DNA of 57,790 nt from Gloeopeniophorella convolvens. Taxonomy: Eukaryota; Basidiomycota; Agaricomycetes; Russulales. This document shows, in pieces, positions 1 to 57,790 of the stretch. How positions within the stretch are numbered: the stretch's first letter is position 1; each line of letters begins with the position of its first letter. The stretch lies in contig WTXD01000105.1 in assembly GCA_022496205.1 (NCBI GenBank), positions 1-57,790 of the forward strand, read 5' to 3'. A model generated the notes under the pieces. It saw only the letters and a program-made list of their open reading frames with translations, was not told the origin of the DNA and made no database searches. Position numbers and translations under genes: made by a program.

Positions 1-979
1 GCCTCTGGAAGAAGGCCCATACGAGTTGCAAATCAACAGGAAGGTCTCATCAGAGCCACTCCTCTCGAATCCCCGGAACCATTGCGCACCTTTGCTTGAT
101 GTCCTCGAGCTTCCTGACAGCCCTCCGATAATGGTACACACCATGATGCGTCCATACTACAACCCACGCTTCCAGACGTACGGAGAATTTGTCGCTTTTT
201 TCGAGCAAATATGCGAAGTATGTGTTCTATGACTCCCAAGAACTGTACATCTCAACGCCCTAGGGAGTGCAATTTCTACACGAGAATAACATCGCTCATC
301 GGTAGTGCTTTGGCGTCGATCTGCCAATAGATTACTTACATCGCTCTTCAGGGACTGCACGGCGCAAAACATTGTGCTCGACCCGTCCAGGATGTACCCG
401 AAGTCGTTCCATCCTACAGAGATAAACCGCAGCAAGGATTTTCGTCGCCCGGCAAGGTGGTATACCAGGACCCGGTATCCACCAAGGTACTATTTGATCG
501 ACTTTGGCCTCTCTCGTGAGTACGATCCTACTCACGGTCCCCCTCGTGAGCTTCCGCTCCGCGGTGGCGACAAATCTGCCCCCGAGCATCGGGACATGCA
601 AACACCATGTGACCCATTTCCGACTGACGTGTACTACCTGGGTAACCTGGTCCGAGAGGATTACATGGAGGTCAAGAGCGACCTTACGACGTGGTTGAAA
701 CTGTACTAATCTGTGATCCAGAAGTATAAAGGCCTCGAGTTTATGGAACCGCTCATTGCGGACATGGTCCACGAAGACCCTGCCAGACGTCCGACCATAG
801 ATCAAGTGGTCACTCGCTTCGCCGAAATCAAGGGCAAGCTCGGCACCTGGAAGCTACGCTCTAGGATGACAAAGAAAGTAGAGCTTTGGGTGGTTGCCAA
901 GTGGAGGACGGCCAGCCATTGGTATTGGACGGTGGGATACATAATCGGGTTCAAGGCAGCCATCCCAGTACCCAAGTGA
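1..979 (+). CDS. Kinase-like protein, 5' truncated by window edge
   Basis: Divergent protein-kinase-fold protein of a type common in Agaricomycetes; paralogue of the complete gene at 36245-37570. Exons read to 217, 264-301, 352-670 and 722-979, with splice phases matching the paralogue. Visible parts: the hydrophobic C-lobe entry (NHCAPLLDV), a catalytic loop HRDCTAQN spanning the 301/352 junction, and a DFG motif (YLIDFGLSREYD), followed by an APEH-like segment (SAPEHRD) and a C-terminal helix ending near PVPK. The N-lobe with any glycine loop lies outside the window. HRD and DFG are both kept, so this copy could be catalytic, whereas the paralogue has DLG. Substrate and role are unknown. 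Confidence 0.8.
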
Positions 980-1773
980 TCAGTTTCATTCATCGCGTTC
1001 ATTTGCTTCCATTCGACGTCGCAACACTTCCACCGCATCCCTACGACCTCACGCTCCTTCCTTAAATAGTCCCTGCCTATTGTCTTGCTTGCTATCCAGT
1101 ACGTTTTGTTCAACCGAATCGCGCCAAGTCCGATCACCGTTGCAATCAATCATGTTCTCCCAACCCATTTTGGGCCGTCTCGGATCAAAGGGTAACTCAC
1201 CCTGGGGAGGAATAAGGGCTGCGCAGCACGCCATGTATCCAAAGGAGGATAACGACAAGCGTCACCACTGGAAGCAGCACCAGCATGTCAAATCCAGGCT
1301 GCCACCCCGCGCAGTCCCAGTGCTGAGTCCGGGGCTGAAACTGAAGTGGCTACTCATGCACAAGGCGGCGAACGCGATCATTCCGAACTCGACCTTCCTG
1401 TTCTCAAGTTCTGCAAGCTTCAGGCTTACGGAAGCATCCCAGGTGCAACTGGATTGGCTTACCCTTCGATCAAACATCCACATGTCTATGGGAGGGCTGT
1501 CACAGTTGTGTTTAATCTATACCATTCATCGTCTCGGCTCGCCGCGCTCGCCTCAACGCGGGAGAATTGGGTGATATACTCAGTTACTTACGGGGGCATA
1601 TACAGATTCAGAGGGTATCCAGGCAAGCTAGTCCCGGCCTCGGACTGCGGGTTGCGAAGATAAACATGCAATCACGTAATACTGACATTGTGGTACTAGA
1701 GTCCCAGTCACGGCGGACGACAGCGGATAAATGCTGGAATTGTTTCAGACAGATGATCTTGGCGACTCATAGC
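980..1773. other. Intergenic, possible unassigned exon
   Basis: Lies between the kinase-like gene and the convergent gene at 1774-4576. A plus-strand frame from about 1253 to 1663 is open for ~135 codons and has coding-like composition (for example HSELDLPVLKFCKLQAYG), but no start, partner exon or family could be assigned. Another open frame begins at an ATG at 1151-1153 (MFSQPILGRL). I see no repeat or RNA gene. Confidence 0.3.
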
Positions 1774-4576
1774 TTATACGTGGCCCCTCCCTTCGTTGAG
1801 CTTGAATAGCGCCTTCTCCAACTTCTCGTCAAGAACCGCTTCCAGCTTGAGCGGGACGGCGCGCGAGAAAGGATCGATGCTCGTCTGGAAGCATATCTCC
1901 TCCGCCTCCCCACCGTTCGGACGCGATAGCCTCATAAAAAAAGAGTAATCCAGGGACTTAGCGAGCCAGACACATCGGTTTTCGGGTTGGCGCGTGTCCT
2001 CGTCGTATTCGTAGTTATACTTGAGAGGCTTCTTCCCCGTGGTCGGATTCACGGGTGCGTCCTCATCCACCTCGGCGAAACCAGTGCCACGCGTCGGATC
2101 GAAGTTGAACGGTTTGACTGTCGTAGCGACGAAGCCGGTAACGACAGGGTCGGTGAAACCGTACCCGAGCTTCCTTTCTGTGAGGGAGGCATCGTCGTCA
2201 ATGTTCTCGATCAGCCTCTTGATGGTCATCTCTGGTCTGTTATAGATGATCAGCAAGTTCACGACAGGGTGACCATTTCACTGCGTACCGAAGCATCAAT
2301 GTATTTGCCTCAACGCTACCGAATATGAAGTTTTTGGGGCTCTGGGACGTGTTCACGCGAGGCGTCTCTGCTTTGGTCTTCGGATCGATGCGTTGTGGCT
2401 CTGACTGGCCGAGACCTCCGAAGGAGAATGCTGAACGATGGAGCCACTGAACGCATATGAAGATGAGTGACGTGGCGTGGCGTGAGGTGAGCCGGGGAGA
2501 AACGTACCTCGGACCTGTAAGCATGGCCGAAAGGCAGTTGGATTCCCGGCGCGGACCAACCGAAGGCATCAGCAATCTAAACCAATAGTCATTGGATACT
2601 AGGTTCCAATCGCCTAGAGAGTAGGTACGCACTAGCGTCGCACTCTTGGAAAGCATCGCGCTCTTTTGAGATGGGTTTCTCTTCTTATTCTTGGCGTTCT
2701 TCAGTTTCTGCCAGTTGAGCTGAGTAATCGTCGTCCATTGGTGATGGTTGACACGCTCCTCCAGGGCGTATGCCTGGCCTTGCGGCTGCACAAGCGCAAT
2801 GGCGTTCAGAAACTGCGTTTCATTGATGGGTCGATAGTCCGCGTGGCGAATCAAGGGTTTATCGACAGTGTCGATGTAAACGCGGTAGAAGTTGCGGAAA
2901 TGAGTGCCAATCAGCTCCTGGTGAGGGTAAGCCTCCTTTTTCCAGGCACTATGTTCTCCGAGGAACACTGGGGTGGGCTTGAACTTGATATGCGATGTTA
3001 TGACGTCTTTGACCAGGGACTCAAAAAGAGTGGCGTCGACTGACGAGTCCCGGGTGAAGTATAAGGTGATATTGGGTACCTCCCGATCCCAATACCGTGC
3101 AAGAACGTTATACGCGGAGCTCTTCCCACTGCAGCCGCGAGCAATATCTGTAGGACAAAGTTCAACCTCTCCGTGAACGAGAAGATAGATCGGAACTCAC
3201 CCCACCAGCGCGCCTGCTGATCTGAGTTCAGTCGAGAACCCCTTCCGGTCTCCGCCTTCCAGCGAGGTGCAGCAAAAGGTACACCCTTCGGATTGTACGC
3301 CTCGACGCGAGCTGGATCGTTGCGGTCTGCGGCATACACCCGGTACAAGTACGTAGGATCGGCCGGGTTGTTGATGAGGCGTCTCTGTAGTTCGTAGGAT
3401 GGCATGAAGCCGTCGAAGACGGGTACGTGGACGAAAAGTTTGCCCACTAGAGCCGGATCGCCAATTCTGGACGTGCCAACATACTGCGCTATGGTGACCG
3501 AGGCTCTGGTACCCTTCTCGTCTCGTGTGACCCTCAGGGCTTTCTTATGCTCAAAAAAGCCTGGGAAAGGGTAAATAGGGCTTGGGAAACCTTTGCGAGG
3601 GATGACTCACACTTAGAAACGACATCTTCATCTTCCTCGTCCGAGTCGTCGTCTTGGGGTCCATCTGTGGTTTCCGACTTAGTGAGAGAGACGGTGGACT
3701 ATGCGCGGGTGCCCACCAAGGTTGTCAATCTCGGAGGCATCGTAGATAACATCAGAACCAATGAAAACGTCGAAGTCGCTGATGAATCCTTCATGGTCCT
3801 CAAGTTGCTCGGAGCCCTCGTCATGGGGGCCGTTGAAGTTCATGCCACCAGATTCACCTGTGCATGCGCCGCCCTGTGGTATAACGTCCTTGTTGACGGG
3901 TTGTTCCGCTATGTCCTCGGTTTCTGAGCCTGCGCGCGACCGAAGAATAGCTATACGCACCCTCAATAAGCATCGTACCGTCTTCTGGGGCCGCCGGGAG
4001 ACCCTCGCCTACGAATATCATTTCGATGTCTTCTTCATCTTGACCTGCGTTCCCGCCATTGAGGTTGTGCTGGTTGGCCGCGGGGTGATCGAGCCCAAAG
4101 CCTAAACGTTGGTATGTAAGTTCTGAGAAGAAGCTGTTGCGAATGCCGGTCCGCCAGGGGGAAGCCCGGCGGGTGCACGTGCGAAACCGACCAGGCGTGG
4201 GTTGCCGACCTCGGCCACCCCGGAGATCGACCATGATCCGCTCTTCCTCTTCCAACATGCCGTTGCTACCTGTTATCTTTGTCTTCTTCAAAGCATGCGA
4301 GTCAACATTCGATGCGGGCGGAAGCACGAAGACATTCCAATCGCTATCGTTACTGGAAGTCTCGCTACGATCCTTGCGTTCTGCAGAAAGTCCTAGGTCA
4401 GCATGCGAGGAATACATGCTTCCGAAGACACGCGTACTCTTCGAGGGTTTGCCCGGCATTCGGGGACGCATAATCGGGGGCTGGTTAACCTTTACGAGTG
4501 GATAAGGTCCTGAGTCGAGGGACAAGGTATGCAGCGCTCTCACCTGGTTATTGTCAGGGTCCTGAAAGTTCTCCAT
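1774..4576 (-). CDS. Unrecognised acidic fungal protein, multi-exon
   Basis: Large minus-strand gene starting at the ATG at 4576 (MENFQDPDNN) and ending at a TAA at 1774. Exon 1 runs to about 3961 and encodes a low-complexity, charged N-terminus. A second exon (~3928-3728) is strongly acidic. The middle exons contain the best-looking folded region: YLYRVYAADRNDPARVEAYN, then RWWDIARGCSGKSSAYNVL, ITLYFTRDSS and WKKEAYPHQELIGTHFRNFY, all joined by good GT-AG introns. The C-terminal part includes FNFDPTRGTGFAEVDEDAPV. Joining the last exons (about 2260-2560) needs at least two 1-nt corrections, so this copy may be broken or carry sequence errors. No family recognised; a nuclear or enzymatic role cannot be decided. 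Confidence 0.55.
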
Positions 4577-5175
4577 GCTGAGTTGACGGCGTGTTCACAG
4601 TGAATTGAACCAACACCATCCCTACTCCCGCTACTTAAGGGCGAACAGGAAGCTCGCATATCCGGTGCTTGGGTGTTGCGGAAAAGGCCCAGAGCTGTGT
4701 ATAGGGCAAGGCACCAGGTCGCCAGCTCATTGACATGACAGCTGACGGACGCCTTCAGCTACTGAAATATTGACAAGTCACAATGCTCCGGTTTCCCCAA
4801 GAGGAGATGACGATGCCATTCTTGGTGCTCTCAAATTAATATGAGTTTGTGGTACCGGATAGGCACCAGGCCCGCCGTCCCTGAGGCCTGGGTCCCGACA
4901 ATAACTGTTCGCGCAGATTGAACCTCCGGACAAACTAAGCTCTGTTTTTAGCTGCGAGCTCTAAGTCAACCAAAGGACATGGGCTCTAGACTCAAGGCAC
5001 TGCTCGTCCAAATCACCGAGCCTCCGGTTCCGTGTTCAGTCCGTCTTGACAGCTCAGGCTTCAGGTTTGGCGAACATCGGCTGAGGCAATAGCTTGCAGC
5101 AATAAGAGCGCGATGCACTGGCACCTTGCGCTTTGACGCAACCAAGCTCCCATTGACTTTTGTGCGTTTCTCAAG
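4577..5175. other. Divergent intergenic promoter region
   Basis: Six hundred bases between two genes transcribed away from each other (minus gene starting at 4576, plus gene starting at 5176). Presumably holds both promoters. No clear TATA box, repeat or open frame stands out. Confidence 0.4.
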
Positions 5176-8100
5176 ATGACCGACGTCCTGCACGATTCCC
5201 ACCACGATGCCTGGACCGCCGCCCGGACGAAGGACTCGGCAAACATCCTTGGAGCGGTCGTCCAGGAGCTTCGTGTCGCTTCTGCCCCACCGCCCCACTT
5301 AGTGGGGTCCTCATTGATTACAGCGGAGTCGCTCAAGGACTCTGTCCTCCACGGTTCTTCCTCCGCTCCACCGCCTCCGGACGGCTTCGTCCTGACCGGA
5401 ACCATCGATATCTTCGGGTTAGAAGGCCTACGCACGGACTTCTATAGCCATCACGCACCACCTCCTTCCCATATCAACCTTCCCAGAAGTATCGTACCCA
5501 TTCACCAGCTCGCTATCGTCAGGGGGCCAGTCCACGCGTCGAAGTTCTTTCCAGAGTTTGCGGACACCGAGTTCGATATTGTCAAGCTCGAGGACGTACA
5601 GGTTACTTACCAGGCAAGTCTTCGCCGTTGTTTGCTTTGACGTCACACCTGATTGTACGGATCCTTGACAGAACTATTCCCTAGACCATACGAAGCCTCC
5701 TGGCTGGCATATTGGGGCGAGCCTAACGTTCGATCAGAACTATGGCGCCGTCCACGATCTTTTGGTGCACATCCTGGGCGTCGAGAACCCGCGCCTCGAC
5801 ATCTCATGCTTGCTTGGGGCGGCTGATTGGCACAAACCGTTGTCCATCTCTTCGTTTGTTCTCGAGGGCGTCTTCGCCGATATCCACAGCGTCCCGTGCA
5901 AGGGCCTTGCGTTCACTCGTGTGGGTGTCCGCATCATTGGTTATAACGCGCTTGCCTTCGTCAATGGTGTCATGGAAATGCGGAACACGTACGGTTTCGG
6001 GGTGTTTGGCCAGCTCCATATCGATGTACCAGGCCGTACAATTCCTTTGGAGCTCGACTTTGACGTCTCTCAAGTTGGCATAATCTTCCAACTGTTCGCC
6101 TCCCTCAAGGCGGATTGGGAACATGCCTTCGGCGTCCCGAATTTGACGGTTCGTTGCACTCACCTGGCCCCTCTTGCGTCCTGACGTTCTTGTATAGCTG
6201 AAGCAAGTTGGACTCGCCGTTTTCCTAACCCGCGAGGATCCATGGGACTCCCTAATATTCGCTGTGGACGCCACCCTGGATATCGGCACCTCCAAGATTC
6301 TCCTCGCGGGCACTCTCGCGATGAGCGGCGAATTCGCCCTGTCGGCTTCGGTAGAGAACCTGTCATGGGAGCAGATCTGCTCTATATACAAGCACCTCTT
6401 CGGAACCAGCCTTGCCGCACCTGACTTCCCCATTCATATCGGATCTATCACTCTCACCATCTCCTCCGATTCCGGCCTCTCCTTTGCATTGCATAACCTC
6501 CAAGTAGGAAGTTACGCCGCTGTTGACGGCAACCTCATAATGCGTTCGAACGGGGCGTCGCTCAAGGCTGCACTTTCCAATGGGAAGCTCGTGCTGGACG
6601 AAGAGCTGGGGTTCGTCATCGAGGAAGCGTACGTCGAGGTGTCCTTCTCGCGCGATGAGGGAGCTGGCGAAGTGAGTTTAATGCTGGGCGGCAAGTTCAA
6701 GTGGCTCGAATATACCGTGCAAGTTGGCGCCCATGTGTACAAGATCAATGGAGACGACCAGGTGCACTACACGGTGTATGGTGCCTTCGCGGACACTGGG
6801 TCTCATGGCGGGTTCCGCATCGCCGACCACATACCCGGGCTCGAGGACACATGCTTGAAAGATATTGCACTCAGCGGAGCAGCCATCATCATCGCTTCGA
6901 GAGACGACGCGAACCTTTCTGCAATCAGCCATTCTCCCTATCCAGTGCGCAAAGGTGAGTCTCCTATACTTCCCCGTCTTGAGTTGCGCGATTTGCTCAT
7001 CCTGATCCCGCCGCAGGTGTTCAGATATGCGCGGCACTGACCAACTGCGGCCCTGCTACCAAGCTCCTCAAAGGCGACACGGACCCGACACTCGTCATGA
7101 GCCTCGCTTGGTGCGAAGGCGAGCTGGATGTCTCGATCCTCTCCGCGACGCCACTACCTCTCGACCTAGGCAGTGGCATCGTAACGGACCCGATCAGCCT
7201 TCATATCGTCCTCGGCACCCTTCCCAAGCTCAAGATCCGCACCGGAGCGAAGATCCCGGTGTCAGGCTGCGAGTCCGGCCTGCACTTCATGCTCGAACTG
7301 GAGTTGGATGAGCTCAGTGCGACGCTCACCGGCCAGCTCGCCGCGCCTGGGGGATGGAACAACCCGTTCGACCTCAGCCCGAGGCTGACTGTTGGACCCA
7401 ACCTTTTGCTGTCGGCGTCGTTCCTATATGCTGGCGTTCCGAGCGGTCTTGGCTTTGTTGGAGGTCTTCAGGTTGGCAAAGTGACCGGCCAAGTGGCGTT
7501 GAAGGTTAGCGAGAAACCATCAGGTACGATTACGTCATCTCCATTAATCAATTCAAACACCCGTGGCTGAGCTTTACCTTCGTCAGAACAACTTTTCTCT
7601 ATCGAAGTTGGGAAGATTGACCTGTTGGACATCGTCTCGCTGACTCGATGTGTTCTCCAATGCGACCTCCTCGACGTGCGTTTTCCGTCTCCAATCTGGC
7701 GGAACTGTCTGAGCGTCCCAATAGCCGCCCAACGTGATCCAATTCGACGCTGTGAAGATGTATGCTTGTCCTGTGGGCGTGACCCTCGGAACATTGCGAT
7801 ATCCTCAAGGATTCTCGTTCATGTGAGAATTAGCCAGAAAATTAAGGCGCCGATCCGAATCTGACGCCGGATTCTCTTTATAGCTGTCGTGCTGTCCTTT
7901 TCGGAAAGCATGTCGACGTTGATGTCAATATCTATAAAACCGGCGCAAAGCTCACTGGCGGGATCGACAGCTTCACCCTCGGTCCCTTGACTGTTTCTGG
8001 ATTCAAGAAGCCTAGACCGTCGTTTGATATTGTGATCTCTGGAAAGAGGCAGGGAGGAACAATTGACGGACAGATCGAGTTTCTGGGAATCCGGTACGTA

Positions 8101-9787
8101 TCATCTCCACAGACCTGAGTGGTGATTGACGAATGTTACTTTGGGTTCCAGAACGAGCGTGTTTTGCCATTTCGAGCTGACGCCCAAGTTTATCTTCGAG
8201 TTCGATTTTGAGCTCGACTTTGCGGGCCTCTTCGAGTTCAAAGTGCATGCAGGCCCCATTCCGAACAAAGACACCTCTTCGTCCTCGGGCTTCCTTCCGG
8301 ATGACTATCTTCTCTCAGCGAGCTTCCACTCGAAGGGCCGCAAGAAGCTGGCTCACCGCATCGACCAGCTCTTCCAGGAGATGGCACGTAAGGAGAGAGA
8401 GGACGCAGAGACCGCGCAAAAGAAGCTCGACGAAGAAAGAGAGGCCTGGGAGGCCAAGGTTGGCGCCGCTCAGGCTGAGCTGGACAGAGCTCACGTTGCT
8501 TGGGAAGCCAAGTCGAAGGACGCCCATAACACCTATGCGGAGAATGAACGTCAAACGCGCGCAGACGTGGACGCACTCAGAAGAGATCTGGACGAGGCCA
8601 CCCGCAAGCTGAACGAGGACGTCTCCAAAGCTCAGGCTGACCTCTGGGCTGCACAGCATGACCGCGAGGCGCAGATCAGTCGCGACGAGGAGGACTTGCG
8701 TCGAACTCGAGAGGAGTGGAACGAAAAACTCAACTCTGCGCACCGTGACCTTGACGAGGCCACGCGCGAGCTCCATTCTCAATTCGGTTCAGCCCAGTGC
8801 GTTCTCTCCTTACTTTGGGAGTGCAATTTTTGATCTTGTGCTCTCCTGCAGGAGAGATCTTGACGAAGCTATCAACAAAGTCAATAGCCTCCAAGGCGAG
8901 ATCAATCACGTGCGATGGCAGCTCGAGGACTGTGACAACGCCTCAATGTGGGACATCCCCAAGAAGGCGGCTATTCCTGGTCTGGCCATCGAGCTTGCTG
9001 CTCTCGAGGTCGCCCGTGCCGTTGCGGAAGGTGCTCTTAACATTGCCAAGGGCGTCATCACTGGGAGCGAGTTCATCTCCTGCGAAGGCGGGGTGGGCAT
9101 CGCTCAGGTTGCCGTTGACGCTGCTCAGTCCGGGGCCCACATCGCCATCGAGGCGGCCGTCGCCGCGCTCGAGGCAACAAAGGAGGTGACCAGAGGGTTC
9201 GTCGAGGCTGCCGAGGTCGCCCTCGAGGGCGTCAAGAGGATCGGGGAGGAGGCAGTTGGGATCGCCAGAGCTGCGCTCTCGGCCGGAGAAGCGGTCGCTT
9301 TGGAGACGATGCGTGGGCTCAAGCGCTCGTTGACGCTCTCGAATCCTGCGGCGAGTGGATCGAGTACGAGGCGAAGCGCCTGGCTTTGGAGGCGGCGAAG
9401 GCTTCTGGTTCTGGGCTGCTCCACCTTGCGAAAGCCGGAGTCGCAGTCGGCGAAGGCATCGCCGAGGTCGGGCGCAGCATCGCACACTGGGTGACGGAGC
9501 TCTTCGTGTCCTTGGTGGTCATCACCGACGTCGAACTCAAGCTCGAACTGGGCAAGGCCGTTGGCGGATTCGCGTTCGACGCTATGATCAAGGGGACGAT
9601 CAAGGACGATGACTTCGAGGTCCACCTCCATTTCGACCCTCGCTCGGCTGAGCAGTTGATTCTATCCTTGTTTGAAAAGTGAGTGCTTCCCTCACGCGGC
9701 GTTCGACGCGTGCTCACGAATATCCCATTGCATAGATTGGTCGAAAAGGTTAAAGACGAGATCCTCCCGTCCATTGACTTTGATTAG
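5176..9787 (+). CDS. Giant beta-rich protein with coiled coil, ~1,370 aa, unknown function
   Basis: Ten exons: 5176-5613, 5672-6148, 6198-6954, 7017-7523, 7587-7675, 7725-7822, 7884-8093, 8152-8796, 8852-9678, 9736-9787. Residues ~1-990 are a long run of beta-type segments with similar spacing and repeated motifs such as LELDFDVSQVGIIFQLFASL, LELELDELSATLTGQLAAP and FEFDFELDFAGLFEFKV. They are followed by ~150 residues of heptad-rich coiled coil (REREDAETAQKKLDEEREAW) and an alanine-rich helical stretch with recurring GEA/EAA/VALE blocks, then a final beta segment (VELKLELGKAVGGFAFD). No signal peptide or membrane span. Intron 1 is GC-AG. A 1-nt frame break lies between 9294 and 9355 (GEAVALE... 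to AQALVDALESCGEWIEYEAK); adding one base gives 1,367 codons. The architecture suggests a structural or scaffold protein, but this is inference. Confidence 0.75.
5614..5671 (+). other. GC-AG intron
   Basis: Exon 1 of the beta-rich gene ends ...TACCAG and the intron starts GCAAGT, with acceptor TTGACAG. Both neighbouring exons are in phase 0, and the joined peptide VQVTYQNYSLDHTKPPG reads smoothly. The extended match AG|GCAAGT is the classic context for the minor GC-AG class. The alternative GT donor 12 nt upstream (CAG|GTTACT) would be weaker and would delete four residues. Confidence 0.6.
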
Positions 9788-10225
9788 CAACGGCGTCGCG
9801 GTGGCTCAAATTCTTTGGATGTGGTGTAACTGTATCGACACGCGGATATACTTGGACCCTAGGCTTTATCTGTAATTTATTGTAAACAAGTCCAAGAGCC
9901 TGAATATACGCACCTGGTCTACTGATGGAGATTGGATGGAGAATGGGAGAGCTTGTGTCAGTGAGTGAGAACAATCATCTGAAGGAGCAGGTTGTGGCGC
10001 GGCTAGCGAACCCGAAAATGGAGTCGACAAGTTGTGGCGACGATGTACTCTACTTATTGCAGCGTGCCTGGCAATGTTAAACTCGGACTTGATCCTCACC
10101 ACGAATGACACTGCCAACCAATCGAAATCCATCCCAATACCTGATACACCTTCTAGCGCCATGATTCAATATTCAGCCTCACATCCAAACGGCCAGGTCA
10201 TGGGCGATACGTAGGGCGCCCATCA
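9788..10225. other. Intergenic, nothing seen
   Basis: AT-richer spacer between the beta-rich gene and the decayed DUF6535 gene. Short open frames on both strands lack coding character. It may include the lost 5' exon of the DUF6535 copy. Confidence 0.4.
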
Positions 10226-12395
10226 TTGGGTATATGCTTGGGCGGCGCGTGGCGTCACCCTGTGCTATTCCTCCACCCAACCGTCGCTGTCCCAGCATCT
10301 GCAAGTTCGATTCAAACCACCGGCCCAGCTCGGAGCTCCAGACGTAGAAATGGGCCCCTCCGCTGGCCCACTGACCGACGCAATGCCATTGAGAGAATCG
10401 ATCATGACTGGTGGGTCTGGAATCGCTGCATCCTAGCCTTCATACCACGTCTTTCTCATACATCGGCAGGCATACATGAGCGAGGTGCATGGCATGCGCT
10501 CCCACCCCAGCTGGACAGTAACTTCACGGATGGCTCTGGAGCGTTGTTCTCCATCTACAACGAGAGGACGGCAGAACACGATCAGAAGATGGCCGAGGGT
10601 TGGAAGGGCGACGCGGACGGACGGTATCCTTGTCTTTGTACGTCATCAAACATATCTCTCCGAACTGCGAGTGCTGATTGTTGCCGTGGTAGACTGGTCT
10701 CTTCTCTGCAACAATTGCAACGTTCATTACCCTATCTATCCAGAACCTTCAGCCGAACTCGCAGGGTGCTTCAGCCTTTTCCCTTTCCCGCATATACGGA
10801 TTCGCCACTGGTTCGAACGACTCCTCCATCCTGTCTCCTCCCGTATTTTCCGATCCATCAACATTCTCAGCGTCGGCGTCCGCCCTATGGGTCAATGTCC
10901 TTTGGTTTCTCAGTCTGGTCATCAGTCTCAACTGCGCGCTGCTCGCGACGATGCTGCAGCAATGGGCTCGGCGATACCCTCGTATCACTCAGCCTCGCTC
11001 TAGTCCCCACAAGTGCGCACGAATCCGTGAGCTTATGACTCAAGGCGTCGAGAAGATGCACCTTCCCTGGGCAGTTGAGGCGTTACCAGCCCTCCTACAC
11101 GCCTCAGTCTTCCTCTTCTTAGCAGGCTCATCATATTCCTATTCGACATCAATCATACGGTGTTCTCCCTCGTACTTGGATGTATCGGCATCAGTACCGG
11201 GTTGTATGCGTGCATCACCCTCATGCCCATTTTCAGAGTCGACAGTCCATACTCCACTCCTCTGTCGGCACTGGTCTGGGTGTCTTGCTTGGCCGTGTCT
11301 TACCTCAAAACGAAGGTCCTCATACAGTTTCGTAATGGAAGTTACGAGCTTGAGCTACGCTTTCGCAGTCTACAGCAGACACTTCGACGCTGCATGGACC
11401 AGGGAATAGCCAAGGAGGTAGAGAAGTTATCTCAAAGTCTCCGTGAACAACTTGACGGCGAGATCTTGTGTTGGGCGTTCAAGTGCTTGGACGAGGACAA
11501 CGAACTGGAGGTATTCATGGCGGGTATACCTGGCTTCTACAGCTCAACCCAAGTTCAAGAGCCTGCAACGACGTTGTTGTCATTGAATGGACTATTGACG
11601 CACGCAATATACCATCCATGTCACGTTCTCTCTCATCAGACCTCATCCCCGAGTCGATCAAACGGAGGCGGGTCGCGATTTCCCTCAGATTGCTAGACAC
11701 GGACATCGAACTTCGGATCAGCGTTATCAGGCAATCCCTCCGGTCCATGGACGTACCGCTCTTCAAATGCTTCGAGTTTGTGCGCATGATAGCGTCACAT
11801 GTCTGCGACGATGACCCAGTCGTCAGCAACGAAGCTCGATGCGTTGTTGCAATCGCCATCGGCCACCTGAGGGTCCGTGTGATCAGGCTTGGTCTGATTT
11901 CGTCAAGCAACATCTCAATTGGAGTATGGCTTTCGAGGCAACAATCTCAAGCTCATGAACGTCAATCACTTCATTCGAGATCATGCCATCCCGGACGGCG
12001 CTGGCAGGTTCCCTATGGCTGCCTTGGAGGAAGCCTCCAAGTTCGACGTTTCGGACACTGCTCCGGACCTCCAACACGAGTTCTGCGATCTGTGGAATCA
12101 ACTCGTGCTTCTAGAGCGGGAACGGGCGAAGGCAGGGAAGGATGACCCGAACTTCTACAAGAATAACTTCTTGTCTCACATCCTGTACTATATCGGCAAT
12201 CTCTACGCGTCCCTACACGCAGACGCAGAACCCGAACCCACTTCTCTGGTTTCTGTTGAAGTTATATCACGGCCCGTTCCGCCACCGAACCCTTTGTGCA
12301 CACTTTCCGACCACCGCCTCGCCTCGCCTCTCAATCTATTGGCCGGTCCCGCCGCGCTTGAGGGTGCGGGTGAAGCTCAGGGTCCCCAGGAGTGA
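10226..12395 (+). pseudogene. DUF6535 membrane protein, frame-broken copy
   Basis: Recognisable relative of the intact gene at 38067-40038. The domain signature begins near 10530 (LFSIYNERTAEHDQKMAEGW), is interrupted by a normal intron (10630s to ~10692), and continues with TGLFSATIATFITLSIQNLQ, the LWVNVLWFLSL membrane span, ATMLQQWARRYPRITQPR, and AVEALPALLHASVFLFLAG. The conserved frame then slips: near 11127 (one base short in GCAGG-CTC), between 11590 and 11640, near 11870, and near 11920. Each slip is explained by one missing base. The C-terminal part (LIPESIKRRRVAISLRLLDT, EYGFRGNNLKLMNVNHFIRD, LQHEFCDLWNQLVLLERE) is well conserved. The start is not defined. Either a recent pseudogene or a poorly assembled gene; the function of DUF6535 proteins is unknown. 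Confidence 0.75.
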
Positions 12396-13052
12396 CGTCG
12401 CGCTCGTGTCTTGCGATCGCCCCGTATCCATCCTGCTCGTTCATTCGCGTCAACCCCATCGTCTGAGCAACTGCCTCTTTCGAGATATCGTTGTCCTGCT
12501 ACATCCTTCCACGACCTTTGTTGATCTCGTTCACGTACTCTTGACTTACGATTATGGACACGTCCTACGTAAACCGGCTTCTCTCGGATCAGGGCGGTGG
12601 CTCTTACCAAAGCGTCCATTCATCAGCCACCTCTATACGCCCTTGGCTTTCAACAATACGCAAGCATTGTATGTACTAGACCAATATACCAGCACGATCG
12701 GGTGCTCTCTTCTCCCCCATCAGCTCGGCAACAGAGAAGGTTTGCCCCACCTTGAACACCTAATCACAGAACACCCAAGATCATTAGCACCCGTGGGAAC
12801 CTGCAGGATCCATTGACAGCACTTCAGGTAAGTGCAACACCCCAAGCTGATCTTGGAGCGCCAAATTACAAAAGCAGGTGGGCCGAGGTAGCTTGATGTC
12901 GAACGAAACGGCAGGGAGGCACAACATCACGCGGCGCTAGGAACACCTGGTAGTCACTGCGGGCGCGTCGAGGAAATGCATAAAGAGCCTAGCTGGGCTT
13001 CCCTGCGCCCCATTCACGCACCCGTCCTCCACTCCCACAGCTGTTCGGCGAC
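12396..13052. other. Intergenic, nothing seen
   Basis: Spacer between the DUF6535 remnant and the lipase-like gene. Open frames here have no family resemblance and are broken by many stops. The final ~150 bases presumably carry the lipase promoter. Confidence 0.4.
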
Positions 13053-14283
13053 ATGTCCAGCTTCACCGAGGCCTGGCTCTCCGACCCGAACGCCGGCTCC
13101 TTCTACACACGCACCTACGCGCCCGCGTCGGGCGCCCCGCGCGCCGTCGTCGTTTTCATCCACGGCTTCATCGAGCACATCGCGCGGTACGAGTACGTGC
13201 ACGCGCGCTGGGCGGCCCACGGCATCGCAACCTTCGCGTTCGACCAGCGCGGCTTCGGGCGCACCGCCACCGACCCTGCCCACAAGGCGCCCGGCGCCGT
13301 GTATGGGAACACGAGCGACGCAGACGCGATTGCGGACATTGCGTGGGCGCTCCGCACGGCCCGCGAGGCGCACCCGGGCGTGCCTCTGTTCCTGATGGGA
13401 CATTCCATGGTGCGTGGCGCATCTCCGCGTTCGTACGGTATGTACCAGCATGCTTAGTCTGTTGCGTAGGGGGCACGCTGGTGCTCTCGTTCCCCACGCG
13501 CGCCGATACGCAGGAGACGACGAAGCTCTTGTCCGGCGTCATCGCGACCGGCGCGCACGTCCGCCTCACGAAGCCATCGCCGCTCGTCGTGCGCTGGGTC
13601 TTGAAGAGCGGGCTTCCGGCGCTGCTCCCGAACCAGAACGTCCCCGCCGTCGTCGAGGCAAAGGTGTGTGACGCAAAGAGGATCCCGCAGCGATCCTTAT
13701 CCGGGTGCTGCAGTACCTTTCGCACGACCCTGCGGTGCTCGAGGCGTACGATAGCGACCCGCTCGTCCGCAAGACAGCCTCCCTGCGCACGCTGGATGGC
13801 ATGTTCAAGCGCGTATGTTGCTTGTTTGATACCGTGTGGCCTCGCTCACATGCCGCACAGGCAGACGGCCTGAACAGTAACGACTACCAGAAGTGGCCTG
13901 TCGAACTCCCGGTGAGTAGATCAGCTGCGAACCTAACCTCAAACTCACGGACTGCAGGTCCTGCTGTTCATGGCTCTGAAGACATGGTACGGCACATTCC
14001 TCCCTGGAATCCGATGTGTGCCTGCACACCTGACACGCACCCCGAACAGATGTGTTCTGTTGACGCCGCGAAGGAGTTCTGCGAAAAGCTCCCTGCGAAG
14101 GACAAGAATATTTCTGTCTACGAGGTTTGCTACCCTCCTCAATCCCCGCTTGACACCGCTGAGCATGCGATATCACAGGGTGGATACCATGAGCTCCAGA
14201 ACGAGCCGGATGGCGTGCGGGAGAAGTTTGTGGATGAGTGCATTGCGTGGGTTGAGGCGCGCGCTGCTCGATTCAATGAATAG
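13053..14283 (+). CDS. Monoacylglycerol lipase-like alpha/beta hydrolase, frame damaged
   Basis: Serine hydrolase of the monoglyceride lipase family (Hydrolase_4/S33 fold), expected to cleave monoacylglycerols or related esters. Exon 1 (13053-13409) shows VVVFIHGFIEHIARYEYV (oxyanion HG), FAFDQRGFGRT and the nucleophile elbow GHSM, completed by GG after the intron. Later exons give EAYDSDPLVRK, an acid-loop motif HGSED and the catalytic-His motif GGYHELQNE. Intron phases fail by one base at the GHSM|GG junction (13409/13470, a run of five G) and again at LPVL|VHGSED (~13960). Both sites would be repaired by one extra base. All three catalytic elements are otherwise present. It has no signal peptide, so is probably intracellular. 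Either two sequence errors or a recent pseudogene. Confidence 0.75.
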
Positions 14284-14762
14284 ATTGAAGATGTAGATGC
14301 GTTCTAATGGCGCGGAAGCATGGAAGCAAAGTGGAAGGCAGCCGCTTGCTGTTGTCGGCGCACTCGGCAGAGCTGCTAGCTAGCATCCCTGCTTCGAGGG
14401 TCCTAGGGGTCGCCATCCCGCCCGAGGTGCCAAAGTTGTAGTATGCGTAAAGCGGCGACTCCCGAGTCACCAGCGACCAGCGATTTGTCATACGCTGTGG
14501 ATTTCCGAGTCGCGCGCTTTGCCGCGACATTGATTTGCTCATTGTTGCAACATCGCTGTGTCCGGTCGTCCGCTGTCGACTTCCTCAGCTGCCACTTCTG
14601 ACATAGAATTCTGGCCGTCATGAGAAGACTCTGCTGCCTACAGTCATCGCGCTGTGGGTCATCCAGTGCTCACGACCGCGCGGTCAGCAACTTCCGGTGG
14701 GCCAGTTTTCTAGGTCCGCCACTGACGACATTGACGGGTTCTGCACAGGCGAGCTCAGCGAG
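14284..14762. other. Intergenic, nothing seen
   Basis: Spacer before the decayed sedolisin copy. No promoter element or coding frame could be supported. Confidence 0.35.
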
Positions 14763-16905
14763 TGTGACTCTCCCTCCTCATTACCCTCGCGGCTTTCGTG
14801 TACAGCGCTCCCTCCAACCTCAAGTTGCGCCAGGCCATCCCTGCCCGCGCAACTGGGTCGACCTCGGCCCCGCGCCCGTCCGCACGTGATCCCGTTTCGC
14901 ATCGCGCTGCCACAGCTGCGCTTCGGCGAGCTCGAGCGCCTTCTGCTCGAGGTCAGCGACCCGGGCGCATGCAAGCTACGGCGCGCACCTCTCGAAGGAG
15001 GAAGTCGAGGAGCTCGCCGCGCCCCACCCGAGCAGCTTCGACGCCGTCCACGCCTGGCTCGCGGAGCACGGCATCTACCAGGACTCGTGCGAGCGCTCTC
15101 CAGCGCTCGCCGGCGGGCGGTTGGGTGACGGTGCGCGTGCCCGTCGGAAAAGCGGAGAGGATGCTCGGCACGGTATGCAGCTGTACTGTTACCAGCGTGC
15201 GCGGCGGATGCTGATATACCCGCGCGCAGGAGTTCCGCGTGTGGCAGCATGCGCAGGATGGCGACGTGCTCGTGCGCACGACGCACGATGGCCTCCCGAA
15301 GCACCTCGACGACCACGTTGAGCTCGACCATCCGACGACCGCGTTCAACCATGCGCGCGCGCAGCGCGCGATCTCCCGCTTCTCCCCGACCGGAGATACC
15401 TCCGCCGACGCGTCTGAAGCGCCCGCATCGGGCGCGAAGATCACCGTGCCCGGCTCCGGCGCCACCGTCGACGCGAGTTGCAACACGACGGTCACGATCT
15501 CGTGTCTCAAACATCTCTACAGTGCCGTTGGCTTTGTGCCAAAAGCGACTGAGGAAAACGCGATCGCGCTCACGGGGTATCTCGAGTAGTTCATGAACTT
15601 GGCCGATCTCCAGCAGTTCTACGCGGATCTGGTCCCTGCTGCTGTCAACACGTCGGTTGATGTTGTTCTGATCAACGGTGCGTCGTGCTGTCGGTCATCG
15701 CGTGGAACAGATTTCTGATTAGGAGGCATAGGCGGACTGAACAACCGGACGCTCGATGGAGCAGGTGCAGAGGCAAATCTGGACGTGCAGTATGCGCTCG
15801 GCATCTCGTTTCCGATTCCTGGCACATTCTTCTCGACCAGCCGCGCCTGCCGTTCATCCCGGAGACTGGCAATCAGACCGACATGAACGAGCCCTACTCA
15901 GATTGGCTCGACTTTGTCCTCAAGCCAAAGACGATCCCGCAGACCATCTCGACTAGCTACGGCGACGGCGGGCAGACCGGTGCGTCGGAATCCTCCCGTG
16001 TGTTTGGCAATATCTTGCTGATGCACGCGTGTGTAGTACCTGAGGACTATGAAAAGCATGGTTGCGCCGGCTTTGCACAGCCTGGCGGGCGCGGCGTCTC
16101 GCTAACGGTCAGCTCGGGCGACGGCGGCGTCGGCGATGGTGACCCGGATCCTGTGACACAGCAGTGCTTCTCGAACGATGACAACAGCCAGACCAAATTC
16201 CTCGCTGGCTTCCCCGCGAGCTGCCCGTTGTGCGTACCCAATAGGCTCCGTCCTGCACTTCCGGTGATCAACACCAATCTGTGCAGCGTGACTGCCATCG
16301 GCGGCACCATCCACATCCCCGAGGTCCTAGCTGACTTTTCCAGAATCGGGTTCAGCGAATACGTACGTGTTCCTTGGATTGTCTTCGCTGGCACGGCTGA
16401 CGCGCGCGTGTACCAGTTCCCGCACCCGTCCTGGCAGGACGCTGCTGTGGAAGACTTCCTCAACGAGCTGCCCGAAGGCACCTACGCGGGGCTCTTCAAC
16501 GCGAGTGGCTGCGTACGCACCATAGTTTCTTCCTATCCAGGAGTACCCCGACGCCCGCGCGCACAGGTCTACCCAGACGTCTCGGCGCAGTCGTACAACT
16601 TCCGCGTCTTCGTGTCGCTGCTGAACGACGCGCGCCTCTCGGCGGGGCTCCCGTCGCTCGGCCTCCTCAACCCGCTCATCTACTCGCTCGAGGGGGCCGG
16701 GTTCAATGACATCACAGTGGGCAACGCGCCGGGGTGTGGCACGCCTGGATTCAATGTGCGTACAGCTCGTCTCGTTCCTCTCTCGTGTGGTTTGGGATGC
16801 TGATGCGGTTGGGCTGTTGGTCAGGCCACTGCTGGGTGGGACCCTGTGACAGGCTTTGGCATGCCAGACTTTGGGAAGCTGAAGGACATTGTGCTTGCCA
16901 CTTGA
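14763..16905 (+). pseudogene. Sedolisin (S53) protease pseudogene, upstream tandem copy
   Basis: Diverged duplicate of the gene at 17722-20146. A signal-peptide-like stretch (LSLLITLAAFVYSAPSNLKL) is present but its start codon position reads GTG TGA. The propeptide frame slips at least three times between 14850 and 14990. A TAG at 15587-15589 replaces the CAG codon of the second copy (GYLDQF becomes GYLE-stop-F). Another 1-nt slip lies near 15838. The Glu/Asp helix (GAEANLDVQ) and an SGD-type motif (SSGDGGVGDG) survive, but about 22 codons holding the catalytic-serine motif GTSxxAPTFAG are deleted near 16610, where SAQSYNFRVF runs straight into VSLLNDARL. The C-terminal [11 protein letters not shown] and GWDPVTGFGMPDF remain. 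It cannot make an active protease. Confidence 0.85.
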
Positions 16906-17641
16906 CGCGACTTAGAACTACTGCTACGCGTGTGTATCATTTGGCCATTCTATATAAGCACACAACTTCTTCGGGCTTTGTCTCCCGGTGGCTTATGAAG
17001 AGCGTGAACTAGCGTGAACTCGAAGCGGCCTCACTGGGCTACACGCTGACAAAGGAACCGAGGTGACGTCGGGGTTTGCCGCCTGCACGAAAGCCATGTG
17101 CGCTTCTTGCACTCAACTTTCACTATCTCGCAGTCCTGGACTTCATCATCTTTGTCGCATACGGGAGTCGTCCGCCAAGGCGGCTTCCTGGCGTCGACGA
17201 GTCTAAGGAAGGGCCTGCGGCTAATTTAAGATCGAGGTTCGGACTCGCAATGTGCCAATCGTTTCTACCTGGCAGGTTCCCCGACAGCAGCTGACGGATC
17301 CGTTTACGACATCGTCTCATATCCTGGCTGAGCGCGGGTGGGCCAAGTGCGCTTTTGGCATAGCGAAGCTTTTGTAATGGTCCCCGACAGAAACTGATTC
17401 TCAGCATCAGATACGATGCCGCTCGGCTTCACCGCGCTGCTGCGCTACTCGGGCGGTGTTGCTCTTCTCGAAGCTGGCCACTTCTTTTGTTGGATCGGCT
17501 CCTGGCATGCTCGAGCACGGCCTCTGGCGCCGACGACTGCTTATAATGAGGTGTCGATCCTCGGTACCACCGTCTCTGCGCCCTTCCCATTCTTGGCGGT
17601 GCTTCTTGACCTAGTGACAGCGCTTAATTGCGCGCACATCA
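16906..17641. other. Intergenic between tandem sedolisin copies
   Basis: About 740 bases. A TATATAAG at 16950-16957 has no gene closely downstream. No open frame of note and no repeats recognised. The right end carries the promoter of the intact-looking sedolisin copy. Confidence 0.35.
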
Positions 17642-17647
17642 TATAAA
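17642..17647 (+). promoter_or_regulatory. TATA box of sedolisin gene
   Basis: TATAAA, 80 nt upstream of the ATG at 17722, in a position that would place the transcription start around 17675 and leave a short 5' leader. Confidence 0.5.
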
Positions 17648-17721
17648 CAATTTGCTCACAACCTGCCCAACATCCTTTCTTCTTTCCCCCAAGCTCCGAA
17701 CTGACAACCGCATTGGCAACA

Positions 17722-20146
17722 ATGCGTCCACTCCTTTTCTCTTTTGTCGCCCTCGCCCTGGGCACCCTCCATTCCTTTGCAATCCCCAACCTCCACTCGT
17801 CGCGCGCGAATCAGCCCAAGCTGAAAGACTCCGTTCCACCGCCGCGCAACTGGGTCGACCTCGGCCGCGCTCCGCCCGCGCACGAGATCCCGCTCCGCAT
17901 CGCGCTCCCGCAGGCGCGCTTCGACGAGCTCGAGCGCCATCTCAACGCCGCGAGCGACCCGCAGCACGCGCACTACGGCGCGCACCTCTCCAAGGCGGAG
18001 GTCGAGGCGCTCGTGCGCCCGCCCGCGAGCAGCGCGCAGGCGGTTGACGCGTGGCTCGCAGCGCACGGCGTCGGCGCGGCGCAGACGAGCCGCTCGGCCG
18101 CCGGCGACTGGGTACCGTACGCGTGCCCGTCGCGCTCGCGGAGGCGATGCTCGACACGGTGCGTGCCCCCTGGGCGTGTGTGATTCGCCCCGCACCGATG
18201 GCTCACCCCGGCACGCAGGAGTTCCAGTGTGGCGTCACGACGAGGACGAGGACGGCGCGGACATGCTGTGCGCACGACGCGCTACAGCCTCCCCGAGCAC
18301 CTGCACGCGCACGTTGAGCTCGTGCATCCCACGACGTTCTTCAGCAGCCCCCGCGCGTTCCGCACGACGTTCCGCTTTGGCGCCGGGGACGCCGTGGCCG
18401 CGCTCGATCAGGTCACCGCCGCCACGGCCGGGCTGGCCGTCGCGCCGTCGTGCAACACTACCGTCACGCTCTCGTGCATTCAGGAACTGTACAACATCGG
18501 CGCGTACAGGCCCGCTGCGGCGGACAAGAACGCAATCGGCATCACGGGCTACCTTGACCAGTTCGCAAACAAGGTGGATCTGCAGAAGTTCTACGCAGCG
18601 CAGCGCCCAGACGCGCTGGGCTCGTCCTTCACTACAGTTCTCATCAACGGTGCGTGTGTGTGGTGTGTACGAGCTGATCTGGGGGTCCTGATATGGCGGG
18701 CAGGTGGGCAGAACGACCAGACGCCGGCGAATGCGGGCGGCGAGGCCGACCTTGACGTCCAGATCGCATTTGGCCTTACGCACCCTACACCGGGCACATT
18801 CTGGTCCACCGGCGGCAGCCCGCCGTTCAAGCCGGATGCGATCGAGACGGCGAATGACAACGAGCCCTACGAGAACGTAAGTCGCGGCAGGCTCGTGCGA
18901 CATGATCACGGCTGCTGAAGTGTTCCCCTCGGCAGTGGGTGCAATTTGTACTGGCCCAGGAGAAGGTGCCGCAGACGATCTCGACGAGCTACGGTGACGA
19001 CGAGCAAACAGGTGTGCCGTGTTCCGCTACAATGCGGGACTCGTACTGACCTGGCCTGCTTCGTGTTCACAGTGCCCAAAGACTACGCAGTTCGCGTCTG
19101 CAAGGATTTCGCTCAGCTCGGCGCGCGCGGCGTGTCTGTAATCTTCGCATCCGGAGACTCGGGCGTAGGCGATGGCGATGCGAATCCGGCCAGCCAGAAG
19201 TGTTTCTCAAACGATGGGAAGAACCAGACCAGGTTCATCCCAGTCTTCCCTGCAGGTTGTCCATTGTGCGTCACACCCTAACATAATTCATTCGATGGCC
19301 CTCCGCCTTGCTGAACACGCGATGTCGAACAGCGTCACCACGGTGGGTGGGGCAATGCAGGTTCCCGAAGTCGCGGCATCCTTCTCTGGTGGTGGCTTCA
19401 GCAACTATGTAAGTTGTACTGATGATCGGGGGGCTATTGTTAATGACGGAATATAGTTTGCGCGCCCATCGTGGCAGGATGAGGCTGTTGGGACGTTCCT
19501 TGAAGCACCTGCCTGCCGGAAAGTACGCTGGGCTCTTCAACTCGTGCGTACTTCTTTGTCTTCCATTGACTGCATTACATTGACATCCTCGCGCTCACCA
19601 ATGCAGTGCGGGTCGTGTGCGTGTCGTCTCCCTCCGTACACCCTGACTTTCCGACTGAAATTTGCACTACCGCACACAGGCGTACCCTGACGTCTCCGCG
19701 CAGTCCGTCAACTTCCTCGTCGTCATCGGAGGCAATCCGGAGCTCGTCGCCGGCACATCCGTCGCGGCGCCAACGTTCGCCGGCGTCGTCGGGCTCCTGA
19801 ACGACGCGCGCCTCGCCGCGGGCCAGCCGACGCTCGGCTTCCTCAACCCGCTGCTGTACGCGCTCAAGGGCAAGGGCCTCAACGATATCACAAAGGGCAA
19901 CGCGCCGGGGTGCGGCACGCCCGGTTTTAATGTACGTTTCGTCTTGCCTGCTGTTATCTTCAAACCGCTGACGTGATCGTTGCGGTCTCGTAGGCTACGA
20001 CTGGGTGGGACCCCGTCACGGGCCTAGGGACGCCGAACTTTGGCGAGCTGAAGGCCATCGTCACCGCGAAGCCTAGCAAGGGCTCGCCCGGTGGCTTGCT
20101 GGGGCTCCTCGGGGGCGTACTGGACTTCACGCTTAAACTGCTCTAA
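17722..20146 (+). CDS. Secreted sedolisin / tripeptidyl-peptidase-like protease (S53)
   Basis: Acid serine-carboxyl protease, expected to be secreted and to digest protein outside the cell. The N-terminus is a signal peptide ([20 protein letters not shown]) followed by the pro-kumamolisin activation domain ([35 protein letters not shown]). The catalytic Glu and Asp are in GEADLDVQ, the oxyanion Asp in [10 protein letters not shown], and the nucleophile Ser in [11 protein letters not shown]. The C-terminal calcium-site region ([16 protein letters not shown]) is present, with a short extra hydrophobic tail ([18 protein letters not shown]) missing in the tandem copy. Around ten exons. The frame is one base short near 18111, 18226 and 18268 and one base long near 19490; otherwise splice phases fit. 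Catalytic residues are intact, so I read it as a gene with sequence errors rather than a clear pseudogene. Confidence 0.8.
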
Positions 20147-20509
20147 AAGTACATTACTGCGTGCTTTGTTCAATTGCTGTCGGTTTCATATCTACTGTGG
20201 CAGTCTGACACTTGACACTGTTGGGACTTGGACTTGAGATGACCTGACTGGCCCTAGCATTACTTGCTTGACTTTGTTTCTTTATGTGGGGATAATCTAG
20301 TCGTAAACAATCCTGTACCGACTTCGAAATGGAAAAACATGCTGTCCGGGTGCGGGTCTGTATGTGGAGAACTCCCAGCAGGGTGCTACAGTGTAAGATT
20401 AGAAGGCGCCGTAAAGTTACAGAGGCACCACTATCCATATAAAATCGATACCAGGGCCTCAAGGCCTCACAAGTCGAAGGCCAAAGCAATACACTCAAAA
20501 GGCGCGACG
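20147..20509. other. Intergenic between convergent genes
   Basis: Shared 3' region of the sedolisin gene (+) and the Hep59-like gene (-). Nothing else recognised. Confidence 0.4.
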
Positions 20510-21669
20510 TTACTTGCGCATGCGCTTCTTGAAGCGCTCCATGACCAACTCATCCGTCGCCATCTGTGGACCCCGCGAACGCTCTTCCTCTTCAGGCGCA
20601 GGCGGAAGCCCCATCGCCTCCCGCTTGGCGTCCCGAATGATATCTGCATCCGATTTGAGGCGCAGACTGGGGCGGTAGACTGTCGTGACATGAGATCCGG
20701 AGAGGGCTGTGCGGAAATGCGGACGTACAGCGCGTGGCAGCGAGGTGCGCCTCTGGATCATTGGATGGCCGTTTGTGTGCGCGGTCTTGCGAGAGGATAA
20801 GCTTGGCCTTCTCTGTCTCCTCAATATTCTTCAGCCGCGTGCTGTTCCCCTGGGTGAGTACGACGGCGAAGGAATGGGGCGAAACAACGCACTCCATGCC
20901 GAGGTCGACTTCGGGTATCGCGGTAAGCATCGAGAGCGAGTTGGTCACGCTGCCCTCTTCTCCGGGCTTGCGCTCGACCTTGTATCGGGAGTCGAGGTCG
21001 TTGAAGAAGTCTTCTTGCGTGCTGCCGCCTGCCTTGGCGCCTTCCTCGCCGGCCTGCCCGCGCCCGCGCCGGAGCTTCATGTTCTCTTCGATGTACGACA
21101 TCCTGCAGAAACGTCGATCACAGTAAGACGAATAGACGTTGAGAGGGGCGCACATGTGCTTGTCCACGTCAAGGGCGTTGGTCTGCTGCGTGAAATTGTT
21201 CGCGCGCACAGCGCGGCGCGTCTTGGCTGCTTTTTCCTCCGGTCCCCTGCAAATCCATGAGTAAAGTCCCCGAGTCTCACCAAACGCAAATACGCACTCC
21301 GAGTCAGAGCCGTCCGACACCTGCGCGCCAGGACGCAGTCCGCCCACGGGCGTCTGTGCGTCGTCGTCCGGCTTGGGCCGCTTCTTCTTCCCGTCGCCCT
21401 GCGTCAGCTTGGACGAGTCGATGCCCTGGCGCGCGCGGCGGAATTTGCGGAGCTCGAGCAGTTCGGAGAGACTGTTACACTCGGGTGCGCGTCAGCGCAT
21501 CGCGACTGGTGCGCGAAGGCGGTGGAAACTCACGGCAGCTCCGAGCCCCAGCGTCCTCCCCGCCGTCCGCATTCCGTACCTGGGCGTCCGTTTGCGCGGA
21601 GTCTGAGCGCTCCGGTGAGATCTCGCGCTCGCGGACGCGGGGCTGGGGTCGTGTGCGTTTCTTGATCAT
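20510..21669 (-). CDS. Hep59 / C9orf78 / Tls1-like spliceosome-associated protein
   Basis: Nuclear, highly charged protein of the hepatocellular-carcinoma-antigen-59 family (human C9orf78, fission yeast Tls1), linked in those organisms to pre-mRNA splicing and telomere gene expression. It starts at the ATG at 21669 (MIKKRTRPQPR). Family hallmarks: LRKFRRARQGID, the block SYIEENMKLRRGRG, SMLTAIPEVDLGMECVVS with the conserved IPEVDLG, a KNIEETEKAK helix, and the terminal MERFKKRMRK. Introns at ~21297-21247, ~21152-21102 and ~20720-20670 join cleanly. The exon 1 donor (21533, GTGAGT) and the next exon (21471) are out of phase by one base, the rightmost such slip in the accessory half. Function is by family inference. 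Confidence 0.8.
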
Positions 21670-21932
21670 ACTGCTGTTCGCAGTGGTCGGAAGACAAAGT
21701 TAAGTTCACGTCGTCCGAGGCGCCCGTGCCTTCGCCTCAGGGTCATGTGATGTCGCGCGACTCACACGTGGGTGGGACGCGTCGCGCTCAACTTCTGCTC
21801 AGTGAGTGGAATCAACAGCTAACAGTCAACTATATACACGAACTAGAGTAGTATAAACAAAGCAGAAAGGCTATAAACAGTAGCTACCCAAGCTGGAGCT
21901 TCAATGCGACAGCTACGAAATAGACGACGTGG

Positions 21933-22336
21933 CTACAGCTCCGTGGGGGTTTCCAAGCTGTCAGGTGCTGAGCCTGACCCACCAGGAGGCTGCAACAGAT
22001 CAAGGTCCGAGGGGATGGCATTGGTTTCTGGTTTTTCGAAAGGATCATCCTTCCAATTCAGGGGCGGGTGCGCGGGTCCCGAAAGAGCAGTTCCGTGACC
22101 TACTTCTTGCGTGAGCAAGTCGGACCCGAGCCAATCCCGGTCCCTGATGAGCCTCTCACAGTCCCACTCGAGGGCGTCAAGAAAAGCGCGACTCAGGCGA
22201 GGGGAGTCATCGTGTTGTTTTCAGTGGACTTCTCAGAATTCGTGTCGTTCTGAGGGGATGTGGGAGTTGTAGATGCCATGTAGACATCGAATGGGATACA
22301 CAGCGCTGTCCCCGTGCAGTGAGTATCGTCGCTCAT
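21933..22336 (-). CDS. Candidate small minus-strand gene, unrecognised
   Basis: From an ATG at 22336 (MSDDTHCTGTALCIPFDVYM) a coding-like frame runs to about 22205. After one apparent missing base it continues as DDSPRLSRAFLDALEWDCER, then LIRDRDWLGSDLLTQEVGHG, and ends LDLLQPPGGSGSAPDSLETP-TEL at 21933. About 130 residues, acidic, with no known domain. Upstream there is a TATATAAG (22504-22511, minus) and a possible leader intron (GTAAGT near 22446 to an acceptor near 22378). Supported only by composition and signals; it may be a gene remnant. Confidence 0.3.
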
Positions 22337-22511
22337 TGTGAGACCGTGTCCTTTTTTTTATTGAGTACAACGGGTTGCTATTGTCAGGGCAAGATGGAAG
22401 TATCTCAGGAAGCAGCATAGTGGGTGAGGCTGAGTTGCGGACTTACCTGCTGGGAGACGCGGAAGAAAAGGCTGGCCTACACGGCTGAGACATTGGATTC
22501 TGGCTTATATA

Positions 22512-23518
22512 CCCACGACGGGGCGGAGCGACGGACACAATCCCAGGGTCCGTCCCAGATTCGCCCCTTTTTTCCTTCCACCAGAGTGTCTGCGAGGCCG
22601 GCGCCGGCACTGTGACCTGCATGTCAAGGATATTGTGGAGAGAATGGCGGCTAAAGCCCTTTTCATCGTTCCCGAGACAGGGGCTTTGATAGCGTTGGCA
22701 GGTTATGTCCTGTTCCCGCAATTTGCGTCATTCCACAGATCCCGAATGCTGCTCCGAAAGGCCCACTAGACTGGCGCCATTGTTGCGCGGGTGGTGAGAC
22801 CAGGATGGGCGCCAATTTTGACAGCGCACCAACGTCAAGATCACGATCAGATCTACATATCTCACCCATTGGACGGTGCTTGACGGAGACACCCCGGGCC
22901 ATGCCTAACGAGTCCCTGCTGCCACGACCACTAGGGAATACACTTCCTGGACCTTGCCTTGACCGTCAGCAATCTAGATCCCACTTGCGATTTATAAATT
23001 GATACCTTGAAAGCGAGTGGATGCCACGATATACTCCAATGCGGTATGGGGAGGGGGAGCATTGACAATTTTCACGGAGACCTTTTGTGGCGGCGAGCAC
23101 GCAAGGGCGTTCAATGAGGGGGGCCGCAAGACCCGGAGCAACACCGTGACCGCCAATGAGACAGAAACAAATTCAAGTGCAAGCCTGCCAGAAGCCCACG
23201 AATTATAGCCGCCGCTTTTAACTGATTGGAGTTGATGACGAAGTCTGGTTGTTTAAGTACCGCTGCATCTGTTGTGAACAGAAGACTAGTACTCAGTGAT
23301 CGCCCCCGATAAATACTCTCGAGCTGCAAGGAGGTGGAGGTTAGAAAGAACGGTCACTGGGCTTGAGTGCCGCGCGCCAGGCACGGATCGGCAATAATCG
23401 ATATCGTGGCTCTCATGTGTGCGACGCCGTAGCGCCCTGCGCTACTTTGGCCCCTCCGATTTCCAGCTGCCTCATAATATTCGCTCATCGCGAGGGGTAT
23501 ATCATATCCAGGCGTACT
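22512..23518. other. Intergenic, nothing convincing
   Basis: One kilobase between the small candidate gene and the 3' end of the dynein light intermediate chain gene. Only short open frames; no repeat, tRNA or family resemblance seen. Confidence 0.35.
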
Positions 23519-25443
23519 CTAGCCATCCTCCGCCCCGCTCCCGGCGTCGGCCTGCAGGCCGCTGCTCGTGCTCGAACTCAATCCGGCACCGGCAGACTTC
23601 GGCGGCGCCTTCGCCGCAGCACCACCAGGGCTCGCGCCCGCACTCGCAGGGCTCGCCGCACGGTCCTTGGAGTTGGTGTTCAGCAGGCTCTTGAAAAAGT
23701 TCTGCAGCACCTCGTGCTGGATCTGGCCCGTCCCGCCCGCGGTGGGGCTCGCAAGTCCCGCCGGGCGTTTGCTTGCGCCGCTGGCGCTGGCGCTGGCGCT
23801 CGCCGTGCCGGCGTTGTGTTCCATCTCCGCGAGCGCGCGTTCGACAGTGGGCAGCGAGAACGACGACGCGCCGAGTGGGCCGACGAGCCCCGCCGCGGGC
23901 GCATCGGTCGGGCTTCGGAAGATGCCGCGCGGGTCGCGGTCGGCGCGCCGCGCATTCTCGTCGTAGTTCTTTGCGAGGAAAGCTTGCTCCGGCGTCGGGT
24001 TGTTGAGTGGGGGGAGGGGCGGGGGCTGTAACAGGTAAAGTAGGGGAGATCAATGCTAGCACGAGAAGGAAGACCGAGAAATGCATACCTTGTCGCCCTG
24101 GTCGGCTACGAGAGCCGCGTACAACTTGCGCGCGCCTGCCTCACCCTCGGAATCGGCCTCACCCTCTGCAGAGAGGTCGTGTTCCCATGCCTCACCCCAC
24201 GCCTTTGCGTCAAACCCGTCGCGCAGTACCGCAATCTTTCCCCAGCTGTCCCACCCTGCTGGCACGACGATGAGGTCGCGATCGAGCGTGTTCGGCTTGT
24301 GCGCGAACGGGAATGGATTGCGGACGGGCGCAGCTGCACTGTCTGTCGCTCCCGCACTATCTGGGGAAGGCGCAGGTGGTGCAAATAGGACGTGCAGAGC
24401 ATACTGCCGCAGTACATGGAGGTTCGCAGGTTGTGGTGTCGTGTAGAACAGCCCCGCGCCGTCTATGATATAGCATCAAGGAATGAGAATATACCAGAGA
24501 GATACAAGGTGAGCGGCACGTACACTTGAGACAGACCGTGCGCAGAATTTGCATAATGCCATCCGTGCGCTCTTCCCATTCGCCACCCTTGCCCTTTACC
24601 ATTCCACCCATACCAGACGCACCGGCGCCGACAAGGTCATTGTTGTCGTCGATCAGGTCCGCCTTGGTGCAAACGACAATGATGGGTACGCCTGCAGCGT
24701 TATGTGTGAACGTTCCTGGCCCTAGAGGTAATATGGCCCCTTGCAATGCACTGGATGTTGCAGGGAGAGGTTCAGTGGACGGTTCGGTGTAGTGTTGGAG
24801 GTGCGCCTGCCCTACGGTAGGGAGATATTAGAAGAGAGAGAGAGTGTGTGTGTGTGGGGGGGGGGGGGGTAAACACGAGCATTACGCACAGCGCTCGCGA
24901 TTCTCCTCCCGAACAACTTCGAGTTCGCGCGCGCTGTCACTTTGGACCCAGCGCTCGACCCAGGCAAGCCAGATGTATAGCTCGTCAAGGAAAGTCCACG
25001 GTCGGGTCCAGTCGAGTACAATCAGTACGGCAGTGTGGGGAAGGGCAGAGCGAGGAGGTAGGAAGTGTGGCACGAGGGCTGTGTACGAGGGTGCAGGGGA
25101 CGGCACGGTGTAAACCGACAGTCGGGCGAGGATATCTATGAGCGACGCGTCAGGGCACTGTCACAGAGCAAGCACCAGGCGACGCACCTTCCTCGCCCTC
25201 ATCACGCACGTCCGCCCAGTCATAACCTAACGCATAATCTGTGCGGGGCTCGTCTTTCCCGCTGTCCGCAGCGGGCTTTTGCAGGAGCGCGGCGACAAGC
25301 GTACTCTTGCCAGTCGACGGTTGGCCGAGAATCAACACATTTTTCGCTGGTATTGAACGCGATGACGAAACAGAGTCAAGGATGCTCGACCAGAGATCCT
25401 GCGGAGGCGCATCCGGCGACGATGGACGCGAGTCTTCGTTCAT
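23519..25443 (-). CDS. Dynein light intermediate chain
   Basis: Subunit of the cytoplasmic dynein motor that links the heavy chain to cargo adaptors. ATG at 25443. Exon 1 holds the Ras-like P-loop (VLILGQPSTGKSTLVAALL). After an intron come DILARLSVYTV, VLIVLDWTRPWTFLDELYIW, then IIVVCTKADLI (guanine-specificity-like NKxD position) and QYALHVLF, and the C-terminal half LIVVPAGWDSWGKIAVLRDG. The tail is Pro/Ala/Gly-rich with VERALAEM and QHEVLQNFFKSLLN, the adaptor-binding helix region. Five exons, all splice phases consistent and no frame breaks. The ATG is only 40 nt from the inserted DNA transposon, so its promoter has been displaced. Confidence 0.93.
24832..24869. repeat. Composite microsatellite in intron
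   Basis: (GA)n, then (GT)n, then a run of 14 G, inside the second intron of the dynein light intermediate chain gene on the minus strand. Likely length-polymorphic. Confidence 0.9.
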
Positions 25444-25475
25444 AGTGTTGTCTTGAGAGAAAGACGCGTTCGCGC

Positions 25476-25520
25476 GTCGCAGAAGGCCCCCTGAAAATGC
25501 CCCACAAAGGTCGGGAACAA
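25476..25520. repeat. Target duplication and left inverted repeat
   Basis: Target duplication GTCGCAGA at 25476-25483, then a 37 bp terminal repeat. Against the reverse complement of the right end, the first 15 bases and the block AAAGGTCGGG match exactly, with differences at bases 16-21 and one near the inner end. Confidence 0.9.
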
Positions 25521-25541
25521 AATTTCCCAAAATCCGGACTC

Positions 25542-25630
25542 TAACAGGTAGACCGACCCACGCCGGAACAGGTAGACTTTGTACCCGAGATCCCGGGCCG
25601 GTGCTCCGACTAGTAGACTTTGTACCCAAC
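25542..25630 (+). repeat. Left subterminal repeats
   Basis: Three copies of an AACAGGTAGAC(TTTGTACCC) motif, near 25542, 25567 and 25611, the last degenerate. Same orientation as the copies at the right end. Candidate transposase-binding sites. Confidence 0.7.
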
Positions 25631-25791
25631 GTCTAGGGGGTAGAGAGAAACGTTAGTGAACGCTTGAAACGGGCCATAAACGGGCTCATATGTATAATTG
25701 GGATGGTTCTGTGATATCCAGATGCTCTAAGAATTGATATTGTAACCGTCAACATAACAAGGACCAATATACATGAGTACTTGAGTAGATG

Positions 25792-28700
25792 CTACCGGCC
25801 CTCGTCTTCCGCGCTGGCCTCGTCAACAGGGATAGCGGCCGTTTTTTTGGTCCTGCGTGCTACCGGCTTCAAGAGTGATTCAACAGCTGCAAGGACATAT
25901 GTTTTCTCGGAGAGCAAGCTCTGGAAAATGTCATTGAAATTGCCTGCAGCAATTTCGAGAAGGTTCCCTTCCCCCATATGTTTCACTGCGGATTTCTGCA
26001 CTGTGCAAAGGAACGCTGGAGCTGGTAAGTGTGAGTACCGGGTGGTGCGTGTGCCGAGACATTTCATCAAGCGAAATTGACGGTTTCTCGCATGCTGGAA
26101 GCATCGAACGGCAAAGAACGACAATGCCGCAATTGACGAAGCATCTTCTTTCCAGGCATGAAAAGCCCCCTTGCCTATGTTCTTCCCGTAAAGTGTGAGG
26201 ACTGGAGGCATCGTGTTAAGCTCAAGGAAAGCTGTGGAAAGGGCCCATGAATGCCCGCGCTGCGTACCTTCCACCAGCATCAACTGGCTCTCAACTGCAG
26301 CAAAGCCAAACACATGACTAGAAAGCATGTTGAAGGACGTTATGTGCACCGTGTGCAGCGGGAACCTGGAGCTTTGGAGCGACTTGAGGATTTCACGCCG
26401 TCGTTTCATGATCTGGTGAGAGAACCGGGTGGCCACAACTTTTTAGTGATGTGATCCTTAAGATGCAAGTCAAGAAAACGTACCTCCGAGCGATCATCGC
26501 GCGCCGCTGCACTTTCTTTCCCATCTATCACCAGAGCAGCTTGCCTTGGGGGTGTGACCATTTTTTTGGCATCTTCGCTAACCCACCTCTTTGATCGATT
26601 TGCACCTGTACTGGATCCCTTGCCAGAATACATCTTCGCTATCGCATACACCTTCTTCGCGAGCTGCTTGCGCTCTGAGTCCTGTTTTTTCGATGTTGTC
26701 TTGGGGTCGGAATCGCGAGTTGAATCGATTCCAACCCTGACTGACTCGGCTTCTTCCTTTGTCTGGTTCCTGAGACGCACTGCGATGAGATCATGAATGC
26801 TGGAGAAAGTCTCCAAGCCTCTCTGTGCACTAGAAGACGCATCAGAGGACTGCTGATCTAAGTCGCCTTCGGGTCCAGGTTGGGCAGTGTCCGATAGGTC
26901 AGCATCAGCGACGGACGCGAGAGATTTGGGGGTGCGAACTACCGCATCCAGCTCGCCTTTCTCAAGGACAGTATCGAGGGTGAGCTGTGTGCGAACTTCT
27001 GTAAGCTGGCTGTGGACTTTGACGACCTCATCGGGAGAGAGGTTCCCCATGGCGAGAAGTGCGTGAAGAACGCGCGATACGAGGACCAGCTGTGATTGCG
27101 TGTCATCCTCAGGGAGCTGCTCACTACATAGACACTGAGTTTATGGCAGTAAAGTGTGGGGAGCGTGACTTACATTTCGAGTTGCTCCGTAACATTCAGG
27201 GATGCCGCAGCATAGGTGTACTCGTTGAGACGCTCGGCTGCTTCTCTATCCAGCGTAGATTCAAGACCGGAAGCCAAATCTAGAGCATCTTGGAGCATTT
27301 GACGGTCAGGAAGATCTTCAACTTCACCGTCATCGCCTCCATCTTCGGCCTCGTCGGCAGGGTCGACCGGCACTGAACTTAAGCTACTGTCCCACAGTGG
27401 TGATTGAGGTGTGCGTGATCCAGAGTCAGGATAATAGCCTAGAAAGTCCCACAACGTGTCCGACTGTGCGTGGGAGATGGCAACGATCCGAGAAATCTCG
27501 TCATCGGACGGAATTCGTGCGAGGTCTTGAAGTGGAACATCGTTGGCATCGAAGTACGTGTGACAGTATCCGGATGCCGTGCGTTTGTAGTCAATCTTGT
27601 TCTTGGCACGGCAAGCAACCAGTAAGCGTACCGTTATCTTGGGAATCATTTGAAGGACGTGCAGCATCGTGAAATCAGTGATGATAGAGCGCATCATTCC
27701 AAAGACGTGCTCGTTGGCCTCGCTTCCGTGTAACCACGGCAGGAGAGGGTACGCGCGGCCGAGATGGTCACGGTAGATGTAGACCAAGGACATGTAGCCA
27801 TTGATCAGAACATCCATGATGTCGTCGGCTGCAGCAGAGATGAAGTATCGGGCCTCAGAGTAGCCGGATTCCTTAAGGAACTGTTTCCATTTATCCTTGA
27901 AGAACTTAGCTCGGAGGACCATATTGATGCGTTCGGCATGACTGATATGACGGTTCTCGAAAGCGTCGACAAGGTCGCCTAACACGAAGGCATAGATGGG
28001 GAGGGCGTGGTTTCCATTCCCCTTCTCGATAGACAAACGCAAGAACGCTGCAGAGAACAGGCGGGCTGCTGCACGATCATCTTGCCTGTCGAGTTTATCC
28101 ACATCGCGCCAATATAAGGGAGACGCAAGATCCTGAGCCAGTGTGCGCACAAGCTCGTAGAAGGCGGCGTGGTCTCCCAATACAAGAACACGAGCCCCAG
28201 AGAACAGATTATTCCGCGCCGTCTTGCGATAATGCTTGGGATCTTGTATGATTGCGATCACAAAACCATGAACCTTGATGAATGTGATAGTTAAACTATC
28301 ATCGGAATCTGGGATGGGGATGGTGTAATGGACTGCCTCCGCGTACCCGCTCTGTACAAGTATCCGTCGAGCTTGTCGTTCGACAGCGCTGCCGTCGGAT
28401 CCGAGAGAGACAATGCGGAGCTTTGTATCTCCTGTGAGTAGGATATCGAGTAGCCGCCGATCCATCGCGGCAACATCAGCAGCAGAGGTAGTCGAAGCGA
28501 TGGGCATAACCGCGAGAATGAGGGGCGGAACGTGAGGTAGCAGAATTTGGAGAGTCCAGAGTCGAAGCTTCTGCGCCATGTGCTCTCGAGCCTCGAGGAT
28601 CTCCGCCTCCAGTGCAGAGATATCAGAGACTTCGAGCGGCTCACCAGTACCGCCAACCATAAACCATTTCTGACGTGAGCTGTCGTAGTAGGGCTCAATA

Positions 28701-31602
28701 GACTGCTCCAGCTTTGTATCGTCTACACCGATCGCGAGTGGCGCATCCAGAGGGTATTGGTAATCTTGGAGATACTGCACGGCACGTTCAAGAGCCTGGG
28801 GAGTAAGTCCCTGCTGAAATCGAGGCGCAGTAGCTTGGATCAGCTGAATACTGCGCTCGGTCCGCGCTGGAAGTTCTAGACGGAACGCGCGGTAGGCCGA
28901 CGGTCGTACAAAGAACAAATTTTGCGTGAACTTGTCGTACTCTGGCATGTACTTCATATTCTGTAGTCCCCGTCCTCGTTCTTGACGATCGAAGGTGTCG
29001 ACAGCCGCTTGAATGAGCCCAATGAAGACAGGCTTGTCATCAAACTTGCCAGCAGCAGCTTTCTGAGTGAATCGTCGCAGAGTCTCATGAAAGGTCGATG
29101 TCTGCACGCAATACCCGTCAAGTCAGAGTAAAGCAAAGGATAAAACAGACACGCACCCCCTCGATAAGGTCGCCATAGCCGGCAGCGTACATCTTTCCTG
29201 TCGCAGCGGCCTGGAAGATGTGCGGCGTGTATTTGCGGTTCTCTGGTACCTGTGGACCTTCTTTTCCGAGTGCCTTGGAGAATGCTGAGGAATGCTTCAC
29301 AACCGTGCATTCCCCGCAAGGTTTCATGATCCCGCCGAGGTACCGAATGTCACCACGGCAAGGCCGATCACCAATCGCGCGGCACAAGACCTTTGCATGG
29401 TCAATGGACCATGTGTGGGTCTTCTCTTGCTCCAGCCAAGCGGCATTCTTCACTTCAGGTGGAAAATCCCGGAACAGCTTGTTTACAAGGTCAGGGAACT
29501 TGTCCTCAGGGAACTTCTCCCGGGCAATAATCTTGACATCTATACCTCCAGCGCTTCGAACAGGCGTGCGTGCAATATATGAGGGTATGCGAGGGTCGTC
29601 ATTGACTGTGAGGCCAGGACAAGGAAAAATGGTCCCTTCAGGGGGCAAAGTGATGGTGGGACGTTGGGCTTGGGTCGCGAACTGCGAAAACACGCTGACA
29701 GAGGCGGTTGGATGAGGAGCATCTGGTCCGACCTTGCCCAGAAAGCGATCAATGGCAACAACCGGATCTTCATCAGCCGGGCAGTGGCCATTGACATGAT
29801 CCTTGTATCGCTCAGTCTGATACGGCGCGGTCATCCATAACCAGACGCCACAGGGCGTGTGCTGGACATTGCACACCCTGCGCGGATCATCCTCCACGAC
29901 CTCATATCGAGAATCGAGTGCGTCAAGTCGTTTTTTGAATGACTCCCAGCGCCTGGGATCTATGATGAACGTCCCATCGCGAACCTGTTCATTGGCCTTG
30001 TTCTTTGAGCATGCCTGTTTACTAAGACCTGCCTTCGGTGCGGCAGAACCTGGGCGCGGGCCTGGTCGGGTGGATGGAATGGTGTTTGATCCACCGGCGT
30101 TTGCTGCAACACGCCGCCGCTTTGCCTTTCCTGGCGTGCGGCCAGGGCTAGGGTCCCGAACACGCGTGAGGGAAGACTGGGGCTGAGTGGACGATGGTTT
30201 TGACTCGAAGAACGTGGCGAGAGGTGCTTGAATGTACACAGGTTTGGAGATGTCGTTGGTATGTGGATCGTGGGCTGCACCAGACCCAGGGAACGAAGTA
30301 TCGACTGGTTCAGAGAGTATGGTCGTATCGGATCCGGAGACCGCCCCAGCCTAAAACGCGCAAATTGAGTTAGACATTGAGAAACTAGCCAAGATCAGGG
30401 AGTACCTTGTGTGCTTCCGAGTACTCGATCATCTCGATCATCTCGGATATGCGATTGAGTTCTCTCCGAGACTGGCTCCATAGCGCCTCCTTAAAGAAAT
30501 GGTGCTTGATTGTGTTGATAGCGATCATACCACACGAATAACTGTCTGGCTGGTGTGCACATCGCAAGCTTTGCAGAGGACCGAAACGCTTTGACGGAAC
30601 AAAGTAGCGCAGCCACGTGCGCAGACGATTGTCAAACCCTGAGGGTATCGCACGACCTAGAGAGTCACCCCAGCCGATGCTCCCTTTTTTTGAATCAATG
30701 AGGAGCGAGGCCCAGTGATTAGGGTGACAGTAGCCAACAGCCGCGATGCGAGCATCGTCTTGATGGGCAGAAAGAAATTCTCCTAGCCGGAGAACAGATG
30801 CTGGTGCGCTGGACTGATAATCAGCGGCGACACGCGACTTTGTGAGTGATGGGTGGTTTGCTATGTGCGATACAAACTCTGTATCTGCGATAGTCATATG
30901 GTTCTCAAAGAGGAGGGCACGACGCTTGCAAAGGGAAACACGGAGGATGGAGTCGATATGAGTACTTGATAGCCACGCGCGCGAGAGAAATGTTGCCATG
31001 TCGGTCACAGAAAGCCCTGGAAGTCCCTGCATATAACCATGCCAGGGAGTGTTGCCGATGAAAGACATGATGCGCGTGACGTACGACTCTGGAATGCCTT
31101 TCATGCTTTGAAGCCATTCCATTCCGTACTTCCAGGCTGTCTGAGCATCGCACGCATCTGCAAGCAAAGTCCAGGTTCCGATGGCATCAAACGGCAGATA
31201 GACCTCTTCGCTGTCCCAGTACCGAATCGATGTTTGACCGTCCAGCATAGCTTGGCCGGCGTCAGAGCGGAGCTTCCTGATCAATTCTCGCGGAGGAACG
31301 GGTAGCTGCAACAGATATGCCGACGAGTGCGTAGGACTTGTACGCGAGAAGCACGTAGCCAGCGAATTGACGGAAGGAGGGGAGCTAGAAAGTAATGGAA
31401 GGGTGAATTTGGTAAAATCTTGAATCGATAGATTTCGTGGTGGAAGAAGTAGCACTGTAGAAGGGGGTGCTGCGACGCGACGACAAAGTTCGTCAGCTAC
31501 AAAGTTAGGAACATCCTTGTACACTTTGTCTTTGCCAATCCAGAGATCAATGGAGCCATGCAGATCGATGGTAAGGTCATGGACCACAGGCGTGGGTTCC
31601 AT
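25792..31602 (-). CDS. Ulp1-protease/DDE-transposase fusion protein, 1,859 aa
   Basis: Five exons (31602-30406, 30350-29157, 29101-27174, 27123-26484, 26412-25792) add up to exactly 1,860 codons with every splice phase consistent. Residues ~1-400 form a C48 (Ulp1/SENP-type) cysteine peptidase with the triad motifs NHWASLLID (His), GWGDS (Asp) and QPDSYSCGM (Gln, Cys). Residues ~470-800 hold a CCHC-like zinc motif (C-N-V-Q-H-T-P-C-G ... H-V-N-G-H-C), probably for DNA binding. The catalytic core follows: GVDDTKLEQ (first D), IVSLGSDGSAVER (second D), IIQDPKHYRKTARNNLFSGA, and ANEHVFGMMRS (Glu). These resemble P-element/THAP9-type transposases. The acidic C-terminal exons are of unknown role. 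The ATG at 31602 lies below a TATATAAG. It looks fully functional. Confidence 0.85.
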
Positions 31603-31653
31603 CGTCCGGAAGGCCAGTAGTGTCAATAGTTGTTCATTTCCTATTTTCCTGCC

Positions 31654-31661
31654 CTTATATA
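31654..31661 (-). promoter_or_regulatory. TATA box of transposase gene
   Basis: TATATAAG on the minus strand, 52-59 nt upstream of the transposase ATG. Confidence 0.6.
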
Positions 31662-31892
31662 CACACAGATGTGGGTGTAGCGAGATCTAGCGAGATACAT
31701 CGTCGTAGAAACCGACACTTTGAGGGTATACTGACACGCCGGCTGCCACAGTATGTTGGAGGAAAGCCGAGGGAAGCGAACGTGGAGGAGAGAAGATGTG
31801 GGTACGGTCGCGGGTGCGTCGGACGCCGGGGTCGCGGATCAGCGGAACTAGCCCACGTGTAGACCCGAACGGCCGGACCGGGCCGGATGTCC

Positions 31893-32068
31893 AACAGGTG
31901 GACTTTGTGGCCGACCTCGCGTCCCTCGAGGGGTTTGAGGGTTCCAACAGGTAGACTTTGTGGCCGACATCCAACCCAAAAAAGGCAACTCAACAGGTAG
32001 ACCTTATTGTTCTCGTACCCAACATCACTACCATATATGGGCAAGGAACAGGTAGACTTGTACCCGAC
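31893..32068 (+). repeat. Right subterminal repeats
   Basis: Four copies of AACAGGT(A/G)GACTTTGT followed by (AC/GG)CCGAC, at about 31893, 31945, 31992 (degenerate) and 32047. The outermost overlaps the terminal repeat. Confidence 0.75.
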
Positions 32069-32102
32069 CTTTTGGCAGTATTTTCAGGGGGCCTGTCGCA
32101 GA
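32058..32102. repeat. Right inverted repeat and target duplication
   Basis: Mirror of the left end: a 37 bp repeat ending CAGGGGGCCT at 32094, followed by GTCGCAGA at 32095-32102. Confidence 0.9.
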
Positions 32103-32219
32103 GGACACTCGCGCTCTGCGGAGATTGAATCGATCCATTGTGCACTTTGCTCAGATCTACATCCACAGCGCCCACCACGAACGATCATTTCGGAAGAACA
32201 CGCCTATCACGACGCACTG

Positions 32220-33302
32220 ATGGCGGCAGCGGTCGCAGTGCCCGAGCATAAACTCCTCGAGTCGCCAAACTCGCGCTCGATAGAGATCTTCGACTGGACA
32301 GTCACAGCCGAGACACGGCCCATCTCAAGCGCGACCCATTGCGATGTGCTGCAGGCGGAGCTGGGCATACCGTTGCCCGAGATGACCTTTGGCAACAACC
32401 TGTTGCAGGTCACGCACCGGCCTACGGGGTGGTCGTATGCCTTTCGTGTGGAGGATGCACTCCGGGAAGTGAAGAACGGTCCACTTGGGGATGGAGACGG
32501 TGGTGTCAAGGTTGGCTACGCCGATGCATGGCTGAAAAGCAGGTGAGCTCCTTGTTCGCCTGTTCGTGACGTTTTTCGCGCACGATGCCTATGGCAGCTC
32601 TCCATAGAACAGGCGCGGACTCGCAGATCCCCATGCCAAAGACCGTCGAGACGAAATCCTACGACTGGACATACACGACGACGTACGCCGGTACTCTGCA
32701 CGAAGCGGGCTCAGACAACGCTGAGTGGAGAGCGGGCGAGCCCGAAAACCCGCACCACGAAATTCCCATCGCCGAGCTCTCGCGCCCGGACCCGATCCTC
32801 TTCTACGCGGAGATCCCACTCTTCGAGGACGAGTTGCACGACAACGGCGCATCGCACCTGCTCATCCGCATCGTGCGTTGCGTGCCCCTTTGCTCCGTTC
32901 CTCCGCACTGAGCGTATCACCGCGCAGCGTGTGATGCCGACGTGCATCTTCATTCTCTCACGCTTCACATTGCGTGTTGACAACGTTCTCTTCCGCGCGC
33001 ACGACACGCGCATTTATCACTCGTTCTCTTCCGCGCCTCCCCTCGTAGTGCGCGAGACGCGTGGCTGGGAGGCACCGTATGAGCGCGTCAAAGGGGTACC
33101 AGCTTTGTGTGCGCGCCACTGCTTCAGCTGATTTGCACCATGTCAGGCTCTCCCGAGGCGCGACGATTTGATGTTGCTGACAGACCCGAACTTCATATGC
33201 AAGGTGCTCTCAGATATGCCGAAAGAAGCGTCGCAAAGGGTCGGCGCTGGCACAGGCTGGCGCGGCCTGGGTACCTCTGTGCAGGTTACAATGTTGAAGT
33301 AA
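32220..33302 (+). CDS. TIP41: TIP41-like TOR pathway regulator
   Basis: Regulator of type 2A phosphatase signalling downstream of TOR, acting in the cytosol and nucleus. Four exons (32220-32542, 32608-32872, 32928-33095, 33147-33302) give 303 residues with consistent phases. Family signatures in order: LGIPLPEMTFGNN, GWSYAFRVEDALREV, YDWTYTTTYAGTL, ILFYAEIPLFEDELHDNG, IRVMPTCIFILSRFTLRVDN, VLFRAHDTRIYH, and LLTDPNFICKVLSDMPKEAS. Normal family length. It is divergent from the dynein light intermediate chain gene; the transposon now sits 125 nt upstream of its ATG. Expression may have changed, but the coding sequence is untouched. Confidence 0.92.
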
Positions 33303-34302
33303 TGACTGTCAGACGAACGCTCATATATGTATTTGTACCTCTTTTCGCGGGCGAATCTCAAGATTGTTATGGGAGCAGGAAACTGGTGGGCACTCAATGA
33401 GGTGTTCCATGCATGTACGAATGGCCAACTCAAGATATATATCCGCCTCCCACCACCGGGGCGTACGCCGGTTGATCATTCTCACGCTGACGTTCGACCG
33501 GTCGCTGTCAATGGTTGGGTACGATCTCTGATATTACGTGTGTGGACGACAATCACAAGCTCTACGAATACGTTGGGACGCCGGGCAACAGCAGATGCAA
33601 GGCGGGATTGAGTCTGTGTATGACAAGCCGTAGTCGACTGCTCCTTAGAAGCTCATGGGTACAAGGTACTTCGTTCGCCCGATTTAGGCTACGCTCCTGT
33701 GTCTGTAAATACGCAAAAGAACTGTTGACTCCGATTCTCGTCTCATGATTGACGGCATCTTGCCTTCGGGCTTGTTACATCGTTTATTAAAACACAAACG
33801 CGTTGTGCTCATGCCTTGGCGGTCTCGTCAATCTGAAGGAAAGTAGGCAATTCTGATAGGGCCACATATTCGTCCGCTGATAGTACAATGCATTGATACA
33901 CGCCAACTCAGAAGGGTAATACAGAGTTACAGTTTGCGTTATAGAAAGAGTGCCTGGGCAAGCCATTGGACTTGCCGCGCGTTCTTGCCTCAAGGTCGTA
34001 CACCACCATGCAGCCAATTGCGAAGTTTCGAAATTTTACCTACGAGACCGAGCCGCGCAGGGACTCTCTCTCTCTGCCGACGGAGCCAGCAGGGTTATAT
34101 GGGCTGCCGTCGACGCGTGTATACGTTGTTCAGTGGACCTGGACTGAAAGTACGGAGGCGGACGCTGACGTGCGCGCGAGCGCGGGACTGCCGGGGTTTA
34201 GCCCGTGACACACCAGTGCTGCCGCTCGGCCTCTTGGTGCGACTTGCGGGGCCACTGCAGACCCCCAGCGCCCGGTATGTCCGACGGCAGTGGGACCATT
34301 TC
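33303..34302. other. Intergenic, nothing convincing
   Basis: A plus-strand open frame at 34007-34208 (MQPIAKFRNFTYETEPRRDS...) has some coding character but no family or supporting signals. The remainder has no recognisable features. Confidence 0.35.
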
Positions 34303-35559
34303 CTAGCGCACGCTTCGCGTTAGCGCTACAGGGTAGCCAGCGACAACGCGGGCACGTACTTTCATAATGCCCCACGCCGTGTCGTACGGGACCATCCCTC
34401 GGCGGATGTCCATGCGCTCCATGCATGCGCGCAGGAACGTACTGACCTCGGCGTCGAAGCTATGACATACACCATGCGTGAGCAAAGCGGGACACCTTGG
34501 GCACTACACGCTAAAGGGCAGACGCACTAGGAGGAGGCACGCTCTGGGTGCGCAAGCACGAGCCGGGTAAGCAGCTGCTGCACGAGGTGGCTGAGCTCCA
34601 CGCAGCATAGGACGTGCGCAAGGCGCAGCAGCCGCGAGCGCAGCACGATGCCGCGCAGCGGCAGCTCGCCGGCGCGCCACGGCGGCGGCGGGGTCCAGCT
34701 GCTCGTGTACAGGGGGTCGCGCCGGAGTTTCGACGTGCCAAGCTTTTGTCGAAAAGTTGGCGCGACACCCGTCGTGTCGAACGAGACCACCCAGCTTGAG
34801 CGGTCGCAGAAGCTGCGGAACGTCGGTGCTGCTGCCGCCTGTAACTTGGGTGGCTCGTCCAAGGTTTCAGGCTTGGTTTGCTGTTCTTCGAAGTACTTGG
34901 TCGGAAATAAGGAATACGCGCCGTCGAACGTGATTACGTTCGCTAGGTCTACTGCGTGGCCGTTCAGGCGTGCGTGGGGTAGTGGAGGATGGTGCATACG
35001 CACCGTGCCGGAAATTGCGCATGGCATCCACGGTGTCAAACGAATCCAATGGGCCGAACTCCACATGGATGGTGCGCGTGACGTCCGAGTCCTCCCTTCG
35101 CCAGTAAACCGAGTCGTTGCCCCGTTCAGTCACGGGCATCTCGTATCCCGCGGGGCCCAACAAGAAACTCTGAACGAGGATGCCGAGCATACCATCGACG
35201 TAAAGCTGCATAGACGTGTCCTCCAGTGGTTCACGGGCTAGGAAGTTCCGAGCGGCCCGACCGACTACAACCAACCCGGTCTCCGCCTGCAGCGTCCGGA
35301 ACGCACGCACGGTCTCTGGGTCCGGGAAGAATTGGCTCAAGAATCGCTCTGGGTTGTACGCGACGCGGAAGTAGGACGCGGCGATGGGGCGCGCGGCACG
35401 GCACGTCTTGGAAAGCGCGATGATGGTGCCGGGCGTCGAGAAGGAAAAGATGTTGTCGAGGATGGCGTCGATGGCAATGAGGCGCTGGCCGGGGGGAAAT
35501 TCGGGCGGGTGGCGCCAGGGGACACTAAAATGCCCGAAGCTGAGTGGAAGGGTGTGCAT
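34303..35559 (-). CDS. F-box-like protein of an expanded basidiomycete family
   Basis: Three exons (35559-35004, 34951-34528, 34459-34303) give 378 residues with clean phases. The N-terminal ~60 residues look like an F-box (DAILDNIFSFSTPGTIIALS, then KTCRAARPIAASYFRVA), followed by FLSQFFPDPETVRAFRTLQ and ETGLVVVGRAARNFLA, a layout common in polypore proteins annotated as F-box proteins. The rest includes FGPLDSFDTVDAMRNFRH, NVITFDGAYSLFPTKYFEEQ and a C-terminal FDAEVSTFLRACMERMDI. If the F-box is real it would recruit a target to an SCF ubiquitin ligase; no substrate domain is recognisable. A start at the ATG at 35559 (MHTLPLSFGH) is preferred. Confidence 0.65.
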
Positions 35560-36175
35560 GATTGAGAGCAAAAGACTCGTCCGTGGCCTGCACAGCGCGC
35601 GGAAGGTCCGAGCTCCATCGGACCAATGCCAGCGCCTTTATGGGCATCCGGCAAGCGCCCGCCGCTCGGTCCTTAACACCAGACCGCTGCTGAGCACATT
35701 CTGTTCGCGAACGGGCGCGTGCTCTATGTCTAGCACGACGGAGTGCACCCGGTCCACGGCCCACATGGCGATATAATGCGTGCCAAACAGGCGCACGAAA
35801 GGAACGAAATGAACAAAACAAAATCATTATGTGCAACTCACGGACAAGATTGATCTGACATCTCTCCAGTGGGACCAGAATCCAAAGGTCGAGGCTCCTT
35901 GGTCATAAAGTATGTCGGCGGGCACCTGATGGGCTTCCAACGTTCAACGTTCAAGCTTCAAGTTCAAGTGGGTGTCGCAGATGCTGACGCTGAGCGCAGA
36001 ACTCTGAGAGAGCGGCCGGAACTATCCGATCAATTGTCCCACTCCCACAAGCGCTCCCACAAAGAAGACCTGCCAACTCGGATTCCCACGCTGTGTGCCT
36101 TGCATTGCTCCACCAACTCTAACCTGCGATACTAGTCGCGTCGTCATATCCGTCACATCCGTCCGGGAGCATTAG
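35560..36175. other. Divergent intergenic region
   Basis: Separates the F-box-like gene (-) from the second kinase-like gene (+). A direct AACGTTCAA / AACGTTCAAG duplication near 35939-35953 is the only small repeat noticed. Confidence 0.35.
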
Positions 36176-36184
36176 TATAAATAG
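36176..36184 (+). promoter_or_regulatory. TATA box of kinase-like gene
   Basis: TATAAATAG, 69 nt upstream of the ATG at 36245. Confidence 0.65.
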
Positions 36185-36244
36185 CAGTCGCCATGTCGCG
36201 AATTTTCTTAAGATCCAACTCACTTTCTGACGCACACAGCCGCC

Positions 36245-37570
36245 ATGTCTCAGGAAAACGAGCTTACAGAAGATATACTGAAACGATTCGAGGTGACCGA
36301 ACCTGGTGCTCTGGTGGAGAATGAGAAATGGTGGATCGACCGCCAGCCCGCCCTCGAAAAGCTCGGATACATGCTCCGCCCGCGGTACAGAAAAGGCTGG
36401 GTGCCCTCATGGGAGGGCACTTCCAGGGACCACCAGGAGATGGAGGATGGGCAGAGGCACGCAGTGAGTGTCTCGGATTTCTTATTCAATTTCTAATTCT
36501 CTGACCCGTCACACTAGTTCGAGTTCAATCTTGACGCGATACGCACCCAAGACGGTGCGTTCGTGCTCCTGAAGAAGTTCTCCCCCTCCATCGGCCCGCA
36601 CGAGCTCGACCTCAACACGTACCTGTCCTCGTCGGAATGTAGCACCAACCCGCATAACCACTGCGCGCCACTGCTCGATATCGTACAGCTCCCGAATGAG
36701 GACCAGAAGCTCATGGTGTTCCCGCTACTACGCCCGTTCGACGACCCGCCCTTCGAGACGCGGGGAGAGGTCGTCGCGTTCATTACCCAGATCTTCGAGG
36801 TGCGTCCTCAATCCCGATCTGCGCACTGGAGTCTGGGCTCACAGTCACTCTAGGGTGTGCACTTCCTGCACGAGCGCAATATCGCCCATCGGTAAGGCTC
36901 TCCGCCCCACGTATCCAGCACAATCCAACGCCTCTCACCAGAGACATTTCCCCGAACAATATCATGATGGACGCATCCGAGATGTACCCCAAACCTTACC
37001 ACCCCGTTGCACTCGACCGCCGGCGCGACTGGCGCGGCGCCGCAGCTCACTATTCCCGTACCCGCGCCCCGCCGCGCTACCACCTCATCGACCTCGGCAT
37101 GACGCGGCGCTACCCCGACGGTCCCGGACGCGTGCTGGACGCAGCCGATCCCGGTGCAGACGCCTCTGCGCCCGAGCACGCGTCCGGTGCGCCACCACGA
37201 TGCGATCCGTTCGCAGCAGACGTGTACCACCTCGGCAACGTGCTCCGGCGGACCTTTCTGCAGGTGCGTACCCTCACATCCTCGTGGTTGGTTCTAATAC
37301 GAGGACGGGAGCCAGGAGTATAAGAACTTCGGCTTTATTGAGGCACTCGTGGGAGAGATGACCGGCGAAGACCCCGCGCGCCGCCCGCGCATGGATGAGG
37401 TAGTTGCGCGCTTCGCGGAGGCACGGCGTGGGATGTGCGCGTGGGAGCTGCGTGCGCGCATCGTGCACCGCGGGGAGTCATGGCACTTGAAGCCGTGGCG
37501 GACGCTGAGTCATTGGTCCAGGATCGCAGTAGACACCTTCATGCGGTGCGCTGCAATTCCAGATGTTTGA
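36245..37570 (+). CDS. Kinase-like protein with DLG in place of DFG
   Basis: Complete paralogue of the gene at the left window edge. Five exons (36245-36463, 36518-36799, 36854-36891, 36942-37263, 37316-37570) make 371 residues with all phases consistent. The N-terminus (MSQENELTEDILKRFEVTEP, then WWIDRQPALEKLGYMLRPRY) has no glycine-rich loop. A lysine lies in VLLKKFSPS, the catalytic loop is HRDISPNN, the metal motif is HLIDLGMTRRY (DLG), and the P+1 region is SAPEHASG. A C-terminal helix (RRPRMDEVVARFAEARRGM) matches kinase subdomain XI. This reduced kinase-like family is abundant in Agaricomycetes; activity and substrate are unknown. Loss of the glycine loop suggests weak or no catalysis. 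Confidence 0.82.
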
Positions 37571-38066
37571 ACATCCCCTTGTCTGCTCGGCCACCTACAA
37601 AGTTTCTGCGCCCAGTAATTGATGAACAGTAATAACAGACGGGCTGCACTCCTACGTCTAATAAGTACATTCACGCTCATTTCGACAGCCATCGAGATCT
37701 GGGTCCTGCCTTCATCGCTCGAAGTCATTGCGCAAGACGGCCAGACGCTATCAGCTAATAACGATCGATAATGCGCTGAGCCGTGGAAAAAGCCGCAGCG
37801 GTGAGCGGGTGGATCTCCGCAACCTGAGCAAGGATTTGCATTGGTTGGGACAGGCCAGGGTCCCAATCAATAAGTCTACTGAGACTCTGTTCAAGGTTAG
37901 TAAGTGTAATCGCGACTAAGGAAGCGGTTCGGAGAGAGTAGGTAACGAACACGCGCCGATTGAAGATTCGCGAAGACATCGTGATAGCGGCAGGAAGCAG
38001 ATCATCAATCATTGACGTTGGGAGGGGGAAATCGGTACGTCAGCTATCTTGTTGGCGGTTTCTCAA
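37571..38066. other. Intergenic between convergent genes
   Basis: Contains a minus-strand open frame at 37755-38012 (ITMSSRIFNRRVFVTYSLRT and AEIHPLTAAAFSTAQRIIDR) just beyond the DUF6535 stop. It could be an alternative 3' exon of that gene, but I found no in-phase acceptor. Confidence 0.35.
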
Positions 38067-40038
38067 CTAGCACTCACAGGGTTGATCCTGACGTATAATT
38101 GCATGTGAAGAGGGAAGTGAAGATAACACGTCTTGGACTTGAGCTAGGAACGGCCTTCTCTTGATCACAGTGTAAGCAATCACAAATGACCTCCTGAGGA
38201 TAATTCGATACTGTGCTTCTTCCTCGGGTCCTAAAACTTCTTCCAGGGTACGCAACCAGGTATCTTCATACAGCTCTAGCAGCGGTAGCGTCTCTTCGCG
38301 TATCAGGGAAAGCAAAAAAGCGACAAGTATAGTTGAGTTTCGCTCGGCCACGCCATCGACGCCATCTCCGTGCTTCCCGAAACGTTGCTCCTCGTGGTGG
38401 TACAGACGTCTCAAAATCAGGGAAAACCATTTCTCGTCGTCGAAGGGATCCAAGCGATGGATCAAGACAGAGATGGCGCATTGCGCAAGTAGCTGGAGGC
38501 GCGGGCTGTCCGATTGGAGGCAGCTTTCGGCCAACAAGGCAAAGTCAGTCGATGTGAAGAGGTGCAAGTGCGGGGAGCGGATTGCCAGCTCGAATGCGCA
38601 TAAGGGAGACGATGGGATCGCAGTGAATGCCTTGCAGCATATCGCAGCCCGCTGGTGTTTGGAACCGTCATCTGCGGTACCAAAAGTTGGCGGGCGAAGG
38701 GCAAAAGAGAGTATAGCGTTTCCCACTCGCAATGCCTCCTCTTCAGTGAAGTCGTTTCCCCGCTCGGGACCCAGGTATCCTGGTATGCTCGTGACGAGCT
38801 TCTCCAGCTCAGCGTCCTCATCCAGATTGTCGACCGCCCATAGCAATGCATATGCGTGAAGACGTGAAGATCCTTGATTATTCTCTACATGATGCCCAAT
38901 CTCCTTGACCAGTCCATCTCGCATGCGCCGGCGGAAGTTGTCCATTGCAGAATAAAGGCGCTTCTCCACGGAATGGCGAGAGTTGTGGAGAAGAGCATCT
39001 ATTGACCTCATTTCGAGGGAAATTCGATGAAAATTTCTCAGGACCACCCAAGCGGCGCTGGTCAAGAGAAGCCACACAGGTGCCGACAGAGGAGTGTAGT
39101 ATGGGCTGTCGCGGCGGATCACCGGCATGAGGCTAATGCATCCGTACAGGCCTACAGTGATGCCCACGCAGGCGAACACTACCGTAAACACTGTGTGATT
39201 GGTGCCGAACAGGAAGATGACGAGGCCTGCGAAGAAGAGGAAGACCGCGATGTGGAGGAGGGCGGGAAGGGCTTCGACTGCCCACGACAGATACAATTTG
39301 TCCACGCCTTGTGCCATGAATGAGCGAATGCGAGCTCGTCTTTCCGGGTTGTATCGAGTTTGGGTGATGCGCAGAAATCGGCGGGCCCATTGTTGGAGTA
39401 GCGTTGCGAGGAGCGCGCATGTCAGGCTGGTCACAAGGCTGGCAAACCAGAGTGCGTTGACCCAAACAGCGGACGTGGAAGGAGAGAACGCGGATGGGTC
39501 AGATAGCGTCGAAGGAACGGGGTGAGCAGAGCCATTCTGGCCGACGTTGAGCTGGTAGAGTTGAGCAAGGTAGAATGCTGAGGCATCCTGCGAGTTCAGC
39601 TGCAAGTTTTGGAATGACAAGGTGAGGAAGGTGGCGACGGTGGCCGAGAACAGACCGATCTATAGGATGCTTTGATGAGGAGATGGTCAGTGAGGATGTG
39701 TGATGGCGACACACGAAGACGAGGATGCCCTCTGCGTCCGCCTTCCATCCCTCCGTCATTTTCTTGTCCTCTTCTTCCGTCTTGTCATTGTACAACCGGT
39801 AAAACTGTTCTCGTTCTTCTCCTAGGGCCACTCCATAGCTCAAGCCAGAATCGATGACGGGCACTGGAGGCGACGTCGGTCGGCTACGAGGCCCTGCGGA
39901 CGATGCAGAAGTTGGCGCTGGCGCAGAATAACCAGGGACGTCGCCACTGGTGGCGGGCGCGGGGATGCCGGTGAGGGAGACGTCAGGTCCGGTAGGAATT
40001 TCTTCAATGATAGAATGATCAACAGCTGTGTCGGGCAT
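38067..40038 (-). CDS. DUF6535 membrane protein, intact copy
   Basis: Two exons (40038-39715 and 39659-38067) give 638 residues with exact phases. The start is the ATG at 40038 (MPDTAVDHSIIEEIPTGPD). The DUF6535 signature spans the intron: FYRLYNDKTEEEDKKMTEGW, then IGLFSATVATFLTLSFQNLQ, SAFYLAQLYQLN, the span VWVNALWFASLVTSLTCALL, LQQWARRFLRITQTRYNPER, and the hydrophobic pair around LLHIAVFLFFAGLVIFLFG and VFACVGITVGLYGCISLMPV. Four membrane spans are predicted by eye, followed by a ~400-residue helical cytosolic region. The family is confined largely to Agaricomycetes and has no established function. The copy at 10.2-12.4 kb is a broken paralogue. Confidence 0.85.
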
Positions 40039-40474
40039 CGCGCAATCACAACACACAAAGAGTAGGTGAATGTTGGGTGGATGTGTTCTACTTCAACATA
40101 TGATAGCCCGAAGTCAAGTACCCCAGCTCGAAAATAACCCCCACCTCGTGTGCACCTCAAGGCTGTGACTGAGTACTGAGGTCTGAGCATCGGGCTTTCC
40201 CCGTCTTCCCTCATGCATGGACCTGACAGCTATGTAAATCGTAACTTCAAGCTTCAAGTGGGGCCCATTCTGGCCCATGCATATTTGAATTCAAGAGTTC
40301 GCGATTGAATTCGGATCGAATTGAGTCGATCGGAAGAAAGGCTATGTAAGAAAGGCCAGAGGCGTCACATGATCTCATCGTCTCAGTCTCCTGCAGAGCA
40401 CTCAGCACAAACTTGAACTCAGTAACACTCGCCGAGTCCCAGCGCAGAAAATTGTGACCCACCGGTAGCAGGAA
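40039..40474. other. Divergent intergenic promoter region
   Basis: Separates the DUF6535 gene (-) from RRS1 (+). No distinct element recognised. Confidence 0.35.
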
Positions 40475-41648
40475 ATGGACGTATCAGACATCCTCGCGTC
40501 GCAGGCTGCAAAGCAGTGAGACCCCGCACTGCCAGCAGTTACCCACAAAATTTGCTGAATTGTTTTCTGCGATAGCAAATCCATTCTCGTCGAGAAGGAT
40601 ATCCCTCTCGACATCGACACAGGCTTCCTGACGGTCACCGACACGAACCCCACAGACAAGGAGAGCTACGAGTACGTCGTGCACACCTTCTCTCGCCACC
40701 CCTCACTCATATCGGATCACCATAGCCACGACCGCGAGGCCTACCTACAAGCAACCGCGCGCGACGGCGTGCAGCTCCTCCTCGCCGCGCTCTTCTCCCT
40801 TCCCACCCTCGCCTCCCCCGACGGGCCTCTCGCCCAGCTCCCCGCACCCACGACGCAGCTCCCGCGCGCCAAGCCGCTCCCGAAGCCAAAGCCTCCGACC
40901 AAGTGGGAGAAGTTCGCGCGCGCAAAGGGCATCCAGGCTCAGCGGCGCGAGCGCAAGGTGTGGGACGACGAGCGGCAGGAGTGGGTCGCGCGCTGGGGCT
41001 GGAAGGGTGCGAACAAGGACGCCGAGACGCAGTGGCTGCACGAGGTGCCCGCCAACGCTGGTGCGCCGCCCTCCTCTGAGATCTGCGCATCCGATTTAAC
41101 CGCGGCCCAGATGTCGACCACGACCCGGCAAAGGAGGCGCGTGCGGAGCGCAAGGCGCGCGTTGCGAAGAACGAGCGACAGCACCTGCAGAATGTTGCGC
41201 GTGCGCAGGGAGGCGCGGCCAGCTCGGGTGCAGGCGCGCAGGCGGGGCGCAAGGGCGATATCGAGCGCTCGCTGGCGACGACGCGCGTGAGCACGGCGAG
41301 CATGGGCAAGTTCGACCGCACGCTCGAGGGAGAGAAAAAGCCGCGCGGCATGAAGCGCAAGGTGCGGTTCTCTCGCTCCGTATCTTGTGAATTTTGTTCA
41401 TCGACGCGTACTAGTTCGACCCAACGGAAAAGCCGGTTGAGTCGGAGAAGAGCGCGAACCTCGCGCTCATCAAAAAGCTAGGGAGCGATCCCTCGTCGAA
41501 AAAGGCGCGGCGGGAGGCTGTCAATGGCGAGGGCGACGTGCTCAATGTGCGCAAGGCGGTGCGGTTCGCGTCAAAAGGTGCAGGTTCTGCCGCGCTTGCC
41601 CGCAAATCCTCAGCGACGGATGGCAAAAAGCGCAAGGCAAAGCGGTGA
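40475..41648 (+). CDS. RRS1: Ribosome biogenesis regulatory protein RRS1
   Basis: Nucleolar factor that, with its partner Rpf2, brings the 5S RNP into pre-60S ribosomes. Five exons (40475-40515, 40576-40671, 40726-41060, 41111-41361, 41415-41648) give 318 residues with consistent phases. Signatures: the N-terminal EKDIPLDIDTGFLTVTDTNP, ARDGVQLLLAALFSLPT, LPRAKPLPKPKPPTKWEKFA, KVWDDERQEWVARWGWKGAN, then a basic coiled segment (AKEARAERKARVAKNERQHL) and a Lys/Arg-rich C-terminus. Normal family length. Convergent with the TFIIB gene 200 bp downstream. Confidence 0.95.
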
Positions 41649-41849
41649 CCTGCCCTCCTTATTCCTCTCCTATATTCGACTATCCATGCAATTTTCTGTC
41701 CAAAACTTACTGGCATTACTATGCTGTGTGTATACATACAATGGTGTTAAAGATGGGAAAAAGTCATGGGATGCATGTGAAGAGACTGTCTTTTCGTCCG
41801 TCCAACCTACACACACCATCCGGAATCAAGAGATCAGACCAAACCACCC

Positions 41850-42960
41850 CTACTTGGTCGTCTCTACCGGCAGCCGGTCCATGTTGACCTTGCCCTCCTT
41901 GATCCACTCCTTTTTGACGAGCTTCGTGCGGTCCGCGTAGTAAAGCCGGTACACGAGCTTGATCGTGCCCTCGCTCACACCTGCGACGACGCTGATGTCC
42001 TTGACCGCCTTGGAAACACCTAGAAGCAGACATGCGAAGTAAATCGCGCCGCCCGCAATCGACACAGGACTGCGCCCGTCCGCGATGCCGTGCTCGCGCG
42101 CCGCCACGATGATGTCCTTGCAGATCGCCTGCACGTGCGGCGGGAGATCGAGGTGATTGCAGTACCGCACGAGCAGATCCTCGGGCCCGGCCACGCCTGC
42201 CGCACCCGCCCGCGCGGCGCTCGACCCAGGTGTGAGGTTGAATGCCTGCTCGAGCGCCTTGTAGCACTGCCCAAGCACCTTCTTCGACACGTGCGTCAGG
42301 TTGCAGATCTCGCGGAACGTGCGAGGGACGTGCGCCTGGCGGCACGCGATGAAAATGCACGCTGCGATGACGGCGTCCAGTGGCTTGCCGCGTAGCAGCT
42401 TCTCCTCGTCGGCTCGCTTGTACAGCTGCTTCGCGATGTCGCTGATCGTCTTGGGCAGCGAGAACTGGTCGCACCAGCTCGATATGTCGCGGAAGGCGGA
42501 GAGGAGGTTACGCTCTGAACGCGAGTTCTGCGAGCGGGTCGCGGCGCGCTGCAGCTCCCGGGCGATACCCGAGCCGCCATCTTTGAAGCCGATGATGGTG
42601 TCGAGCTGCTCCATACCCTCCATAAGGGGGTCGGATGCAGCACCGACACGGGAGGGGTCATCGCCCTCGTCATTGGCGAATGTCTAGAGCACATGAGACG
42701 CCAGGTTCCAGCGCGATGGAACACAGGAGTCAAATCGCAAGCCGACGTACCCGCCATTCGCTCCTCGTGTCGACGACGCGGTCGCCGAGGACCAGTCCAC
42801 ACGACCCACATACGAGATCTCCTGCACCAAACTCCTCGATAATGGTTGGATTGGGATCCCTGCAGTCCGGGCAGATGAGGCGGACAGAGAGATCGGGTGC
42901 GAATGCGGCTTCTTGTAGCTTAGGGGGTGCAGCGAGGGGGAAGGGTTTCGGATAAGCCAT
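41850..42960 (-). CDS. SUA7: Transcription initiation factor TFIIB
   Basis: General RNA polymerase II initiation factor that bridges TBP-bound DNA and the polymerase. Two exons (42960-42751, 42683-41850), 347 residues, normal length. The zinc ribbon is CPDC ... CGSC ([40 protein letters not shown]). The B-reader/linker follows ([20 protein letters not shown]), then two cyclin repeats: [20 protein letters not shown] with [20 protein letters not shown], and [20 protein letters not shown] with [21 protein letters not shown] short Gly/Ala insertion ([14 protein letters not shown]) sits between the repeats. Confidence 0.97.
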
Positions 42961-45900
42961 TATCGAGGGGCAGGGAGGGTGTTTCTCGTATGTGGAGAAG
43001 GAGTGGGTTTGTGGACCTCAAATGCCAACTAAATAGACACAGGTGCGACACAGACACAAAGGAAAGCGTCCAAACTGGAACATCTCAATATCTGACAAAG
43101 GCCAAAGAGGTGTCGTTCTGAGTAGACCTACCGGAGCTTCTCAGCTGCCTCTCTCCTGCTGGTAAACTGCGACTGTTTTTGACAAATAGGCTGGTAACGA
43201 AGAACAACGACTGGCGGTGGTGATGGTCTGGCGGCAACAAATACGCCTTGACTGGTGACCGGTGACCGACGAAGACGGCGACGGCGACGGCGACTCGTCC
43301 GGCACCGTCGCGGAGTTCTCACGCTGCACGTGCCTTCCACAATCTTCCAGAATTCTCACGCTGCACTCTTGCGTCAGCCGCCGTCGGACCTGCTGGCGAG
43401 CCCTGGTGAGGCCCGCTGGTGCCGCGCACCCACCTGTCACCACCGGCCCCAATGCTCACGACATGCGCAACGAGCCTATCGTTCTTGAGTTTTCTGCAAG
43501 TTGCGCCCCGCCAGGAGTCGGAGCTAGCCGGCGGGGCCACGATGTTCAGATCATTCCAAGCCTTCCGGCGAAGCACGGCCTGTCTTCCACATTTCATTAC
43601 CGCACCTTTAGATCCCCGGAGCCCCCAACACCTGACTTGGTCTGTGCTCGCTGGGCCCCCAGACGGCCCTGCGGGCCCTGCGCTGGGTCCCTAGTTGCTA
43701 CATGCCGCGCTTGACTGCACCAATCGCGGTCCTGTGCTCCTCGGTTGCGCGCCCATATACATCAATGATCGTTCCACTTGGCACCAAGTCCTCAGTTGGC
43801 TGTCATCTTCGACAACATTTTGCGGGGCGGTACCAGCTCAAGGGCTCTGCCCCAAGCTGGCAGTTTCTGATGTACACGCATCGTACGTGCTCAAACGTCG
43901 AAGATTCGCCATCAAGGTCGAAAGCTAGGTATAATGGAAGGCTAGAGAACTACGTTGTTCTAAGTCGCTTAATCTCCATCTGTCTCCATTGGTGGCCTTA
44001 AGCTGGCTACAGAAGACAGTCATTCCGCGATGGACGAAGTATCTGCTACCAACGGCTATTCCCCGGCGGGGCTTGCTGCCATATGATCTCTTCAATTCAA
44101 CGTGCGCAACGTATACCGCAACGGCGATTCTGGCCGGTTCACTTCCGTCTGATAGAATCTGTCCCGTAGATATGGTGCGTGCGACGCCTTTTAGTATAGC
44201 CTTTTCTTAAAATTTCTCGCCGCTCTGTGCTCCAGAGTTAATGACGACCTCATTAGTGAGCGGGATCATTGTGACTGCCACGCAATTTCCCGTGCTTCGA
44301 TGAGAATCAAACGAACATATGATTGGTTTGAGCGCGTGCCGCGCACAAATTGCCAGACGGGTGTTTTACATGCGCCGGTGCGCTTGCCTCGCGGTGAACC
44401 TCATGAAAGACCCTCTTCATGACATATCTGGCGATGGTACAACGGCACGTGTTCCGTATTGTCAGGTGTTCGAGTTCCACGCTTACCGTTCTTCTTGGCT
44501 TTCTGATAAGTGAGACTTCGCGAGTAAGGTAGGCGTCATGAGGATTCAACTAGGTTTATGTAAGCGGAATTCCGATGAAACCACCCACTACATCTGGTCT
44601 GGGATGGGGCATCCTTTCGACAAAACACTTCCACTGCAGCAAATAGCTCATGTATCTCTATCATTCAGTGGAATTAAAAATTAAAAATGTTGAGAGATGC
44701 ACTCAGGGAGATCAGAAAAGTGCAATGTTTCCCAAATGCATTTTCCACACGAAAGGAGTCAAATCAGATCATCTTTAATAATCCGTCCAGTGGGTTGGAA
44801 CATTATGTATATGCTACGTAACCAATCATGTGACTTTCGGGGAGTTCAACAAGTCGTGCTCCGTTCGGTCTTCCGGCCGGGCCGCTTTCCCGGATCCTCT
44901 CCCCCTGCCTCCGCTACTCTCAGTTCTGTCTCGCTTGACCTGATTCTCCCTGGCTCTCGCATGCAAGAATCGACTCCAGCCTCCACCTCCACTGTATAAC
45001 GGCACGCAGCAAAACTACGCAATTGTTGATGAAGAAATGACAGGCGCGTTGTCACTTTATGTACATTTTTGTTGCATCCAGCATTTTGAGCTCCAGCTCC
45101 CGAAAACCCATGTGATTTCATTGATGTAAATACTGTACAATCCTCCTATTACTCTGTAGTATATTGTAGTATGTACTGGCTCCAAATGACAGCATTTCTA
45201 CACTTTGCATCATCCCCCCCCTTTTTCTGCTCCCTTCATTTGCTCTCCCCCACTCGAATTTGCTTCAAGCCACTGCACATCCTCATCTCGAACCTCCACA
45301 CCACACCATATCACACTTATATATATTGAATCTACAAGCTGTTTATGAGGATTGATGTTCCTAAGCCTTGAGACTCGCAAGTTGAAACATTACGGCATGA
45401 CGTAACCCCTAGGGTTAGGGGCTACGTAAACCTAGTTGAATCCTCGTGACGCCTACCTTAGCTTTAGCCGCACCACTGAAGTGGCTTCCCCTTTCGTCAC
45501 GAAGACGACCCCATGGCGCCAATCTACCGCGGCCAGCGCCTCTAGCGCCTGTGAGCCAATTTCATACGATATTGCCGCAGTCTCGATCAACTGATTACCT
45601 CGAGTTCAGCTCTGAGCTCGGGCTTCGGCGGCCACGGAGATCGCCCGCGAACTCGCGCAACTCGCCTTACCTTGCTCCCGCCACCTTGGCTCTTCCTCGA
45701 CTCTATTGGGGACTAGGACTTGCAGATTGGTCAAACGGGGACCGCTTGCGTACGTGCACCGATCATCCTTGCTTGCTGAACGTCGCTGAGACGCGGTCCG
45801 CCCACTCGCAAGCCTCCGCTCCCCCGGAACACGGCACGCGCGAGATTGCGCAAAGACAATCGCCAGTACGCGTGATACACCGGCCGGTGCTCTGCAATTC

Positions 45901-45967
45901 CTCATTGCTCCAAGTCGTACTTCAAGTGCGCACAGTTTTTGACGCTTGCAGCTCGCAGGGCCAGGGG
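42961..45967. other. Three-kilobase gene-poor gap
   Basis: Between TFIIB and the peptide-precursor gene. Open frames up to ~150 codons exist around 43255-43714, but their composition looks random and no family is recognisable on either strand. AT content rises around 44.2-45.4 kb. No tRNA, transposase or LTR was seen. A small inverted repeat at 45401-45425 is listed separately. Confidence 0.4.
45401..45425. repeat. Short inverted repeat with CCCTA/TAGGG core
   Basis: CGTAACCCCTA ... TAGGGGCTACG, 11 bp arms with one mismatch, enclosing GGGT. It resembles a telomere-like TTAGGG/CCCTAA fold-back. Function unknown. Confidence 0.5.
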
Positions 45968-45975
45968 TATTTAAG
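45968..45975 (+). promoter_or_regulatory. TATA-like box of peptide-precursor gene
   Basis: TATTTAAG, about 120 nt upstream of the ATG at 46092, giving a leader of roughly 90 nt. Confidence 0.5.
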
Positions 45976-46091
45976 CTGGCCTGCTGAGAAGAGAGCTCTC
46001 CAGACTCAGTCATTTTTTGAGCCTTCGCACTCCCAGCTGCCTCTTGTCGAGTTCTCTGCGCCTCTTTTCCACCTCACTTCCCATCACCGTC

Positions 46092-46749
46092 ATGCAGATA
46101 TCCTCGCTCCTCGCCATCATCACCTTCGCCGTCGCTGCGTTCCCTGTCGCTGCGTTCCCCGCCAACGCTGGTATGTGTCCCCCGCGACGAGCTGCCCTTG
46201 CACTTGTTGATGTTTGCGTGTGCAGCCGTCGCTCGTCGTGCTCCCTACGAGTACTCCTTTGACAAGCGCGTTCCCCACGAGTATTCCTCTGGCCAGGATG
46301 AAGATGCCCTTATCAAGCGCGTCCCTCATGAATACTCCTCTGGCCAGGATGAGGACGCCCTTGTTCGACGTGTTCCTCACGAGTATTCTTCCGGCCAAGA
46401 CGAGGATGCCCTCGTTAGACGTGTCCCCCATGAGTATTCCTCCGGCCAAGACGAGGATGCTCTTGTCCGACGCGTTCCCCACGAGTACTCCTCTGGCCAG
46501 GATGAGGAGGACCTTGATAGGCGTGTTCCTCACGAGTACTCTTCTGGTCAGGATGAGGATGCCCTCGACAGGCGCATTCCTCACGAGTATTCCTCTGGTC
46601 GAGACGAGGATGCCCTCGTTAGACGCATCCCCCATGAGTATTCCTCTGGCCAGGACGAGGATGCCCTCGACAGGCGCGTTCCCCACGAGTACTCTTCCGG
46701 ACAGGACGAGGAAGACCTTGACAGGCGTGTTCCTGAGTACGATGACTGA
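46092..46749 (+). CDS. Kex2-processed repeat protein, candidate RiPP precursor
   Basis: Two exons (46092-46170, 46226-46749) encode 200 residues. The signal peptide is MQISSLLAIITFAVAAFPVA. After a dibasic site (VARR) come one short divergent unit (APYEYSFDKR), nine 17-residue units of the form VPHEYSSGQDEDALVRR, and a terminal VPEYDD. Every unit ends in KR or RR, the Golgi Kex2 cleavage site. The PHEYSSG part is nearly invariant, while the acidic end varies (DEDALI, DEDALV, DEEDLD, DEDALD), as expected for a core plus spacer. This is the layout of dikaritin precursors such as UstA, which also have a signal peptide and tandem Tyr-containing cores. The neighbouring UstYa-like, methyltransferase and tyrosinase-like genes support that reading. 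The product structure is unknown; it could instead be an unmodified secreted repeat peptide. Confidence 0.9.
46270..46728 (+). repeat. Nine tandem 51 bp units
   Basis: Exact multiple of 51 bp in frame, each encoding one 17-residue unit. Synonymous differences between units show they are not simply sequencing duplicates. One unit has SSGRDED instead of SSGQDED and two begin Ile instead of Val. Confidence 0.95.
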
Positions 46750-48611
46750 GTCCTCCTCTCGTCAGTAAGCGTCCGTCCTTTCATCGGCTTCTGTTACATC
46801 GCTTGACTTCCATGCTTCTCAGATGTGCCTCAGTAACAGCGCAGGATTGCGTCGTCATCATATTTCACTATCCACTTGCTGCAATACGTAGTTGTCTCTG
46901 GGCGGATTGGTTTTGATGGACGCACCCTTAGTCTTGATATCTTCTCACGTCTACGGTAACATTGAAACGTAAATAAATGAAACAACTTCTCACTCTCCGT
47001 TGTCGTGAAATTGTGCCTCGTGTCGTGGAGTGACAGTGTGAGAGCGTACGTGATGCCAGCGTATGAGCCCGTCTTGACCTGCCCTATAGTGCATGGTCCG
47101 TGCGCACCGCCAACGGAATAAATTCTCGCGCGCGACAATACGAATCCTCATACTTACCTTGATGGCATAGGCCCCTTCACCTACCTGGGTTTATGGGCCG
47201 TGGGGGCCTCCCATAGCACGGCGACCCTGTCCTCAGGGGGAACTCGCGGTTTGTATGGGCTTCGGCTCATGCACCGTCTCAATATTTCCCTGTCCCACTC
47301 CGGCCCTCGGGCTGGGTGGGCCTTTTTTGTTGCCGGTCCACCGGCCTAACCCTAACCCTAGTTGCTACCAGTGCCAAAAGGCCAAACACTCTGAGTGTCT
47401 CGAAATACAAAGACAGTTCATAATATGCATAGGAAAGCGAGTGGCAGATAGTCTGATCAAATGCCTGTGTGAGAGACCATCCATTTATATCTCAGAGAAT
47501 GGTTGCGTAGTTGAGGAACCGCGTTCTCAGCAACTCGCGGCTCTCCGCACGACCACCACCACCATATCCGACTTCGCATAAGAAAATGAAGATGAAAGAC
47601 CAGCATCGGAAATCCGCCCTCGCTTCTCTTATCACACATAACATCCCTGCACTCTCAGAGCTGTTCATGTGTGCAGCGCCGACCGCCTTTGACGACAAGG
47701 TCATGACAGCGCAACCGCCCTGCAAGCACCAACCTTTACCGCATGTTGGCCACGCGACGTTTGGATATCCTCTTCGCAGGGAATCACGCACACAGCATGG
47801 AGTGGTGATGGGTCTTGCAGCTGAAGAAATGTGCGTAGTCCGTTGATATTCGTCTGCATCGAGACTGATACCATTGCGTAGATGGAGACAAGGTCCGCCT
47901 CGCTGTTTTCGGGAGAGCACACCGACGATGACGACTGCTCCATGGATTCCCACTCATCCAGAGCCTTTGTGTTCGTCGAGTCAGAAAGATAGGATAAACA
48001 TATCCTGAGATACGAGGCGTACGTCCCGTGCACCGTGCCTACCGTTCGGTCTCCGACTATCTATAGAGTCGACATATCTGACAATGTAACCCCAAGGTTA
48101 CCCCGATGCAGGTCAATTATTCCGCCAACGGGCGTCATCTGGGGATCAGCTCTTCTTCATGGCCTACGGCGGGAGTCCGATGACTCTGCAGCGCGCGCAC
48201 AGTAACCACCCGTGCATCGCTCACCTGTGCTGTCCGCCCTTTGTCGGTCATGTCCGTGGGCTTGACTCGATCGTTAACCTGTTGAAATAAGTAAAGGGAT
48301 TGCCGTGCAGATGATCACCGTCTCCGAGTAAGTATCATGTACATTGAGCATTTAAGCCGACTGGGCCAGCGCGTCGGGCTGACTACTCTGTCCCTGCAGA
48401 CAAGCCATTTCCGACAGGGCCTTCTCACCCGATGGCCATTATCTCGTTGTAATTGCGGGGCCGTATATCGATATCGTACGCTGCATCTCTGCACTCAGCT
48501 AATGGTGATTATTGTCTACCGCAGATCCACTCGATGCGACTGGCTCATAAAAGCAGTCCAAAATACCGAAGGATTTCCGCACAATGGCAATGCCACGACA
48601 CAAGGCTGTAT
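46750..48611. other. Intergenic within cluster
   Basis: No confident gene in 1.9 kb. A minus-strand frame from an ATG near 47949 (MEQSSSSVCSPENSEADLVS...) down to 47701 is open for ~83 codons below a TATAGATAG near 48060; it could be a small gene but has no family. A short telomere-like repeat at 47345 lies here. Long plus-strand open frames near 48337-48610 have no family resemblance. Confidence 0.35.
47345..47360. repeat. Interstitial telomere-like repeat
   Basis: CCTAACCCTAACCCTA, about two and a half copies of the fungal telomere unit CCCTAA, in unique sequence far from any visible chromosome end. Confidence 0.75.
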
Positions 48612-49477
48612 CTACGCCTGGCCGTACATCTTTGCGTGCGCCATGGGATTGTGCTTCGGGTCGGGGAACGCAACCTTCCACTGGTCCTCTATGTGGTCCC
48701 ACACCTGGCGCCAGTCATGGCACTTGTGGATAACGTCATAACCTCCCCTTACCGAAGTCTCCTTGCGTCCATCAGAGAGGGTGTGTACGACTTCTTTACC
48801 GGGCTCTAGAGTGATGTCCGCGTTACAAAGCAGCGCCTGCGGTCCCACAAGGTCACATCAGATATCTTCATATGACCGCGCTCACGCCTGGCCTACCTGA
48901 CGCAAGTAGTTGAAGCAGTGCTTGATATGACCTGACTCATCCTTGGCACCTGCGAACACCTGTATAGGTTCCTTCAACAAATTTTGTACGTGCCCGAAAG
49001 GATCTTTCCGCTCACCGCGCGCAGTCGAACGAGGCAGTGCATCTGGTGGAACATCGCGACGCCGAAAAGCTCCTTGTGCCCGCCGAGCTTGATGTAGCCT
49101 CGACCAAGCGGTAGGTTAGCATCCCAGACGGGACCGGCGTCGGGGTCGTATATGTCCATGTACGGCTCGCTGTCATTGAATGCCATGCTCACAGTGCGGA
49201 GCGGGGCAGGAAGTTGGAGCTCCTGCGGCCAATCGCCATCCACGTACGCTATGGGAGACCAGTCAGGGTGCTGAAGGCGAAAGCATAGTCAATATATCAA
49301 CTGACTGTACTTTCCCTGCGCCTGGGGGAACAGTTGGACCCTCATCTGGTACAAGAAGACAAGGATATTGAGCGCAAGCATGCTGACAGATGCAATGACC
49401 ACGAAGGATGTGCGCATCTTCGACGGACGCGGGCGACGGTCGATGATGATGGGGCTGAGGGGTGCTTTGTCGTCCAT
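48612..49477 (-). CDS. UstYa-like (DUF3328) membrane oxidase
   Basis: Four exons (about 49477-49340, 49270-49016, 48959-48897, 48836-48612), ~227 residues. N-terminal cytosolic basic stretch, then one membrane span (MRTSFVVIASVSMLALNILV) as in type II Golgi/ER proteins. The domain follows: WSPIAYVDGDWPQELQLPAP, LPLGRGYIKLGGHKELFGVA, the first metal motif HQMHC in MFHQMHCLVRLR, the second HxxHC in GHIKHCFNYLRQ, and LLCNADITLEPG. Both HxxHC motifs and the C-ADxTLEP block define the UstYa family, which carries out oxidative cyclisation of RiPP core peptides in ustiloxin, cyclochlorotine and related pathways. The exon 1 donor is uncertain (GTCCAA preferred by phase). Intact. It lies 1.9 kb from the precursor, on the opposite strand. 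Confidence 0.9.
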
Positions 49478-50252
49478 TGCTGTTCTAGCAGGTGCAGCGT
49501 TGGGGGGCCGGCCTGAGGAAATTCGATCGCCCTAAATGATTTTCTCGCGACGCTCAATGGGCGGCCTGCAATGATACCCGTTCGGTCCCTCTTGAAATGC
49601 CCAGCGGACTCAGCCAGGCCTCAGCTCCGCAAGGTAAAACGTACTCAAGCACGATCGCCTAGATGGCGCATGCTGCTCTATCGCGCGGATCATCTGATGG
49701 TTTTTCTCAGTGGAGTGCAGACGCCCTGTCGTCACCGACAGCATTCATTCACAGACGGAGACCCGCGTGTGCCATAAAGTTTGGAACCAGTCCGGCCAAG
49801 TTCCCGGGTCGAGGGCCTTAAATGGATCTCCGATCATACAATCTCCGGTGGAACCCGGGGTTTAAAAAGCTCGCTAATCATTGTGTGGCACATCTCGCCT
49901 CGTTTCCGTCATGACCTCGCCTCGCATTCACACTGTCGCCGGTGGATCCCAGCGCCTGGTGCGGTGCAACACGGGGAATCCAGAACGGTTCGAGTAAGCA
50001 AGCAGGCTGCTAGGGCCCACTCCGCGCAAACGAATGAGTCGCCGAGCTCGAGCTCGAGTTTTACTACATGGAATGTCCTGGAATGACGTTCGAGTCCGCA
50101 GCTCGGTAGTACGTACTGCGAGCCCTCGATCCTCCCTCAGCTCCCTTGTCCTTCCCGCTCTTCCCTTTCCTCAGGCTATCCCTCTGAATTGTCACGCATG
50201 TTTATCCCCACCGCCGCCACTGTCGCCTGCATCGTAGCCGTCCTCATTCGAT
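49478..50252. other. Divergent intergenic region in cluster
   Basis: Between the UstYa-like gene (-) and the unknown gene (+). Probably holds both promoters; nothing distinctive recognised. Confidence 0.35.
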
Positions 50253-50949
50253 ATGTCGATGCTACAGGTCCGCGTCCGTCATTCAGCGTGCACTATCCCT
50301 GGGCCACGCGCGGTGCGTTCCCTCAGGACCGCCGCCAGTTCGATCGCTTCCAACCCTTCTGCCGTACGCCGCCATTTCTGTCATCGCACTGCCATCATTG
50401 TTGAATCCCAACACGATGCAGGCGACATCATACGCAATCCCCAAGTCTACTCAGGCTATGCACCCTCGTTCGTGTCTTTCTCTGGCCCTCCTGGGGATCT
50501 CGGTGCGTAGATTCTTGCCCTGGCGAATACCCTGCTCAGCAGCTCGTCTGATGGCTCTTTCCGAATACACAGTGAGCGTACGCTACACGCGCAAGCGCGT
50601 TCCCCGCAGTCGTGGCGAATTCCCCGTCCTCATCGCGGAAGACGTGCCCATTGCTCCTTCCGGGCAGCTCTGCTTTGACATCCAGACGCCTACGCCACTC
50701 ACAAGTCCAGAGTATGGTGTGTTCTTGTTCGAAGCACGCGATCCCGCAACGGGCGTGCTCGAATACCATGTGAGCACGACTTCTTTTCACCAGTCCGAAT
50801 GATACGCTGGAAAGCTAATGTGCCGCCGCAACCGCAAACAGTGCCTTGATGTGAGGCTGCAGGAGCACGTTGCATTGGGCGCTGATCACCCTGCGATGTG
50901 CGCGCAGAACAATGAGACGTTCATCCCCATGCCGGATGAGTACTTGTAG
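50253..50949 (+). CDS. Unknown 184-residue protein in RiPP cluster
   Basis: Three exons (50253-50502, 50573-50769, 50842-50949) join with exact phases into 185 codons, which argues for a real gene although I recognise no family. The N-terminal ~45 residues are Arg/Ser/Ala-rich (MSMLQVRVRHSACTIPGPRA), like a mitochondrial targeting sequence. An alternative start at 50198, in another frame, would give a signal-like MFIPTAATVACIVAVLIRYV but then stops early. The folded part looks all-beta: PQVYSGYAPSFVSFSGPPGD, VSVRYTRKRV, GEFPVLIAEDVPIAPSGQLC, PEYGVFLFEARDPATGVLEY. It ends MPDEYL. It might be an accessory cluster protein or an unrelated neighbour. Confidence 0.6.
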
Positions 50950-51169
50950 TAGTCCTGTGATTATATACGGAAATTCCATGGTGCTCTCTGATTTTCGCTG
51001 CTCCAAGCTTAGCGCTGAATATTTTTCGTTCAAGGTCAATTTTCAGTTGCCGAGGAGTGCTTCTTCGATCTGGCGCCAATTCGACGGCGAAGTCTAATCT
51101 CGCGCGCCCAACGTTAAATTCCATCAGACACAAACTACTGTCGTCTGACTCAAAATATCTACAGAATTT

Positions 51170-52590
51170 CTAAGCCTGTTTTAGCGGTTTATGCGCGGTC
51201 CAGAACTGTGTACCTACAATGACGATTAGTTTAACCGCATCAAGTGCTATACGGAGACTCACCATATGTGTACTGGAGTAGTGAACCTATCTGGTGTCCA
51301 TACACGGCCTCGATGGTACGACGAGAGCCTTGATCGATAGTGAAACCAATGATCCGCGAGAGGTCCAGCATTTCCTCTGCGGACAGCTGGAGCTGAGAAT
51401 GCTTCCCCCATTTGAAAGCTAATAAAATATCAGCTCCTCAAGGAACGGCGGTGCGCCGCTAAGAGCACGTACGACCGAGGTTTATCCAAAGACCGCCAGG
51501 CTTGAGTAGGCGGTAGATGTTTTCGATGAAGTCCATGGCATCCTCGGATACGTCAATGAAGAAGAGCGTGACAATGGCATCGTATCTGGCGTCATCAGGA
51601 AATTGGGTTAGGAAGTCGCCCTCGACGAGGCGGACAGGGGTTGTTGGAAGCATATCCGGGAAGCGCGTCGCGCGAAAACGGCTGGTACGTGTACCTTGGT
51701 GCTGCCACTTATGGATGAAGGGATGCACCGAATGCTGTAACGCATGGCTCGTATTATTCAGCAACCAGCGGTACGGGATTACAGAGCCGTAGTCCAGCTC
51801 GCATGCGTCGACCTTGAAGTCTGGAACGCAGTCAGTAACTCGCGCGTGGAGAAGTTTGCGAGAAAAGTCGCGCACCCTTATTCTTCGCAATTTCATGCGC
51901 AAGACGACCCAGACCGAATCCTGGCAGAAGAATACGCTTCGTCCCACGGCCGCCTGAGAACTCCGACTGCAGTGCCGTGAGGATAGGTGAGTGGATGGTG
52001 TCACGTTCTGCAGAGCCTTCCTCGGTCCAGTCTCGTACCACATGGCCGAGGAAGTCTGACACGAGCTCGTAGTTCACCGAATTCGCTTGCCTGTCCGGGG
52101 CTATCCCGTACGCGTCGCGTGCGTAATCGGCGATGCTGCGCATGAGCGGCGCGTTCTGGGCCACGGCAAGTTCTGCTGCCTCGAAGTTCTTCGAGTGCCC
52201 GATGGCGTCCGCGATTGGCCGATGCTTTGGAGGCAGACGTTCAAAGACCGCTCGTCGAATGTCAATTATTTGCTGAGCAGAGTACGAGTAGAAGTGGAAG
52301 GCAGTGATGGCAGTGAGCGCACGGGCTTGGTCAAGAGAGAGTTTCTCCGCTTGCAAGGGGTTTTTACGAATTTCCTCTGGGGAATGGATGACTGGAGCAT
52401 GTTGTCGTTGTTCGACATTTGCGCGTTCTAACGAGGGGGTCTCAACTGTGTGGATACGGATGCTAGAACCTGCAGGGATGTTGATTGTGATAGAGATGGG
52501 AGAGTCTCTGTAGTAGATAGCTCCCGCAATGGCGAGCAGGCCGACCACCAAAGCTGCGAAAGTGGGGGTTGGACGAAGGAGACGCGACAT
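51170..52590 (-). CDS. Membrane-anchored N2227 / carnosine-N-methyltransferase-like enzyme
   Basis: Four exons (52590-51876, 51820-51473, 51418-51263, 51213-51170) give 420 residues with all phases exact. N-terminal membrane anchor (PTFAALVVGLLAIAGAIYY), unusual for this family and placing the enzyme in the secretory pathway. The N2227 (CARNMT1-type) SAM-dependent methyltransferase domain follows: HSPILTALQSEF, SAM-binding LLPGFGLGRLAHEIA, ACELDYGSVIPYRWLLNNTS, HPFIHKW, VRLVEGDFLTQF, YDAIVTLFFIDVSEDAMDFI, LLKPGGLWINLGPFKW, LSAEEMLDLSRIIGF, and a terminal FWTAHKP. CARNMT1 methylates the histidine ring of carnosine. Here it sits beside a secreted precursor whose repeated core contains His, so the peptide is a plausible substrate. 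That link is inference. Confidence 0.85.
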
Positions 52591-52904
52591 GGGCGATCGC
52601 AAGTCCGGATACGCTTCGGGAAAAAAGGCTGAACAAGAGGCGCACGAATTCGAGCACGGGGTGAAAGCTGCTCCACTGGGCGCGGGCTCGAACAAAGGTC
52701 GCCAGAAGAGATTTCAGTCCCTGAACCCTGATGCGGAAGGCCTGCGTAGGCCGCGATCGTGGGGAACAACACCATGTGGGCGCGAGCGTCGAGACGAGGA
52801 GCAGAAAAACAAATGGCGTCTAAGAGTCGTGGAACGCGGACGCTCGCGGATGAGGTCGCCTGAGGCGGCGCAAGTTTTCGGAGCAGCCGAGAGATCTCGA
52901 TTGG

Positions 52905-52911
52905 ATTTATA
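52905..52911 (-). promoter_or_regulatory. Possible TATA box of methyltransferase gene
   Basis: TTATAAAT on the minus strand ~315 nt upstream of the ATG at 52590. The distance implies a long or spliced leader, so assignment is tentative. Confidence 0.3.
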
Positions 52912-53135
52912 AGCTCCTGCTTGGCTAGCGTTCGGACTTTGGAAATCGGACCTTGGGACCCCTGGCATCCCTTTGGGACTCGCGCACGCCGCTCAGTGCC
53001 TCACTGAGACCAGTGGGGGATCTGGGCGCCGAACGCGGGCACGAAACCATGAGGGCCGACTTCACAGCTTTGCAGCAGCCAACTTGTGCCCCCCACTGGC
53101 TTCGGGCACCTGGAATTGACGTCTGAACCCCCACT

Positions 53136-53302
53136 ATGCAGATCATACTCTCTGCACTTGTTCTTATTTCCTTTCTGGTTGTTTGGGCAAGTTCCCCGCC
53201 ATGTCGCTCTATCGCGTTGCGACAGGAGTGGAGAACACTGTCCACAGAAGATAGAGCTGGCTGGCTGGCTGGCGTGAAGGTGATAGGTCTGCTCTCTGAC
53301 TT
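53136..53302 (+). CDS. First exon of a probable secreted tyrosinase, cut off by retrotransposon
   Basis: Starts with a strong signal peptide (MQIILSALVLISFLVVWASS) followed by PPCRSIALRQEWRTLSTEDR and AGWLAGVKVIGLLSDL. The R-x-EWRTLS-x-E-x-R ... AVK pattern is the conserved N-terminal helix of fungal tyrosinases (usually RxEWRxLSxxE...YxxAVxCL), just before the first copper site. A donor GTGCGT at 53303 ends the exon, and 54 nt later the Copia LTR begins. The copper-binding histidines are not in the window and should lie beyond the element if the gene survives. UstQ-type tyrosinases belong to ustiloxin clusters. The call rests on one exon. Confidence 0.6.
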
Positions 53303-53356
53303 GTGCGTACTTTTACTAAGAAGGCTTATTCAAGTGTCTGGCATCGTTCCGCCATG

Positions 53357-53812
53357 TGTTGAACAGGCATAGCGCAGCTACTGTATTGCTCTATACTACA
53401 GTATTAACTACTGATTCTCACCAGCTAGAGGCTTGAGAGCGATAGAGCTGTAGTGGCAGGAGACACTGGTATTTGCAGTTCCTACAGGTGGCTTTTATAT
53501 ACAGGAGGACCCCTGGGGTCCATAAATGGCAGAGGCGTGACTAATGGTGTCCACAATATCGCAGATTTGGCCCTGTACAGGCCTGCCTCAATGGATTTCG
53601 GCCTCATGACTTGTCACGCGTTTGAGAAACGGCCCGGTGAGTAAGGAACGTGATAACTACAGAAGTATCGTACGTAACACTACGGAAATCAGATATGATG
53701 GAGCCTAGTATCCGGACTATCTACCATCAAAGTTCCAGCTCGCTGGCGCAAGCTGTGTTGCACGTGCGGCCATCCGAATGTCGGAGAACATCGGACTCGC
53801 CTTTGCTCAACA
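53357..53812 (-). repeat. Copia 3' LTR, 456 bp
   Basis: Bounded by TGTTGA ... TCAACA. On the element's strand it begins TGTTGAGC immediately after the polypurine tract GGGGGAG (53813-53819), the usual Copia arrangement. Confidence 0.9.
53492..53501 (-). promoter_or_regulatory. LTR TATA box
   Basis: TATATAAAAG on the minus strand inside the LTR, the expected U3 promoter element. In this copy it drives transcription towards the methyltransferase, in the same direction as that gene. Confidence 0.7.
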
Positions 53813-53844
53813 CTCCCCCATGCTAAGTGCAATGTCTAATCACA

Positions 53845-56800
53845 CTAAGCATCTGAAGGCGAGTAAAACTCAAGCTCAAGTTGACTCCTGAACTTCAGGA
53901 ACTTAACACGCCCTAGGTTCTTAGTGAACATGTCTGCAGGGTTTTCAGCACCATCAATGTAGAATAGTTCTACTTGTTTCTGCTGTACCACTTGTCGTAT
54001 ATAGTGGAAGCGAATATCAATGTGCTTGAACCTGTGCTCTTGTACGGGGTTTGAGGCGACAAATATTGCGCCCTGATTATCCCCACAGAGTGGAATGGCA
54101 CCTAGATTGATGTCAAGCTCTTCTAGAAGTGACTTAATCCAGACTACCTGTCGACTAGTATCACTCATCGACATGTATTCAGCTTCAGTGGAAGACAGCG
54201 CTACAGTACGTTGCGCTCTAGAGTTCCAGCTAAATACTCCATCTGCTAGTTTCACTAAGTATCCAGTAGTAGATCGGCGATCATTTGGGTCAGAAGCCCA
54301 ATCAGAGTCTGCGCAAGCAAACATCCCTTTATTAGAGCGTCCATCATAGACTAGCGCATAGTTTGATGTGCCAGCTAGATAGCGACAAATGTACAGTGCT
54401 CTATTAAGGTGATCCTGTGAAGGGTTTGCTGCAAAACGCGACAGCTTTGTGACTGCAAATGCTATATCAGGACGAGTCCCTAGCATTATATAAAGCAGTG
54501 AGCCAATCACTTGCTGGAATTGAGTGCGAATGTTTGCGTCTACTGGAGACGTGTTAGGGAGTGGCTGATAGCCTTCTGGCAATGGAGTTGGAACATGCTT
54601 AGCATCTGTAAGCTTAAAGCGCTTAACTACTTTCTCAAGGTATGGTGTTTGGTCAATGTAAATTTTGCCATCCTTTCGAAGTATGCGCATGCGCAGAAAC
54701 TCCTTTGCGTCTCCTAGATCGCGACATTCCCACTTTTTCATAAAGTCAGCCTTTAATTTGGCGACCAAGGGCTTGCTATTCCCTAAGAATATGGCGTCAT
54801 CAACATAGACAACAACCACAACTATTTCGCCTTTTTTGCCTTTATAGACAAATAGGCCAGAGTCAGATATAAGGCGTTTAAAGCCTAGTTCTGCCATGGA
54901 CTCATCTAGCGCTCTCCACCAAGCAAGAGCAGCCTGTTTAAGACCATAAATGGCGCGTAATAGTCGCAGTACTTTGCGCTCTTGGCCTTTCACCTTAAAG
55001 CCTTCAGGTTGTTCCATATACAGCTCCTCATCGAGTTTACCATATAGGAAAGCACTTTTGACGTCTAATCCAGTAATGTACCAGTCCTCTAGTGCTGCCA
55101 AGGCAAGCATAAGACGAACTGTTTCATAACGAACAACTGGAGAGAATATCTCATTGAAGTCGACGCCTTCAACCTGTGAAAAGCCTTTGGCTACTAGCCT
55201 AGCTTTCTTACGACCATCGGATTTCTCATCAAAGACCCATCGGTTTTTAATGACCTTCCTCCCTTTAGGAGGGTCCACCAGCACAAAGACATTACGCCTG
55301 CGAAGTGCCTCTAGTTCTTCACGGCATGCTGCCTTCCATTCCTTTTGCTGCGCTTCAGGCATGCGCAAGATGTCCTTATACGTCCATTCTCTAATGTTAG
55401 ACGTGTCTAGTGGTTGTGAATCTGGTGGTACCGCTTTTGCAAGCAGGTAATTCACGAATTGTACTCCCCCTTCCTGTGCTAGTTGCGATAAAATATCATC
55501 AACTTCATCATCACTCCCCCTTAAGGGTGATTGCGGATTTTCGCTCATGTGTTGTGGATTTTTGTCAAGACTAGGCCCAGGAACCTGTCTTTGATGAGTA
55601 GATTTATCCTTTTGGGAGCTACCCGAGGGTTTCTCTACTAAGTCTTTCCACTGACGCATCCGCTGAACATCTTTATGTTGTTGTACAGGGTGCCTGTTTT
55701 CCCCATAGATGTTACCAGGGCGTGATGGTACTTTCCTTTCCCGAGTTGAGCGCCTGGGCACAAAGCCTCCAGGGACATTATCCTCTTCATCAGGGGATTG
55801 TTCTCGCTCTAATTCTGGCTCAGGAGTAGGCGCACGTTGTTCAGGTTCCTCATCAGGTTCCCGTTCATTGTTCCTTTTAATAGGAGAGGGGGGACGGCTC
55901 TGCGCCTGTGGCTGCGGATCGTCTTCCACTAAAGGAATGGGCTGATGGTCATTTTCCGAACCATCCTGACCATTAATAGGGTCATCTAATTGTACTACGC
56001 TCCTACGCTTTGTAGTGGAACACTTAGGGAAGAGGTCTTCATCGAACAAGGCAGTAGTGCCTGTATAGATGGAATTGTTCTTGAGCCGCATGAAGAGGTA
56101 CCCTTTAACACCCTCAGCTTGTCCAAGATAGACCATAAGTTCGCTTTTAGGGGCTAATTTATTGGTGCGGCGCTCTTCAGGGATGTAGACATACGCTCCA
56201 CATCCAAAGACTCTAAGATGAGAGACCTCTGGCGTCTTACTATGCAGCAACTCATACAGTGTGCGCCATTTAAGGCGTTGAATGGGGGATCTATTGTAGA
56301 GATGTACTGCATGTAGGACGGAAAATTCCCACCAGGAATCAGGAAGACAAGCATCAAAGCGCATAGCTTGAGCTTTATCCATACAAGTGCGCATGAAGCG
56401 CTCTGCGCGTCCATTTTGTTGTGGAGTATAAGGAGCACTTTGTAGGATCTTTATCCCTAAGTCCTTTAGTGCGCTAATGAACGCATCAGACTTATATTCG
56501 CCACCAGCATCGGACATCCACTCTTTGATAGTGGTGTTATACTGGTTTTTGACCATAGCAACAAACTGCTTAAGCGCATTGATAGCAGAAGCTTTATTGC
56601 GCAAGCAGACAACCCATGCAAACGATGTGAAGTCATCCACAAAGCTAATAAAGTATTTATACTTGTGGTAAGACTCCACTGGGAAGCTTTTAAGATCGCT
56701 ATGAATCTTTTCAAAAGGCGAAGATGCGCGTGACTCAGAGGGCAAGTATGACTTTGAAGGCATCTTTCCTTGAGCGCAACCAGGACATAAGGGTACTTCC

Positions 56801-57566
56801 TTAGGAATTACTACTCCTTGTGGGAACCCCTTAGTATGATCTTTAGCATGGCGTAGAACATCCTTTGACGGATGACCCATACGCTTATGCATAAGCTCAT
56901 AGTCTAAAGCATAGATAGTGGTATTACTGCGAGCATCACTAAGCTCAGCATGTAGCCAATAGATAGTATGACCAGGATAGGTCGGTATACATTGTACTGA
57001 AGGTGTACTAGACCCCTTTTTGTACAGAGACAAGTACTGCGCATCACCAAGGATGTGCATACCTTGTTGTAGGAACTCTCCAACTGATAGAAGTCTTCCA
57101 GTAAGATTAGGGATGTAATATACAGGATAAAGGCGTGTTATAACGCTTTTTACAGTCCCTTTATGTCTGACTTCGTGCTTTAGAAGTACGGAACCCTTTC
57201 CTTTGATAAAAATCGGATTTGAAGCTGTTTTAACAGCTATAGGGTTTTTAATCTCTTCGTACTCAATAAAGTCATTTAGAGTGTTCGTAAAATGAGAGGA
57301 GGCACCTGAATCAAGTAGCCAACTTGTAGTACCATTGTCTACTTGTTTTCCCTTACAATGCGGACAATCACACAAAGTGTTAGTCATTGCGCAATGCGGC
57401 GCAGTTACATTCAGACACTTTATAGTACTAGGAACTTTACATCTAGTACTACTTGCTACAAGTCGTTCGCGTTTACATACGGCTACTAGACGAGCATAAA
57501 AGTGTCTGTCAGCTTTGTTAGGGAGTAAGAAGACAGGAGGTACTAACGGATCTTCAAGTCGTCATC
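53845..57566 (-). CDS. Copia pol polyprotein
   Basis: The frame is open from about 57566 to a stop at 53845, over 1,230 codons. A zinc-finger-like Cys/His cluster (CDCPHCKG) precedes the aspartic protease (WLLDSGASSHFTN). The integrase has the HHCC motif (MHKRMGH ... CPGCAQGK) and DDE residues (IHSDLKSF, SDAGGEYKSD, QNGRAERFMRT). An acidic Pro/Glu linker precedes the reverse transcriptase (WKAACREELEALRRRNVFVL; catalytic YVDDAIFLG), and RNase H follows (ADSDWASDPNDRRSTTGY, SSTEAEYM, DNQGAIF, HIDIRFHYIR). No inactivating change seen. The order integrase before reverse transcriptase identifies the Copia superfamily. Confidence 0.96.
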
Positions 57567-57790
57567 CTCATTAATGCCAGCAGCATCAGGGATTTCTACA
57601 TCCAAGTCTGAACCCCAATCAAGGGGTTCATCGTCATCAGGAGGAGGAGGTGAAGCTGTCTTGCTGCGCTTTGCAGGTGGCGGCGAATCTTCTTCCTCCA
57701 AGTCTTCAACTGTGACTTTGGACGATGTAGCATATCCTCCTAGACGCGCTTCAAGCGGCTTGAGGTTGCGGGCAGACTTGGCGACGTCAA
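57543..57790 (-). CDS. Copia gag-like frame, C-terminal end
   Basis: Open from the window edge to a TAG at 57543-57545 (DVAKSARNLKPLEARLGGYA ... DAAGINEDDDLKIR). Acidic and proline-rich, as in Copia gag linkers. The pol frame lies one base away and overlaps it by about 20 nt. Translation would need a frameshift here, or one base is missing. Confidence 0.7.
   Translation of the reverse strand, partial: DVAKSARNLKPLEARLGGYATSSKVTVEDLEEEDSPPPAKRSKTASPPPPDDDEPLDWGSDLDVEIPDAAGINEDDDLKIR

What the first reader, a model, noticed from the sequence alone, without database searches (positions are those of the whole stretch)
46092..53356. Candidate dikaritin-like RiPP gene cluster in a basidiomycete
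Within 7.3 kb there are a secreted Kex2-repeat precursor, a UstYa-like DUF3328 oxidase with both HxxHC motifs, a membrane-anchored SAM methyltransferase, an unknown small protein, and the first exon of a probable secreted tyrosinase. Precursor plus UstYa plus methyltransferase plus tyrosinase is the gene logic of ustiloxin-type pathways, known mainly from ascomycetes. The proteins whose topology can be seen carry signal peptides or membrane anchors, fitting maturation in the secretory pathway. The core sequence (PHEYSSGQ-type) and the N2227-type methyltransferase do not match any member I know, so product chemistry may be new.
Basis: partly seen in the sequence, partly recalled or inferred. 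Interest (0 to 1): 0.93.

Follow-up and report, generated by a model that had tools for sequence, protein, structure and literature searches.

The report
Mushroom peptide cluster with histidine methyltransferase
A crust fungus related to the russula mushrooms carries a compact set of genes that looks built to make, cut out, oxidise and methylate a short secreted peptide, and two of its enzyme genes stay together in other mushrooms, which points to a peptide pathway not yet described in these fungi.

Summary
The contig (Gloeopeniophorella convolvens, Russulales, by its annotated proteins) carries over 7.3 kb: a secreted precursor with nine 17-residue units ending in dibasic sites; a UstYa/DUF3328 protein with both HxxHC motifs; a small secreted-looking protein of unknown family; a membrane-anchored CARME/N2227 methyltransferase; and the start of a tyrosinase-like gene. 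That last gene is cut in exon 2 by an LTR of a Ty1/copia-like element, in which the contig ends. Among the nine units PHEYSSG shows no non-synonymous and 122 synonymous differences (36 pairs), so the peptide is kept by selection. UstYa and CARME homologues share a contig in three further mushrooms (one Russulales, two of one Agaricales family), 4 and 6 locus tags apart in two of them. The methyltransferase model matches CARNMT1 best, then histidine methyltransferases of ovothiol and ovoselenol synthesis. Best reading: a conserved basidiomycete Kex2-repeat RiPP pathway, like dikaritins, whose new element is predicted N-methylation of the core histidine beside UstYa oxidation at the invariant tyrosine. 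Not shown: expression, product, a precursor in the other species, an intact tyrosinase. Basidiomycete repeat precursors near DUF3328 genes were already catalogued, so I call it a new variant.

The parts
46092..46749 (+). precursor gene (exons 46092-46170, 46226-46749), 200 aa, secreted Kex2-repeat protein
   Evidence: spliced model; no other listing in the protein search
46270..46728 (+). nine 51-nt units coding V/I-PHEYSSG-Q/R-DE-x-x-L-x-K/R-R
48612..49477 (-). UstYa/DUF3328 oxidase gene (exons 49306-49477, 49016-49248, 48897-48959, 48612-48836), 230 aa, one N-terminal transmembrane stretch
50198..50949 (+). small secreted-looking protein, 183 aa, unknown family (exons 50198-50363, 50422-50502, 50573-50769, 50842-50949); a decayed relative of its start lies on C68 beside a decayed precursor copy
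51170..52590 (-). membrane-anchored CARME/N2227 methyltransferase (exons 51876-52590, 51473-51820, 51263-51418, 51170-51213), 420 aa
   Evidence: identical to P0001
53136..53356 (+). start of a tyrosinase-like gene (exon 1 53136-53279, 22 nt of exon 2 53335-53356), interrupted
53357..53812 (.). LTR that interrupts the tyrosinase-like gene; the Ty1/copia-like reading frame follows on the minus strand (53845-57561) to near the contig end
   Evidence: 26 other matches, edge at 53357 in most of them; for the frame; the name Ty1/copia is recalled from the protein's look, no profile was run

Best explanation
A basidiomycete RiPP gene cluster of the Kex2-repeat plus UstYa kind. The precursor enters the secretory pathway and Kex2 cuts after each dibasic site (inferred from the sites). 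Every unit then begins with VP, IP or AP, the XP dipeptide type that STE13 removes, which would leave peptides that begin HEYSSGQDE... (inferred; STE13-type trimming is reported for other agaricomycete precursors). The UstYa protein, anchored by its N-terminus, oxidises the peptide at the invariant tyrosine, most likely making a cross-link (inferred from the family's known chemistry). The anchored CARME enzyme methylates a ring nitrogen of the core histidine (inferred from family and fold). Shown here: gene anatomy, selection on PHEYSSG, family assignments, and shared contigs of UstYa and CARME homologues in four species. Because the tyrosinase-like gene is interrupted in this assembly, this strain may make an incomplete product or none, unless that gene is dispensable.
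For: Repeat anatomy and 0 against 122 non-synonymous/synonymous differences in PHEYSSG. UstYa: PF11807 and invariant HxxHC. CARME: PF07942 and human CARNMT1 by sequence, E 1.5e-33; a second CARME gene at C90 resembles the ordinary CARNMT1, so this copy is not that one. Fold: ranks 1-8 of the PDB matches are carnosine N-methyltransferases, ranks 9-19 are OvoA, OvsM and OvoM chains (model mean pLDDT 86.3). FFID Asp in 29 of 30 and an acidic post-I residue in 30 of 30 (27 Glu, 3 Asp) of the homologues I chose from 78. The nearest relatives form one group, 17 of 38 rows, support 100/99, all with a hydrophobic N-terminus (best 19-residue mean 1.47 to 2.96). Same contig by length, and close tags: Artomyces 348044 (UstYa P0084; CARME P0002, P0004), Tetrapyrgos 631795 (P0086 D9758_009353; P0003 D9758_009349), Stygiomarasmius 99910 (P0085 VKT23_020330; P0008 VKT23_020324).
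Against: No expression and no product. No precursor seen in another species: the one precursor search listed nothing, not even the window's own gene, among 7996 scored candidates (capped). Bondarzewia and two Athelia have close UstYa (61-72%) but no CARME in the list; Tetrapyrgos P0005 and Stygiomarasmius P0007 are CARME copies on contigs without a listed UstYa; Dendrothele, Hohenbuehelia and Pluteus have CARME but no UstYa in the list. Tetrapyrgos and Stygiomarasmius are one family, so they are one lineage. The first, shorter unit has Tyr in place of His. A decayed precursor copy on C68 has no UstYa or CARME beside it. The glycosylation sequon is in 17 of 17 near relatives but also in 3 of 13 others. 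One UstYa, no transporter or peptidase seen. In the dikaritins whose methylation is described, the N-terminal tyrosine amine is methylated, not histidine (PMC11285071 passage).
Confidence: 0.62

Rival explanations
1. The precursor yields plain linear peptides (a signalling or structural Kex2-repeat product) and its closeness to UstYa and CARME is incidental.
For: Most basidiomycete precursors of this kind have no DUF3328 neighbour: 1577 of 1680 (from 103 of 1680, PMC7329392); linear STE13-trimmed peptides are reported in agaricomycetes (PMC9769878 passages); the decayed precursor copy on C68 has no UstYa or CARME beside it.
Against: UstYa 1.9 kb from the precursor; invariant tyrosine in 10 of 10 units; UstYa and CARME linkage elsewhere. 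In the 19 other UstYa loci held (3 kb each, several overlapping) and 12.8 kb more at C101 my repeat detector found no second such precursor, so the pairing is special within this genome.
Confidence: 0.2
2. UstYa and CARME form a conserved pathway whose substrate is something else (a small molecule, non-ribosomal peptide or another protein), and the precursor is a bystander.
For: Their linkage is seen in three other species while no precursor was recovered there. UstYa-like proteins also serve non-RiPP pathways (recalled).
Confidence: 0.13
3. A real cluster that is now dead in this strain: the tyrosinase-like gene is cut by an LTR and the pathway is decaying.
For: LTR edge at 53357 inside exon 2; 9 of 26 other LTR matches are 99-100% identical, so the element family is young; a decayed partial copy of the locus on C68.
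Against: Precursor, UstYa, CARME and small-protein genes are all open with good splice sites. Compatible with the best explanation rather than exclusive; asperipin-2a is made without a tyrosinase (PMC12048977 and PMC6514808 passages).
Confidence: 0.3
4. CARME acts on the peptide's amino terminus or another side chain, as dikaritin methyltransferases do, not on histidine.
For: UstM and PhomM methylate the N-terminal amine (PMC6514808, PMC11285071 passages).
Against: Family and fold matches are histidine methyltransferases; FFID Asp kept.
Confidence: 0.25

Closest known systems
Dikaritins (ustiloxins, phomopsins, asperipin-2a)
   Same: secreted repeat precursor with dibasic sites, UstYa/DUF3328 enzyme, methyltransferase gene, tyrosinase-like gene, tyrosine in the core
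   Different: basidiomycete; core PHEYSSG; one UstYa; methyltransferase is CARME/N2227 with a membrane anchor (the family of UstM and PhomM was not checked by sequence); tyrosinase-like gene interrupted; no transporter or peptidase seen
Basidiomycete Kex2-repeat precursors with DUF3328 neighbours (PMC7329392)
   Same: same pairing, counted for 103 of 1680 basidiomycete precursors
   Different: its main text has no 'methyltransferase' and no 'PHEY'; I could not see its supplementary tables, so this precursor or its type may be listed there
Agaricomycete Kex2-repeat peptides (PMC9769878)
   Same: Kex2 and STE13-type processing in mushrooms
   Different: peptides reported as linear with few modifications; 0 occurrences of DUF3328 or UstY in the text
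CARNMT1 (histidine N1 methyltransferase)
   Same: fold, SAM motifs, FFID Asp
   Different: about 25% identity; N-terminal membrane anchor; separate fungal group; GPLLYHF in the human chain is GPFKWG here
Epichloecyclins (GigA, GigC)
   Same: repeat precursor and side-chain N-methylation
   Different: dimethyl-lysine by GigC, ascomycete endophyte (PMC11285071 passage)

Membership tests
Kex2-processed repeat protein (KEP) | N-terminal secretion signal | tested here: met
   hydrophobic N-terminus, best 19-residue mean 2.22; no signal-peptide predictor was available
Kex2-processed repeat protein (KEP) | repeated units separated by KR or RR | tested here: met
   nine 17-aa units, all ending KR or RR
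Dikaritin cluster (five genes of Ding et al. as quoted in PMC12048977) | precursor with leader and repeated core | tested here: met
Dikaritin cluster (five genes of Ding et al. as quoted in PMC12048977) | tyrosinase | tested here: inconclusive
   54 residues of a tyrosinase-like start, then an LTR
Dikaritin cluster (five genes of Ding et al. as quoted in PMC12048977) | methyltransferase | tested here: met
   CARME family
Dikaritin cluster (five genes of Ding et al. as quoted in PMC12048977) | multiple DUF3328 proteins | tested here: not met
   one in the window; the contig ends 4.4 kb after the LTR edge; asperipin-2a also has one
Dikaritin cluster (five genes of Ding et al. as quoted in PMC12048977) | transporter or peptidase | tested here: not met
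   no Pfam match in 10 further ORFs of 43.6-53 kb; beyond the contig end unknown
Dikaritin (product) | peptide with side-chain cross-link | not testable with these tools
   no chemistry or expression data
UstYa family | PF11807 above cut-off and two HxxHC motifs | tested here: met
   68.9 bits, cut-off 25; 8 of 8
CARME (PF07942) | profile above cut-off | tested here: met
   176.1 bits, cut-off 27, on the 425-aa draft
Histidine methyltransferase (activity) | methylates an imidazole nitrogen | not testable with these tools
   needs an enzyme assay
Tyrosinase (PF00264) | copper-binding domain | tested here: not met
   no domain in the window; C8 is not among the 14 matches of the genome scan

The most novel reading that the evidence does not exclude
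A RiPP family spread through mushroom-forming fungi in which a UstYa oxidase and a secretory-pathway histidine methyltransferase act together on a His-x-Tyr core, giving a cross-linked peptide whose N-methylhistidine becomes N-terminal after STE13 trimming, a possible metal ligand; ascomycete members of the same anchored methyltransferase group may mark unrecognised clusters there too.
Probability: 0.35. Interest if true: 0.85.

Novelty: new variant of a known kind. Interest (0 to 1): 0.66.

Why it matters
Dikaritins are filed under ascomycete RiPPs in a 2022 review (PMC9233826, passages), and the 2020 survey suggested that cyclisation of such precursors might hardly occur in Basidiomycota (PMC7329392). 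A conserved UstYa and CARME pair next to a precursor under strong selection makes that directly testable in mushrooms. If CARME methylates the core histidine, it would be a side-chain methylation that a 2024 review of RiPP methyltransferases does not mention (no word beginning 'histidine' in its main text), done inside the secretory pathway. The pair is also a simple search key for further clusters, which precursor searches miss because the cores differ and the genes are often not annotated.

Tried and rejected
Precursor homologues in other species: one search, nothing listed at E up to 10 among 7996 scored candidates; not evidence of absence, since the window's own gene was not listed either. 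UstYa solved structures by sequence: none at E up to 1. Remaining exons of the tyrosinase-like gene: contig C8 ends at 57790; none of the 14 PF00264 matches in the genome is on C8; two sets lie 1.2-2.1 kb from the start of contig C204 but repeat the set at C361:697k, so I did not assign them. A second allele of the 46.0-53.4 kb region: DNA search gave only C8 over most of it, plus partial C68 matches and a roughly 270-bp dispersed repeat. Housekeeping origin of CARME: rejected because an ordinary CARNMT1-like gene lies at C90. Pfam hits of the precursor to DUF3683, AvrPto and others: below cut-off, no stretch passing alone, judged repeat artefacts. My first CARME model used a wrong splice site, replaced after comparison with P0001. 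The glycosylation sequon as proof of lumenal topology: weakened, since 3 of 13 sequences outside the group also have it. Whether UstM or PhomM belong to PF07942: not settled; paper searches gave no answer.
Full report
What is there. The window is the whole of contig C8 (57,790 bp) of a 36.7-Mb, 404-contig genome. Two of its proteins are annotated as Gloeopeniophorella convolvens on a 57,790-bp contig (P0001; P0079), a species of Russulales. Upstream of the cluster lie ordinary genes: TFIIB at 41850-42683 and RRS1 at 40559-41290. The cluster spans 46.09-53.36 kb and then a retrotransposon runs to the contig end.

Precursor. The gene has one 55-nt intron and codes 200 aa. After the hydrophobic N-terminus and AVARR come APYEYSFDKR, nine 17-aa units and VPEYDD. 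All nine 51-nt units differ in DNA, and every one of the seven codons of PHEYSSG varies among units, yet only synonymously: 0 non-synonymous and 122 synonymous differences over 36 pairs. The rate ratio is 0.043 over the first nine codons and 0.164 over the acidic tail. The pairs are not independent and gene conversion between units may add to this, but conversion would also remove the synonymous differences that are plainly there. His is in 9 of 10 units (Tyr in the first), Tyr at the EYS position in 10 of 10. Each unit begins with VP, IP or AP, the XP dipeptide that STE13 removes; removal of XA/XP after Kex2 cutting was reported for an agaricomycete precursor made in Pichia and inferred for others in mushrooms (PMC9769878, passages). 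If that holds here, the histidine becomes the first residue (inference).

UstYa. Four exons, 230 aa, PF11807 at 68.9 bits. The splice choice at the first intron is supported by orthologues that read YTYxxGDWPxEL. Closest homologues: Bondarzewia mesenterica 72%, Artomyces pyxidatus 80% over two thirds, Athelia 61-63%, Stygiomarasmius 51%, Tetrapyrgos 48% (9 hits among 184 candidates). The genome holds at least 19 other UstYa matches, a lower bound.

Methyltransferase. Four exons, 420 aa, identical to P0001. The AlphaFold2 model (mean pLDDT 86.3) matches carnosine N-methyltransferase chains at ranks 1-8 and then OvoA, OvsM and OvoM chains at ranks 9-19, enzymes tied to histidine or its sulfur and selenium relatives by their titles. 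CARNMT1 is a protein histidine methyltransferase that makes 1-methylhistidine (PMC12275196, abstract and passages). The Glu whose change inactivates the human enzyme (E229) falls, by counting along the alignment with an offset of 47, on E246 here, and the Asp of FFID would then be human D316, which I recall as the imidazole-contacting residue. The N-terminus is basic and then hydrophobic, as in type II membrane proteins. In a tree of 38 of the 78 hits the 17 nearest rows form one group (100/99) with basidiomycete and ascomycete members, all with such an N-terminus. Other CARME groups with hydrophobic N-termini exist, for example in Mycena, Obba and Fusarium, so the anchor alone is not unique. 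The genome's other CARME gene, on C90, resembles the ordinary CARNMT1.

Conserved linkage. The protein search gives no context, but it prints contig lengths and locus tags. UstYa and CARME homologues share a contig in Artomyces pyxidatus (348,044 bp), Tetrapyrgos nigripes (631,795 bp; D9758_009353 and _009349) and Stygiomarasmius scandens (99,910 bp; VKT23_020330 and _020324). Artomyces is Russulales; the other two are both Campanellaceae, Agaricales, so with this window there are two lineages, not four independent cases. Against this: of the seven named species with a UstYa hit, three (Bondarzewia, two Athelia) show no CARME in a list that scored only 7993 candidates; Tetrapyrgos and Stygiomarasmius also have a CARME copy on another contig; Dendrothele, Hohenbuehelia and Pluteus have CARME without a listed UstYa.

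Small protein. 183 aa, hydrophobic start, no Pfam match. A diverged stretch of C68 is colinear with the window: precursor start and end, the dispersed repeat, and the start of this small gene, in the same order. There the precursor pieces are not in one frame (read), the small gene contains a stop, and no UstYa or CARME was found (best UstYa match E 0.051). So precursor and small protein were once duplicated together and decayed, which hints that the small protein belongs to the set. I did not search its relatives elsewhere, the three protein searches being spent.

Tyrosinase-like gene. The start MQIILSALVLISFLVVWASSPPCRSIALRQEWRTLSTEDRAGWLAGVK resembles the start of a tyrosinase gene at C257 (39% over 31 residues; weak in the whole-genome scan, E 0.046). 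A 55-nt intron with good ends leads to exon 2, and after 22 nt an LTR begins at 53357. The LTR (53357 to about 53812) has 26 other matches in the genome, 9 of them 99-100% identical, so the family was active recently. The rest of the gene is not on this contig. Whether the gene is dead in nature, in one nucleus only, or mis-assembled cannot be told.

Mechanism. Shown: anatomy, selection, families, linkage. Inferred: Kex2 and STE13 processing; UstYa oxidation at tyrosine; histidine N-methylation; export with the secretory pathway. As a membership claim it is incomplete: of the five genes named for dikaritin clusters (quoted in PMC12048977) two are met, the tyrosinase is inconclusive, and multiple DUF3328 and a transporter or peptidase are not met in view. 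So it works like a dikaritin pathway, and I do not file it as one.

What is known. Basidiomycete precursors with DUF3328 neighbours: 103 of 1680 (PMC7329392, passages and section 7). Pleurotus has 16 UstYa-like genes, probably for dikaritin production (PMC8893723, passage). Searches for the core or for the methyltransferase in RiPP work found nothing relevant: HEYSSG 0 papers; carnosine N-methyltransferase with RiPP 0; ustiloxin with N2227 0; N2227 with biosynthetic gene cluster 1, on plant iridoids; UstY with basidiomycete from 2019, 12 papers, of which I saw the listing and passages of five. The library holds open-licence papers only and supplementary tables were out of reach, so earlier notice of this cluster cannot be excluded.

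Score. A specialist would find a conserved UstYa plus secretory histidine methyltransferase pair in mushrooms surprising and easy to test; the repeat-precursor plus UstYa idea itself is not new. Interest 0.66, new variant of a known kind.

Noticed in passing
window 47092-47361: About 270-bp dispersed repeat, 88-96% identical at eight other places or so in the genome (C174, C101 twice, C13 twice, C130, C56, and C68 as part of a longer 87% match), next to telomere-like TAACCCTAACCCTA letters; sits between precursor and UstYa.
   Followed up: partly
window 45405-45420 and 47346-47362: Short telomere-like motifs (CCCTAGGGTTAGGG, TAACCCTAACCCTA) inside the contig.
   Followed up: no
G000:C68:406463-416754 (L044, L056): Colinear, decayed duplicate of the precursor and the start of the small-protein gene, without UstYa or CARME.
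   Followed up: partly
G000:C52 and C366; C204 and C361: UstYa and tyrosinase matches with identical scores on pairs of contigs, suggesting unmerged alleles or recent duplications in the assembly.
   Followed up: no
window 53357-57790: LTR and a 1238-aa retrotransposon-like frame on the minus strand; the contig ends inside the element.
   Followed up: partly
window 18184-18918: Weak, below cut-off match to the pro-kumamolisin activation domain; neighbouring frames at 14.6-19 kb look like further sedolisin-type peptidases (recalled, no profile match for 15661-16803).
   Followed up: partly
window 30385-31686: Ulp1-type peptidase domain (PF02902) beside long frames without Pfam match (27170-29122, 29118-30350) that look like transposon proteins (recalled).
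   Followed up: partly
window 38067-39659: DUF6535 protein; similar frames at 10.2-11.7 kb and in L044 7079-9382 by eye.
   Followed up: no
P0012, P0015-P0022: Ascomycete relatives of the anchored methyltransferase (Alternaria, Aspergillus turcosus, Apiospora, Beauveria, Parastagonospora, others); whether they sit in repeat-precursor clusters is untested.
   Followed up: no
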